From Gracilaria domingensis (taxonomy: Eukaryota; Rhodophyta; Florideophyceae; Gracilariales; Gracilariaceae), in the NCBI GenBank assembly GCA_022539475.1, contig VCMS01000038.1:1-64000 (forward strand): DNA of 64,000 nt, given 5' to 3'. Position numbers and translations under genes: made by a program. This document shows, piece by piece, positions 1 through 64,000 of the stretch. The notes beneath the pieces are model-generated. The model saw nothing but the letters and a program-made list of their open reading frames with translations. It did not search any database and was not told the origin of the DNA. How positions within the stretch are numbered: position 1 is the stretch's first letter; each line of letters begins with the position of its first letter.

Positions 1-181
1 TAGCTCCGAATCACGACGTAGGCCGACACGCGACGCTATCGCTCCGACACGCGACGGTATCGCTCCGAGCGGACACGGACACGGACGAGACTGGCAGTGC
101 GCTGGGAGGAGCTGCCGAAAGCGGGGGTGCCCAGCGTAAGTAGCCATTTAAAGGCTCGCCTCCGTTGTTTGCGCTGAAGCG
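1..181 (+). promoter_or_regulatory. Promoter and 5' leader region of transposon copy 1, with short tandem repeats
   Basis: Positions about 11-80 hold two to three imperfect copies of a unit close to TATCGCTCCGACACGCGACG. From about 80 on the sequence matches the leader of copy 2 (52300-52410). It contains CATTTAAAGG (about 146-155), a TATA-like element about 30 bp before the first ATG at 182. The tandem repeats are not in copy 2, which has different sequence there. That the region drives ORF1 is inference. Confidence 0.45.
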
Positions 182-343
182 ATGGATTCCACCGATGTTG
201 GAGAGGAGATACATCCTATCGACATGAGTGCTCCGCCTCCGGCGTTCCATGCATATGTCAGACTTTTCTTGGTTCTTCGCGATGCTTTGGCAAACAGCGA
301 TGGAGGCCCTGATCGGCCACGGGACGTGGGGTTAGAGGGTTAA
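182..343 (+). pseudogene. Probable true 5' end of ORF1, cut off by a one-base frameshift
   Basis: A 53-codon frame starts at an ATG 30 bp after the TATA-like element and ends in TAA at 341-343. The frame of the 391-1149 ORF is open from 313, so the two overlap. One missing base near 339-341 (GGTTAATAG) would join them into a protein of about 320 residues. The same ATG and the first 26 codons are kept in copy 2 (52410-52488), which supports this as the original start. Copy 2 is deleted beyond that point, so the join cannot be tested inside the window. No domain was recognised. Confidence 0.45.
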
Positions 344-390
344 TAGAGTTCTGCGCCGAGAACTATAAGGATATTCCGGAGGCAAGGAAG

Positions 391-1149
391 ATGTTTGAGG
401 AGGCCACTAACTCCAAGAACCTGCAGAACTTGACACTGCAACAGCTGCGAAAGAGTGTTGTGAATAACAAACCTGTGGAACAGCGATATCTTGTAACGAA
501 GCTTCTTGACAAGAAGGACGGGGATGAGGACCAGAGACTGCGCGATTTTTTCCTTCTCTCTATGGATATGGGTATATACCTACCGGTGCGATGCCTGGTT
601 GGTTATTTCATGACCAGGAGAAAGCAGGTTCTGAAGACGACAGTGTTCATCCCACCAACAGCTGTGAACCCATTTGAGGTCGTTATATACTTATCATACC
701 TCGGCCACATAATGGGAGAGAACGACAACATCCGAATGATGAAGAAGAAACAACCGAAAAAGAAACGAAAAGTGAACCATGCACCAGCTGTGTACATACC
801 CACTTTTACGTCGTTCTCCAAAGACAACTGTGATCGACTGGGATTCGGTATCAGTGAGGTCGTATGGGCATGGAGTTGTTTTGCGGCTCATCTTGGATAC
901 ACGAACGTTCAGCACATGGTGAAACCATACATTTACATGAATATGCAGACGTTGAAGTATACAGCGCTAGAGACACGGGAGTCTGGTTATGCCCCGCCGA
1001 GCCAGAGTACTCGATTCAACACAAAGGATGTGCCACAGAGCAGTACTAGTGGATCGGTGGAGACCTTGAGTGATGAATGCGATACAAACCTGCGAATACT
1101 GGCTAAGGAGTTTTTGACAGACCTCGAAACCATATGCACCCCACGATAG
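391..1149 (+). CDS. Transposon ORF1 protein of unknown function with a nuclear localisation signal
   Basis: The ORF has 252 codons from ATG to TAG, and I do not recognise the family. A basic run at residues 118-128 ends in PKKKRKV, a textbook monopartite nuclear localisation signal, so a nuclear role is likely. The middle (about 85-110) is hydrophobic and the C-terminal third is Ser/Thr-rich and polar. The frame is open upstream to 313, and the gene probably begins at 182 in another frame, separated by a one-base deletion. The methyltransferase-SET ORF starts 25 bp after its stop on the same strand. Such tight spacing suggests one transcript, read by splicing or reinitiation, but no splice signal is proven. 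Copy 2 has lost all but the first codons of this gene. Confidence 0.55.
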   Translation: MFEEATNSKNLQNLTLQQLRKSVVNNKPVEQRYLVTKLLDKKDGDEDQRLRDFFLLSMDMGIYLPVRCLVGYFMTRRKQVLKTTVFIPPTAVNPFEVVIYLSYLGHIMGENDNIRMMKKKQPKKKRKVNHAPAVYIPTFTSFSKDNCDRLGFGISEVVWAWSCFAAHLGYTNVQHMVKPYIYMNMQTLKYTALETRESGYAPPSQSTRFNTKDVPQSSTSGSVETLSDECDTNLRILAKEFLTDLETICTPR

Positions 1150-1174
1150 CCTCTATAGCTTACGGGTTGATCAG

Positions 1175-3319
1175 ATGAGGAACTGGATAGAGTTTTCGGA
1201 GATACGGATGGATACCGTATCTAGCTCTGACTCCGGTGAGTTGCCTGCTCGATTTCAGAAGTTTTCGGAGTTGCTATGGAAACCGATACAGGATATGCGT
1301 CATGCGGCAGGGTTCCATGTCGGCATTCACGCGAAACCTGATATTGAACTGACGAAAACCCCTAAAACTTCCGGTAATGCCGAACCTTCTTCGACCAAGT
1401 CTGCCCCACCCCCACCTCGTCGAGAGTATATGAACCTCGTGAGCTCCGATAGCGACGAGTTCGAGAAGCCGGTGAATCTTGCGGAGCATGAATCTCGGGT
1501 TGCTGGTTACAACATCCAAAAGACTGGTATTGAGCCGCCCATGAAGGGGATATCCAGTCTCCTTCGAATGAATATGGACAAGGTGTGGAAGGGGATGAGA
1601 AAGTCACACTTTGTAGCGTACAACTGTGACATGAAGGACCTGAGGCACACACACGAAACGTTTGTGAATCAGAGTGAGATTTTATGGGGTGAGGCACAGC
1701 TTGTCCTAACAGACCCTCCCTTTAACACTCGAAGGAAGAGGAACAAACGGAATAGTGGTCACGATGTCTTCAGTGAGGAAGACATGATCCGTACGGCTGA
1801 CTTAATAAGTTCCGCGCTTCGGTCAGGTGGGCACTTCATTATATTCTGTGCCATGGCACAGTTTCATGTGTGGCACAGGATACTTTCGGAAACGGCGAGT
1901 ACGAAAGATGAAGCTGGAAGCGAAGGTAAACCAGAACTCATGCCTTCGTTTAAAGTGGATGCGAATCCACTGGTGTTCATCCGGGATCGCAGTAATGTTG
2001 GAGGGAATCCACGGAAGTTTGGGATACAGCCCGTAACGGAGTACGCCGTTCATGGGGTGAAGCGTGGATTGCGACCATCGGAGGAAGCCAGTCTTACTCC
2101 ATTTGAGGAGAACAATTTCATTCCTTCTACTTTCCCGGCTAACAGGAATGTAATTGACCGGGTGCCCAAACCGAGAGCGGGGGAGTGGTTGACATGGAAG
2201 GTACATGAGCCAGGTAGTTCAGTACCAGGTGGGCAGTACATAAGACCGGAGCAGAAGTCGAGGGAGTTGATGAAGGAGTTGATATGTCGCTTCACAAGAC
2301 CGGGTGATCTTGTCATGGACATGTTCGCGGGAACTTTTTCTACGGGTATGGCGTGCCTATCGCTGACAAAGCAAAGGAAGTTCTTGGGGTGCGAGAAGAA
2401 TAGGCCATGTTTCAGCCATGCGAAGCACCATCTAACGACTCTTATGGCCGAAGTTATTCGCGGGGGGAAGAATGACATCTTGGTTGAACAGGAGGTGGTG
2501 GATGCGGCTTCAACGACCTATGAACGGGTTCCACATCGGGACCGAGGTCGGCTTGAATGGGAGGCTCCCTTTGGTTACCCCCAGTACCAAGTGATGCCTG
2601 GACATATTACTCAGTTCCTAGGAAGATACTGGAAGGACTGGGACTTTGTCGACAAGTGTGGAGAGCGTACTGTAGATCTTTGGGAGGGGAAGTACCGAGG
2701 AGCTCTGAATCTTATGGATATGCATATGCTGTTGACTGTTGAAGCCAATCGCTATCGCTTACATGTAGCATCTTCTAAGATTCGACATCCCCGTGCTGGT
2801 ATGGGGGTGTTCACAGAACATAAGATATTGGCTGGGGAAACTATCTGTCATTTCTATGGAACTTTGGTATACACGGATCTGACGAACCGGAAGGAAAGAC
2901 ACTTAACGTATGGAAGTGGCTGTCTCGGCGCAACTCCAGTGCGGTACAAGTTGTTTTCTATGATGGTCACTGTGACTGGTACGGAGTTTCTGCACCTGAG
3001 GAACAGACCAGGACAGGCTCAGGATAGAAAGGAGAGCGAAGTCTACATTGTCCCGGCGCCTTTTTGCATCGGGGGCTACATTAACGACGCCGGATATCAT
3101 GCCGGGGATCCCGATTTATCGGAGCCCCGGTCAAACAGGACTCGAAGTGCCAATGTGCAGGTGGTGGAAGCGAAGTCCGTGATACAGTTCAAGTCAGACC
3201 TTTCTAACTATGCTCTACTTCGTTGTAGAGCAGTAAGAGATATTGAGAGGGGCGAAGAGTTGTATTTCGACTACGGAGAGCAGTACGCCTGGGACTGGGC
3301 TCTGACATTGGAGCAATAG
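1175..3319 (+). CDS. Beta-class DNA amino-methyltransferase fused to a SET domain
   Basis: The 714-residue protein carries two modifying domains. Residues about 145-425 look like an N6-adenine/N4-cytosine DNA methyltransferase: motif IV DPPF at 180-183 comes before the AdoMet-binding FAGT at 384-387. That circularly permuted order is typical of the beta class. Residues about 532-703 look like a SET domain: GMGVF at 542-546, a YINDAG segment (635-640) in the place of the usual NHS motif, NYA at 678-680 and GEELYFDYG at 693-701. SET domains usually methylate protein lysines, so the fusion could link DNA and histone marking. Residues 60-105 are Pro/Ser-rich linker. It sits between ORF1 and the coiled-coil gene. 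Substrates are unknown, and the weak NHS motif leaves SET activity open. The ATG is the first in the frame. Confidence 0.85.
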   Translation: MRNWIEFSEIRMDTVSSSDSGELPARFQKFSELLWKPIQDMRHAAGFHVGIHAKPDIELTKTPKTSGNAEPSSTKSAPPPPRREYMNLVSSDSDEFEKPVNLAEHESRVAGYNIQKTGIEPPMKGISSLLRMNMDKVWKGMRKSHFVAYNCDMKDLRHTHETFVNQSEILWGEAQLVLTDPPFNTRRKRNKRNSGHDVFSEEDMIRTADLISSALRSGGHFIIFCAMAQFHVWHRILSETASTKDEAGSEGKPELMPSFKVDANPLVFIRDRSNVGGNPRKFGIQPVTEYAVHGVKRGLRPSEEASLTPFEENNFIPSTFPANRNVIDRVPKPRAGEWLTWKVHEPGSSVPGGQYIRPEQKSRELMKELICRFTRPGDLVMDMFAGTFSTGMACLSLTKQRKFLGCEKNRPCFSHAKHHLTTLMAEVIRGGKNDILVEQEVVDAASTTYERVPHRDRGRLEWEAPFGYPQYQVMPGHITQFLGRYWKDWDFVDKCGERTVDLWEGKYRGALNLMDMHMLLTVEANRYRLHVASSKIRHPRAGMGVFTEHKILAGETICHFYGTLVYTDLTNRKERHLTYGSGCLGATPVRYKLFSMMVTVTGTEFLHLRNRPGQAQDRKESEVYIVPAPFCIGGYINDAGYHAGDPDLSEPRSNRTRSANVQVVEAKSVIQFKSDLSNYALLRCRAVRDIERGEELYFDYGEQYAWDWALTLEQ

Positions 3320-3567
3320 ATGAGTTCAGTAGCGAATAGAAAGTAAATATGCTTGTGAGTGTTGCAGCTGCCTGCAATACGCGTTGTTGTACATGTACAC
3401 TGGAGCTCTTCATCTGTAACGGCGATATTTGCGACCCATTGGGCACCTCAAATTCCTAAAAAGCAGGAACTGCGGAGTCTCCCGGAATATCTGAACCATG
3501 CACCCCCCCCCACCCCCTCCCCCCCTCCCCAACAATTTCGTTTCATTACCCTGTTTATCTCCACAGC
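3320..3567. other. Gap between methyltransferase-SET and coiled-coil genes, with a C-rich tract
   Basis: No ORF was recognised. A cytosine-rich tract (about 3502-3532) is followed by a T-rich stretch and CCACAG directly before the ATG at 3568. This resembles a polypyrimidine tract and 3' splice site, so the downstream ORF may be joined by splicing. The tract length differs slightly in copy 2 (54156-54183). Confidence 0.4.
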
Positions 3568-5963
3568 ATGGGTATAACGCCGAGAACGCGAAATAGTACG
3601 CAGCGGAACAAGAGTGGACAGAAGAAGAGAAGAGCATCGGATGATACGAATCAGGCTACAAGCACCGCACTTCCTAAACGGAAGTCGTCCTCGACGAAGG
3701 AGAGAGTCAGTGGGCGTCCTTCTACAGGACTCTCTCGCCCATCTCGCAGCGGAGCGTCTTCCGGGATTGCGTCAAGAATTCGTGGATCAGCGAACGATGT
3801 CGTGCCGTCAACTGCCGATAATGCAAATCGTGCATCTGTCTCTGCTCCTCAAGAAGATGAGGTAACTCGGCCCAGCGGGTCAGGACAGGAGGGCATGACA
3901 ACTGGAACCGAAGAGGTTCGTATGACACCAAAACCTTCATGTCCCCGGCCGATATCGAAGACCGGAGCTACTGGGGCGCGGGTTACGCCGCCCAGTGGAT
4001 CTGGACAACAAGGGACAATGACGAGAAGTCGTGAGAGTCCTAGTATATTAAGATCGTCACGTCCATCCCTCTCTTCTAGAACTGGGGCCGCTATGAATCG
4101 TATCATGCCTCGCAATGGGTCCGGACAAGGGAGAAACACAATAAGAAATCGAGAGACAACTGATAGACGAGTTACTTTTCGACCTTCCCCTCTTTCCCGA
4201 GCGGGGGCCGTTGCAGCTCGTACGAGGCCCAATTCATCTGATATACCATGCCATGGAGGAGGACATACACGGGAGTTGGAGCTCGGAGCCGTGCCAAGGG
4301 TGGACACAGAACGCCTGCAGCCTCTCGTGGCTAAGGCTATGGCACATGAGGATAGTTCCGATAACGAAATAACACCGAATCCTGCGGCATTACCGGGGCC
4401 TGTCGCCGAAGAAGCTAGGGAAATAACGGAAGATATCCAAACTGGTGTGAATTCAAGCTCTATGAACAGACCTGATCTTTTAAATGAACTGAATTGCTTG
4501 AAAGAAAAGGTTAAGACGCTACAAGAGGACTTGATGGTTCGGGGAATTCTAGTGAAGCTCGCCCAAGAGCAGAGTACGGCTTTGAAAAAGAGGCTTGAAG
4601 AGAAGGATCTAGTCATTGAAGGGCTAAGAGGGGCACTGAAACAGGAGGGAGATAGGAGTACACGTGCTGGTGAACCTGGGCAGACAGGTCGAAAGAAGCA
4701 TAAAATTGAGGTGTGCGACGAGTTTCGAGGGGTTGCTCGAGCAGTGTATCACAACATGCTGACGTGGGCAAGGAGAGAAACAAGTGAGCTATGGCTCGAA
4801 GGTGAGTCGCCCACCCGAAATTGGGGTAACCCTGCCGAGAAGGTGGAAGACGCAACTGAGAGTGGGGAAGGGCTTATTGAGCCGGAGGAAGGTGGTTCAT
4901 ACATGGTTCCTAAAAACCCCGTGGAGCTCTTGGGCAGTTTTGGCATGTTCACACCGTCGGTAGAGGGGGGGCCAGATGCTTTGCTGAAGAAAATGGTTGA
5001 AAGCGAGTTGAAGGAGTTGGGCTGGGAAGGTATTAGAAAAGCATCTCTTACCGACAGGTGTATACTGGAACTTTGTGCAGATATGTGCCTTAGGCAGAGA
5101 ATGCGGCAGACCATGAGTGACGTCGTGGGCGTTCGTAAGAGAAATACGAGGGATAAACTATTTCTGCTCCTGGGGTACGATCTGATTTGGAGAAGAACAA
5201 AGCTGGTAGAAGAGAATGCTGACGAACTCACAATGCAGTTGAAGGAAGCGCAGGAGAACATACTGCTTCTTGACGAAAATGGTGTACCGAAAACTTCATG
5301 GTGGAGAAAAGCCCCATTTGTTCCTCTAAAGTACTCCAATGCGGACAATGTCGAGGATATGCCGACGGAAGATCAAGACTTGTTCTTCCGAAACCGTGTC
5401 GGGGTACAAGTGCTGAAGGAATTTATTGGGTATGATGTGGAAGACAAGGATACGGGCACCTTTTTAGATGGCACAATACTGTTGCTCGCACGTTTGGACG
5501 CTTGGGTGTTGACGGTTGTGAGCCTTCTAAGTACGGATGTGTAAGGGGTGGCCAGAGACAGAAACTGTTTACAAAGAAGTTTGCCGAACTGCTACCTCTG
5601 TGTTTAAAGAATGTTCTGGGGAATGTTAGGCAACGTGTCTTGAGGACCAATTCCAGCGAGTTTCATAATTTTGGAACGACAACGGAAGATTGGACTAAGG
5701 TTCTTGGTAATGACATGAGAGAGGCTACATTTGGATATCGAATGCCGTCGAACGGAAGACTTTACCTCACTGTGAAAGAACAATTTTTTATTGACAGTGT
5801 GAGCCGAAGATTGGGGTCTATTAGCGATTGCTTCGTTGGTGAATGCGAGGAAGGGGATATGGAGTTCAAGGAAATGGACATGAACGATTTCGGAAGTAAC
5901 ACAGGATCACAAGAAAAGGCACCACAAGGTGAACATGTAGAGGATGGAGCCCTTAATGTTTAA
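3568..5963 (+). pseudogene. Transposon coiled-coil protein, frameshifted in this copy
   Basis: The frame is open for 658 codons to TAA at 5542-5544. It then continues in the next frame to TAA at 5961-5963. Copy 2 has one more base at this point (TGTCAAGG against TGTAAGG) and reads through, so copy 1 has a one-base deletion. The full protein would be about 800 residues. Residues 1-220 are basic and Ser/Thr/Pro-rich, with about three diverged repeats built around SGSGQ. Residues about 300-355 form a clear Leu/Glu/Lys coiled coil. The C-terminal half is acidic and helical with no recognised domain. A structural or DNA-tethering partner of the other element proteins is possible. Its stop overlaps the stop of the converging transposase gene. 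Confidence 0.65.
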
Positions 5964-8900
5964 GGCTGTACAAGATCAACGTGCTCAGTTGGTCTTTCAT
6001 CTGAATCATGATAGAATCGATTGATGTAGAATCGGTGTTGAAACCATTGAAGTGGAGGACAAAAAGGTGGAGCAGGGTAGTTTGATCGAACAACATGGAC
6101 AGTTCCCTGTAGTGCAGAAGCCGGAACCATCCCGTACCAAGGAGTTAACTCTACGATAGTCTCCGCTTTGGAATGACGAGGGAACGGAAGAGTGTGGTTC
6201 TTTTCATCGTTTGTAGCCCACCGTAAAGATATGCATTTCAATATGTGGTCGATGTTTGTTGCGGGGGGTAAAACCTCGAAATACCGGACGAATGCCACCT
6301 TTGGTGCGGTAAGTGCAGAATCAAGGAGAGATATTCGAATCAGAGCGACTACCTGGGCAACCCAAGTCTCTGAATCTTCTCCGCTTACCAATACAGTGGA
6401 AAACTTTGGCTTTCTACTGGGACCAAATGCTGGAGAAGCGAAGACACGTTGGATGATGGGGTATTTGGGTCGTCCCAGCTTAAGTGCCTTAGAAGACGAA
6501 TCGAAGTGTTCAAGAGTCGGAACGAAACCGCCTTTCACGAGGGCCGAATTCACCAGAGTTATCCTTGTCTTTTCTGGGAAGTATGTAATAGAGTGCTCAT
6601 CCAGTGTTTCTTTCACGAGACTGAGGAAAGGAGGAAGGGCCTGTTCACCAATTTGATCAAGAATCGACCTTGTGTCCCTACTTGAGAACATCTCTGTAAC
6701 AGCAGTCCATGTTTTTGAACTGGACATACTTGAAACACAATGTTGAAGAGCTCGTAAAGTGAAAGAACGCCCTCTCATTGCAAACCGAGGAAGCTGTGTG
6801 GAAGTTCCTGGTAAACCTGGATTACGCTGGTAAGGAGTATTGCCATTCCATTGCTTTCTAACATGTCCGTGGTCAATGGAGCGAATAGTCTCCTCCACAG
6901 CCGTTGCTGTTCTTCTGGACGTCTTTTTGTAGTGTCTCTTAAATAGCAGGTGTGCATGTTCGTATATGCCTGCGTCGTAGTACTTGATACTTCCCAGACG
7001 GCGAATATCGTCCACGAGATGATCGAGAAGATGAAACTTCAGAGTTCCCAGTCTGGAGGGATGAAAATCCGCCAGAGTCCTTGTTGCGGAACGCTTGAAG
7101 GCTTCAATCTCCAAACTAAGACACAGGAGAGAGCTTTCAGTCCAATACGGGTCACGATTGTATCTGAATAAGGTCGAGAGCAAGTCCGAATACTGAGAGA
7201 AAACGGTTGTGATTGGGGCAACGTCCTGTTCTCCACAGCATATATCAAAGAATGCTCCTATGAAGGGAAAGACCATGTCAAGTGCTTTGTAGTTTTTGGC
7301 CTCCAGCATTCCACGGAGACCGTCTTTCGTGAAGATACCATTCAAAGATTTGCCTTTCTCCTGCGTGGAGAAATCGATATGTAAACCTTTGGCAGGAGAA
7401 TCGCGTTCTATGGCAGCTAGAATTGCGTTTGCATGGTTGAGGAGTTGGGTGCGTATCGTTCGAAATGAACGCGATGCAGATGTTCCTATTGTGGTGCACA
7501 GGGTGTCTGACTGCAGTCTCTCGATTGTGGCCGTTTTTATCAGCTTTGAGATGCCGAGATGCAAGTTGTGTAATGGTTCGAATGAGAACAGACTGTATGG
7601 AGACAATCCCGGGATCATTCCAAGGCTTACGGAAGTTTCGAGGAACGAAGGAATGAGAGATATGGAATTTGAATGCATCAGAGTATCCTTTTGAGATCTC
7701 CTCTCCCTCGCACGACGAGGACGTCTTTCCGCCTCGTCTTTTTGTGCATGTTGCAAGATAGCTGTGTATGTCTTTCGGATGCTTTTCGTGTGCTTTTGAG
7801 AACGTCCGATGAATGAGGTGGGAATAGGACTGCATAAAGATGAGCGAGGGCCTTTGCATCTATGACACGGGCTTTCCGTTTTGGTCCCATGAAGAATGGA
7901 CAGAATGTCCTTAGCCTCATGAATATCCGCACAATAACTTGCAAGCAGAGAATGGCACACTCGACTTAGTTTGTCTTCGCCGATGAACTGAAAACCTTTC
8001 TGCGTGAGATTTAGAATGGGCTCCAGGACTTGACGAAGAGATTCTTGAAGGATTTGCATCCTGGACTAGCGTAGAGACTTGCTAGAAACGAATGGCATTG
8101 CGTCTGCTTCAGATGCGGAAACCTCGATCAGTGTGGTGGGGAAGTATGCCACTACTGTGAGGTCATCACGGATACACTTACGGCGAAGCTCGTCGGAGAA
8201 GTTGAGAAATATGAGGTGAAGAGGATAGGCGGTAACCGATGTTTGCTTTAGAGTTGTTGAAGACTTATCGGTGTATACCTGCAGAAGACCTACGAAAGAT
8301 TCACTGTAACTTATTTCTTGGGAGTACCACACTATTCTACTATCCAAAGAGCCCATGACCATTTCCTTAAGTTTTGAGGTGGCGTCTCTTGCGAGAGAGC
8401 CGGACATGGGGTGAGATATTTTCGTGGAGTGGGTCTGAGGTATAGGGTGGAAGAATGTGTTTTCGTTGTTAGCCAACTGGAGCTGTTTCACAAGTGTCTG
8501 AACGGGGTCTCTCGTGTAGAGGGTGGCGCTGAACTTACATCCTTCTGGCGAGACAGTTCTGCGATTGAAACCGTCCTTTGAGGCGTATCGTTCGAAAATG
8601 GCCTTCTTCAGTTCTGTACAGCGCTTGGAACTTGTTATGGTCTCGTTGAATCGCTTTTGCGAGAATCGCGGGTCCCGAAGTAGCCCTATTAGCTCGTCCG
8701 CCTCACGATGACCAAGGTTGGAAGCTACTGAAGCCAGACAAACCGTGAGATAATCCATATGCAAATCACCAAGGGCCTCCTCAGAAGGCACTGGGCGGGA
8801 ACTGCTTCCGTGTTCTCCCTCTAATGACGCGGGACCCGGGGAAGGAGAAACACAATGCGAAGTGTCCGGAATGGGAGGGGCGCACGGAGTGGGGTCGACG

Positions 8901-9139
8901 ATGTCCTCGGACACTGGAGGCTCGGGAAGGCGACAAGGGGCAGTGACCGTTTCGGAAGATGCGGGCGCGGGCGCGGAAAGCTTGAGACGCTTGCTTCTCC
9001 GAATGGCCCGGCTATTGTCGTCTTCCAGCGCTGCTTTCAGACGAAACGGGCAATGGTTGACATGCTGTTGAAGAGATAAGACTCCTCGGCGAGTAACGAA
9101 GGGGCACCCACGCTTCTTATGTGTACAGTAGTAGACCAT
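5960..9139 (-). pseudogene. Plavaka-like transposase, interrupted by one nonsense codon
   Basis: The gene is collinear with the intact 1059-codon gene of copy 2 (56615-59794). The frame is broken only by TAG at 8066-8068, where copy 2 has GAG. The ATG at 9139 has a good context (CCCATGG); the open frame extends 28 codons further upstream without an ATG. The protein starts with a Cys/His zinc-finger-like segment. Motifs of the Plavaka branch of the CACTA/KDZ superfamily follow: YTDK then a segment ending NFSDELRRK, a CADI.EAK segment followed by PCHRC, a PLHNLHLG motif, and YEHAHLLFKR. Part of the evidence is thus shared with copy 2. The nonsense codon should remove everything after about residue 357, including two of three presumed catalytic acids. 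Confidence 0.75.
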
Positions 9140-9504
9140 GGGAAGAAGAAATGAACGAGAAACGACGACAAAGACTGCAAGGGAAGGTCGTCCGAAGGGA
9201 GAAGGAGATCGAGCGACAGTCAATATCGACGTCTTGCTCAGAACGGAGAATATATTTTGAGTTTAAATCACGTGCTTTCGTTCAAAAAGGAACGTAGGTA
9301 CACGTCGACCTCAACACAAGGGTGTACTTCTCGTATTATCTACCACTGGTTATAAACCTGTGGTTTCCCAACGTTGTACGCTGTACACTTGTCCAATCTC
9401 GCACAGAAAAATAAATCTCTTCCCTCCGCCGCCGCCCCCGCCAGTCCGACGTCCGACCTTTTGTTACCGTCGTGATCCGTGCCATCCTCGCGTTCTACTC
9501 CGCT
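9140..9504 (-). promoter_or_regulatory. Transposase promoter region
   Basis: This is the upstream region of the minus-strand transposase. The + strand reads TATATT at 9251-9256, giving a TATA-like AATATA on the minus strand about 112 bp before the ATG at 9139. The region is kept in copy 2 (59795-60159) and copy 3 (40826-41190), as expected for a promoter under constraint or for recent duplication. No ORF of its own is credible. Confidence 0.4.
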
Positions 9505-9568
9505 CCGTCGTACTTTTTTCCGCCTTCGCACTCGCTACGAAGTGCGAGGGCGGAAAAAAGTACGACGG
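9505..9568. repeat. 64-nt hairpin with 28-bp arms, copy 1
   Basis: Arms 9505-9532 and 9541-9568 are inverted repeats with one mismatch around the 8-nt loop CGCTACGA. The same hairpin lies at 60160-60223 and 40762-40825. It is probably a structural or protein-binding site of the transposon right end. Confidence 0.8.
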
Positions 9569-9834
9569 ATTACGAAGTAGCGTGCTGAGAATGGATTCCA
9601 TTAAGTGGACATGAAGCGTACCTCATTCTCTTTCTCCGCCCTCGTCGGACGCCTCCATAAAGCGGACAGCATCCGTATCTCACGGATGTATTCCGTGCAG
9701 TCTTTCCGTGCAGTCTTTTCGTACGTGCTTCCATTTCCTTCTACGCATCTTTGTTCTAAACTAACCAATCCTCACCACGTCTCTTCGCGCTCTGCGACAT
9801 GTAAACGGCAGGAAAAAGGCTTTGGGTTACTTTT

Positions 9835-10342
9835 GCGAGTTACTAGTTCTCTCAACTTTTCTAGCGCAACGTTTCTGTTTTGCTCTATCAATGGTACGTT
9901 CTATCCCATTTCAACTGTATCCAACGGAGCATTGACTAACTTATGGATACTTTCTGCTTGCGTATACAGGTAAACGACCAATTTCATTTCGTCTCTCAAG
10001 ATCGATCTCTGGCTGTTCGGGATAGGCGATTCTGGTACTTGGTTGGGACATAGGCTGCTCTCTCGTTTATCGCATCTTGAGGTATGTTTGCTGCATGGGC
10101 ATTCTTGGTGTCCTTGCTTGTGAGTTCTCGCTTCGACACCTTTCGCGCTTTACGATGATGGTGGGCTGGTAATCTAACCGATCCCTTTCCTTCTTCTTTT
10201 TCGTTTTGCGAGTTACTAGGTTCCTCGACATTTCTAGCGCAACGATTCTGTTCTGCTTTATCAATGGTACGTTCCATCGCATTTCAAATGTATCCAACGG
10301 ATCATTGACTAACTTATGGATACTTTCTGCTTGCGTATACAG
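9835..10342. repeat. Partial tandem repeat, 373-bp period, copy 1
   Basis: A segment of about 135 bp (9835-9969) starting at GCGAGTTACTAG and ending in GCGTATACAG recurs at 10208-10342. A 238-bp spacer separates the two. Copy 2 has three of these segments with the spacer duplicated as well. No coding content is supported. Confidence 0.75.
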
Positions 10343-10397
10343 GTAAATGACTTTTGATGCGGACGTAGCTCACGAGTTGCAGGTGCAGGTTTCTCAA

Positions 10398-10540
10398 GTA
10401 GGGAACCATGCATCTGGGCATGGTTCCCTACATGAGGAACGGAGAGGATGAGGCGCTTCGCGCCTCATCCTCTCGGAGTGCGTATTTGTTCTACCGATAC
10501 AGCCGATGGTGGACGTGCAGTCTGCGGCATCTGCCGCAGA
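10398..10540. repeat. Row of three perfect hairpins, copy 1
   Basis: Three palindromes follow one another. Arms of 14 bp at 10398-10411/10418-10431; arms of 15 bp at 10442-10456/10460-10474 with a TTC loop; arms of 9 bp at 10521-10529/10532-10540. All are kept in copies 2 (61428-61555) and 3 (39789-39931, with small changes). Confidence 0.8.
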
Positions 10541-10846
10541 TTGCGCCTACACCCGCTCCATCATGGGGATATGGTACATGTAATATAGCGAAGTAGTGGT
10601 TAGCAAAAGCGGTCGATAGAAGAATAGATACGAATAAAACGGTATGATTTCATAATGGGCATCATCTGTACTAGCAGTAGTATTCCATGCGTTGCAGGGT
10701 ATCATTCCGCAGAAGCTATCGTGTAATGTGCACCTTAATGGAAACTGAACCTAGACTTCGCGAAATACAGTTCAGGTAGCCCTCGACTAAAGAACTAGCA
10801 CGAGTGGAAAACCCACCAGTATTTACTGCACAGCGATTCTGGACGA

Positions 10847-10971
10847 CCCAAGCAACTATCTTCAAATTTTGAAATAATTGATCTCGATATTTTTTCAAAA
10901 AATTTACTGGATGACCCTTGCCAATTTCTGGACGACCCTCGCCAAAAACTAGCATCTGCAAGAGACAGACG
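10847..10971. repeat. Right terminus with subterminal repeats, copy 1
   Basis: The motif TGGACGACCC, or a one-base variant, occurs three times (about 10850, 10908, 10929) before the terminal CTGCAAGAGACAGACG. Short subterminal repeats are usual binding sites for transposases of the CACTA/Plavaka group. All three copies in the window stop at the same base, which defines the end. Confidence 0.65.
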
Positions 10972-11074
10972 TGTCGGTTAATGTTACTCGTGTGAGGACG
11001 TTACTCTCATTCGAGGTTCATTTGGTTGGTCGTTCGCTTGTTACCAGTTTTCTGGTTTTCTTTCGTCGTGGACG

Positions 11075-12495
11075 ATGGTCTCAGGCAAACGAACTGGCCC
11101 TTCGAAGGCTCGCTCGGTTGGCGCAGATTTGCCCCCGCGTCCGCGCTCTGTCCCCAAACCCTTTGAGGGAGAATTAAAGAAACCCGGAGGCCGGAAGCAA
11201 GCAAAGAAGTCGTCTGATGTCATAGTGGGGGGCCCTTCATCTACTTCTTTGGAGGTTCAAACTCCTGCCGTTGCGGCTAAAGACGCACTCGTCGTGGAAC
11301 TGGAGGCTCAAGTACGTACACTTTAGGCCCAGGCGGCAGTCATGAGAAGTTCTCATGCTGCCCTCACGACTGAGGTCGATACACTTCGTTTGAAGGTAGA
11401 CGCTGCCTTCAACGGAGGTGTTTCTGGAGATCTACGTATATCACGGAAAGATGTGATTGCCCTCTTGGAGGGTCTTCAAGGATATCCCGGTTTCACGAAG
11501 GAGTTTGACGCGAAATTCACTCGGATCCTTGGCCGTCTTGAGACGGTGGAAGCTACCATCCGCGAGGATGATGGCGCCGCTGCCGCACTTGCAGGAGATT
11601 CTCGTTGTACACGTGACCGGAAGTCCGAGAAGAATCGCTCTAAAAAGAGGAATGTTGACGAGTATGACTCGGATTCGTCACAGTCGTCTGTTGTTTCAAA
11701 CCGGTCAGCGGGTTCGTCATCGTCGAGCTCGTCAAGTGACTGTGAGCGCCGTGCTCGTTCTACGCGTTCGCGCAGCTCTACGTCCACTTATGGTGTTGTC
11801 AGTACCCGTAAACGGGTAGGAAGCACTCAGGTCTGAGGGAATTAGAACCGACGAATCCGTTGTTCAAAAGGTTGTTATCTTACCGGTATTACCGTTTGGA
11901 AGATTCAAGCTTGAATCGAACGCCCCGTGGTACGGGTAAGGTGAAGGACTGCATTAAGCGCATGTCCTTAGCCTTTCGCAACCAGTTGTTCACTGGGAAG
12001 GATCCTATTATGGTGCTTGACTTCCTTTCAGGCTTTGTAGCGGAGGCTGACATCCTCGGCATGAGTCAGAGACAAGCTTATGTCGCACTACCGTATTTTC
12101 TACGTGGACTCGCTGAAAATCAGTTCAACTCTGTAAGAGGTTCATCCCGGGCCTCCGAAGGAGGGGTTATCTGCTGGCCTGAAGCCGTGCATTATTTGTT
12201 GTGCTCGTATGCGACAAATACCTCTATCGAGGAAGCTATTAGCGCGTTGCGGGAGGCGAAACAGCGCCCGAAGGAATCGGAAACCAAGTACTCGGTACGC
12301 CTGAATAAGGCATTCCATCGTTGTGGCAACGTTCACTCGTCTAACGAGCGCTTTACATTCTTTATCAACGGATTGAGTCCGGCGATTCGTACTCTGGTTG
12401 CCCAGCGACGGGAGCACCGGAAGAAGACTACCTATCTGGAGTTAGTGCAGTACGCGAAGGCGGAAGGAGACGCCTTGCGCGCGGGCGCCGGATAG
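11075..12495 (+). pseudogene. gag: Gypsy gag (capsid) remnant
   Basis: Translation starts at ATG 11075 and runs in one frame, broken by TAG at 11324-11326, to TGA at 11834-11836. It then continues in another frame (from about 11840) to TAG at 12493-12495. The first part has basic, Pro-rich sequence and a short coiled coil. The second has a Ser-rich stretch of about nine serines (about 11715-11740). The third, with FLSGFVAEAD and a helical run to about 12470, resembles the retrotransposon capsid domain that packages element RNA. Two breaks make it non-functional. The assignment rests on position before the protease and on capsid-like features. Confidence 0.6.
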
Positions 12496-12513
12496 CGAGT
12501 TTCCACCAAAGCG

Positions 12514-13115
12514 TTGCACCTCGAAGGAGGGTCGTCATCAGCTTCACTGCTACCGCAGGACTTTTCTGGCCACGATGTAGATACCGCACATCTCGCACAG
12601 GCGGACGTCGTTTCTATCCCGACTACGGAGTTGCCTTCTACTTCAGAAGCCTCTTCGAAGACGGAAGATGCGCTGCAGTACGCAGACCGTCCCCGCGTTC
12701 GCGGTCCTCAAGTACCTTATTCAGGGAGTCGTTACCAGCGACCTGGTTCGGTAGACTCGCGAACGGTAAAGTTTCAAGACCCACGGACTTCCGGAAGATC
12801 ACCTTTGATCTGTTTCACGTTTACAACCACGGTCATCCATCTCCGAACTGTAACCTCTCGATGAGGGAAATGCCCACGGTTGTGGCGAATTTCGAAGCAC
12901 TGACCCCCGCCGAACAAGCGTCAGTGCCGGTAACCGCATATCTGGGTGCAAAAGCTGAGTACCCTCGAAGGGTGTCTGCTGCAGAACTCGCTGCGTTACT
13001 GCACTCCGGTTCGACTCAGGTCCATGTTTCACCGGCTCACGCCGTAGCGGTAACCGCTGCTGCGGGTACTTCTGCCGCCGTTCCACAGGAATCTGTGAAG
13101 ATCCCTGCTGCGTAG
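12514..13115 (+). pseudogene. Gag nucleocapsid and linker remnant
   Basis: Two overlapping frames link capsid to protease. Around 12805-12850 one frame reads NHGHPSPNC, the second half of a retroviral zinc knuckle whose first cysteines are lost or out of frame. After ATG 12861 an 84-codon frame runs to TAG at 13113-13115; it is Ala/Val-rich with no domain. It is read here as the decayed nucleocapsid end of gag. Confidence 0.45.
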
Positions 13116-13137
13116 CACGCCGTTCCCATTAGAACGG

Positions 13138-13935
13138 ATGGACTCAGTTGAACTGAGTATGGGAGTCTCCAATGGAGAGGCGCCCGAGTTGAGGTCTACG
13201 GCGCCCGAGGCGTCACCGCCTCGCTCCCCGGTCAGAATCCTTTCGAGGGAACAGACCGTCTTAGACGTGCACTCTACTACCATTGGTGTGTTGCGTCGCC
13301 CGTGGATACGGTTCAGGAACAACCGGATCCCGGATCGAGTCATGGTAATGGCCAAGCGAAATTACAAGATCTTTGCTGACCTTGGCCTATCCACCGAATA
13401 TTTGGTGCGTCACTGGTCCATCCTGGATACAGGTGCAGGCCCCAACTTTATTTTTGAGTCGTTGCTACCGCCGGAAATCCGTTGTCGCGTTCGTCAAGGA
13501 ACCGTCATGGACGTGGCAGATGCGAATAATAACCCGTTACAAACGGCTAGAATGGTCTCACTGATTGTAAGGATTGGCAACTGCATCGAGCAGGTTGAAT
13601 TCATTGTCTGCGAGACGCTCGCTGCCCCTGTTATTTTAGGATGTGACTTCTGCGACAGATATGTCGAATCCATACGACTGCGTGCGTGTGAAGTGGAAAT
13701 TGAAGATGGATCGGTTGTACCCATTGTTCGTCGCTCATTGCGCCGAGCGTCAGCTACGTTGGTACCACTACCCGCTCCTCTACAGGATTCCTCACCTCCG
13801 AAGGAGTCGCCGAAGCTCCGCGTAGCGCGTCCAATTTCTATTCCGCCAGAATCCCAGGTTTGGGTTGATGTTACTGCCGCATCGCTTGGTTTGCGGGTTG
13901 TTCAACCATTGAACTCGTTATACGAGAAGTATTAG
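13138..13935 (+). pseudogene. Gypsy aspartic protease domain
   Basis: The 265-codon frame holds a retropepsin: the catalytic triad appears as ILDTGAGPNF (about residues 100-109), and the later hydrophobic-Gly motif as VILGCDF. This protease would cut the Gag-Pol polyprotein. The frame ends at TAG 13933-13935. The next codons continue in the same frame into reverse transcriptase, so the stop is an in-frame interruption of one polyprotein. Confidence 0.75.
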
Positions 13936-15582
13936 GTCGCGTTGGCGAACGTAGTTGTTCAAATCAACAGCGAACACCCCTTTCGGGTTCTGTTAGCCAA
14001 CTTTGGCAAGAAACCCCAGTATCTGGTGAAGAACCAAGTAATTGGAACTGTACTACCGCATCCTACGGCGCTTATCCCTACAAAGGTGACTGCCGCCGAG
14101 ATGCTCGGGATTGCTGAAGAACGCACTGGTGTGCTTCACCCTAAGGAGGGGGAGGGAGAATCGTCGCTCTCGTCTGCGTCGGACCCGTCCCAGACGGTTG
14201 AACAAACGAATGACTCGGAAGTTAGGACTGCTCCTACGAGTTATGACAAGATTGACCGTATCAAGGAGTTAGAAGAATTGAATCTCGGTCATGTACCGGT
14301 TTCACACCGTGAGAAGTTGCGCAACATGTTGCGAGAGTTTACACCAATGTGGGATGGTTCTCTCGGAGAGGTTTCAACTACGGAACACCGGATTGACCTC
14401 CTGCCGGAGACGAAGCCGATTGCTCAGCACCCTTACAGGGCAGGCCCGAAAGCACGGGAAAAGGAAGAGTTTCAGATCAACAAAATGCTCCGCGCTGGCG
14501 TGATAGAACCGGCTCAGTCGCCGTTGGCATCTCCAGTTGTACTAGCTCCGAAACCCGATGGGTCCTGGCGCTTTTGTATCGACTATCGTTGCTTGAACGA
14601 TGTCACCGTCAAAGACGTGTACCCCATACCTCGTATGGACGAGTATATCGACTCGCTTGGCGATGCTACTGTGTTCTCCACTTTGGATGCAAACTGGGGT
14701 TACTGGCAAGTACCAGTTAGACCGGAAGACCGTGACAAGACCGCGTTTACCTGTCATTCAGGACTATACCGCTTTAAGCGTTTGCCGTTCGGGTTAACGA
14801 ACGCCCCCGCTACGTCTCAGCGTGCTCTGGACATTTTGTTAGCTCGCTTCAAATGGCGGAGTTGCTTGGTATACCTCGATGACATCATCGTGTTTTTCAA
14901 CAGTTTGGACGATCACCTCAAACATGTTCGGGAGATAATGACCGCTTTGCGGGATGCGGGAATCACCCTCAAGTTGAGGAAGTGTGAGTTTTTCACTGAC
15001 TCAGTAAAGTATCTGGGCCATGTCATACGTCCAGGACAGCTGCTGATCGAGGAAGCTCGCGTGAAGTCCCTCAAAGAAGAAAAGCACCCCACTACACAGA
15101 CAGAGCTACGCTCCTTTCTGGGGCTTTGCAACGTCTATAGACGGTTCATTTCTCGCTTCGCGAAGATCGCGAGACCGCTCCACGAACTCCTGAAGAAGGG
15201 ACAACCTCCCAAATTGGGACTACTTACCCCCACGCAAGTGGAGGCTTTCAACTCTCTTAAAGACGCTGTTACTACGGCACCCGTGTTGGCACTACCGAAG
15301 TACGGGTTGCCGTACACTGTGGATACGGACTCTAGTGATTACGAGATTGGCTGCGCACTCTTTCAGACTACGCCCGAAGGGGAACGCAGACCAATCTGAT
15401 ATTGGTCACGCACTCTCAATGTGCATGAACGCAACTACTCGTTATCCGAGAAAGAGTGTCTCGCCATGGTATGGGCTTTGCAGACGTTACGACCATATCT
15501 TATGGGTGTACACTTTACCGTCAATACGGATCATTCCGCATTGCGTTGGTTAATGTCAGTCACAGAACCCTCATGACGCTTA
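13936..15582 (+). pseudogene. pol: Gypsy reverse transcriptase and RNase H
   Basis: This is the same frame as the protease. Recognisable reverse-transcriptase blocks: SPLASPVVLAPKPDGSWRFC, the first catalytic Asp in TLDANWGYWQ, RLPFGLTNAP, and the YLDD box at about 14872-14883. RNase H begins with TVDTDSSDYEIG (about 15315) and continues past TGA at 15397-15399 through WSRTLNVHERNYS and NTDHSALRWL. A second TGA lies at 15574-15576. Both TGA codons sit where Gly would be expected, as from single GGA to TGA changes. Catalytic residues are kept, so decay is recent or light. Confidence 0.85.
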
Positions 15583-17410
15583 ATGCGATGGCGTCTTCGT
15601 CTTGCCGAATTTGATTATGGAGTCACCTACAAGAAGGGTTCGCTCAACGAACAAGCGGATGCTCTTTCACGTTTGGGAACGGAAGGCGAAGCCTTACCCG
15701 TCGATGATGATGATGAAGATATCCCCTGTTTCCTCATTGACGAGGGTGATGAGGACTGTGACATTGTGTCGGACGAAATTTGTGATGATTTGCTCGTCGC
15801 AGACGGTGAATATCCGGAATCCGGTACATTCGTCCCCATTTCTCCAGAGGAGATGGTGAGAGAACAACAGACTGACCCGTTCTGTACGAGGATACGCGCC
15901 CAGATTAATGGTGGTGCGAAGATTCCCTTTTGGGTAAACCCACAAGGCTACCTAGTCAGAGTAGTTCGGTCTAACCCACAGATTGTGGTTCCTCACTGCT
16001 TGCAAACAAGGGTACTGCACCTCTCGCATCACTCGCGGATGGCTGCGCATCCGGGTGCTAAGCGGTTATACACGACACTGCATCCAGATTTCTACTGGCC
16101 CGCGTTAGCTTTGGACTGCTACACCACCGTGAAGGCGTGTACACATTGTGCTCGCGAGCGAGTGAAGCAGAGTCGCCATGCGAAGAAACTAACGTTATTC
16201 CCCGCAAGGGCGCCGTTAGAGTTTATTGCCATCGACATACTCGGTGAGTTCTTGCGCACTTCCCGAGGTAATCGGTTCTTACTCGTTATTACGGATAGAT
16301 TCTCAATGTTAGTCCGGACAGTTCCGTTAAAGAATATCACAGCGCGCACCGTTGCGGAGGCATTTGTTCGCCACTGGATAATGGTCTACGGTCCGCCGGT
16401 TAACCTCCTTCCGACAATGGGACGCAGTTCACTGCGAAATTCTTCCAGGATACGTGCCGGATACTTGACGTGAAGAACCTCTTCACGACGACGTATCACC
16501 CGCAATGCAATGGGCAAGTCGAACGGTTGAACCGGACGATACTCTCTGCGTTGCGGGCCTCTGTGGATCACCCAAAGACTTGGATCTCTGCACGGACACA
16601 GTGACGTACGCGTACAATACGCAGGTTCACAGGATAACTGGGTTGTCGCAGTTTGAGCTCGTGCTCTCACGGACACCCCCACCAGTTGCGTTTGAACCCT
16701 CAGCTGAGCTGGATACGTTCCCTTCTGTACGGGATCATTACCTGCAATGGAAGCAGTGGTTGTACGCAATGCTACCTGTCGCCAGGTCGTCAATGGCGAA
16801 AGCACAACACGCTTATAAGCGGAACTTTGACGCTCGGGTGCAGAGACCGCTCCCGCCAGTGAAGGTAGAAGACCTAGCCTTTTTTAGGAAAGAATATTAT
16901 AACCCTGAGAAGGAGAGGCCTCACAAGCTTTCACCCATCGCCGATGGTCGATACCGCGTTACCAGCGTAAATCAGGACACAGTCGTACTGGAAGTTGGTG
17001 TCGCTCATGAGCGTTTTTCCCGCGATCGCGTGTTACAGGGACCGAATGTTCATACGGAAGTCGTTTCGAATGCACAGCAGAAAGCTGGACAGGTAGAGAA
17101 CCGAAAACCCTCGTCGCAGAACACTACATTCCCTGTAGAGCTTCGTCACCCAACACGGAGTCCCGCAGATGTACCGATTATAACCTCGCAAACCGAGGTA
17201 TCGGAACATACACTGCTGGTGAAAGCATGTTTCACAGCGTCTATTACACCATCAACAGACGTGATGACTGCTCCCCATAGCGCTCCACGTAAGGATCAAG
17301 CGTTGTCACGAAGAGTGTGTCACCGGTGTCGCTACCGTCGCAGCACCGTGGTTCACGGGAAAGTAGTGAAGAAGAGGCAGAGTCGCCTCAGGACACCGTC
17401 GAAGACGTAG
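15583..17410 (+). pseudogene. Gypsy integrase
   Basis: The frame continues from RNase H. The HHCC zinc-binding domain is seen as HHSRMAAHPGAKRL and, further on, CTHCARERV. The core DDE triad is complete but spread over frames: Asp in FIAIDILGEF (about 16230), Asp in SDNGTQF (about 16410-16430, next frame) and Glu in NGQVERLNRT (about 16510). A shift near 16410 and a compensating shift near 16590 bring the reading back to the 16505-17410 frame. That frame has the typical YNTQVHRITGLSQFELV region and a C-terminal segment. It is broken but recognisable in full. Confidence 0.8.
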
Positions 17411-18669
17411 CTGCTACGGACACCACTGTCAGTGAGAATGATCACCCGCTGTCGCCTGTTGAAGTCGCGAATGACGCGCAGCAGTCGGCCGCTATCGCGC
17501 AGAACTATGCGGGGGATATACAACCTTCCACGAAGGACCGCGACCTTTTAGAACAACACCGCACGCAACGAACGCACTCGAGGTTGTCCCAGGATACTGG
17601 TGATGCTCACCCATACGGGGAATTGTGGCAGGAACACGTTCCTACCGTCGCACGGACGCAGGACGTGGAGCATGCTCTCGTTCGCGAAGTCCCATCGGCA
17701 CGGCCGGAAGTTGATCAAGAACACTGGACTTCTCGGCAGAGCAAGGCTACAGCGAAGTTGGATACTGTATCACGGAGTATTCCGGATGCGCAGTCGCTGC
17801 AAAATGTCGCTGACGACCGCCGCACACCGTCTTTACAGGCGCTCACAAAGGAAGTCACGGCAGATCCCGGTATCCTTGATACTGCAGAGCAGGAAGAAGA
17901 GAAGACGCTCGCTGAAGTGGAGAACAAGCACCCTGGTTCGGGTGATGGTGGTACGCCGTTACACCCAGCCGTGGGGAACTCGCAAGTTGCACGTCATGAC
18001 GTTTCACGAAGTCATGACGGCGCACCGCTCGTCGGAGATACGGATTACAGCCCTGATTTAGGGATGACGCACACTGCAACCACTGGAGCGCTTGTGCACG
18101 ACAAATCACGTGGTGCACAGCGTGCGCCACACAAGGGGCCAATCACAGCGCGTGGCAGTACAACCGTTGCGAAGCGTCGCGTGCCGTCACGTGAACCGGC
18201 ACGTGCCGTGGTAAACAATCCGCCTTCCCGTCCGCCTTCACCGTCAGAACGGGAACTACAACAGGAACTAGCCGTTCGCGGACCCGCCAAAGCGGCGAAG
18301 CTGCTTGAGGAAGCTCGGAATCGGGAAGCGAACACTCAACAGAAGGCAATTCTACCGCCGAAGGCGTCAGGAGAAACTCAAAGCACCGCTTGTGACGATG
18401 TTACGGCACCGGCGCGGCTCGCTGACGACCCTTCGCAGGAAGAGCTCGAGCGGGTCGTATACTCGAAGGAGTTCATCGTAGACCACATTGTGGGACACAG
18501 TTGTAACCCGAAGGTGTATGTTCAGTACCAGGTACGCTGGTATGGCTATCCGCCGTCGCGGGACTCGGACGAGCCCGTGGAGCACCTACCCCGATCGAAT
18601 ATCGTGCAGTACCACCATCGTACTAACACGGCGTTGCCGGCTAACCTACACCAGGCAATGGTCGGTTAA
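17317..18669 (+). pseudogene. Gypsy C-terminal extension with chromodomain
   Basis: The frame is open for 450 codons to TAA at 18667-18669. Most of it is low-complexity Glu/Ser/Thr/Pro sequence. The last about 75 residues form a chromodomain: FIVDHIVGHS, then YQVRWYGYPPSRDSDEPVEHL. Chromoviruses use this domain, joined to integrase, to direct insertion into marked chromatin. It overlaps the end of the integrase frame by about 90 bp in another frame, so one more frameshift probably separates it from integrase. Confidence 0.75.
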
Positions 18670-18779
18670 CACCCGTCGTTGGAGATGGAGGCTTATCGCG
18701 TACCGCGCACGGGTGGTTCTACGAACCACCATCATCTCTCAAGAGACGTTTTGACAATCCCCAGAGGAGTACTGTACCG

Positions 18780-18990
18780 CTACTCGCGTGGCAAAGACAC
18801 ACTCTGTGAAGAGGAAAGTTGAAGTTCGAACAGTTATGCCCTCAGGAAGAGGAGAAGTTAAAAATCACTCGTAAGAGGACGATGAACTCGTAAGAGGAAG
18901 AAGCACTCGTAAGAAAAAGATCACCCCGGAAGGGAGAAGTTAAGAAGTATACACCTTTGCAGAAGGGAAGAAGTCTTGAGATCAAGAGCA
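18780..18990 (+). other. Purine-rich tract with short direct repeats after the chromovirus
   Basis: The stretch is strongly A/G-rich on the + strand and contains three copies of ACTCGTAAGA (about 18868, 18888, 18907). Such tracts precede the 3' LTR in retrotransposons, where they prime second-strand synthesis. No LTR could be confirmed after it. Confidence 0.4.
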
Positions 18991-19104
18991 CTTCACAGTT
19001 TTACTGGTCGTCGTTACTAGGTTGTGGCTCCCTAGTCGAGCACACAACGGCCAGGTTATTGGGTATCAGCTAGGAAGGAATCCTAGGATGGAAAGCTGCA
19101 CGAG

Positions 19105-20316
19105 TTACTCGGATTCATGCTGGTCCTCCACACTCGCAAGCTGCGCTACCAGTGCGTCGCGCATCTGCGAGACGTCGCCAGATGCCGCGTCGGAAAGGCC
19201 AGCCTCGATGAGTAACTGAGCAATCACGGCAGCCCGTGCTTCGTTGCAGAGTTCCGCGTTCGCGGCTTCGTTCGGCGTAGCCGACGCCGCCATCGGAGGC
19301 GAAGCAACAGTCTCAGCTGGAGTTGGAGCCGCCACAATCGTAGGCACGAGAGCTACCGCGAGCCCAGTAACCGCTTGAGGCGCAGAAGGAACATTCACCG
19401 GGCTCGAGAAGGCCGCGTTAGCACCCGCTTGGGGACCTGGCACTGCTGAAGCAGGTACTGCCCCCTCCACCGGAGCTGCCGCGAAGTCGTCGTCGCCGTA
19501 CTCGTCACCGTCATCAGGAGCGTCATCAACCATGGTGTTTTGGTCCCCAGCAGGGTGGAAGAACTCATCAGTTATGATGAAGCCCGTAGAGTGCCCCGGA
19601 GGGATGACTCGCTCGGCATTCCGAAGGAGCTCCGCCTCGGCGTTGGTAATCGGCACCCGTGTCTAGGGGTCGTAATAGATGTAATCACCCGACAGTGGGG
19701 ACCTGCGACCCGGAGACCGATCAATAGCGAGATCACCTTCGTCCCGCGTGCTTTGCGAAAGAGGAACCTGGCTCCAGTCGACTCCATCAATCAATCGCAA
19801 GAGGCACATAACTTCCGAGAAGTTTCAATTACCGCCAAGCGGTATATTGAGATCCAAGGCTTAGATGAGTTGCCGCAAGCGTGGGGGAATGAACCAGAGT
19901 CGATACTGGTCATACACCTCGTTGAGAAGATACATCGCTGTTCGCGCCGCCCATTCCGTGAGGACGACGCTCCACCATCTCGTAAACGGGTTTGTCACGA
20001 GCCTATTACCCAAATACGTGAGGCAGGGTGGGAGTTCCACGTAACAGCCACGGCAGACCTCCACCGACGACCACACAAAGGGGAGAGGAACATATCTCCC
20101 ACGCATGTGGCGAGGACGAATCCGGTTTGACTCCGTGTTTTGATACCTGATAAGGTAACCCCATCGGAAGCGGGCACGTCGTTCGGGACGGATCATCGTT
20201 TGAAGGTAGTTGGACCGCGGCATGCGTGGGAGATATCGAAATTCAGCACGCAGGAGCGGACGGGTCCAGCACAGGAGATCCTGGTAAACGGGGACGTTCT
20301 GGTAACGCTCCACCAC
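19105..20316 (-). pseudogene. Degenerate antisense reading frame(s) of unknown origin
   Basis: On the minus strand, a 151-codon frame (20316-19861) and a 183-codon frame (19656-19105) can be linked through 19657-19860 with only a few stops. The upstream part is Arg/Tyr/Trp-rich. The downstream part has an acidic stretch (residues about 42-57) and then Ala/Pro/Val-rich sequence. I recognise no family. It lies between two chromodomain-like segments, so it may belong to a second retroelement in reverse orientation, or the frames may be chance. Confidence 0.3.
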
Positions 20317-20377
20317 ACCGGCGAGCCGTGCAGCCTCACCCTCACCATAGCAATTGGTTTCAGCCCCTCCATAGGGT

Positions 20378-20740
20378 ATGGAAAGACGTTTTCACACATT
20401 GGACCCTTATAGAGAGGGATACAGTACGCAACAAGCGATTGCGGAAATGGATCTTCAAGATGAAGTGCACTCACGGCAGAGCCCGATGATCTCCTTGCTA
20501 AAGGCTAATATCCGCCACATCGTGGAACACTCATATCATGTAGAAGGTCACATACAGTACCGAGTCCATTGGCACGGTGTGGGTCCGGAATATGATTCGG
20601 TTGGGCCAATATGGCACCTCCCACGTTCAATTGTGGTGCAACATCAGCGTGAAACGGGTAGAGGTATTCCCACAACGACCACAGACGCCCTCATGGAATA
20701 CCTGCACCACCGAAGTGGAATGTGCCCCGCTATGCGGTAG
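20378..20740 (+). pseudogene. Second chromodomain-like segment
   Basis: Residues about 40-95 of this 120-codon frame read IRHIVEHSYHVEGHIQY, then RVHWHGVGPEYDSVGPIWHL. This follows the pattern of the chromodomain at 18490-18600, including the Y.V.W.G core and the closing LPRS.VVQ. The frame has no integrase before it. It is probably the 3' end of another chromovirus remnant. Confidence 0.55.
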
Positions 20741-21753
20741 AAAAGAGAAGAAGTTATATGCTTTGGATTTTTAATGCCGTTTCTAACGGAAGTGATCCTC
20801 ACCCGGTGTGGGATCACATTTTTGGTCGCTTTATGCGGTTGGAGTCCGACTCACGTCGTGTTTAATCGCGCTTTGCTCGTTTTCGATGTTTTCACCCTGT
20901 TAGGTTCTTTGTCCAGCTTGCTGGTTCGCTACCACCGTGGTGCACCACAATCACGGTTTTCCCTAACGGAACAGGGAGTAAATTTTCCGTGTACGTCACA
21001 TGTATCTACCGGTTTGATCACCGTTGCGCTTATGCGTCGAGCGTGGCTCGTTCTCGTCCACTTCCCTGTTGAAAAGGTTTCTTTCTCGTGAATGACGGTC
21101 TGTACACGTTTTACGGTCCTCAATGCATGCCCTTTGTGGTGGGGACTCGAATATTTCACGCAAATTGCGGAATGGCCCCGATCGTCATCGGTTCTCATCA
21201 TCTTTGCAAGGGTTCGTCACTATCGTGGTCGAGAATAACTTGTAGTTGACCGATTTCTCGGATGCTTTGTTGGCGCCTGCACTGCGGTTCATCATCTCGT
21301 TACAGCGTTTGTACGGGTTCTCTAACTCGTACCGAGAAGTTCTCGTGAGTTTAAACACGGTACATAACCGGGAAATACACTTCTTGTTTGAAGGATGTTT
21401 TTCAATGTACGACCCATTTTCATGGTGTCATTGGTTATCTCAGCCTTGCTGGTGTGCTCAGTCGTGGGTTACAAGACCCTCTGTGAAGTGTACTGACTAC
21501 TCTGAGTAGAGTTCGAACCTTGCTTAAGGTCTGTTACACCGTTATCGGGTTGAATGTTTTGACGGACTACCGGTTTACAGTCGACCCCCCTATACAGTGC
21601 ATCCCTGTGTAAAACAGAATCAAAGTGCACTATAGGGCTAGTGCATCATGACGAGTATAGAATCTTTATTGGAAGAACTCTGAAACGAGCGTCTGACGCT
21701 GGCGCTTGTGACCTGCTCGCGTCGAACCTCCAACATTGAGCGCTTCGCACGCT
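20741..21753. other. Stretch without a supported gene
   Basis: The + strand is T-rich with scattered short frames of no recognisable content. It could include a decayed LTR of the chromodomain remnants before it, but I found no second copy in the window to prove one. Confidence 0.4.
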
Positions 21754-22371
21754 TTAATAAACACACACATCATCCAATCCGGAGTCCTGTGCCACACTCT
21801 CCACATCTCTGAATATCGAGGCGATAACGCCAGATTCAGGCAGCGGTGATGGTACAGAGCGCTGCGTAGTAGTAGACTCTTCTTCACTTCCTTCTGAATC
21901 ATCATCACCATCCTCACCCACATTTATAGTTACTGTATCAATAAATTCATCCAACATAGCAGCCCTGATTTCCCCATTATGTTCAATATCAATCCAAGCC
22001 TCCACTTCATCGTCGTACAAATCATCACATACTGTAGGAACTACAGCACCTCCGGCATGCGCCACGATCTTTGACTCATTAAACAAAGTGCAAATTTCCT
22101 CCACTTCTTTTCTCTGCTCAGCGTCTTGTAAACTAAGCTTTCCATGCTTCTGAACCAAATCCGTAAAGGTGTTCAGAAGAATTGCACAGGCAGCGAATTG
22201 CACCGGTGTGGCCGATGAGCAAAAATAAGATGCGAAGAAGGTGCTTTCAAGCGATTCTGGTATTTTCATGGAAATCAAGAGCCGCTTGGAAGATGCACCT
22301 GGTGCATTGGATTGAAGGAGGTTTCTTGTGTCAGAGATGTTGAGAGGTTGGAAGCTGTTGAGAGCTCGCAC
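21754..22371 (-). CDS. Hypothetical protein with acidic C-terminal region
   Basis: A 205-codon minus-strand frame begins at a GTG; the first internal ATG is about 35 codons in, and an in-frame TGA lies just upstream. The N-terminal two thirds are helical and hydrophobic-polar; residues about 150-167 are a run of Asp/Glu/Ser followed by Thr/Ser. The family is not recognised. The missing ATG suggests a 3' exon or the tail of a larger broken gene. It is kept at low confidence because length and composition are better than chance, but no homology is visible. Confidence 0.3.
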   Translation of the reverse strand: MRALNSFQPLNISDTRNLLQSNAPGASSKRLLISMKIPESLESTFFASYFCSSATPVQFAACAILLNTFTDLVQKHGKLSLQDAEQRKEVEEICTLFNESKIVAHAGGAVVPTVCDDLYDDEVEAWIDIEHNGEIRAAMLDEFIDTVTINVGEDGDDDSEGSEEESTTTQRSVPSPLPESGVIASIFRDVESVAQDSGLDDVCVY

Positions 22372-25300
22372 TTGTCAGGCATTATTTTGCGAATCTTTTT
22401 TCTCTTTTTTGAAAGGATTCCAACTTTCCGCGTCTTGCTTGATCAAGCAACACTTATGAGCTTATCGTGAGCGGTGCATATCGAGCAAGGACGGCTTCCT
22501 TCCCATTTCTCAAATATAGAATGTTCCCCATTCGATATTACCGGATTTGTCTGCAGGCTCTCAACCGTAGGTTATGCTCAAACATGTTTGGAACGACATG
22601 ATAACTGTTTTTAGCCGGCAGCTGCTTCTGTTATTAGTACACATTCGTATTTCATATCCACGCAATGAGTTTTTCACCGCATTGTCTTCAGTTATGACCT
22701 ATAGGGTTAGAGAAAGCAGTACTTCTATGTCTCAACGAGATTTGCTCTGTTCAATACATCCAGCGCCTGTGTTCAAACACATTTTGTCGGACTCAGTGTC
22801 CGCACAGCTTCAAATTGAATCCGCCGCATTTCGATGGCTTCGAAGAGCGTCTCGGAGCATTTCACAGAGTTTCCCTTTCTGAAAGTAACGGATCGAATTA
22901 GAAGCCTCTGGAAATTTCTGATTCACCGGAATTCTTCATTTTGGCGTTCTTCATGGTCTACTGAGAAGCGCTTCTCTTCGTTCAGATACCTCCCCCAAGT
23001 CTCGAAGCGAGTCGCAAAAGCCTCTCATCAGAATCTTCTACAATAAAATAACACAGTGCGCTATGGATTCTAATCTGTTTGAACTTCAAGCTCGTGAAAA
23101 TGGTGAAGTAATTCATACTTTCACGCTTTCTTTCGTTCAGAGTAAAGTTCTTGTATCAGGGCTCACGTGCACTGTGAGTTCTTTTTTCTTTACCATTATC
23201 CGTGCATGGAGCTGCATGCGACCTTCAAGCCAGCTTCGTAGAACTACAGCCTCAACCAAAAAGGATGATGGCCGAAGGTCAGTTGCGGGCAGTAATGTTG
23301 TTCGTGAAACGTTTTGAGCTACGGCGGCAATGGCCTGCTTCATAGATGGTTACGAATCGTATATTCAGGCTCACGTTCTGCAGCCATGCGTTGGTCACCT
23401 GATGCGGTGCGTGACAGGCGGCGAAGAAAGGAAAAGTTCGAAACGATGTCAAATTCCCCAGTAAAACTCATTGTCATTGAATCATCATGCGGCGGTAAAT
23501 GAAATTGATGCCTTGCAATAAAATGTAAGGGCACTTTCGAGGAAATTAATTTCTACAAAATATCACACTCAAGGAAATGTCAGTGAAACAAAAACTTATT
23601 TATTTTCCAATGACGTTGGTCATATTACCTTACTACACCATTCATCTTGTATGCAAGTCTACTGAAATCCCTTTCAGTTTTCCCTTAACAAGTTTTGCCT
23701 CGGAGTTTGATATGGTTGTTGAACAGCACGAAGAAACAATGCAGAGGTATATTGATGGGATGCTTTCTCGGAGAGAGAGCGTGAAAATGGCTCGGTTGCA
23801 AACGATTGTGTAGACCTGCCTCGCCTCAGCCTAGGTGAGCTGATCCGTGAGATTTCCGGGTATGTTTTCGAAGTCAGCGGCGTGGAGCTTTCGAAGCACG
23901 GATGGTCTGCCAAAACCATGGAGGCGGTCGACGGTATCGAGCAGGACTTCGAGTGCAACCACGAGCTTCTGGTAAGGACGCTGTGTGAATTCGATTTTCA
24001 CGCCTTCTCTTTTCTAACCTTCTTATTGAATTTGTCTGCTTCAACACCCTATTACTTGGGCCATCATGGGTCCATCTCTGCGTTCTTGTTCATGAATTAA
24101 TCCGAATATACTACTCTGGCTTTGTTTTCGTTCTGAAACATACAAATTAGATTTCAAGGTCGTCGATAAACATGTTCTTGTCACTTTCGTGTGACCCAAA
24201 GTTTGCATCTGAAGTCATAAAGCCCGCCTCGAGACCAAGAAAGTATCAACGCATTTCCCACTCCAATGCGGACTCCCCGTTTTCCAGAATGGACATATGC
24301 AATCCGTTCTATTGTGGAGTGGGCTGGGTACAATTCATTCATGGTTTGTGGCTGTCCGCGGTGATCACCTTAGATGCATAGCTGATATCGATGAGCGCAC
24401 AGAAATTCGAGAAACTGCTTCTAGAGTAGCTTCCAAGGTTTCAAGTCGCCTCATTGTCGACCAATCTTCATTTTATCTTGAAGCGAGACCTTAAGAAAGG
24501 CACTTCGTGCACAGTCGATCATAGCCCGTGCAATGGCCATTAGTGAAAGAACTCCGGACTAGCTCGGGAATTTCTTCCGAAACAGCCCTAGTACATTCAA
24601 ACTAAAACCCTTTATCATTATTTCCTCGACGGGGCTGCATGGATGGCGACAAAATTCATAGCATAACAGAAGTGGAAGATGCAATCGGCTCAAAAGATTT
24701 TCAAGATGGTGGCGCCATATGACAACCAGAAAGAGCGTGGCGAAACAAGAACCAACGTACAGGAATTGCAAAGCACTTGAAAGCTTGCAACCTCAATAGG
24801 TGCGGAAGTATCAACGTTTTAGAGGCAGAAATTGCTTAGTATCGAGCTTCTCTTAAGACGGAGGCGCAGGACGACAAAGAACGGAGATCAGAGCTGACAG
24901 ATTTGCTTCGATAGACGGAGCCATGGTTATCAGAGCTGGAGTCCAATCTGCGCTTTCACCTCACTGCAAATGAGCGTAATGACACTCACAATATGGTGAA
25001 ACCAGTAATACATGGTGAACGACCTGTCCGGGACCATGATGTGGGTAGAGCGAAAGAGATTCTATTGCGTTATTAGTTATTATTGTCCTCTAGGTAAGAA
25101 TACCATTGAATAAGCTTTAATTACTGTCCGTGTTGCAAAATCAGAGCGAAATTCGATTGATTTGTTGTCAGATTCTGAGTTTCGGATTCAATGAATGTGT
25201 GCGCGTGGGAAACACCGAAGTTTTCAATGAAGAGAAAGTCAGCGCAATGGGCGAGGCAGAGGATGAGAATGATTCCAAAGAGGTATCAGCTCTTCAGACG

Positions 25301-26059
25301 CAAGCTGATTGGCCGCTGAAAGAATTAATCATATTTCAAGGTATCGACCCTGAGTAGTCCCTCACTGACCGGAAACGTTCCTTGCATTCGGAGCGGCATG
25401 ACAGCAATTCTGATTTGAGTGAGCGGCTATCGTCGGCGAGAGTTTAGATGATGAGGAAACTATTCGACCTAGAGAAATTGAAGAAGCTTCTGATGTGTTT
25501 GAGGGGAAATTATTTGCTTAAGAGGCTGCTGCAGGAATGAGAGATTTTGAGCTCCCAAGGCATTAATAATGAGGTGTAAAGGGCTGATCAGACTAACTAC
25601 CTCAAGCGTCAGAATGTCTCATATGTTTCGATGCCTTCAGAGCCAAAGTCTGGAAAAATGCAAAGCACCAAAAATGATGTAGAGCACAACTCTTGCAAGA
25701 GCGTTGAACTTTCAGAGAAGAAAAGGCTGATCTAATGGTTGTAATGTCATCTGCTGTGGTGTCTGGGAAGGAGAAATAAGTGAACGAAAAGCAAACCGTG
25801 GTAGCATTAGGTAACTACGGTCTAAAGAACTTATAGTCGACAAAGATTCGATGCGAAAGTATTTGCTGTAAACAAAACTGTACCTCGAAGACCGCTTCAA
25901 AATCTTTAAGTGCCGATACAAAAGTTACAGCTGAGAGACTAACCGAGACTGAAGATCTATCCCGAAGTATTTGTGCCCCGGTTACAAATGAACAGCATTC
26001 TGCTGCCAAATCAGAAACGAGGCCATACACTTGTCTCCCTAAGAAACTCTTTAAACGTA
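22372..26059. other. Long stretch with no confirmed gene; may hold the decayed 5' part of the SWR1-like pseudogene
   Basis: Only short frames are present. On the + strand, 23820-23970 gives a plausible peptide (GELIREISGYVFEV) followed by GGTAAGG, which looks like a splice donor. 25130-25357 is an acidic frame. Both could be remnants of upstream exons of the helicase pseudogene at 26060, whose family has a long acidic N-terminus. No motif confirms this. Confidence 0.35.
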
Positions 26060-27520
26060 AACTGCAAGAATAAGAGATGAGAACTTTAAATTGGTTTATG
26101 ATGTTGTGGCGAAAAACCTCAACGGGATTCTAGCAGATGAAATGGTTCTTGGGAGGACCATCCAAACGATTGCTCTCCTGACGTGGGTTGCCGTCGAGAA
26201 GAAGATATGGGGACTTCATCTTATAGTTTTTTTGACATAAGTCATGGTCAGCTGGGAGGTAGAATTTAAGAAATGGGTTCCTGGCTTTAAGGTTTTGACC
26301 TACTTTGGGCGCGTAAAACAACGAAAGAAGAAACGGCGAGGATGGGCGAGACCCGATATTTGACACGTTCTTATAACTTCGTGCACGCTTGCTGTGTAGG
26401 ACTCTCTTATTCCGCGAAGGACTCTCCTGTTTCACGAAGGTGAAAGTAGGACTTTTTGACTTAGGACGAAGCTCACAACATCAAGGACTTCGAATCCTAA
26501 TGATAGTAGACCCTCTTGGCGTTTTCGCCTCGGCAAAAGCTGCTTCTGACGGCAATGCCCCTACAGAACTCTCTGACAGATCTGTGGTATCTTATGGATT
26601 TATTGATGCTGAAACTCTTTGAAAGCTATTCGTGATTCAAAAATACGTTTTGAAAGCCTTCTCTAAAAACGGAAAAAGAATCAAATAGCGGGCGATCAGA
26701 AACTGTTTCTACTCTTCATGGGGTGCTTCGACCTTCCTTTCTTTATCGACTGAAGGCGGATTTAGAGAAAGGTCTTCCTCCTAAAACGGAACATGTTATA
26801 TCTTGTCGTTTAAGTAAAAGACAACAGCAGCTATACGAAGAGTTCATGGTTCGAAATGATATTCAGGAAAGCTTGCAATCAGGAGATTTATTCCTAGTTA
26901 TGAACACTCAGATAGTGCTAGGAAATGTTTTTAATCAACCTCATCTCTTCGAAGGACGCCCAATTTTCTCGCCCTTTTCATGCGCAGCTATTTTAATCCA
27001 ATTCTTACTAATGTGGCTCGAGTCACGAGAGAAGACGTGAGATACAATGTAACAGTACGACTTTTAGGGTTAGAATTTCAGTAAAGGGAATCAAACTGCA
27101 CTGGAAGATGTTACGTTGACGAGATTGCGCGCATCTCGGCTTTGAAACAGATGCGAGGTGACCTGAAAGACGAGGCATCTGCTGAATCTCTTGGAAGTAA
27201 CTTGGATTTTGTACCTAGCGACCCAGCTAAACAAGATGCTCTTTCTCGAAAGGCTGCGTTTCGTAGAGCTGCCTCGCATCATCACGTTCTTATTGATGCC
27301 TCGAGAATACGTCAGCGTTCTTTACTTCAGGAAGATCTGAGAATCTGTTCACGATGAACACTTCGTCTCTGAGCCGATGGATTCAGTGGAACGCTGGTAC
27401 AGAGTCTCTTGTGGAAAAGCCAAGAGTATACATGGTTCAAGCTGTTGAGAGGTTGATTCGGAGGGCAGAACGTTTTGCTCATCATTTCGTATGCTATCTA
27501 AAACTTGCTATATCGACTAT
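26060..27520 (+). pseudogene. SWR1/SRCAP-type SNF2 helicase pseudogene
   Basis: Read over several frames, the + strand follows the SWR1-family ATPase core, which swaps H2A.Z into nucleosomes. Motif I region: [17 protein letters not shown] (about 26118-26168), where the family has DEMGLGKT. Then VEFKKWVPGFKVLTYFG (about 26257-26307). Motif II: DEAHNIKDFES (26465-26497). A later stretch has LRPSFLYRLKADLEKGLPPK (26726-26785), CRLSKRQQQLYEEFM and LFEGRPI. The end near 27440-27510 fits the family's IRRAERFAHHFVCY segment. Stops and shifts are frequent, and the P-loop lysine is changed to Arg. It is a dead host gene copy. Confidence 0.85.
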
Positions 27521-27529
27521 TGTTGAGCT

Positions 27530-27585
27530 TCGCTTTTACGGCAATATGATATGGTATATACCATAGCATATTGCCCTAAAAGCGA
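27530..27585. repeat. 56-bp near-perfect palindrome
   Basis: The arms start TCGCTTTTA and end TAAAAGCGA, with two mismatched pairs and no real loop. It lies directly after the helicase pseudogene. It may be a small inverted-repeat insertion. Confidence 0.7.
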
Positions 27586-28381
27586 ACATATGTTGCTTCA
27601 CATTCTTCAAATTACTGCTTTCTACGTACTTAACGGACCAGATCAAGTTGTTTAAAGATCCTTATTCAGACGTTGGTGTCCCGGCCAGTGGAATTCACCT
27701 TGAGCTTTTCATTCGCAAATCCAGAAAGCTCCGTAATACCTTTCAGAATCTGATCATTTCTCCAATCAATAAGGTCCTGAGTGTTACTCATGTCTTCCTT
27801 AAAAAGAATATCTTCTGTACAAACGCAGCTGGCAACATGCATTAAGCATGCAAAATAAGCCACGGAATTCATACAGGCTCTTTTCTTCGGGTTCACGGCA
27901 CAGAAAACTTCCTCTCCATATCTAAAGTAAGGACTTACAAAAGCTCTTGCAGAGATTATTGTGGCATATGCTCTTATTTCTTGATCCGTTTTTCAAGGAA
28001 ACCATAATAATCTTCTTTAGTTCTCCAGTATCTCGGATTTGCATCTTTTCTTTCATGTTTCCTTCCTGAATAGTGGCAGCTGTACAGCAACAGCGGCGGC
28101 TTTGTTGGACGCTTGGGCGGTGGCGGCCTTATCTTGACTGTAACTTGCGGCAGAGGCTGATTCCTTTTCTGAAGCGGACTTAATTTCTTCCATATGCATT
28201 GGAGTCCCCGCTTCGTTTCCAAATGTAGCTCTTTCTGCCGCTGCCCTCACGCAAGTGCGCTCAAAGCGTTGCGTGCGTGCTTCCAGCGCCCCGCTAGTTT
28301 TGCTTCGGCGCGTGCGTCGACGCTCTTTTACTCACCTTGCTTGAGAGTGAATAAAGCGCTTGCCAAAATAGACACACACCC
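27586..28381. other. Stretch without a supported gene
   Basis: Short frames on both strands lack recognisable motifs. A minus-strand frame at 28053-28250 is Ala-rich and may be low complexity. Nothing further is seen. Confidence 0.4.
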
Positions 28382-29050
28382 ATGAAAGCCATAACACTCG
28401 CCGTGCTTGCTTTTGACCAACAGCGCCTCATTACCATGACCGGCGAGTGCATCATCGGCGGCAGTCCGGATGTCCGTGTCCATCTCCCCTGCGTGCTCGC
28501 AAACATGCTCCAAGACCGGTTGCTACACTATCTCTGCGAGGTTACCTTTATCGTGCAGGACGAGAACTTCCCCGTGAACCGCGCCATACTGCCCGCCGTG
28601 TACACCCTCTTCAGAGCCATGGTCACCAACTTCATAAATGAACACCACTCGTTCGACGTCGAGCTGCGCGGGCTAGAAAACCCCTGTGGCGCGTGGCCAT
28701 GCTTTACATCTACCACGCGCAGCTGGATTCGACAAACCTACCGCGCTGCCGCTGCTGGTCAAACCGCTTATTATGTGAACCAGATGGAACGGCTCGAGTG
28801 CTTCGTGGAGAACGGTTTGATGTCGCATGTGTGCATGCGAAATTTCTTCTCGCTGCTGCTGCCAGTCACTGTGAAGCTGGCGAGGGAGAAGGCAATCGCG
28901 ATCAACCCAGACGGCAAGCCGTATGGGACCATTATTGACGTCTTGGAGAGAGCCATGAGCTCCCATAGACTCCCCGAGATCTTCGCCGCTGAGGGCGATC
29001 CACTCAAAGCCCTGTACGAGGACGTCCTAGAGATGAAGTCCAAGTGCTAA
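28382..29050 (+). pseudogene. BTB/POZ-domain protein, frameshifted
   Basis: The 222-codon frame begins at ATG 28382. Residues about 45-90 match a BTB fold: CEVTFIVQDENFPVNRAIL, then FRAMVTNF. The expected next strand-helix appears in another frame (AMLYIYHAQLDSTNLP, about 28697-28744). The first frame then resumes correctly with AYYVNQMERLECFVENGL. Two compensating shifts of about one base therefore enclose 28670-28770. BTB domains mediate dimerisation, often as cullin-3 adaptors. The C-terminal half is helical, as in many BTB proteins. The frame may still be translated, but with a scrambled segment in the core fold. Confidence 0.75.
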
Positions 29051-29059
29051 CGGAAGGTG

Positions 29060-29800
29060 CACCCTGCGTTTCTAGTGGGCGACCCGTCAGATGTGCAGCA
29101 GCAGACGCAGATGTCCAAGGACATCCTTCAACCTGGGGAGAGGCAGGATCGACGCTTCAGAACACCCTTTCACTTACAGCGCCGGCCAGCACGATGCGCA
29201 CATCACTCTGCGCTACAGCACGCAGCTTCAGTTTGAAGCCCTCATGGGTACCATCTACGAGACAGGGCACGGAATGTAAGAGCACGGGCCCAGCGGAAAG
29301 CACGCTGAGCTCCATGGGAGCGAGCCGCTGATCATGGGCATGCACGAGTCTCAGAACATTTTTGGGAGCGCATGGTTGGGCAGAACGTCAGCTTCTGGCA
29401 TCCCATGCCGCCGCAGATCCACGAACGACTGCCGCATACGAAGAAGGTATCGGTTGAGAATCTGCTCTTCGTGATGAATCAGGTGAATTAGCGCTCTACT
29501 TTTGTCTACGCGGTGAGCTTAAGTACCCGTTTCATGTCCTGCTTCGCTTTTATCTAGAGCGGAAGTTTCAGAACGGCTTACTGGACGTCCAGGACTTGCG
29601 GCAGGCATGGAACAGGGGCATGAAGAAGCATCTGGGCGTGGAGGTACTGGACGGCATGCAGGGCTGCTCGCACGACATTCATTGGCCCAGTTGCGCGTTT
29701 GGCTACTTCCCGTCGTACATGCTGGGCGCCATGATGGCAGCACAGATGTTTCGAAACTTGACGCTGGATGTGGAAATTGCATTTTGGAGTGACGTGTTTG
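29060..29800 (+). pseudogene. M32 (carboxypeptidase Taq family) metallopeptidase pseudogene
   Basis: Pieces in several frames match the C-terminal half of the family. In order: a substrate-binding segment near HDAHITLRYS (about 29190); GTIYETGHGM (about 29247-29276), where the family has the zinc motif HETGH; GMHESQN (about 29338-29358); ERMVGQN (about 29368); and DIHWPSCAFGYFPSYMLGAM (about 29676-29735). The first zinc ligand His is Tyr here, and a TAA follows at 29277-29279. The N-terminal half is absent, replaced by the BTB pseudogene. It is catalytically dead on both counts. Confidence 0.85.
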
Positions 29801-31354
29801 GCGGATTTAGAGAGTAGCTTTGCACTGAGATACACGAGGTTGGCAGTCTGCACTAATGGCTGGCATTAGTGGCAGCAGTACTACGTCGCTGCGATGGAGG
29901 CCACGTGCTACCACGGCATGGAGGACAAATTTGAAGCGCAATCGCTGCCGCCCATCTTCCTGCAGCCTCCGTATCAGCTGCCCACGCGCGACGTGTCCAA
30001 CGCCGCCTTCATGGCCAAGAGTGAGATATTTGTGTTTGAGTCCATCTTGTGGTGGATACAGGCAGACGAGAAGCAGTGGAATGAACACCTGGAACAGCTT
30101 CTCCAACAGCTTCGGCAGCACAAGCGTTTGCACGCTAGAGACGAGTCACGGAAGGAAACAACACTGTACAAAAGAGAACGATCGAAATGGGTAAAGTTCT
30201 GAGAAAGGTGAGAGAACCTGATCCATAGTTGATATTGAAAGCTGATGTGGACATTTTATGAGATCTGGATTTTGGAACTGTGTCGAAACTGTTTCTCATC
30301 AAGAGAAGTTCAAAGAAGATTGTACTGAATGTGGTAGTGATAGGGACATTAACGAGTCTCGAACCATAGCTTTGAACCTCCTTGTGAAAGAAGAAGAACG
30401 AGAAGGAATGACTCTGCAGGTTGCAGAGAAAGAGAAGATGGAGCTGGACGCTGGAGTCAAAGACACAACAACTTCAAAAGAAGGAAGTTTGTCAAAAAGA
30501 ACTCATGTACGTCCGAAAGATTTAGTAGATCGTAACAAGCTAGATACATTAGCAGCCATTTAAAGATATGCAATTCATGTTGTCGAACGTTTCAAAAGCT
30601 CCAAGTATTTCACCCAGGTGGACTGCTCCGTGGCTACAGTGGACGTTATTTCGATTCATGAAAGAGAATTGGTGTTGGAAGGCTTTCCGTATAGGAAAGA
30701 AGAAAGGAATTCTGACACCGATCGCAGCAGTGAGGATGATACAGAGACTGCGCTTTATGAGATTTATTTTCCAGACGAACGGCAAACAAGCTATTTAGAA
30801 GTTCTGACGGAAGCTGACATGGACATTAAGCTGTACATGCCGCTACGCGACGGTGGTCAGGAAGAACTCAAGTTTTCGGCGGTGGTACCCGGCACCGCAG
30901 CGGCAGGGTTGGAATGTACGGAATATGTGCCCTTCTCTTCCAATGCGTACAACAGGATGACTTAGACGATGCACGCAACGAAAATGCAGGAAGGGAAAGG
31001 TTTGGAAACCCTGCCGGAGCGGAAGGCGCTAGGTGTAACGTATGTGTGGACTAAACTAAAACGGATTATCTCCGATACACTTAGGACCGTCATTGTCGCC
31101 TCTACCACCTTAGTGCAACACAGATTTGTAATTTTTCTACAATTGCACATGTTTATCTTCCAAAACCTCGATCACACCCTCATCAGTGAGCTAACGAGCT
31201 CTCTTGAGCGATTCATAGACTTTAACAAGCATTATCGCAATCCTAATTCGATTCAAATTGTCCTGCTCTGCGAAGGACTTCTTCGATTCTTTCTCTTTTT
31301 CAAAATGCGTCCGCAAAACTGCCGTTTGCTCTTCCTATATCTTTTTTGGCCTAC
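29801..31354. other. Stretch with unassigned short reading frames
   Basis: Three + strand frames are longer than chance alone suggests but are not recognised. 29894-30202 is 102 codons with a Gln-rich helix. 30258-30563 is 101 codons, highly charged. 30618-30965 is 115 codons, acidic in the first half. They may be exons or parts of one decayed protein. Confidence 0.3.
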
Positions 31355-31690
31355 TTACTTCCCTGGATATTTCACCAAGTTCTTTATAGCTTCCAATCTT
31401 TTTTCCACTCGATAAAGTCTTTTGAACACTTTTAAACTTCTTTTAACTCGAGTTGTACTCCGCAGAGTACTCTGCGCACCGCCAAAAATACGCTCCTCTA
31501 CATCGCTTCCTTTCTCTTTAATATGCTTCGAGGCCTTATTCAGCAAATCATTAGATTCATTCCTGGTTCTAAGTCTAGAAACAATAAAGAAACCATATGC
31601 CCGTTTTGTCTTGGCACTTAAAGCCTCACTGGGAATCTTTCTAAGACCTTTAAGATGTTCGAAGGGCCTTTTTGACCAGACACAGACCAA
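31355..31690 (-). other. Unassigned minus-strand frame rich in charged residues
   Basis: 111 codons, rich in Lys/Arg/Glu, predicted helical, no family recognised and no certain ATG start. It could be part of a decayed gene. Confidence 0.25.
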
Positions 31691-31729
31691 TTCACTCTAT
31701 CTCTCGTGACCACAGCTCTTTCAGAGAGG

Positions 31730-32149
31730 TGAATTGATGCCCGGATGATATCCACCAGATAAGCTATAGTAGAATCACGAAACCTGAAGACGTCCATTTG
31801 ATCTCCTTAAGATGTCCAGATGATATACATAAATGATGCCCATATGATGCATAAAGTATATCCAAATGATAACCACCGGATACGTACATGATGTACGAAG
31901 CGATGTTCATTGGATTTTGTGATTTCCGAATGATGCACCCTGGATTTCCGGATATCCATTGGACATAGCTTCGTGCATCATACGAATATCTTTGGAATAG
32001 CTTTTGTATATCCAAACTACATGTAAAGGGCATCAATTAGACGCATTCAACGGAGTACCACGGCATATAATTTGGGTAACCTGGATGCGCAGAAGATATC
32101 CGACTGATATCCTATAGATGTCCCAAATTTTCATGCGATGGACATCCAT
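31730..32149. repeat. Degenerate short tandem repeats beside the copia insertion
   Basis: Many variants of a core close to GATATCCA..TGAT recur with irregular spacing of about 14-20 bp. The stretch also holds the near-palindrome CGTACATGATGTACG (about 31884). It ends at the copia target site. It looks like an old minisatellite. Confidence 0.5.
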
Positions 32150-32593
32150 TGTAGAACGTTCAAGGTTTGCCCTTAGGATGGATCCTGAGAATACTGTGTC
32201 AGTTGTTGATGATGCTCTCGTGAGCATGGTTGATTGAATATATTTTGATTGTTTTATTAGACATGAATTGTTACAGCCTCCTGCAACGGGCTACTATTAG
32301 ATTGGTACTGGTTTTGGCAGGTTTTCGAGTACAACCAAGGGAGATATATCACGGTATGCGACTGTGCGTGCTTCGGATGAAGAAGAACGGTCATCATCTA
32401 AAAACAAAAACTTTACCGATACTATTTTATTCTGTCATTCTTGACATCTACATCAGCCAGCCTCCTCCCGGGACCGTTCCTGATTCGCAAGCAGCCTACG
32501 AAAGGCCGCCACTGCGATATCTCCGCATCCGTAGCACAGTCCTACTCGGACCGGTCGCCGGTTGTGTAGATCTTCAACGGTGTGTTGTGAACA
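32150..32593 (+). repeat. Copia 5' LTR
   Basis: It starts TG and ends CA, as LTRs do, and matches 37644-38087 over its whole length. It should carry the element promoter. No standard initiator-Met primer-binding site is visible directly after it (GTTGTAACTGTTCAGG), so the primer tRNA is unknown. Confidence 0.95.
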
Positions 32594-32637
32594 GTTGTAA
32601 CTGTTCAGGTCGAACGCACTTATAACACACACCAATC

Positions 32638-33861
32638 ATGTCATCACGGCAAGGAACTGGCATGTCTGAGCCCTCAAGTTCTGCACCAGAACATGAATTG
32701 GAACCAAAAGCTCCAACTGCTCCTACCACTACATTTGTTTTTTCCGAAGAGCTTTACAATCAAATTGAAGACCCTGACCCACCTCCCGACGGTTGTTCCG
32801 AAGAAGCTAAAGCTCAGTACAAAGTTGAAGTGGAGGAAAATTCAAGAGAAATGCTAACCGCTTTCAAGGAGACGGAACTATATGGCGAAGCCCTTTGGTT
32901 AGAATTTACTACAACGTTCAGAGTGGGGACAATCGCATACATGCTGAAGACTACCACCCTACGCTGGATTGAGTTTCTCATTGGACGTGGTGTCTTTGTA
33001 AAGCGTCAACAGGGGTATCCCAGAGCAAGAGCACTTGTAAAATGTCTCACGCAACTGAAGTTTATTGCTACAGACGCTTCGCCCAATGTTGTCGCCTGCA
33101 CTGCTCGTGACAATGGTAACACTGAAGCACAACAGAAACCGCGTGAAGTAGAACCCGTTTCAGTTCAACAGCAGGACAAACCACCATGGCAAATGGAAAA
33201 CAACCAGAGTTCTCCGGACTTAGGACGACAGCCCCCACAACAAGCAACAGCTCTAGTTGGAACCTTCCCACCCGTGCAGCATCCCAGCGCACAGAGGTCC
33301 CGCACAAGAGTTGTAGATGTGCTGCCTAACATTGTCACACATTCCGCCAAAAACCAGCAATTAGGAGAAAGCGAACCGAACACCGAATACCATTCTCTCG
33401 GTTTGAACGGAATTATGAAAGCGTTACATGGTCATGATCGCTATGGTGGAGGCTTTGACGAAGATTTACGTGGATGTCTGGAATTCTACGACACAATGGC
33501 TCGTGTCTGCCAGTTGGCAGACCAAGAAAAGGTTTCTGCCATGCCTATGATGCTATGTGAAGATACACTTTCCTTCTACCTAGATACCTATCGTGTCAGT
33601 ATGACTTACGAGGACATGTTACAGAAGCTCATTGATAACTACATCAGTGAAGAGCAACGAAACAGAACTCTAGTCCTGTGGCAATCCCTGCGACTCTCTC
33701 AGTTTATGCGAGAGAACCCAGAGAAAAGTGAATTGGACGTCTTTCGTTCCTTTTGTCACCGATTATCACAGCTTCAGAAGCAACTTGATCCCGCGTATAG
33801 GACAGACAACTTTCTTCGAGATCAGATGATTGTGGCAGTAGACACCAATCAGATTACTTAG
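32638..33861 (+). pseudogene. gag: Copia gag
   Basis: 407 codons from ATG 32638 to TAG 33859-33861; the same frame goes on after the stop, so the TAG interrupts a gag-pol polyprotein. The first 70 residues are Pro/Glu-rich. Residues about 250-400 have the capsid-like pattern of copia Gag (YHSLGLNGIMKALHGHDRYG, then a helical region). Gag would form the particle that packages element RNA. The stop lies before the zinc knuckle, so Gag from this copy would lack its nucleic-acid-binding end. Confidence 0.75.
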
Positions 33862-33864
33862 TCC

Positions 33865-34815
33865 TTGCGTGAACGCATCCCCGCCATCTCACAAGACGCG
33901 CGCAGCAGAATTGCCACATTTCTCTCCGGTGAGCCCAGATCCGCAGCAGCCTTCATTGTGAGCCTCAGGAAAGAAACCGACCGTTCTGATGGGGTGAATT
34001 ACAGTCTTGGTAACACATACGGTGGTGAGGCTCGAAGAAGGTTCAGGGGATACACCAAGCGAGGAAATGGAAGGAAGCGCCTCATCTCCTCCAAATCTAT
34101 CAGAGGAAGGAAGAATTGTTGGGTCTGTGGTGAGGACCACTCGGCAAGAACACGACACACTCCGGCAGAAATCAAAACTGCTCTCGACCGCATGAGAAAG
34201 GAGAAAGGAAATGCATATCTATCAGTTGAGGATCTCGCGTGCGTTGTGAATGATTTACTAGATCATCCATTGGACGAGAAGGAAGTGCAAGAAACAAATT
34301 ACGTAGATCTCACCGATGATGAATCAAGTGATGACGAGGATTGGACGTGGTATATCTCGGAAGACAACCTGTCTCTCCACAAAAGTGACGAGGTATACTT
34401 GGCAAATGCAGCCTTTGTCCACGGTAGATCTTACAGTACGGACATACAAGCAGCGTTAGCCACAATGAATATGGAGTTATCGCAAGATGAAAACGGCAGC
34501 TTCAAAGGGATATACATTGACACATGTGCAAATCGGTCTTCCGTTATGTCGTACTCACAGTACAAAGCATATTGTGATGAGTTTGATGTCCCATGCAACC
34601 TGAAGTACGATGAAAGAAAGAACCTCGTCGGCATAGGTGGAACGAAGAAAGCAATAGGTACCGCAACAATTCCTATTCTTTTTAACAACCTCCATCTCGT
34701 CATAGATGTAACCTTTCAAATCATTGACAGCAACGTCCCCACTCTGCTCAGTATGAAAGACAAGGTTGATAACGAACTTGATATCAGCATCCAAAATCGA
34801 AAAACTACGGTTTAA
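33865..34815 (+). pseudogene. Copia nucleocapsid knuckle and aspartic protease
   Basis: In frame with gag, 316 codons to TAA 34813-34815. A zinc knuckle is seen as CWVCGEDHSARTRH (about 34117-34158), with a Cys-Cys-His-His pattern rather than the usual CCHC. The protease active site reads YIDTCANRSSVM (about 34513-34548), where DTG/DSG is expected, so the Gly after the catalytic Asp-Thr is Cys. Pol continues in another frame from about 34770, so there is a frameshift at the end of this segment. Confidence 0.7.
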
Positions 34816-36208
34816 GAACCACAGACAACCTCTTTCGTTTCGAAACTATTTTCTGATTCACACCTGGAAACGAAGAGATCTCACGTATTCTCTTTACACC
34901 GAAGCGGAGCTCAGAAAACTCCATAGAGTTTTTGGTCACCCTATTGTAACCGCGTTTTCGAATTTGTTGAAGAGAGCCAGGCCCAGTGAGATGAACAGCG
35001 AAACCCGTAGCGACATCGAAGAACTGACAAAGGAACGTCATACATGTGCCAAACACTCTCCACGACCTTGACGATTTAAGATCACCATTGGAACCGACGA
35101 ACTGCAATACAATCATATTGTGGCAATTGATATAATGTATGTTAACCAGAAACCAATTCTTCATGTTGTCGATGAGGCCACTCATTACAATGCTGCACTG
35201 TTTCTGAACCGTGTGAGGTCTTCGGACGTGTGGAAAGCATTTCTTCGTTGCTGGAGCAGACTATATCTGGAATCTCCTGACTTTCTCCGCGTCGATCAGG
35301 GTAGCAACTTTGTATCCAAGGAGTTTCTGGCTACAGCCGAAACCGAAGGAATCTCTGTGCTAGAAGCGCCAGTGGAATCGCCTTCTACCATGTCCCACGT
35401 GGAAAGGTATCACGGGCCACTGATGGTTGCTTATCTAAAGATACGAGAAACAATGTCGAAAGCCGCTGAATCAGATAAAGATTGCCTTCAGATGGCTGTC
35501 AAGGCGGTTAATGACACAGTCGGACCCGAAAGTTTGTGCCCTACGCTCTTGGTTTACGGTTCCTTACCCCGACCTGCTCGTAGAACACCAGCTGAATCTC
35601 AAGTGTAGAGAGCGAGAGCAATTGAAGCTGCGAAGTCTGAGGTACAGAAGGAGCAGGCAAGACGCAGAATAGCATTCGGTTTGAAGCATAGTGGAGCCAC
35701 TAAAGCGAAGGAACAAAGTACAGAACTCATGAAACTACCGGCGGGGAGCCCTGTGTTTGTATTCCGAGACACATCAAAGTCTTGGGAAGGCCCGTTCCCC
35801 ATCATCCAGGTTGAAGGAGAGACAGTGGTTGTACAATTGCCACATGGCAGACGTATATTTCGATCTCATGTTGTCAAACCCAAAACGTTCTCCGACCTCC
35901 AGCTTCCAGACCCTACCAACCCTGACCCTTCCAACACTGAAGTTTCTCAAGGGAATGGTGCAATGACTCCAGAAAGCGGAGAAATAACGAACACAGTCGA
36001 GAACGACAAGAAAACTACTGTAACCAAAGTCGAAGGCACGTTTCTCACTGATGCAACACTATCAGCTCTGTCTGGTACTTTAACGCCTTGCAAAGACATT
36101 GCAATGGGCAATGATGAGCGTGATTTTGCTACTGCCAGAAGCCAAGAACTAAGTAACCTTGGGAAGAGAAACACATTCGAAGTCGTAGACATCCAAACCG
36201 TACCGTAA
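34766..36208 (+). pseudogene. Copia integrase
   Basis: One frame with stops at 35069-35071 (TGA), 35606-35608 (TAG) and 36206-36208 (TAA). The pre-integrase segment (about 34890-34990) has LHRVFGHP; its downstream zinc-binding cysteines are not clear. The catalytic core shows Asp in VAIDIMYV (about 35121), Asp in LRVDQGSNF (about 35288) and Glu in SHVERYHGP (about 35395). After 35680 the C-terminal part has the beta-rich GSPVFVFRD and WEGPFPIIQVEGETVVVQL. The DDE residues are intact but the frame is closed by stops. Confidence 0.8.
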
Positions 36209-37648
36209 GGAACAAGGATATTTGGGTCCAGATGCGTGGACAAGGTGAAGAACGTAGACGGAAAATCGTATGAAAGATCACGGCTTGTTGCCCAAAACTT
36301 CCGCGACAAAGGGGCACTACATATCGCTACAAAGTCTCCGACACAGTCTCGTCTAGGCAAAAGAGTGGCTTTCTGTCTTGCTGCATTGCTCCCCGATCAC
36401 ACGGCATACGTAAGGGACATCTCGCAGGCTTGTATTCAGTCCAAGTCCTCAATTGAGCGTAACATCTTTCTGCGACCACCAAAGGAGATGAAGCTTGGAC
36501 ATGAGAAAGTTCTTCGTGTGCTCCGTCCTCTATATGGCATCCCTGAAAGTGGCCTTCATTGGTTCGTAACCTACCACAAACATCACAAGGATAAACTTGG
36601 TATGAAAGGAACAGATCGAGACACCTGTCTGCTCTACAAGCGAAACGGAAAGCATCTGCACGGTTTGGTGGCTCTACAAGTGGACGACTCGTTTGGAATT
36701 GGAGATGATAAGTTTCTGGAGCAAGAAGAACGAGAGTGTCGTTGCTTTCAGACTGTGCAGAGCAAGCCGCGAAGGGTTTTGGATGAAGGATCGAACTTAG
36801 ATTTCACCGGATTGAGGATTGCGAAGCGTTCTGAGAACGTTTTTGTGTCCTCACAGGAAAAGAAACTAAGATCTGTCCACCATGTATTGCGGGCAAAAGA
36901 GTTTGCGAGCCCACGAGCACAGATACAATACGTTGGATGCTGTACTCGGCCTGACCTCTGCGCATCTGTTCAGCTACTTGCAAGTTGCAGCCTGTCTCCA
37001 ACCTCTTCAGACTTCAAGATGCTCAACAAAGTTGTTGATCGATGCCAGTCTACTTCTGATGTTGGCCTACAGTTTGTACCACTCGATATGGACTCTATAA
37101 GAATAGCGTTGTTTACGGATGCTTCATTTGCTAATGCGAGCAATTTGAAATCACAGATTGGTTTTGTCATCGTTCTGACTGACAAACTGAACAATGCTAA
37201 CATTATTTACTATGGCAGCTCACGTTGCAAACGGGTTACGAGATCTGTTATGGCTGCAGAGGTACATGGATTGGTATACGGATACGACAATGCATTTGTC
37301 CCTAGAAGCATGTTTCAGAGCATACTAGGAAAAGAAGTGCCAATTGATGCGTATGTCGATTCACGGACCGTATTCAACGTTGTCGCGAAGAGTAGTGGAA
37401 CATTGGAGAAGCGCTTGCAGATCGATATTGCTGCAATGCGCAAAAGCCATGCCAAAGGCGAACTACGCTACATGGATCCCTGGCCAGGAGAATGTGGCAG
37501 ATGGTATGACCAAAGGGTTTGTGTCAGATTCTCATATCCTCTGGAAACTTATGCGCTCAAACAAACTTTGCCTCAACCAGAGAGAATGGATCGAAACTGG
37601 AACCAGGTAATGCAAACCTCCTATGAAAAGAAAATTCCTGGAGTGTAG
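36209..37648 (+). pseudogene. pol: Copia reverse transcriptase and RNase H
   Basis: The same frame as integrase, open from 36209 for over 470 codons. Reverse transcriptase: RLVAQNFRDKG, YVRDISQACIQS (first Asp), RPLYGIPESGLHWF and the active-site LQVDDSFGIGD (about 36675-36707), a variant of the usual YVDD. RNase H: LFTDASFANASNLKSQIGF and MAAEVHGLVYGYD (Glu), then DSRTVFNVV (Asp). The frame ends at TAG 37646-37648, just inside the 3' LTR. Confidence 0.85.
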
Positions 37649-38087
37649 AACGTTCAAGGTTTGCCCTTAGGATGGATCCTGAGAATACTGTGTCAATTGT
37701 TGATGATGCTCTCGTGAGCATGGTTGATTGAATATCTTTTGATTGTTTTATTAGACATGAATTGTTACAGCCTCCTGCAACGGGCTACTATTAGATTGGT
37801 ACTGGTTTTGGCAGGTTTTCGAGTAGAACCAAGGGGGATATATAACGGTATGCGACTGTGCGTGCTTCGGATGAAGAAGAACGGTCATCATCTAAAAACA
37901 AAAACTTTACCGATACTATTGTATTCTGTCATTCTCGACATCTACATCAGCCAGCCTCCTCCCGGGACCGTTCCTGATTCGCAAGCAGCCTACGGAAGGC
38001 CGCCACTGCGATATCTCCGCATCCGTAGCACATTCCTACTCGGACCGGTCGCCGGTTGTGCAGATCTTCAACGGTGTGGTGTGAACA
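37644..38087 (+). repeat. Copia 3' LTR
   Basis: A full-length match to the 5' LTR, with TG at the start and CA at the end, followed by the TCCAT duplication. It is preceded by a moderately purine-rich stretch (about 37625-37643), the likely polypurine tract. Confidence 0.95.
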
Positions 38088-38108
38088 TCCATCGCGCCTC
38101 ACTTTGTC

Positions 38109-38519
38109 TCACAGGTCTAATATTTTCAGAATACCTTCGAAGAGCAGCAGCTCCTCTATAAAAAGCGGAAGCAGATTCGAATCCACATTGTCCATCTTTC
38201 CAGCGAAGCAATGCTTGGAGTCCACATCGTTATCATTAAAACGGTCAGGGATTATAAACCCGAACAATTCGCGAGAGACTCTCGCATTGTGCTCCTTTAT
38301 GGTCAATATATCCCCTATCGCTTTTTCCAGCGCGTGCTTTGCTTGGTCATCCACACGAAGTTTAACTTTTAATCTGCTGAATTCGTTAAAGCTGAAAAAT
38401 GGTTCCTTGTGCCAAGATTTCTCCTCAAGTGTTAAGGGAAACTGATCAGATCCTTGACGTTTTTTCTGATGTGCCCGAATGAGACGTTCAAACTTTCCAA
38501 GATCCATTTCATGAGGCAT
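38109..38519 (-). other. Hypothetical minus-strand ORF next to the copia insertion
   Basis: 136 codons from ATG 38519 to the stop at 38109, 17 bp from the copia target duplication. Composition is plausible for protein (mixed charged helices, then a hydrophobic C-terminal LLPLFIEELLLFEGIL). No family is recognised. The insertion does not interrupt the frame. Confidence 0.35.
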
Positions 38520-39357
38520 ATGCACAAATTCACCAACTTCAGGCGAGTCCGTGAGAGTGTTCTGCTATCGATGAAGTTTTTCTCTCACCCAAAAAATGGC
38601 ATTGAACTCGTGTTCAGATATATACAGTCTCGTATAATAACATCCTCCAGACTTTTCACATGGAGAAAAAGGACAATTATAGAAAGCATCTGTGTTTGCT
38701 TCATACCACTTTCAACGAAATCATAGGGATGACAGACGTCGCCACCTTGCGCGACCTTCTTGCAATACATAAAGGAGTAGAGGTATTCATGCGTGCTTCT
38801 TTGAAGTTCGGAACGTTGAACGGAGACACCGTTACTTCCGACGACGAAGGAACATATTTTTCAATTAGTTGTTCGTGCGCAACTACACTCTGACCGTTTT
38901 GATTTTGCCTGGCTTTTGTGGGAAGTACCGGCTGCGGTTGGGTGGACACTAGGTGAAAATGCTTACGCGGGCTACAACTTATCCCGGATCGTGGAACTGT
39001 GGCATGATGTCGATGTTCTCGGCATGGTGTCTTTTGTTTTCGGAGCCTTCGCAGTAGTCAATGCGGCCCGCCATGTACTCGGGCCTTTGCTGAGACGCGA
39101 CGGTCACGGAAGGAGACGGAGAGGGAGGAGAGGCCACCTGCTTGTGGGCACCGATCTTGTTTTGACGAACGGCTGCTGGACATATTGTTGAAAAAGTGAA
39201 GGAAAAGCTGCGTTGGAAAAAGTGTCGTTCGAGGAACGCAACTCTGTCAGAAAGGAGTGTATGAAGTCTATAATGTAAACCTACTGCTTCTCCCTGAAAG
39301 ATCAGAGCCCTGAGTGCAGCTTGCTCTACAATGCAAAGAAGGAATTGTAGCCGGCAT
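38520..39357. other. Stretch without a supported gene
   Basis: Overlapping short frames on both strands, none starting well or recognisable. The Arg/Gly-rich run at about 39085-39130 is low complexity. It ends at the terminus of the inverted transposon copy. Confidence 0.4.
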
Positions 39358-39788
39358 CGTCTGTCTCTTGCAGATGCTAGTTTATGGCGAGGGTCGTCCA
39401 GAAATTGGCAAGGGTCGTCCAGTAAATTTTTTGAAAAAATATCGAGATCAATTATTTCAAAATTTGGAGATAATTGCTTGGGTCGTCCAGAATCGCTGTG
39501 CAGTAAATACTGGTGGGTTTTCCACTCGTGCTAGTTCTTTAGTCGAGGGCTACCTGAACTGTATTTCGCGAAGTCTAGGTTCAGTTTCCATTAAGGTGCA
39601 CATTACACGATACCTTCTGCGGAATGATACCCTGCAACGCATGGAATACTAGTGCTAGTACAGATGATGCCCATTATGAAATCATACCGTTTTATTCGTA
39701 TCTATTCTTCTATCGACCGCTTTTGCTAACCACTACTTCGCTGTATTACATGTACCATATCCCCATGATGGAGCGGGTGTAGGCGCAA

Positions 39789-39931
39789 TCTGCGGCAGAT
39801 GCCGCAGACTGCACGTCCACCATCGGCTGTATCGGTAGAACAAATACGCACTCCAAGAGGATGAGGCGCGAAGTGCCTCATCCTCTCCGTTCCTCATGTA
39901 GGGAACCATGCCCAGATGCATGGTTCCCTAC
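39789..39931. repeat. Row of three hairpins, copy 3
   Basis: The counterparts of 10398-10540 in reverse order. The outer two stems are perfect. The middle one has a changed loop side (GCGAAGT between the arms) but keeps its long stem. Confidence 0.7.
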
Positions 39932-40761
39932 TTGAGGAACCTGCACCTGCAACTCGTGAGCTACGTCCGCATAAAAAGTCATTTACCTGTATACGCAAGC
40001 AGAAAGTATCCATAAGTTAGTCAATGATCCGTTAGATACATTTGAAATGCGAATGGAACGTACCATTGATAAAGCAAAACAGAAACGTTGCGCTAGAAAA
40101 GTCGAGGGACCTAGTAACTCGCAAAATGAAAAAGAAGAAGGAAAGGGATCGGTTAGATTACCAGCCCACCATCATCGTAAAGCGCGAAAGGTGTCGAAGC
40201 GAGAACTCACAAGCAAGGACACCAAGAATGCCCATGCAGCAAACATACCGCAAGATGCGATAAACGAGAGAGCAGCCTATGTCCCAACCAAGTACCAGAA
40301 TCGCCTATCCCGAACAGCCAGAGATCGATCTTGAGAGACGAAATGAAATTGGTCGTTTACCTGTATACGCAAGCAGAAAGTATCCATAAGTTAGTCAATG
40401 CTCCGTTGGATACAGTTGAAATGGGATAGAACGTACCATTGATAGAGCAAAACAGAAACGTTGCGCTAGAAAAGTTGAGAGAACTAGTAACTCGCAAAAG
40501 TAACCCAAAGCCTTTTTCCTGCCGTTTACATGTCGCAGAGCGCGAAGAGACGTGGTGAGGATTGGTTAGTTTAGAACAAAGATGCGTAGAAGGAAATGGA
40601 AGCACGTACGAAAAGACTGCACGGAAAGACTGCACGGAATACATCCGTGAGATACGGATGCTGTCCGCTTTATGGAGGCGTCCGACGAGGGCGGAGAAAG
40701 AGAATGAGGTACGCTTCATGTCCACTTAATGGAATCCATTCTCAGCACGCTACTTCGTAAT

Positions 40762-40825
40762 CCGTCGTACTTTTTTCCGCCCTCGCACTTCGTAGCGAGT
40801 GCGAGGGCGGAAAAAAGTACGACGG
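40762..40825. repeat. 64-nt hairpin with perfect 28-bp arms, copy 3
   Basis: Arms 40762-40789 and 40798-40825 match exactly around the loop TCGTAGCG. Copies 1 and 2 each have one or two mismatches. Confidence 0.8.
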
Positions 40826-41190
40826 AGCGGAGTAGAACGCGAGGATGGCACGGATCACGACGGTAACAAAAGGTCGGACGTCGGACGGGCGGCGGCGGCG
40901 GCGGAGGGAAGAGATTTATTTTTCTGTGCGAGATTGGACAAGTGTACAGCGTACAACGTTGGGAAACCACAGGTTTATAACCAGTGGTAGATAATACGAG
41001 AAGTACACCCTTGTTTTGAGGTCGACGTGTACCTACGTTCCTTTTTGAATGAAAGCACGTGATTTAAACTCAAAATATATTCTCCGTTCTGAGCAAGACG
41101 TCGATATTGACTGTCGCTCGACCTCCTTCTCCCTTCGGACGACCTTCCCTTGCAGTCTTTGTCGTCGTTTCTCGTTCATTTCTTCTTCCC

Positions 41191-41535
41191 ATGGTCTACT
41201 ACTGTACACATAAGAAGCGTGGGTGCCCCTTCGTTACTCGCCGAGGAGTCTTATCTCTTCAACAGCATGTCAACCATTGCCCGTTTCGTCTGAAAGCAGC
41301 GCTGGAAGACGACAATAGCCGGCCCATTCGGAGAAGCAAGCGTCTCAAGCTTTCCGCGCCCGCGCACGCATCTTCCGAAACGGTCACTGCCCCTTGTCGC
41401 CTTCCCGAGCCTCCGGTGTCCGAGGACATCGTCGACCCCACTCCGTGCGCCCCTCCCATTCCGGACAATTCGCATTGTGTTCGTCTGTGTTCTGCAAAGT
41501 GGAATATAGTCTGTTCGCTTTGGAAACTAAGCTAG
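41191..41535 (+). pseudogene. Truncated transposase: zinc-finger end with an unrelated tail
   Basis: From the same ATG and promoter as the full gene, the first 97 codons match the transposase N-terminus. They include the Cys/His finger (residues 4-31) and a basic run IRRSKRLKL. At 41481 the homology ends and 17 unrelated codons follow to TAG 41533-41535. The product would bind DNA if the finger does, but has no catalytic core. It could act as a competitor of the full transposase, or simply be debris. Confidence 0.7.
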
Positions 41536-41949
41536 TTTTGGGGCTATTTGGGGCGCGCGAGGGGGTAGCAGAGGCTGGCACTCAAAAAATTAAGAAATTT
41601 TGGAATATTAAATTCCATTTCGCGCAGTTTAGTGCTTGGGTCCTCTAGTTTTTGTAGAGGTTCTACTTCGCCGCACCACCCCATTCACTCTTTTCCGCGA
41701 CCCTCTCTCAAAACTGCACTCGTGCTAGTTTGCCTTTCCATTTTCTCCCATGTTGCAATGCCAATCGCAACTCATCCCACCTCAATCATCCCATCACTTC
41801 TTCCCAGTCCACACCACCCCCGCTATTTACCCATTTCTCGCCCATCACGCGTTCCCATCCTCTCTCTCCGTCTCCGCAAACGTCATTTTGTAGAAGTCAG
41901 GTGGACAACCCTCCCCCTTCTCGTATACCCGCCTCGCCCCAAAACGGCT
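41536..41949. other. Gap with pyrimidine-rich + strand, no gene seen on it
   Basis: The C/T-rich + strand yields long Pro/Ser/His-rich frames that look like composition effects of the minus-strand gene and its 3' flank. No separate feature is supported. Confidence 0.4.
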
Positions 41950-42879
41950 TCAAATCCCTCCCATCCTTCTCTCCTCCTGTCCCCTCAGAATCCCCTTCGC
42001 AGTCCGCGCTACCTCCGCCGCACTCCTAAACCCAGTCACCACCGGAGCTCCCACTCCCTCCCGCGCCACCTCCTCCTCCACCTTCTTCATCTCCTTACGC
42101 CTCTTCTTCAGACGGCTCTTCCCATCCCCAACCCCACCACCCTTTGTCTTCGGTGTCACAGGAGACCCCTTCTGCACCGCCACCCTTCCCACACTTCCCT
42201 TCTCCGTCTTTCCCTCCACACCTCCTTTCAGCGTCTCCTCTTCCACCAATCTTTGCCTCTTGCCCAGCTCCTTCACCTCCTTCTCCAGCACGTCCAACCT
42301 CTCGTTCAGAACCCTATTCTCCTCCCGCAACTCTCCAACCTCCCTTCCCGCACACTCCACTATCCCATACACATGATTTCTCATCTCCACTCCCAATACC
42401 GACAACGAATTCCGCAGGCTCGAAATCGCCTCAACCGAAACACCACTACCACCCCCACTCAGCACCACACCGCCCATTTCCGTTACAATCTCCACAATTC
42501 CATCGTCCAGTTGCTCCTTCATCACCAACCCCAACATCCCCACCCTCGCCTTCATCTCCCCCACAAACCGCATCTCCCTGTCACCCTCTCCGCCCCCACT
42601 CTCTATCTGGTCTCCAACCTCTAACTGACTCAGATGCACCGCACCCCTTCTCTCCATTGCGACCCCCTCCACCTCCAATTCTACCCCCTTCTCCACCTCA
42701 TCACCATCCCCTCTCCTCGCCTCACACTTCTTTCCTTCATCAGCCACTTCCTTCTTCTGCGACATCCGACCAGCCGCCGTAATCACGTCCTCTTCCCGCT
42801 TTGGTGACGGCGTCTGCGGTACCTCCTTCCCCTCCAACAGCACCCACAGCTCCTCATCCTTCACGTATCCGTTCGACAT
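41950..42879 (-). CDS. Hypothetical coiled-coil protein
   Basis: 309 codons from ATG 42879 (MSNGYVKDEELW) to the stop at 41950; the open frame extends 32 codons upstream without an ATG. The N-terminal third is Lys/Glu-rich. Around residues 175-215 is a clear coiled coil (LREENRVLNERLDVLEKEV). The C-terminus is basic (KKRRKEMKK). There is no known domain. The minus strand is strikingly purine-rich, so + strand frames over it are shadows. It may be a host gene or transposon cargo; no copy occurs beside copy 1 within the window. Confidence 0.55.
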   Translation of the reverse strand: MSNGYVKDEELWVLLEGKEVPQTPSPKREEDVITAAGRMSQKKEVADEGKKCEARRGDGDEVEKGVELEVEGVAMERRGAVHLSQLEVGDQIESGGGEGDREMRFVGEMKARVGMLGLVMKEQLDDGIVEIVTEMGGVVLSGGGSGVSVEAISSLRNSLSVLGVEMRNHVYGIVECAGREVGELREENRVLNERLDVLEKEVKELGKRQRLVEEETLKGGVEGKTEKGSVGRVAVQKGSPVTPKTKGGGVGDGKSRLKKRRKEMKKVEEEVAREGVGAPVVTGFRSAAEVARTAKGILRGQEERRMGGI

Positions 42880-43512
42880 CTTCAGAAGAAGAAGTAGTAG
42901 TTGGATCGAAGTTTCCGCTGCGATACAGTGCAATCGAGCTAAACTGTCCTGTCCACCCCCACTGTCCAACCACACGGGCTATATCCAGCACCATGATTGT
43001 ACCTGTTTCCCTCATCCTATTTCCCGCCAAAACATCTACTGTACACCTCCGCATCTTCCAATATTTAAGCGCCATCTCTCTGTCCCCTCTTCACATAGTC
43101 CCCACCCACCTCGCCTCGACCGGCGATATTTTTCTCTTCCACCATAACCTCACTCGATGGTTATAGCAAAACAGGAAGATATTGCCAGTGGAGGCAAGCT
43201 AGGGACTAGTGATTGCACTTAGAGTTGCTCACCCTCTGTCTCGACTGGGGGCATGTTCTTCTTCCGTCACATCCTTTGTGGGTTGTGACAAAAAAAGAAT
43301 ATGTCACCACTCGACACAGGATGGGTAACAATGATAGCACGTAGAGTAGTTCATCCTCCCTCTCAGCGTCCACTGGGGATATATTGATGTTCTCTCACAT
43401 CCTTTCCCGGTTGTGATACAAGAGAAATACATCTCCAATGGACACGGAGAATATAGTCGTGATAAAACGTAAAGGTAACAATGTAATAAACAATAAATTT
43501 ATGCTACTATCT
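42880..43512. repeat. Gap with diverged tandem repeats of about 130 bp
   Basis: Between about 43080 and 43470 a unit recurs two to three times, with the landmarks TCACATCCTTT..GGGTTGTGA and a stretch like CACTGGGG. The copies share about two thirds of their bases by eye. No ORF is supported. Upstream of it (42880-43075) lies the promoter side of the coiled-coil gene. Confidence 0.45.
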
Positions 43513-43840
43513 CTAACAAACCTTTCGAAAACCAGCTATGACATGAGCTGGGTTACTCGAGCCAAAGATGGCAGATCCTGCAACTGAAATGTTTGCACCG
43601 GCCTTCACTACTCCTTTCACAGTACTCAGTCCAATACCTCCATCCACCTCTATCCCTATTCTTGGGTACAACTTCCTTGCATGTCGCACCTTATCCAGAA
43701 CACCCTCCATAAACGCCTGTCCTCCAAACCCTGGCTCCACCGTCATCAACAATAACATGTCTACAACTCCTTCCTTCATAAGTGCTTCTACGACCTTTAT
43801 AGACGTATTCGGGCGCAATCCAACTCCATCCTTTTAATTA
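43513..43840 (-). pseudogene. rpe: 3' part of ribulose-phosphate 3-epimerase gene
   Basis: The minus-strand frame of about 108 codons matches the C-terminal half of the epimerase, the pentose-phosphate and Calvin-cycle TIM-barrel enzyme. Visible motifs: GLRPNTSI, MTVEPGFGGQ, IEVDGGIG with its catalytic Asp, and GANISVAGSAIF. The N-terminal half, with the first metal-binding residues, is absent. The frame is closed by a stop directly before KDGVGLRP, with AAAAG before it, as at a 3' splice site. It could be a last exon of a gene whose other exons are missing, or a captured fragment. I found no upstream exon to 44 kb. Confidence 0.8.
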
Positions 43841-44230
43841 TGGCAATCCGATTGAAGCTATAAAACCCGTTCACCTCATTTATGAAGCCAAAATGGCTCC
43901 TTTCATCCTGTATTCAAGCTCCCCGTAACTCGTACTTTACAACTACTTTACAACTCAGGTTCGAAATCAGTTTCATTCATGGCACACTTTTTACTCTTCC
44001 ACCTACCTTTCATAAAAGATCATCACACTTTGTGGCTTGTCGTCTCATACAAGGCCTATCATTCATTCAGTACAATCACATATCATACATTTCGCTCACT
44101 TTCACAAAGTGAACCATGTTCCCGTTCTGCGCTTCCCAACCGTTTGTACTTACGTATTACTCTTTACCCCAGCAGTTCTCCGCCCCATCTTCCCTTTTTA
44201 TCGTCACACAAAAACAATCAAACACTTGCA
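43841..44230. other. Gap between divergently placed genes
   Basis: No supported ORF. It is AT-richer than its neighbours and presumably holds the promoter of the gene starting at 44231. No clear core element was picked out. Confidence 0.35.
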
Positions 44231-45132
44231 ATGAACTCCCAGTCCGACATGCCTCCCACTCCGCCTCCGAGTCCCAGATACTCTGACGTCCCTCAGGCCT
44301 CATCTCCCGCCCGAACGACTCGGGCCGTTATTGTTGGAAGGGGGCGTATAGGTACCATGCTGGCGAACGAAGAAGATACGGTCATTTCCGCACACGAATT
44401 CTGCAGCATGGCTGCTACCTCTCATCTTTCTGATGTACCGATACTAGTTTGTGGAAGAACGAACACCCTGGAGACCGTAATTCAGGCTTGCCCTTATTCG
44501 CTCAGAGAGAATCTCGTTTTCTTCCAGAATGGAGACATCATACCATTGCTTTCGAAGCTCGGTGTGGACAAATGTTCAAAAGTTGTCCTATACGTTGGTG
44601 TCCCTCAAGAAACGCAGCTCCGCAGGATGGTGTCACTCCTCAAAGTCCGGATGGTCTCACTGTCGCAACAGGAAAGTGGGCCTCCAACGTTGCAGACAGG
44701 TTTAGGTCTATGGGTCTCACTTGCGCGGTTGTCGACGAAGACACATTTCTCGTAAGCTATTATGAGAAGCTCGTGTGGCTATCAGCGTTCAACATCGTCG
44801 GGGCCTCAAGAGGTTTCATTCCTATGGACGTAGTCGCTACGGAGTGCAGTACGGTTGTGCTCACAATAATGAAAGAGCTGTTGAAGATAGTTTCGCTTAA
44901 GACAGGTACTACTTTCAACCTGGAAGAGACCGTTGGGCGACTTCTTGCATATGGGAAAACTCTCGTTGGCTTCCCTACTTCTTTCTCCGACTTTCAGTTT
45001 AGGAACGCGTACTTCTACGACTTTTCCCGCCAAGAAAGAAACATTGTAGGCGGTGACCCCGCTCCTTTTCATACAAACTACGTCAACGTTGTTAAGGAAA
45101 AGTTATCCCCCTCCCCATTCCCCCAGCTTTGA
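44231..45132 (+). pseudogene. Rossmann-fold NAD(P)-binding protein, ketopantoate-reductase-like, frameshifted
   Basis: ATG 44231 opens a frame with a Pro/Ser-rich start and a nucleotide-binding loop, VIVGRGRIGT (residues 34-43). It continues with ILVCGRTN and LVFFQNGD. Near 44610-44640 the coherent sequence passes to the next frame, which gives GLTVATGKWASNVADRF and YYEKLVWLSAFNIVGA and runs to TGA 45130-45132. The second half has the helical layout and the Lys-Leu segment of ketopantoate-reductase-like proteins (ApbA/PanE superfamily). One indel, or one sequencing error, separates the halves. The family call is tentative; a Rossmann oxidoreductase is firm. Confidence 0.6.
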
Positions 45133-45758
45133 GGTTCGAACACATGACTTTTCGGTGTTGTAAACCTTTTAGAGATAGTTAAACATAAAAGTTACTTTAT
45201 CGAAATGACCTGTTCCTATTACATTACTTATATTGTTCGTCCTTCTGTGGTTCAAATATGCCCCTTTAAATCCTACATCCGTTATCACTAATACTTCGCT
45301 AAGATTTTGCTAGATAGAAAATGGTCATTCCATATCATTAAAGTGCACGATACTAGTAACGAAACAGGTACAAAAATTGTGATATTTCTGAAGAACTAAG
45401 CGTTTGCATTACTTGGGGCACCCGTATAAAGTAAGGTAAACCTTTTATGGGTTTCAACCCATAATGGAGGTTGTTTTACTCTTCTTGATTTCTAAGCTCA
45501 TGTAAAGATATTTACAGTTTTCTTTACCCACTTGAACCCGTACATATAATTTATGACTAAATCATCCTTTCTTTACTTCAAATCGATGCAAAAACTTCTC
45601 CTCCTAGTAACGTTTTAAAACAGTACTACAATACCCGTATATGGTCGTTCGTAGACTCTTTTTATACTACGAAACACCTTGTGAACATCAATCACATCCT
45701 TCTCATTCGTATACCCACACCCATTTGCAAAACGAACCCTTTCGAAAGCTTTCAAAAC
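45133..45758. other. AT-rich gap
   Basis: No ORF or repeat of note. It contains the 3' flank of the oxidoreductase gene and the upstream region of the phosphatase-like gene. Confidence 0.4.
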
Positions 45759-46630
45759 ATGTATAACTCAGAAGTTAGAGCCCAAGAAGTAACTCCTCAG
45801 CAGCTGGCTAACGAAATATTCGAAAATGGCTACGCCGTGATTAGTGATGTTGACGGTACTCTGAAAGAGCTGGGGAGAACATTCCTGCCGAAACAGTCAA
45901 ATGCATGAAGTACATCAACGCACGCGTTGGTTTCGGAATTGCTACTGGGCGAGATATAGAGGATGCCGAGAGTTTCATGGAGCACCTGGGTGGCTACACT
46001 TTTGGCATCTCTGGAAACCAAGGCGCACGGGTGAGATTATCCAATGGTACCGAAATTAATCAGGACCTTGACAGGGAAGGCTACAAAAGATGTGCAGCCG
46101 AACTTGAGAGACTTGCACTCTCCTTAAATGAATCGCACGGACTTCACGAAGAGCGTCAACAAGCAGTGGTGAGCACTAGAAAAGACAGTGGACTCCCTAA
46201 CTTCACGTACAATGGACTGTCGAAGTGGAAAACAGAAGTTAACTCCGGTATTTCAAAAGTGTTGACATCCTTTCCGAACCTGGTTGCGTACCCTCAGGAT
46301 GAAAACTGTGATATAGGGGACATTCGTTTCACGAAAAATAGTGGGGCGCTAGCCTTGGTTGAAAACGACCCCCAGTTCGACACACATATAATCGTTGCTT
46401 TCGGGAATGCTTCCAATGATGGCCCTCTATATGAAATGGCAACCCTGGCAGTTCATGTGAAGGGAGAAGACCATTCAGCAGCGGTAACATATCTTGTTGA
46501 TGGCGTGGAGGACGTGCATGAGACCATCAGAAGGGTGGCAGAACTGTACGGGTACAGAAAATGCAAGTGTCAAAGGTTTAGAAATGCTCTTGGAATTTGT
46601 TTCAAGTGCTACGATGCCCTTAATACTTAG
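45759..46630 (+). pseudogene. HAD-superfamily phosphatase-like protein, frameshifted near the start
   Basis: ATG 45759 leads to VISDVDGTL (residues 28-36), HAD motif I with nucleophile Asp30 and acid/base Asp32. After about 45875 the frame is lost, and the next frame continues with ETVKCMKYINARVGFGIATGR and ISGNQGA. Motif IV appears as FGNASNDGPLYEM (about 46401-46439). The frame ends at TAG 46628-46630. Comparison with the related gene at 46683-47542 fixes the break as one missing base. The length of about 290 residues and motif order fit Cof-type or trehalose-phosphatase-like HAD enzymes. The C-terminus ends in a Cys-rich tail. Substrate unknown. Confidence 0.7.
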
Positions 46631-46682
46631 CTATGATATGAGATCTCAGTAATAAAAGTGTCGTGTATATCTCAATACCCTT

Positions 46683-47542
46683 TTATGAATCTTGGTGGTT
46701 TTTATCGTGCTGCTTTTCCTCGTAGCCGTACAACAGAGCCACCAACATAATTGTCGAATGTACATCCTCCACGCTTTCGAACAGGTTGTGTACTCCACCC
46801 GGGATACAATCTTCTTTGACGTGAACGCCGTACACGCCTACCTCATGCAAAGGCCCGTCGCTCAAAGCACTTCCGAACGTCACGACGTCATCCGTATCAA
46901 TAAATCTCGGTTCATTATCCACAAGATTTTCTCCTCCGCTTCCTTTTGTGTATCGCTTGTCCACAATTTCGCAACTTTTATCGCCGGGATAGATAACAAA
47001 CGCATCCATCTTCTGCAACAGGTCCCCAATAGCAGAATCCACTTCTTCTTTCCACTGCCACAGTTTGTTGTACACGAAATTGGGAAGGCCACTATCACTT
47101 CTGGTCTCCACGAACCCCTTGTCATCATCATTCACAATACCATGCCTCCTATTCAAATCCCTTGCCAGAACAGTAGTCCGTCAACAGTGTGGTCAAGGGT
47201 GTGATCATTGAATGCACCCTTAATTTCCCTCTCGTCAGAGAAACGCAGGAAAGCTCCATGATTCGCCGAGACACCAAACTTATAGTCTCCGAGTCCTTCC
47301 ATTTTCCCCTCCACGTCGCCCACATCACCCCCTGTGACAAGTCCGAAACCAACACGTTCGTCAATGAACTTCATACACTTCACAACTTCTTCTGGAATTG
47401 ACTCTCCTTCTCTTCTCAACGTTCCATCAACGGAACTTAATATACCGTAACCATTGGCATATATGAACTTAGACAAGGTATTTGGTGAAATTTCCGCAAG
47501 CTCTCTCTTTCCTCTGGCCATTTTTTCCTGATACAGCACCAT
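46683..47542 (-). pseudogene. Second HAD phosphatase-like gene, frameshifted and lacking the nucleophile
   Basis: A tail-to-tail paralogue of the preceding gene, ending 52 bp from it. ATG 47542 leads to ILSSVDGTL (residues 34-42), where the nucleophilic Asp of DxDGT is Ser. Then FGLVTGGDVGD and VSANHGA follow. Near 47155 the reading changes frame and goes on with SGLPNFVYNKLW and VVTFGSALSDGPLHEV to the stop at 46683. The paralogue's matching SGLPNFTYNGLSKW anchors the join. Loss of the nucleophile argues against phosphatase activity even apart from the frameshift. Confidence 0.7.
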
Positions 47543-47554
47543 GATGCACAAGAC

Positions 47555-47740
47555 CGCATGACAGGACTCTATAGACTTCTCAGTTTCTACTTTCTCTTAA
47601 GGACCTTTAAAGTGCAGTTAGAAATGTTANATACAGTCACGCATAACTGGCACAAGTTACCGCATAGACAGGAACTGTATAGACTTCTCAGTTTCATACT
47701 TCTCTTAAAAGCAACCTTAAGTGCAGTTTCAGAAATGTTA
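47555..47740. repeat. Tandem duplication of about 115-120 bp, with one undetermined base
   Basis: CTATAGACTTCTCAGTTTC followed by TTCTCTTAA, TTAAGTGCAG-like and AGAAATGTTA landmarks occurs at about 47570-47629 and again at 47684-47740. The two copies differ by small indels. The single N of the window (47630) lies at the end of the first copy. Confidence 0.6.
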
Positions 47741-47961
47741 GGACGCTACATGTTCAATTGCGAATTGACTGGTGCCACCAATGATGTTAACGATACCGAG
47801 CATTTGGCATGTTGCAATTAGACGCAACTGGACCAAAGACGTTTGACATTTGTTCAATTACCAGCCTGCCGCACCTTTTCTATGTTCATATGTATAGCCT
47901 TGTAATAGTATACTACTCTTAATACTCGCAAGACACACATAATTTACTAATCATCTCATTC
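47741..47961. other. Gap before the dioxygenase gene's 3' end
   Basis: No ORF, repeat or other feature was seen here. Confidence 0.35.
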
Positions 47962-48627
47962 TCATCCACTTCGAGGCGCTCGCAGCCTCATTATTGGCAA
48001 ATCGTCATCACTACTACTCTCGAGCACTTCGGTTCTACCGGCGTCCGCTTCCACACCAATCTCCACGACCACTTGGTCTTCGTCCATGTCAACCGCCCCA
48101 CCCTCCTTATCGGACAACAGTTCATCCTCCGCCTCCTCCTCCTCGTCACCATTGACAAATGTGGGTCGGAAATCCCGCACCCGATGAACAGCATCAGGTA
48201 GTGCGTAGCCCTCTGGTACCATGTACATGTGGTATCTAACCAGCAAATCCATAGACTCGGGCCTAACCACCTTGTCTTTCCCACTTGCTCCAGCATGTGT
48301 CACATCACCACGGCCCACGAATACAGAGTTTGGTGGGATGATTATCTTCTTCTCTGGATACACCTCCGACATCACTCGCAACTGTTGGTTGTTCATCCCC
48401 ACCAGTTGATGGCTTCCAGCGCTCACCCAGAGAGGAAAGCCCTCTTTCCCAGAGGCCATTACAAAGTATCCGGGGTTGCCAGTATTCATTGTTTCCTTCG
48501 TAACCAGACCACTGAAGTCGGTGTGCAGCGTCTGGCGCTTGCACTTTCTCGTCGTTCCCAGAAATCGACCACCAGTTTTCGGAGTGTACATCTTCACAGC
48601 TTCCCTTTCATTGTCCCATAGTCCCAA
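47962..48627 (-). CDS. Catalytic part of a 2-oxoglutarate/Fe(II) dioxygenase, continuing the ParB-like gene in another frame
   Basis: 221 codons, without an ATG at the head, overlapping the end of the 48608-51877 ORF by 20 bp in the +1 frame. It holds the iron facial triad of the 2OG dioxygenases: His35 and Asp37 in LHTDF, and His111 in GDVTHAG. It is followed by an Arg-bearing strand (LLVRYHMYM, Arg131) fit to bind 2-oxoglutarate. The preceding frame ends with the N-terminal part of such a fold (QNGYCVLDGF). The two halves therefore belong to one protein of about 1,300 residues. The break is a frameshift mutation, a sequencing error or a programmed +1 shift. The C-terminal tail is acidic. 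The substrate may be a nucleic-acid base or a protein. Confidence 0.75.
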   Translation of the reverse strand: MGLWDNEREAVKMYTPKTGGRFLGTTRKCKRQTLHTDFSGLVTKETMNTGNPGYFVMASGKEGFPLWVSAGSHQLVGMNNQQLRVMSEVYPEKKIIIPPNSVFVGRGDVTHAGASGKDKVVRPESMDLLVRYHMYMVPEGYALPDAVHRVRDFRPTFVNGDEEEEAEDELLSDKEGGAVDMDEDQVVVEIGVEADAGRTEVLESSSDDDLPIMRLRAPRSG

Positions 48628-51600
48628 AGCCCAGCAATTGTACCCATTCGAACATCAAGTAAAGCACGCGACTTACAACCCACCTGAGCTCCTCATTATC
48701 CTCCGGCTTCTCCACCGTACCCCAACGTGTCGACATCACTCTCCCCTCAAATGGTCCATCGCTACCGTCCTTCCATCCTTCATCATCGTTGATTATTTGA
48801 ACAAACGACTTCTGTTCCTCTCCTTTCCGTATATCCGGCATCGCTCCATACTCATTCTCGAAGAAGTCCACCAACTTCCCCGACACATCTCCGAACTCCC
48901 GAACTTCTTCCAACTCCTCCCATTTAGGGACACCATTATCCGTCGCAAAGCCATCAAGCACGCAATATCCATTCTGCCTTAGCTCAGCTTGCATTCGGGC
49001 GAAGAACATTTGCCCAAATTCGTCATGCTCCTTCGCAGCAACCCACAGCACCTCTTCATCATCCATACCTGTCGGTCGAGTACGAGGATACTGCATACCA
49101 AATGTCTCCGCCCGTAGGCGATGTTCAGCCCTTGCAGCGTGCCAAAAGACAAGATGGTGTACATCTCTGAGATTCGAGACACTTAGCAGCTCCGACCTAT
49201 GTCCCTTCGGCAAGTGAATGACTCTGAGCCAGGGGTCCTTGTGCTCAATTACGTTCTTCCCTTGCCATTCCTGCCGTCTCAGCCTGGCATACCCGCACCA
49301 TGATGGGTTCGGTGGGCCATCATATGGGTCACCTCGAACAAGTCCGTGCTCCTCAGATTCCGGAAGAGCTGTAGGTAACTCGTCATCAAATGACCCCCCA
49401 CCTGTCTCTTGCTGATCGTCTGGCGCAGCATCTTTCTCGACGGTGACAACCCGTGGAACTGTCACAGAAAGAAGCTCATCGTCATCCACAAATGCAGAAC
49501 TGCCTGCGTTCTCTGCATTCGCTCCCTCTCCCAATGCCACGAACTGAACCTTCATCGACCTTCCTCTCAGCACATGTTCATTTAGTTGAGACATCAGGTC
49601 ATCCGGTGTCATGCTGTTCAGAGTAGATCTCATCTGTTGTGTGAAAGTCTTTCTCCGTTTCTTCCTCGGCGGAGCCCGCTGTTCTTCTTCAGAGCTATCC
49701 AGAACTTCTATGGCACCTCGATTTCGGCCGTGCTCAATTTCCCTATAACTCACCTGCGCCCGTTCTCGTGCACTTCTTCGCGGCTCCCCTTCTTCACTGG
49801 CAGATGTTGCAGCAGCAGCAGCGGGAGTCCTCCTCTTCGTCACGGACTGCTTCACTGGTGCGGGGGGCGGAATAACCTTGAGCATCGTCCGCAATCGATT
49901 CTGAACGGAAGTCGTGGCAGTTCTAATTGAGTTCGTCCTGCTCCGAACACGCGGCAATGTGTTGAAGTTCACAACTTGTCCCAAAAGGAACTGATACACA
50001 GCTGCGTTGTTGTCTGGGTCTTCAACGTCATCTTCATTCGATGGAGCAGAAAGACTGACTTCGCGTTTCAGGAACACTTCCATGGACTCTTCCTCGTTCA
50101 GTTCATTCCTCACTGCTCTAGCCGCGCGTAACAGAGACACTGCTCTATCATAAAAGAAACCTCGAACCTCCTCAAAGCTTTTCCATTGCTTTGTCTTCGT
50201 CGACTTGCCCTTCAATAGAAACATCTGAAGACAATCAAGAATGAAGGTAAACTCCTCGGCATCCAAAATATATAGCGGAGTATGGGACAGATGTGTGAGA
50301 CCTACGTCGCTCACAGTCTCACATGTATCCTCGAAATGGGCCAGCATTCCCTCACGAGACATGAGTTGCAGGGCGACATTGGCATATCTCAGATACTGAC
50401 GCTCTTGCACAGTCCCAATCAGTTGGCTCTCCTTCAACACTTCTGTCACTTCTGCAGGATCCACGTCTGCCGGCGTCACCCCCTCAATATCTTCAATTAG
50501 AATGGCGACCACACTAACTATAGAGTGTATCTTGTCTGCAAACATCATCCTTCGCATGGTACTCGTCGACTCATTGAGGTACGAAGCAACACATAACAAT
50601 TCCTTCATCCCAATGGGCCTCCCATCTCTTCGTATCAGGAGATTGAAACGCCAAAATTTGGCTAATCGCTTCCACTTCGGTGCACCAGTCGCTGCCAAAT
50701 ATTGTATAGCTTTCAGACGATGCAAACCATCTACAATGAAGCACTTCTTCGTTAGGCGACCCTTGTTAGTATCCCTCTCTCCCGTAGTAGCATCTTGTAA
50801 GGCCACCACTGGAGAACCCATCGACTGCAATATCCCCCGCTCCTCCATACTCTTCACAAGGGCTTCAACGTGGCGTTTACTTACTCCACGGAGTAAATTG
50901 GGCGGAGTGTCCACCAGAGTGATGTCAACAGTAACAACAACCATCCGGTACTGATTGAGGTTCACCTTTGGTACCTTCTGACGAATTCGTCTGTACGTCT
51001 TGCTCCGAGTAGGTGTCCCTTGTGTTCCAGACCGCTCGCCAGAAACACTTGAACCTGCCATTCTTGCGGACAGAAGCACAACGTCATCGTCCTGCTGCTC
51101 CGCAGTTTCTGGTGCAGTTTGGGGTACAGATGGACCAGCTCCTTGCGCGGATTGCGCATCCGCGTCTGGAAGGGGACCTTTCATGATCTCATCTTCCTCC
51201 TCTTGCACAGCCGTCCCCTGCTGAACCTTCTGTTTCGACGCAGAAGATCCCCTTGTGTCGACGGTCTGATTCATCGCAGGAGAAGCCCTTTTCGACGCAG
51301 TGGGCTTCGTAGCGGAGGTAGACTTTGTTTGACCTGTCCGCTTCGTAGCTGGGGATGATATTGTCTCCTTAGTTCGCTTCGTAACAGACGATGGACCGGC
51401 CCGCGGAGGTGCTACTGATGCGCTACCTCTCGGTATTGATGAACTTCGAATTGGCTCCGTGCGGCTTGTCGGCGTCATCGCTTCACTCATAGCGCTCACC
51501 GTTCGTCGCTTGGACGCCGGAATGCTGGCTGCCACCGGTTCCATCATTTTCTCATCCCAAGGAGCGGCCGTCCGGAGATCCTGGATATATTGTGGAAGAT

Positions 51601-51877
51601 CCAGGCCCTCCGCCCGGTAAGGGTAGAACGTCTGACCGCTTCGACTGATGAGAATATTATGAACCACCACAAGATCTGGGTCCAATTGCTTCCCGTGCAA
51701 CTCACGGCGTAGAACACTTCCAATTCCATGCAACAACGCTTCCCCGACTATCACCTTTCCTTCATCCTCAATATCCATCTGCAGAGAAACCCGCATTCCA
51801 CCTTGCAATAATCGAGTGCTCCGCCGAGTGCGAGGAGTCACGCTTTGCGTACGCTTTCGAACACGAGTTGGCTTCAT
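48608..51877 (-). CDS. Large ParB-like domain protein, N-terminal part of the ParB-dioxygenase gene
   Basis: 1089 codons from ATG 51877. Residues 1-300 are basic and Ser/Thr/Lys-rich with AT-hook-like simplicity. Residues about 312-460 look like a ParB/sulfiredoxin fold, with the key VDGLHRLKAI motif (382-391). Residues 460-640 are helical, as in the ParB helical region. 700-770 is Ser/Arg-rich with RKKRRK, a likely nuclear signal. The C-terminal 100 residues start a 2OG dioxygenase fold. ParB-like domains occur beside base-modifying dioxygenases in phages and in some eukaryotic elements, which suggests DNA modification. Its promoter side is a mirror copy of the leader of the transposon's ORF1, so it probably belongs to the element. 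The start ATG is the first in the frame. Confidence 0.75.
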   Translation of the reverse strand: MKPTRVRKRTQSVTPRTRRSTRLLQGGMRVSLQMDIEDEGKVIVGEALLHGIGSVLRRELHGKQLDPDLVVVHNILISRSGQTFYPYRAEGLDLPQYIQDLRTAAPWDEKMMEPVAASIPASKRRTVSAMSEAMTPTSRTEPIRSSSIPRGSASVAPPRAGPSSVTKRTKETISSPATKRTGQTKSTSATKPTASKRASPAMNQTVDTRGSSASKQKVQQGTAVQEEEDEIMKGPLPDADAQSAQGAGPSVPQTAPETAEQQDDDVVLLSARMAGSSVSGERSGTQGTPTRSKTYRRIRQKVPKVNLNQYRMVVVTVDITLVDTPPNLLRGVSKRHVEALVKSMEERGILQSMGSPVVALQDATTGERDTNKGRLTKKCFIVDGLHRLKAIQYLAATGAPKWKRLAKFWRFNLLIRRDGRPIGMKELLCVASYLNESTSTMRRMMFADKIHSIVSVVAILIEDIEGVTPADVDPAEVTEVLKESQLIGTVQERQYLRYANVALQLMSREGMLAHFEDTCETVSDVGLTHLSHTPLYILDAEEFTFILDCLQMFLLKGKSTKTKQWKSFEEVRGFFYDRAVSLLRAARAVRNELNEEESMEVFLKREVSLSAPSNEDDVEDPDNNAAVYQFLLGQVVNFNTLPRVRSRTNSIRTATTSVQNRLRTMLKVIPPPAPVKQSVTKRRTPAAAAATSASEEGEPRRSARERAQVSYREIEHGRNRGAIEVLDSSEEEQRAPPRKKRRKTFTQQMRSTLNSMTPDDLMSQLNEHVLRGRSMKVQFVALGEGANAENAGSSAFVDDDELLSVTVPRVVTVEKDAAPDDQQETGGGSFDDELPTALPESEEHGLVRGDPYDGPPNPSWCGYARLRRQEWQGKNVIEHKDPWLRVIHLPKGHRSELLSVSNLRDVHHLVFWHAARAEHRLRAETFGMQYPRTRPTGMDDEEVLWVAAKEHDEFGQMFFARMQAELRQNGYCVLDGFATDNGVPKWEELEEVREFGDVSGKLVDFFENEYGAMPDIRKGEEQKSFVQIINDDEGWKDGSDGPFEGRVMSTRWGTVEKPEDNEELRWVVSRVLYLMFEWVQLLGFGTMGQ

Positions 51878-51939
51878 GTTGAACAGCTATTGCAGTGAAA
51901 GGTGTATATCAACAATACGCTCGCTCTGGACGATACAAG

Positions 51940-52394
51940 AACGGATGCGAGCCTTTAAATGGCGACTTACGCTGGGCACCCCCGCTTTCGGCAGCTCCTC
52001 CCAGCGCACTGCCAGTCTCGTCCGTGTCCTGTCCGTGGCCGCTCGCACACTGATTGTACGCTTTAGAGTCGTGGAGTTCGCGCAATGATGACTCACGCGA
52101 GCAATGGTCGCGTTCGTTGGCGCCGCTGTCCACGTGTATTTGCGGGAGTAGGCTGTACATGGAAGTGAATGAGTGTACTCTTGACTACTATGCAAAGCAT
52201 TTGAAGAGCATGATTAGAAAACGCGACCATTGCTCGCGTGAGTCATCATTGCGCGAACTCCACGACTCTAAAGCGTACAATCAGTGTGCGAGCGGCCACG
52301 GACAGGACACGGACGAGACTGGCAGTGCGCTGGGAGGAGCTGCCGAAAGCGGGGGTGCCCAGCGTAAGTCGCCATTTAAAGGCTCGCCTCCGTT
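51940..52394. promoter_or_regulatory. 175-bp inverted repeat forming a divergent promoter region
   Basis: Arms 51940-52114 and 52220-52394 are inverted copies with one or two mismatches, separated by 105 bp. Each arm holds the CATTTAAAGG TATA-like element. The left arm ends 62 bp before ATG 51877 of the ParB-dioxygenase gene on the minus strand. The right arm ends 15 bp before ATG 52410, the ORF1 start, on the plus strand. The same leader lies before ORF1 in copy 1. Shared control of both gene sets is therefore likely. That the arms are promoters is inference from position. Confidence 0.65.
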
Positions 52395-52409
52395 GTTTGC
52401 GCTGAAGCG

Positions 52410-52488
52410 ATGGATTCCACCGATGTTGGAGAGGAGATACATCCTATCGACATGAGTGCTCCGCCTCCGGCGTTCCATGCATATGTCA
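52410..52488 (+). pseudogene. ORF1 remnant of copy 2
   Basis: The first 26 codons of ORF1, from the same ATG and leader as 182 in copy 1, survive up to the deletion junction at 52488/52489. Past the junction the frame runs out of register with the methyltransferase gene. Confidence 0.55.
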
Positions 52489-53973
52489 TTCATTATATTC
52501 TGTGCCATGGCACAGTTTCATGTGTGGCACAGGATACTTTCGGAAACGGCGAGTACGAAAGATGAAGCTGGAAGCGAAGGTAAACCAGAACTCATGCCTT
52601 CGTTTAAAGTGGATGCGAATCCACTGGTGTTCATCCGGGATCGCAGTAATGTTGGAGGGAATCCACGGAAGTTTGGGATACAGCCCGTAACGGAGTACGC
52701 CGTTCATGGGGTGAAGCGTGGATTGCGACCATCGGAGGAAGCCAGTCTTACTCCATTTGAGGAGAACAATTTCATTCCTTCTACTTTCCCGGCTAACAGG
52801 AATGTAATTGACCGGGTGCCAAAACCGAGAGCGGGGGAGTGGTTGACATGGAAGGTACATGAGCCAGGTAGTTCAGTACCAGGTGGGCAGTACATAAGAC
52901 CGGAGCAGAAGTCAAGGGAGTTGATGAAGGAGTTGATATGTCGCTTCACAAGACCGGGTGATCTTGTCATGGACATTTTCGCAGGAACTTTTTCTACGGG
53001 TATGGCGTGCCTATCGCTGACAAAGCATAGGAAGTTCTTGGGGTGCGAGAAGAATAGGCCATGTTTCAGCCATGCGAAGCACCATCTAACGACTCTTATG
53101 GCCGAAGTCATTCGCGGGGGGAAGAATGACATCCTGGTTGAACAGGAGGTGGTGGATGCGGCTTCAACGACCTATGAACGGGTTCCACATCGGGACCGAG
53201 GTCGGCTTGAATGGGAGGCTCCATTTGGTTACCCCCAGTACCAAGTGATGCCTGGACATATTACTCAGTTCCTAGGAAGATACTGGGAGGACTGGGACTT
53301 TGTCGAGAAGTGTGGACAGCGTACTGTAGATCTTTGGGAGGGGAAGTACCGAGGAGCTCTGAATCTTATGGATATGCATATGCTGTTGACTGTTGAAGCC
53401 AATCGCTATCGCTTACATATAGCATCTTCTAAGATTCGACATCCCCGTGCTGGTATGGGGGTGTTCACGGAACATAACATATTGGCTGGGGAAACTATCT
53501 GTCATTTCTATGGAACTTTGGTATACACGGATCTGACGAACCGGAAGGAAAGACACTTAACGTATGGAAGTGGCTGTCTCGGAGCAACTCCAGTGCGGTA
53601 CAAGTTGTTTTCTATGATGGTCACTGTGACTGGTACGGAGTTTCTGCACCTGAGGAACAGACCAGGACAGGCTCAGGATAGGAAGGAGAGCGAAGTCTAC
53701 ATTGTCCCGGCGCCTTTTTGTATCGGGGGCTACATTAACGACGCCGGATATCATGCCGGGGATCCCGATTTATCGGAGCCCCGGTCAAACAGGACTCGAA
53801 GTGCCAATGTGCAGGTGGTGGAAGCGAAGTCCGTGATACAGTTCAAGTCAGACCTTTCTAACTATGCTCTACTTCGTTGTAGAGCAGTAAGAGATATTGA
53901 GAGGGGCGAAGAGTTGTATTTCAACTACGGAGAGCAGTACGCCTGGGACTGGGCTCTGACATTGGAGCAATAG
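52477..53973 (+). pseudogene. Methyltransferase-SET fusion lacking the methyltransferase N-terminus
   Basis: The frame (ATG 52477, a chance start just before the junction) resumes copy-1 residue about 221 and runs to TAG 53971-53973. Lost are residues 1-220 with the catalytic DPPF motif. Kept are the AdoMet-binding FAGT segment and the whole SET domain. The SET motif GEELYFDYG reads GEELYFNYG here, an Asp-to-Asn change. About 498 codons remain. A SET-only product could in principle be made, but DNA methylation could not. Confidence 0.8.
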
Positions 53974-54220
53974 ATGAGTTCAGTACCGAATAGAAAGTAA
54001 ATATGTTTGTGAGTGTTGCAGCTGCCTGCAATGCGCGTTGTTGTACATGTACACTGGAGCTCTTCATCTGTAACGGCGATATTTGCGACCCATTGGGCAC
54101 CTCAAATTCCTAAAAAGCAGGAACTGCGGAGTCTCCCGGAATATCTGAACCATGCACCCCCCCCACCCCCTCCCCCCCGCCCCAACAATTTCGTTTCATT
54201 ACCCTGTTTATCTCCACAAC
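53974..54220. other. Gap between SET and coiled-coil genes of copy 2
   Basis: Matches 3320-3567 of copy 1, including the C-rich tract (54156-54183), a shorter and slightly changed version. It ends with TCTCCACAAC before the ATG at 54221; the AG of the copy-1 CCACAG is changed to AA here. Confidence 0.4.
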
Positions 54221-56618
54221 ATGGGTATAACGCCGAGAAAGCGAAATAGTACGCAGCGAAACAAGAGTGGACAGAAGAAGAGAAGAGCATCGGATCATAC
54301 GAATCAGGCTACAAGCACCGCACTTCCTAAACGGAAGTCGTCCTCGACGAAGGAGAGAGTCAGTGGGCGTCCTTCTACAGGACTCTCTCGCCCATCTCGC
54401 AGCGGAGCGTCTTCCGGGATTGCGTCAAGAATTCGTGGATCAGCGAACGATGTCGTGCCGTCAACTGCCGATAATGCAAATCGTGCATCTGTCTCTGCTC
54501 CTCAAGAAGATGAGGTAACTCGGCCCAGCGGGTCAGGACAGGAGGGCATGACAACTGGAACCGAAGAGGTTCGTATGACACCAAAACCTTCATGTCCCCG
54601 GCCGATATCGAAGACCGGAGCTACTGGGGCGCGGGTTACGCCGCCCAGTGGATCTGGACAACAAGGGACAATGACGAAAAGTCGTGAGAGCCCTAGTATA
54701 TTAAGATCGTCACGTCCACCCCTGTCTTCTAGAACTGGGCCCACTATGAATCGTATCATGCCTCGCAATGGGTCCGGGCAAGGGAGAAAGACAATAAAAA
54801 ATCGAGAGACAACTGATAGACGAGTTACTTTTCGACCTTCCCCTCTTTCCAGAGCGGGGGCCGTTGCAGCTCGTACGAGGCCCAATTCATCTGATATACC
54901 ATGCCATGGAGGAGGACATACACGGGAGTTGGAGCTCGGAGCCGTGCCAAGGGTGGACACAGAACGCCTGCAGCCTCTCGTGGCTAAGGCTATGGCACAT
55001 GAGGATAGTTCCGATAACGAAATAACACCGAATCCTGCGGCATTACCGGGGCCTGTCGCGGAAGAAGCTAGGGAAATAACGGAAGATATCCAAACTGGTG
55101 TGAATTCAAGCTCTATGAACAGACCTGATCTTTTAAATGAACTGAATTGCTTGAAAGAAAAGGTTAAGACGCTACAAGAGGACTTGATGGTTCGGGGAAT
55201 TCTAGTGAAGGTCGCCCAAGAGCAGAGTACGGCTTTGAAAAAGAGGCTTGAAGAGAAGGATCTAGTCATTGAAGGGCTAAGAGGGGCACTGAAACAGGAG
55301 GGAGATAGGAGTACACGTGCTGGTGAACCTGGGCAGACAGTTCGAAAGAAGCATAAAATTGAGGTGTGCGACGAGTTTCGAGGGGTTGCTCGAGCAGTGT
55401 ATCACAACATGCTGACGTGGGCAAGGAGAGAAACAAGTGAGCTATGGCTCGAAGGTGAGTCGCTCACCCGAAATTGGGGTAACCGTGCCGAGAAGGTGGA
55501 AGACGCAACTGAGAGTGGGGAAGGGCTTATTGAGCCGGAAGAAGGTGGTTCATACATGGTTCCTAAAAACCCCGTGGAGCTCTTGGGCAGTTTTGGCATG
55601 TTCACACCTTCGGTAGAGGGGGGGCCAGATGCTTTGCTGAAGAAAATGGTTGAAAGCGAGTTGAAGGAGTTGAGCTGGGAAGGTATTAGAAAAGCATCTC
55701 TTACCGACAGGTGTATACTAGAACTTTGTGCAGATATGTGCCTTAGGCAGAGAATGCGGCAGACCATGAGTGACGTCGTGGGCGTTCGTAAGAGAAATAC
55801 GAGGGATAAACTATTTCTGCTCCTGGGGTACGATCTGATTTGGAGAAGAACAAAGCTGGTAGAAGAGAATGCTGACGAACTCACAATGCAGTTGAAGGAA
55901 GCGCAGGAGAACATACTGCGTCTTGACGAAAATGGTGTACCGAACACTTCATGGTGGAGAAAAGCCTCATTTGTTCGTCTAAAGTACTCCAATGCGGACA
56001 ATGTCGAGGATATGCCGACGGAAGATCAAGACTTGTTCTTCCGAAACCGTGTCGGGGTACAAGTACTGAAGGAGTTTATTGGGTATGATGTGGAAGAAAA
56101 GGATACGGGCACCTTTTTAGATGGCACAATACTGTTGCTCGCACGTTTGGACGCTTGGGTGTTGACGGTGGTGAGCCTTCTAAGTACGGATGTGTCAAGG
56201 GGTGGCCAGAGACAGAAACTGTTTACAAAGAAGTTTGCCCAACTGCTACCTCTGTGTTTAAAGAATGTTCTGGGGGATGTTAAGCAACCTGTCTTGAGAA
56301 CCAATTCCAGCGAGTTTCATAATTTTGGAACGACAACGGAAGATTGGACTAAGGTTCTTGGTAATGACATGAGAGAGGCTACATTTGGATATCGAATGCC
56401 GTCGAACGGAAGACTTTACCTCACTGTGAAAGAAAAAATTTTTTATTGACAGTGTGAGCCGAAGATTGGGTTCTATTAGCGATTGTTTCGTTGGTGAATG
56501 CGAGGAAGGGGATATGGAGTTCAAGGAAATGGACATGAACGATTTCGGAAGTAGCACAGGATCACAAGAAAAGGCACCACAAGGTGAACATGTAGAGGAT
56601 GGAGCCCTTAATGTTTAA
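54221..56618 (+). pseudogene. Transposon coiled-coil protein, copy 2, frameshifted near the C-terminus
   Basis: From ATG 54221 the frame is open for about 742 codons, through the site where copy 1 is broken, to TGA 56447-56449. There an A-tract has one more base than copy 1 (about 56431-56437), and the last about 55 codons continue in the next frame to TAA 56616-56618. Domain content is as in copy 1: a basic repeat region with SGSGQ units, a coiled coil near residues 300-355 and an acidic helical C-terminal half. Only the acidic tail is lost. It could still be functional if that tail is dispensable. Confidence 0.65.
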
Positions 56619-59600
56619 GGCTGTACAAGATCAACGTGCTCAGTTGGTCCTTTATCTGAATCATGATAGAATCGATTGATGTAGAATCGGTGTTGAAACC
56701 ATTGAAGTGGAGGACAAAAAGGTGGAGCAGGGTAGTTTGATCGAACAACATGGACAGTTCTCTGTAGTGCAGAAGCCGGAACCATCCCGTACCAAGGAGT
56801 TAACTCTACGATAGTCTCCGCTTTGGAATGACGAGGGAACGGAAGAGTGTGGTTCTTTTCATCGTTTGTAGCCCACCGTAAAGATATGCATTTCAATATG
56901 TGGTCGATGTTTGTTGCGGGGGGTAAAACCTCGAAATACCGGACGAATGCCACCTCTGGTGCGGTAAGTGCAGAATCAAGGAGAGATATTCGAATCAGAG
57001 CGACTACCTGGGCAACCCAAGTCTCTGAATCTTCTCCGCTTACCAATACAGTGGAAAACTTTGGCTTTCTACTGGGACCAAATGCTGGAGAAGCGAAGAC
57101 ACGTTGGATGATGGGGTATTTGGGTCGTCCCAGCTTAAGTGCCTTAGAAGACGAATCGAAGTGTCCAAGAGTCGGAACGAAACCGCCTTTCACGAGGGCC
57201 GAATTCACCAGAGTTATCCTTGTCTTTTCTGGGAAGTATGTAATAGAGTGCTCATCCAGTGTTTCTTTCACGAGACTGAGGAAAGGAGGAAGGGCCTGTT
57301 CACCAATTTGATCAAGAATCGACCTTGTGTCCCTACTTGAGAACATCTCTCTAACAGCAGTCCATGTTTTTGAACTGGACATACTTGAAACACAATGTTG
57401 AAGAGCTCGTAAAGTGAAAGAACGCCCTCTCATTGCAAACCGAGGAAGCTGTGGGAAAGTTCCTGGTAAACCTGGATAACGCTGGTAAGGAGTATTGCCA
57501 TTCCATTGCTTTCTAACATGTCCGTGCTCAATGGAGCGAATAGTCTCCTGCACAGCCGTTGCTGTTCTTCTGGACGTCTTTTTGTAGTGTCTCTTAAATA
57601 GCAGGTGTGCATGCTCGTATATGCCTGCGTCGTAGTACTTGATACTTCCCAGACGGCGAATATCGTCCACGAGATGATCGAGAAGATGAAACTTCAGAGT
57701 TCCCAGTCTGGAGGGATGAAAATCCGCCAGAGTCTTTGTTGCGGAACGCTTGAAGGCTTCAATCTCCGAACTAAGACACAGGAGAGAGCTTTCAGTCCAA
57801 TACGGGTCACGATTATATCTGAATAAGGTCGAAAGCAAGTCCGAGTACTGAGAGAAAACGGTTGTGATTGTGGCAACGTCCTGTTCTCCACAGCATATGT
57901 CAAAGAATGCTCCTATGAAGGGAAAGACCATGTCAAGTGCTTTGTAGTTTTTGGCCTCCAGCATTCCACGGAGACCGTCTTTCGTGAAGATACCATTCAA
58001 AGATTTGCCTTTCTCCTGCGCGGAGAAATCGATATGTAAACCTTTGGCTGGAGAATCGCGTTCTATGGCAGCTAGAATTGCGTTTGCATGGTTGAGAAGT
58101 TGGGTGCGTATCGTTTGAAATGAACGCGATGCAGATGTTCCTATTGTGGTGCACAGGGTGTCTGACTGCAGTTTCTCGATTGTGGCCGTTTTTATCAACT
58201 TTGAGATACCAAGATGCAAGTTGTGTAATGGTTCGAATGAGAACAGACTGTATGGAGACAATCTCGGGATCATTCCAAGGCTTACGGAAGTTTCGAGGAA
58301 CGAAGGAATGAGAGATATGGAATTTGAACGCATCAGAGTATCCGCTTGAGATCTCCTCTCCCTCGCACGACGTGGACGTCTTTCCGCCTCGTCTTTTTGT
58401 GCATGTTGCAAGATAGCTGTGTATGTCTTTCGGATGCTTTTTGTGTGCTTTTGAGAACGTCCGTTGAATGAGGTGGGAATAGGACTGCATAAAGATGAGC
58501 GAGGGGCTTTGCATCTATGACACGGGCTTTCCGTTTTGGTCCCATGAAGAATGGACAGAATGTCCTTAGCCTCAGGAATATCCGCACAATAACTTGCAAG
58601 CAGAGAATGGCACACTCGACTTAGTTTGTCTTCGCCGATGAACTGAAAACCTTTCTGCGTGAGAATTAGAATGGGCTCCAGGACTTGACGAAGAGATTCT
58701 TGAAGAATTTGCATCCTGGACTCGCGTAGAGACTTGCTAGAAACAAATGGCATTGCGTCTGCTTCAGATGCGGAAACCTCGATCAGTGTGGTAGGGAAGT
58801 ATGCCACTACTGTGAGGTCATCACGGATACACTTACGGCGAAGCTCGTCGGGGAAGTTGAGAAATATGAGGTGAAGAGGATAGGCGGTAACCGATGTTTG
58901 CTTTAGAGTTGTTGAAGACTTATCGGTGTATACCTGCAGAAGACCTACGAAAGATTCACTGTAACTTATTTCTTGGGAGTACCACACTATTCTACTATCC
59001 AAAGAGCCCATGACCATTTCCTTAAGTTTTGAGGTGGCGTCTCTTGCGAGAGAGCCGGACATGGGGTGAGATATTTTCGTGGAGTGGGTCTGAAGTATAG
59101 GGTAGAAGAATGTGTTTTCGTTGTTAGCCAACTGGAGCTGTTTCACAAGTGTCTGAACGGGGTCTCTCGTGTAGAGGGTGGCGCTGAACTTACATCCTTC
59201 TGGCGAGACAGTTCTTCGATTGAAACCGTCCTTTGAGGCGTATCGTTCGAAAATGGCGTTCTTCAGTTCTGTACAGCGCTTGGAACTTGTTATGGTCTCG
59301 TTGAATCGCTTTTGCGAGAATCGCGGGTCCCGAAGTAGCCCAATTAGCTCGTCTGTCTCACGATGACCAAGGTTGGAAGCTACTGAAGCCAGACAAACCG
59401 TGAGATAATCCATATGCAAATCACCGAGGGTCTCCTCAGAAGGCACTGGGCGGGAACTGCTTCCGTGTTCTCGCTCTAATGACGCGGGACCCGGGGAAGG
59501 AGAAACACAATGCGAAGTGTCCGGAATGGGAGGAGCGCACGGAGTGGGGTCGACGATGTCTTCGGACACTGGAGGCTCGGGAAGGCGACAAGGGGCAGTG

Positions 59601-59794
59601 ACCGTTTCGGAAGATGCGGGCGCGGGCGCGGAAAGCTTGAGACGCTTGCTTCTCCGAATGGCCCGGCTATTGTCGTTTTCCAGCGCTGCTTTCAGACGAA
59701 AAGGGCAATGGTTGACATGCTGTTGAAGAGATAAGACACCTCGGCGAGTAACGAAGGGGCACCCACGCTTCTTATGTGTACAGTAGTAGACCAT
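56615..59794 (-). CDS. Plavaka-like transposase, intact open frame
   Basis: 1059 codons from ATG 59794 (context CCCATGG). It starts with a Cys/His finger (CTHKKRGC, then HVNHC), as in many Plavaka proteins. YTDK (about residues 289-292; counted from this ATG) with the following NFPDELRRK matches the first catalytic Asp region. CADIPEAKDI (about 403) and then PCHRC matches the second Asp and its zinc-binding pair. FEPLHNLHLG and YEHAHLLFKRHYKKTSRR match later family motifs. Such enzymes cut and paste DNA between terminal repeats. In the PLHNLHLG motif an Asp is usual where Glu stands. It converges on the coiled-coil gene with overlapping stop codons. It is the only copy here able to act for all three. 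Confidence 0.8.
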   Translation of the reverse strand: MVYYCTHKKRGCPFVTRRGVLSLQQHVNHCPFRLKAALENDNSRAIRRSKRLKLSAPAPASSETVTAPCRLPEPPVSEDIVDPTPCAPPIPDTSHCVSPSPGPASLEREHGSSSRPVPSEETLGDLHMDYLTVCLASVASNLGHRETDELIGLLRDPRFSQKRFNETITSSKRCTELKNAIFERYASKDGFNRRTVSPEGCKFSATLYTRDPVQTLVKQLQLANNENTFFYPILQTHSTKISHPMSGSLARDATSKLKEMVMGSLDSRIVWYSQEISYSESFVGLLQVYTDKSSTTLKQTSVTAYPLHLIFLNFPDELRRKCIRDDLTVVAYFPTTLIEVSASEADAMPFVSSKSLRESRMQILQESLRQVLEPILILTQKGFQFIGEDKLSRVCHSLLASYCADIPEAKDILSILHGTKTESPCHRCKAPRSSLCSPIPTSFNGRSQKHTKSIRKTYTAILQHAQKDEAERRPRRARERRSQADTLMRSNSISLIPSFLETSVSLGMIPRLSPYSLFSFEPLHNLHLGISKLIKTATIEKLQSDTLCTTIGTSASRSFQTIRTQLLNHANAILAAIERDSPAKGLHIDFSAQEKGKSLNGIFTKDGLRGMLEAKNYKALDMVFPFIGAFFDICCGEQDVATITTVFSQYSDLLSTLFRYNRDPYWTESSLLCLSSEIEAFKRSATKTLADFHPSRLGTLKFHLLDHLVDDIRRLGSIKYYDAGIYEHAHLLFKRHYKKTSRRTATAVQETIRSIEHGHVRKQWNGNTPYQRYPGLPGTFPQLPRFAMRGRSFTLRALQHCVSSMSSSKTWTAVREMFSSRDTRSILDQIGEQALPPFLSLVKETLDEHSITYFPEKTRITLVNSALVKGGFVPTLGHFDSSSKALKLGRPKYPIIQRVFASPAFGPSRKPKFSTVLVSGEDSETWVAQVVALIRISLLDSALTAPEVAFVRYFEVLPPATNIDHILKCISLRWATNDEKNHTLPFPRHSKAETIVELTPWYGMVPASALQRTVHVVRSNYPAPPFCPPLQWFQHRFYINRFYHDSDKGPTEHVDLVQP

Positions 59795-60159
59795 GGGAAG
59801 AAGAAATGAACGAGAAACGACGACAAAGACTGCAAGGGAAGGGCGTCCGAAGGGAGAAGGAGGTCGAGCGACAGTCAATATTGACGTCTTGCTCAGAACG
59901 GAGAATATATTTTGAGTTTAAATCACGTGCTTTCGTTCAAAAAGGAACGAAGGTACACGTCGACCTCAACACAAGGGTGTACTTCTCGTATTATCTACCA
60001 CTGGTTATAAACCTGTGGTTTCCCAACGTTGTACGCTGTACACTTGTCCAATCTCGCACAAAAAAATAAATCTCTTCCCTCCGCCCCCGCCCCCGCCCGT
60101 CCGACGTCCGACCTTTTCTTACCGTCGTGATCCGTGCCATCCTCGCGTTCTACTCCGCT

Positions 60160-60223
60160 CCGTCGTACGTTTTTCCGCCCTCGCACTCGCTACGAAGTGC
60201 GAGGACGGAAAAAAGTACGACGG
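60160..60223. repeat. 64-nt hairpin, copy 2
   Basis: The same place and arms as at 9505, with about two mismatches (TACGTTTTT in the left arm, GAGGACGG in the right). Loop CGCTACGA. Confidence 0.8.
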
Positions 60224-60489
60224 ATTACGAAGTAGCGTGCTGAGAATAGATTCCATTAAGCGGACATGAAGCGTACCTCATTCTCTTTCTCCGCCCTCGT
60301 CGGACGCCTCCATAAAGCGGACAGCATCCGTATCTCACGGATGTATTCCGTGCAGTCTTTCCGTGCAGTCTTTTCGTACGTGCTTCCATTTCCTTCTACG
60401 TATCTTTGTTCTAAACTAACCAATCCTCACCACGTCTCTTCGCGCTCTGCGACATGTAAACGGCAGGAAGAAGGCTTTGGGTTACTTTT

Positions 60490-61373
60490 TCGAGTTACTA
60501 GGTCCCTCGACTTTTCTAGCGCAACATTTCTGTTTTGCTCTTATCAATGGTACGTTCTTTCGCATTTCAACTGTATCCAACGGAGCATTGACTAACTTAT
60601 GAATACTTTCTGCTTGCGTATACAGAAAAACGACCAATTTCATTTCGTCTCTCAAGATCGATCTCTGGCTGTTCGGGATAGGCGATTCTGGTACTTGGTT
60701 GGGACATAGGCTGCTCTCTCGTTTATCGCATCTTGCGGTATGTTTGCTGCATGGGCATTCTTGGTGTCCTTGGTTGTGAGTTCCCGCTTCGACACCTTTC
60801 GCGCTTTACGATGATGGTGGGCTGGTAATCTAACCGATCCCTTTCCTGCTTCTTCTTCCGTTTGCTAGTTACTAGGTCCCTCGACTTTTCTAGCGCAACG
60901 TTTCTGTTTTGCTCTTATCAATGGTACGTTCTATCGCATTTCAACTGTATCCAAAGAAACATTGACTAACATATGGATACTTTCTGCTTGCGTATACAGG
61001 TAAACGACCAATTTCATTTCGTCTCTCAAGATCGATCTCTGGCTGTTCGGGATAGGCGATTCTGGTACTTGGTTGGGACATAGGCTGCTCTCTCGTTTAT
61101 CGCATCTTGAGGTATGTTTGGTGCATGGGCATTCTTGGTATCCTTGGTTGTGAGTTCTCGCTTCGACACCTTTCGCGCTTTACGATGATGGTGGGATGGT
61201 AATCTAACCGATCCCTTTCCTTCTTCTTTTTCATTTTGCGAGTTACTAGGTCCCTCGACTTTTCTAGCGCAACGTTTCTGTTTTGCTTTATCAATGGTAC
61301 GTTCCATCGCATTTCAAATGTATCCAACGGATCATTGACTAACTTATGGATACTTTCTGCTTGCGTATACAGG
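60490..61373. repeat. Tandem repeat, 373-bp period, expanded in copy 2
   Basis: The 135-bp segment ending GCGTATACAG occurs three times, with landmarks at 60617, 60991 and 61364. Spacers of about 238 bp, also repeated, lie between. Copies 1 and 3 have two segments each. Confidence 0.8.
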
Positions 61374-61427
61374 TAAATGACTTTTGATGCGGACGTAGCT
61401 CACGAGCTGCAGGTGCAGGTTCCTCAA

Positions 61428-61555
61428 GTAGGGAACCATGCATCTGGGCATGGTTCCCTACATGAGGAACGGAGAGGATGAGGCGCTTCGCGCCTCATCC
61501 TCTCGGAGTGCGTATTTTTTCTACCGATACCGCCCTCTGCGGCATCTGCCGCAGA
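61428..61555. repeat. Row of three hairpins, copy 2
   Basis: The first two stems are identical to copy 1 (14 and 15 bp). The third (9 bp) is also perfect, but the spacing before it is shortened by a small deletion. Confidence 0.8.
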
Positions 61556-61859
61556 CTGCGCCTACACCCGCTCCATCATGAGGAAATGGTACATGTAATA
61601 TAGCGAAGTAGTGGTTAGCAAAAGCGGTCGATAGAAGAATAGATACGAATAAAACGATATGATTTCATAATGGGCATCATCTGTACTAGCACTAGTATTC
61701 CATGCGTTGCAGGGTATCATTCCGCAGAAGGTATCGTGTAATGTGCACCTTAATGGAAACTGAACCTAGACTTCGCGAAATACAGTTCAGGTAGCCCTCG
61801 ACTAAAGCACTAGCACGAGTGGAAAACCCACCAGTATTTACTGCACAGCGATTCTGGAC

Positions 61860-61986
61860 GACCCAAGCAATTATCTGCAAATTTTGAAATAATTGATCTC
61901 GATATTTTTTCAAAAAATTTACTGGACGACCCTTGCCAATTTCTGGACAACCCTCGCCAAAAACTAGCATCTGCAAGAGACAGACG
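61860..61986. repeat. Right terminus with subterminal repeats, copy 2
   Basis: TGGACGACCC occurs at about 61854 and 61922, and a variant with AACCC at about 61943, before the terminal CTGCAAGAGACAGACG at 61971-61986. Confidence 0.65.
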
Positions 61987-63603
61987 GTACTACCAGCGGG
62001 GCGATATAGTCAGAGGTGAATGTGGCCAGAAGAGATCTTAAGTTGATGTTATTTCGACTTGGAAAGCGTTAGATTCTCGACGTACGGATATGAGCTATCC
62101 CCGTCAGTTAATTTCATCCACCGGAATTAAGAGAGGATCATGTTTGCGGTGGCTTAGTCTGGACTGCTTATACTCCTTCCCTTACGATGTCATGCATAGG
62201 CTGCTTCTCGGATGGGCAAAGCACATATTACGTCTGCTTACAGGGACCCATCCCCAGCATCAGAAGGGTCTGAACTCTCCAGAGTATTGTATTCCAAAAG
62301 CAATCCTGCAGAAGATCAGATCAACAAATCTATTGAAGCATCAATGGAAGGAATCCCTTCATGCTGGGGAAGATCGTCTCTATCGCTTGATCATTTGTCA
62401 AAGTTCAAAGCGGAAGATCTGAGGAAGCACGCCCAATTGTATTTGCTTCCATTGCTTTACCACTTCAAAGTTAACAAGAAGATTCTACATCTATGGAGCC
62501 GGACGTCAGATATTATTGACTTGAGCTTCGGATATGACTGTGGTGCGAACGCCGTAGCCAACCTTGAAGCCGTTGTTGAAGAGGCCTATGCCCCGTTTTT
62601 GAATTTGTTTGACAAACACGGTACTCACTTCTACTGTCTCACACCTACCACGTATGCAATTCTTCATCTCCCAGACCTTCTGCAGGAATGCGGTCCTCTT
62701 CCTATTACATCACAATTTGTTGTAGAACGACTTCTGGGGGAGATAGGAAAAAGGGTGCAAAACACGTCTAACCTGACCGCACACATATTTCACAAGAACT
62801 TCAAGCTTTTGGCATTGAAAGTTGCCAATGACTGGAAATCTCCTTCATCATGTGAGGTCAATTTGAAATTGTCTGAAGGTGATGATTTTGAGACACTTAA
62901 CTCTTCAAATGCTTTAGGAGGGGCCGCCCCAAGCACTGAGTATCGAACAAATGTGGAATTTCTTGGAGCAGGAATTACTGACACCAACCTTAGTCAATCA
63001 CAAAAACGAGCTGTTGATACATTCATCAGAGCAAACTTTCAGGCTGAGTTCAATTCGTATCGCATCATATCGGCGCGGTCATTCAACGAAATGAGAGTTA
63101 TACAAGGATCTACGACATTCATGGTCGAAACCATCGGAAATCATAATTCTCGATCAAGATTCCAACAGCCTGGACGTCGGAAGCGACAGAAATTCTGCAT
63201 TGCGGCACATTTCATTCTCGACTCAGATTCAGCATGCTGGTCCCTATCGCAGGAAGCCAATGAGTCATCACAGAAACCAATGATTGAACCCCCAAAACAT
63301 CACTACTACGGCAAAATCAAAAGAATCATGAAGGTTCTCGTGGAAGTGAGATCCATTAGAATCGTGACAGCATTTGTAGATGTAAAATGGCAGTACAATC
63401 TTCGAGAGGACGAACGATTCGGGTTGGTGTACACAGACAGTAGAACGAATCGAGAGATTTCCACAGAATCTTCTGGTTGCATTCAAAGACTCGTAGGATT
63501 CTTTGATATTGACAACCGCCGTTATTACATTGACCAAGCGCCACGGACTGAAATCTCAGAGAAAAATGTAATTCTCCAGGGATTGGCGAGGCAGCGTCGT
63601 TAG
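61987..63603 (+). pseudogene. 3' part of another Tnp2/Plavaka-superfamily transposase
   Basis: Two overlapping frames (62090-62422 and 62212-63603) give the C-terminal part of a second, different transposase. The first has CLYSFPYDVMHRLLLGWAKH, the superfamily's D-x-MH segment. The second has CGPLPITSQFVVERLLGEIG, like the DUF4218-type segment with its Glu-Arg. A one-base shift near 62280 separates them. The N-terminal half is missing; transposon copy 2 ends directly before it. It has only distant similarity to the 56615-59794 transposase. Beyond residue about 230 there is no recognised domain. The frame ends at TAG 63601-63603. Confidence 0.65.
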
Positions 63604-64000
63604 CATATCCTACTGCAGAACTTCTTAGCGCGTGGTCAACGCGATCGATACCTGCAGAAGACGCGGCTGTGTGAGGCCAAAAGAAATCAATGATATCGTG
63701 GTGGAAGGAACAGATTAGTTCATGAACCCAAGTTACAAACGCCAGGTCGAAGCAGAGCTCGTTCTGTACCAATTCTGTTTTACTATAACAAATATATCGC
63801 GATATGTTAGTCATGCATTTAGAGTTACGCACTACTTGATGCAAATCTCACGTTCATAAACCCAAAGATATGCGGCTCCGGTCACTGGATGCAGTACGTA
63901 TCAGAAAAACGAGACGAAACACAGGTATGCAGAAATGAAAGGAGCAGTGCGTTGTTTCGTGAGCTGGAAGGCGGACTTCACAAATGAACTCTTGTAAGCA
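63604..64000. other. Stretch without a supported gene
   Basis: Short frames only on both strands; no repeat or RNA gene seen. It may contain the decayed 3' flank of the transposase fragment. Confidence 0.35.

What the first reader, a model, noticed from the sequence alone, without database searches (positions are those of the whole stretch)
1175..3319. Transposon-borne DNA methyltransferase fused to a SET domain
One frame joins a permuted (beta-class) amino-methyltransferase, with DPPF before FAGT, to a C-terminal SET domain. Eukaryotic beta-class enzymes are rare, and I know of none fused to SET and carried by a cut-and-paste element. If both halves work, one protein could write DNA methylation and a histone mark at the element's own copies.
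Basis: partly seen in the sequence, partly recalled or inferred. Interest (0 to 1): 0.9.

Follow-up and report, generated by a model that had tools for sequence, protein, structure and literature searches.

The report
Transposon gene fusing two epigenetic writers
An abundant jumping gene in a red seaweed genome carries a single protein that joins a bacterial-type DNA-methylating enzyme to a histone-methylating (SET) domain, a combination that could let a transposon mark both its own DNA and the chromatin around it.

Summary
The frame at 1175-3319 has a permuted (beta-class) DNA amino-methyltransferase domain (Pfam 1.9e-15) and a C-terminal SET domain (1.1e-7); models of both match solved enzymes of each kind. 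In this copy it is the last 714 residues of a 1045-residue protein, split upstream by two one-base indels; other copies are open throughout. The host is very probably the red alga Gracilaria domingensis.
The gene lies in a 20-23 kb cut-and-paste element related to Plavaka: ends CGTCTGT...ACAGACG, 458 exact left and 465 exact right ends, 2-bp target duplications in 11 of 18 end pairs compared, one of them around a copy with this gene. All 64 database homologues, one from Chondrus crispus, have the MTase and 54 the SET domain; 51 keep all 15 conserved residues checked. So it is an old, selected fusion family. Function is untested; I favour an anti-silencing writer acting on the element, probably making 6mA. 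Transposons carrying SET, Dam-like, DNMT or TET genes are known; my searches listed no MTase-SET fusion.

The parts
1..10971 (+). Element copy 1 (left part missing: the contig begins here)
   Evidence: Aligned at about 98% to copies on other contigs; right terminus at 10971, with six different flanks after it in the six copies printed
70..169 (+). Putative core promoter of the MTase-SET gene, the same ~100 bp that stands inverted before the ParB-like gene
   Evidence: 94-98% identical repeat; alignment
182..3319 (+). MTase-SET gene, full extent (1045 aa in undamaged copies; split here by two one-base indels near 333 and 1142)
1175..3319 (+). The reported ORF: C-terminal 714 aa of the MTase-SET protein
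1697..2410 (+). N6_N4_Mtase domain (beta class); DPPF 1712-1723, RPEQK 2243-2257, FAGTFS 2324-2341
2798..3277 (+). SET domain
   Evidence: PF00856 1.1e-7; fold match to PRDM9, SET7/9, SETD8
3568..5544 (+). Second element ORF, basic and coil-like by eye, no Pfam match at E up to 1 (copy 2: 54152-56449, 765 aa)
5960..9223 (-). Plavaka-type transposase, split into two ORFs in copy 1
   Evidence: PF18759 8.3e-6 and 1.5e-5 in the two pieces, each just under Pfam's cutoff
10949..10971 (+). Right terminus ...CTAGCATCTGCAAGAGACAGACG
   Evidence: 465 exact copies in the genome, reversed-pattern control 0
39358..41481 (-). Truncated third copy (right end only)
41482..61986 (+). Element copy 2, both termini present, internal deletion inside the MTase-SET gene; no matching target duplication
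41482..41509 (+). Left terminus CGTCTGTGTTCTGCAAAG...
   Evidence: 458 exact copies, reversed-pattern control 0
47962..51877 (-). Divergent partner gene (two overlapping ORFs here): weak ParB-like region, C-terminal part unidentified
   Evidence: PHROG ParB-like 0.0036 for the C6 version P0069; no Pfam match; 90 and 92% identical to two annotated G. domingensis proteins
51937..52035 (-). Mirrored copy of the core promoter, in front of the ParB-like gene
52299..53973 (+). MTase-SET gene remnant of copy 2 (lacks the equivalent of 261-1834)
56615..59878 (-). Plavaka transposase, uninterrupted (1087 aa)
   Evidence: PF18759 5.6e-18, 65.7 bits against cutoff 26.3

Best explanation
A large Plavaka-related DNA transposon of a red alga encodes a 1045-aa double methyltransferase: helical N-terminal region, beta-class DNA amino-methyltransferase (most likely N6-adenine), and C-terminal SET lysine methyltransferase. 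Shown: the architecture, its place between the element's termini, its presence in many copies, and the conservation of both active sites in distant homologues. Inferred: the protein works for the element as an anti-silencing writer, methylating adenines in element DNA and a lysine on nearby histones so that element copies stay transcribed, expressed together with the divergent ParB-like partner from a mirrored promoter. My confidence in the architecture and transposon linkage is about 0.95; the figure below is for the whole statement including the mechanism.
Confidence: 0.45

Rival explanations
1. Self-regulation of transposition: methylation of sites in the element controls transposase binding or expression, as host Dam methylation does for Tn10 (recalled), and the SET half modifies the transposase or chromatin at the ends.
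For: The writer is encoded next to the transposase in the same element; the element's ends are very numerous. DIRS retrotransposons carry Dam-like adenine MTases (PMC5890265, passage).
Against: The outermost 23-28 bases at either end hold no GATC or GANTC, although the recognition site of this enzyme is unknown; a copy without the gene has moved (C19), although it could have used the protein in trans.
Confidence: 0.2
2. Silencing or self-restraint: the enzyme lays down repressive DNA and histone marks on repeats, like the N4CMT-SETDB1 loop proposed for bdelloid rotifers, limiting damage to the host or suppressing competing elements.
Against: Here the gene is carried by the mobile element itself and Pfam lists no chromodomain; some 460 exact copies of each end show that the element has not been held down.
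Confidence: 0.15
3. One or both halves are not catalytic in this genome: the protein is a structural or DNA-binding accessory, or is decaying.
For: 44 of 62 scored genomic copies have a stop or are partial; the reported copy has two indels.
Against: 18 of 62 copies have no stop across the 714 residues; the residues checked are conserved in 51 of 64 homologues.
Confidence: 0.17
4. The fusion is accidental or the gene is a host gene caught by chance in the window.
For: None found.
Against: Same position in the element on several contigs; 54 of 64 homologues share the architecture.
Confidence: 0.02

Closest known systems
Bdelloid rotifer N4CMT (PMC8885841, passages)
   Different: N4CMT carries a chromodomain (a reader), is not described as transposon-borne in the passages read, and makes 4mC; here the partner is a SET (writer) domain and the gene lies in a transposon
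HarbingerS and MuDR transposons of Phytophthora with SET genes (Kojima and Jurka 2014, not read, as cited in PMC12730594)
   Same: DNA transposons carrying a SET histone methyltransferase gene
   Different: Other transposon superfamilies; the passage read mentions no DNA methyltransferase fusion
TET+ Plavaka, Kyakuja, Dileera and other fungal transposons (PMC12730594)
   Same: DNA transposons, Plavaka among them, that carry a DNA-modification enzyme thought to counter silencing
   Different: They carry an eraser (TET/JBP dioxygenase) in fungi; this carries a writer in a red alga
Dam-bearing DIRS and DNMT-bearing retrotransposons (PMC5890265, passages)
   Same: Transposons encoding their own DNA methyltransferase
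   Different: Retrotransposons; Dam-like or C5 enzymes; 'SET domain' does not occur in that paper's main text
CcrM, M1.HpyAVI, M.BceJIV (bacterial beta-class N6-adenine MTases)
   Same: Motif order and fold
   Different: Bacterial enzymes without SET; 19-25% identical over the aligned fold
Chondrus crispus 'adenine specific DNA methyltransferase' (P0007)
   Same: Same MTase-SET architecture, 34% identical over 96% of the MTase-SET query region
   Different: Its genomic context could not be examined here

Membership tests
Beta-class (permuted) DNA amino-methyltransferase | Motif IV (DPPY/F) N-terminal to motif I (FxG) | tested here: met
   DPPF at residue 511, FAGTFS at 715 of P0001
Beta-class (permuted) DNA amino-methyltransferase | Family profile and fold | tested here: met
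Beta-class (permuted) DNA amino-methyltransferase | N6-adenine rather than N4-cytosine specificity | tested here: inconclusive
   DPP[YF] and best fold matches favour adenine; N4C enzymes also match
Beta-class (permuted) DNA amino-methyltransferase | Methylates DNA | not testable with these tools
   Needs expression or modification sequencing
SET lysine methyltransferase | Family profile and fold | tested here: met
   PF00856 32.7 bits against 22.4; PRDM9, SET7/9, SETD8, PRC2 fold matches; profile A1 matches EZH2 at 6e-6
SET lysine methyltransferase | Canonical NHxxxPN motif (recalled) | tested here: inconclusive
   IND...ANV: first N kept in 60 of 65 rows and second N in 62 of 65, but D follows in 57 of 65 where H is usual
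SET lysine methyltransferase | Histone substrate | not testable with these tools
   No biochemical data
Plavaka DNA transposon | Plavaka transposase profile | tested here: met
   PF18759 65.7 bits against 26.3, E 5.6e-18 in copy 2; the two halves in copy 1 score just under the cutoff
Plavaka DNA transposon | 2-3 bp target-site duplication | tested here: met
   2 bp in 11 of 18 end pairs compared: 8 of 10, 3 of 6, 0 of 2 (window copy 2 and C164); about 1 in 16 expected by chance
Plavaka DNA transposon | Termini TGT..ACA (PlavakaA) or CATCA..TGATG (PlavakaB) as in PMC12730594 | tested here: not met
   Termini are CGTCTGT...ACAGACG: 2-bp duplications as in PlavakaA, but other outermost bases; hence Plavaka-related, not assigned to either clade
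Plavaka DNA transposon | C(2)C and H(3-4)H motifs between catalytic residues | tested here: inconclusive
   CHRC and HLLDH are present by eye in the copy 2 transposase; catalytic residues were not aligned
Bdelloid N4CMT | C-terminal chromodomain | tested here: not met
   No chromodomain among the Pfam matches of P0001 at E up to 0.1; SET instead

The most novel reading that the evidence does not exclude
A transposon carries a one-polypeptide dual writer that puts 6mA on its own DNA and a methyl mark on adjacent histones, driven from a mirrored promoter shared with a ParB-like partner, so that the element builds and maintains its own heritable 'active' chromatin identity independently of host machinery; this enzyme family would be old and spread well beyond this one alga.
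Probability: 0.25. Interest if true: 0.9.

Novelty: new variant of a known kind. Interest (0 to 1): 0.75.

Why it matters
Crosstalk between DNA methylation and histone methylation normally runs through separate reader and writer proteins. Here both writers are on one chain and belong to a selfish element. If active, it gives a natural, portable tool to ask whether 6mA in eukaryotes instructs chromatin state, and it adds a dual writer to the known set of transposon-carried epigenetic enzymes (SET, DNMT, Dam, TET). The question is directly testable in a seaweed with hundreds of element ends.

Tried and rejected
Independent insertion of the MTase-SET gene into the element: rejected, because the two copies lacking it that I read (C19, C6) have different deletion limits, not one clean empty site. 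75 phage records match; the 20 listed do so only within 498-754. A nearer stand-alone MTase: the search with the MTase part alone gave one hit, P0066, whose sequence runs on into the SET region, so it is a fragment of the same family. Strong CpG decay in copies: not seen. ParB-like partner against the ParB-like N-terminus of homologue P0053: no significant BLASTP match (E 0.14); only weak PHROG matches for each (0.0036 and 0.014). A 2-oxoglutarate dioxygenase reading of the partner's C-terminus rests on an HxD...H pattern seen by eye; no Pfam match at E up to 10 and no relevant PDB sequence match, so it is not claimed. Right ends for the C108 and C71 copies: not found where expected. Fold list for the full model was filled by MTase chains, so the SET part was modelled and searched alone.

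Literature: ten searches. I saw titles and abstract starts of the papers listed, and several lists were capped (for example 20 of 674, 20 of 31, 12 of 1,782); none listed describes a DNA MTase-SET fusion in a transposon by title or abstract start. Subscription papers (for example Iyer, Zhang and Aravind 2016 on eukaryotic adenine methylation, recalled, not read) may mention it.

Full report
Observation. ORF 1175-3319 (+) encodes 714 aa with an N6_N4_Mtase domain (PF01555, E 1.9e-15) and a C-terminal SET domain (PF00856, E 1.1e-7), both above Pfam's cutoffs. DPPF precedes FAGT, the permuted beta-class order. The ORF is the C-terminal part of a longer protein: in locus L006 one frame reads 1045 aa, and 9 of 62 scored copies have a 1055-codon open frame without a stop in the match. 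The window copy is split by two one-base indels.

Host. The assembly is 77.9 Mb in 680 contigs. The partner gene in the same element is 90 and 92% identical to two proteins named Gracilaria domingensis, whose genome is given as 78 Mb (PMC10388701, passage). I therefore take the host to be G. domingensis or something very near it (inference).

The element. Alignment of copies gave a right terminus at window 10971 and 61986 and a left terminus at 41482. The termini CGTCTGTGTTCTGCA...TGCAAGAGACAGACG occur, as exact 28- and 23-base patterns, 458 (left) and 465 (right) times; the reversed patterns occur 0 times. From the listed ends (the first 100 or so of each) I picked pairs in one orientation at plausible distance. 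Of 16 such pairs, 11 are flanked by identical 2-bp duplications: 8 of 10, 3 of 6; C34, C41, C29, C18 and C50 are not. Window copy 2 and C164 are not either, so 11 of 18 in all, against about 1 in 16 by chance. The transposase on the minus strand matches Plavaka (5.6e-18 in copy 2). Many of the picked pairs lie only about 10 kb apart; the one I read, C19, is an internal deletion without the MTase-SET gene. C6 is a deleted copy with an insert. A copy at C8:278212-298361 with AC/AC duplications contains the gene: 201-bp probes at 288500, 290000 and 291500 match the partner gene's start and MTase-SET at window 681-882 and 2185-2385, and one at 293000 matches the next ORF. Two further probes, in the duplication-flanked copies C42 and C31, match the element near the second ORF and in the partner gene. 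So the gene moves with the element.

Neighbouring genes in the element. Divergent to MTase-SET stands a gene (47962-51877, minus) with weak ParB-like similarity (PHROG 0.0036 for its C6 version). Both genes are preceded by the same 100 bp in mirror orientation, with a TTTAAA box, which suggests matched expression (inference). Further left lie a HAD-like hydrolase ORF (45905-46630, PF08282 1.7e-7) and unidentified ORFs.

Relatives. A search of about 5.8 billion proteins with residues 460-1045 found 64 homologues at E up to 1e-5; the only one listed with an organism name is Chondrus crispus. All 64 have the MTase domain; 54 have SET at E up to 0.01 (30 of 32, 24 of 32). In the 65 aligned rows the D, P, P of DPP[YF] stand in 64, 63 and 65, and R, E, Q, K of RPEQK and the motif I glycine in 65. 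Of 64 homologues, 61 keep ten MTase residues, 53 five SET residues, 51 all fifteen. Both domains are about equally conserved and above the rest. Among the 8 best-scoring genomic copies there are 20 synonymous, 11 nonsynonymous and 2 stop differences, pN/pS 0.17, biased low by the choice of copies; copy 1 against copy 2 gives 10 synonymous and 8 nonsynonymous.

Origin. The prokaryotic and phage matches that span most of the MTase domain are ordinary beta-class MTases at 22-29% identity; none of the loci kept extends to SET. Homologue P0053 has a weak ParB-like N-terminus (0.014), and a phage protein named ParB/Sulfiredoxin is fifth among the viral fold matches, so I suggest descent of the MTase from a phage-type ParB-MTase gene joined to a eukaryotic-type SET (inference, weak).

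Mechanism. Shown: architecture, linkage, conservation. Inferred: activity, base, substrate and benefit. I favour an anti-silencing writer (0.45 for the whole statement), with self-regulation of transposition, self-silencing and loss of catalysis as rivals. Against my reading: little mutational sign of cytosine methylation in copies, a short copy moved without the gene in cis, only one of five gene-bearing copies compared has matching duplications, and 6mA versus 4mC is open.

Known context. SET genes in HarbingerS and MuDR transposons and TET genes in fungal transposons, Plavaka included (PMC12730594: outline with abstract, passages and section 4.2); Dam-like enzymes in DIRS and DNMTs in other retrotransposons (PMC5890265, passages); N4CMT with a chromodomain (PMC8885841, passages). 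The literature searches made here listed no MTase-SET fusion; their limits are given under Tried and rejected. I class it as a new variant of a known kind: a transposon-borne epigenetic enzyme with an apparently undescribed dual-writer architecture.

Noticed in passing
L017 about 4120-4900 (C218 copy), between the ParB-like and MTase-SET genes: The divergent promoter region holds long near-perfect palindromes repeated several times, each with a core like TTAGGGTAGGTACCCTAA flanked by G- and C-runs; not found in the window, where this stretch is lost or beyond the contig end. Possible binding sites or insulator.
   Followed up: partly
window 47962-51877 (-): Partner gene with weak ParB-like match; its C-terminus has an HxD...H pattern that by eye recalls 2-oxoglutarate dioxygenases, without profile support. 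The NCBI names of its relatives (SasA, Mediator subunit 15) look like misannotations.
   Followed up: partly
window 45905-46630 (+): HAD-like hydrolase ORF inside the transposon (PF08282); a second ORF with a similar end lies on the opposite strand in the C218 copy.
   Followed up: no
window 41950-42975 (-): Very strong GC skew (-0.469 at 42001-44000) near a Glu/Gly-rich, coil-like ORF at the element's left end; a 79% similar end in C218 suggests a related second element family.
   Followed up: no
window 11860-18669 (+): Ty3/Gypsy-like retrotransposon ORFs (by eye) whose last ORF ends in what looks by eye like a chromodomain.
   Followed up: no
window 32638-37648 (+): Ty1/Copia-like retrotransposon ORFs (by eye).
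   Followed up: no
genome-wide; example C19:318453-328788: Many of the end pairs that I picked are only about 10 kb apart and have clean 2-bp duplications; the one read is an internal deletion, suggesting that short derivatives parasitise the full element in trans.
   Followed up: partly
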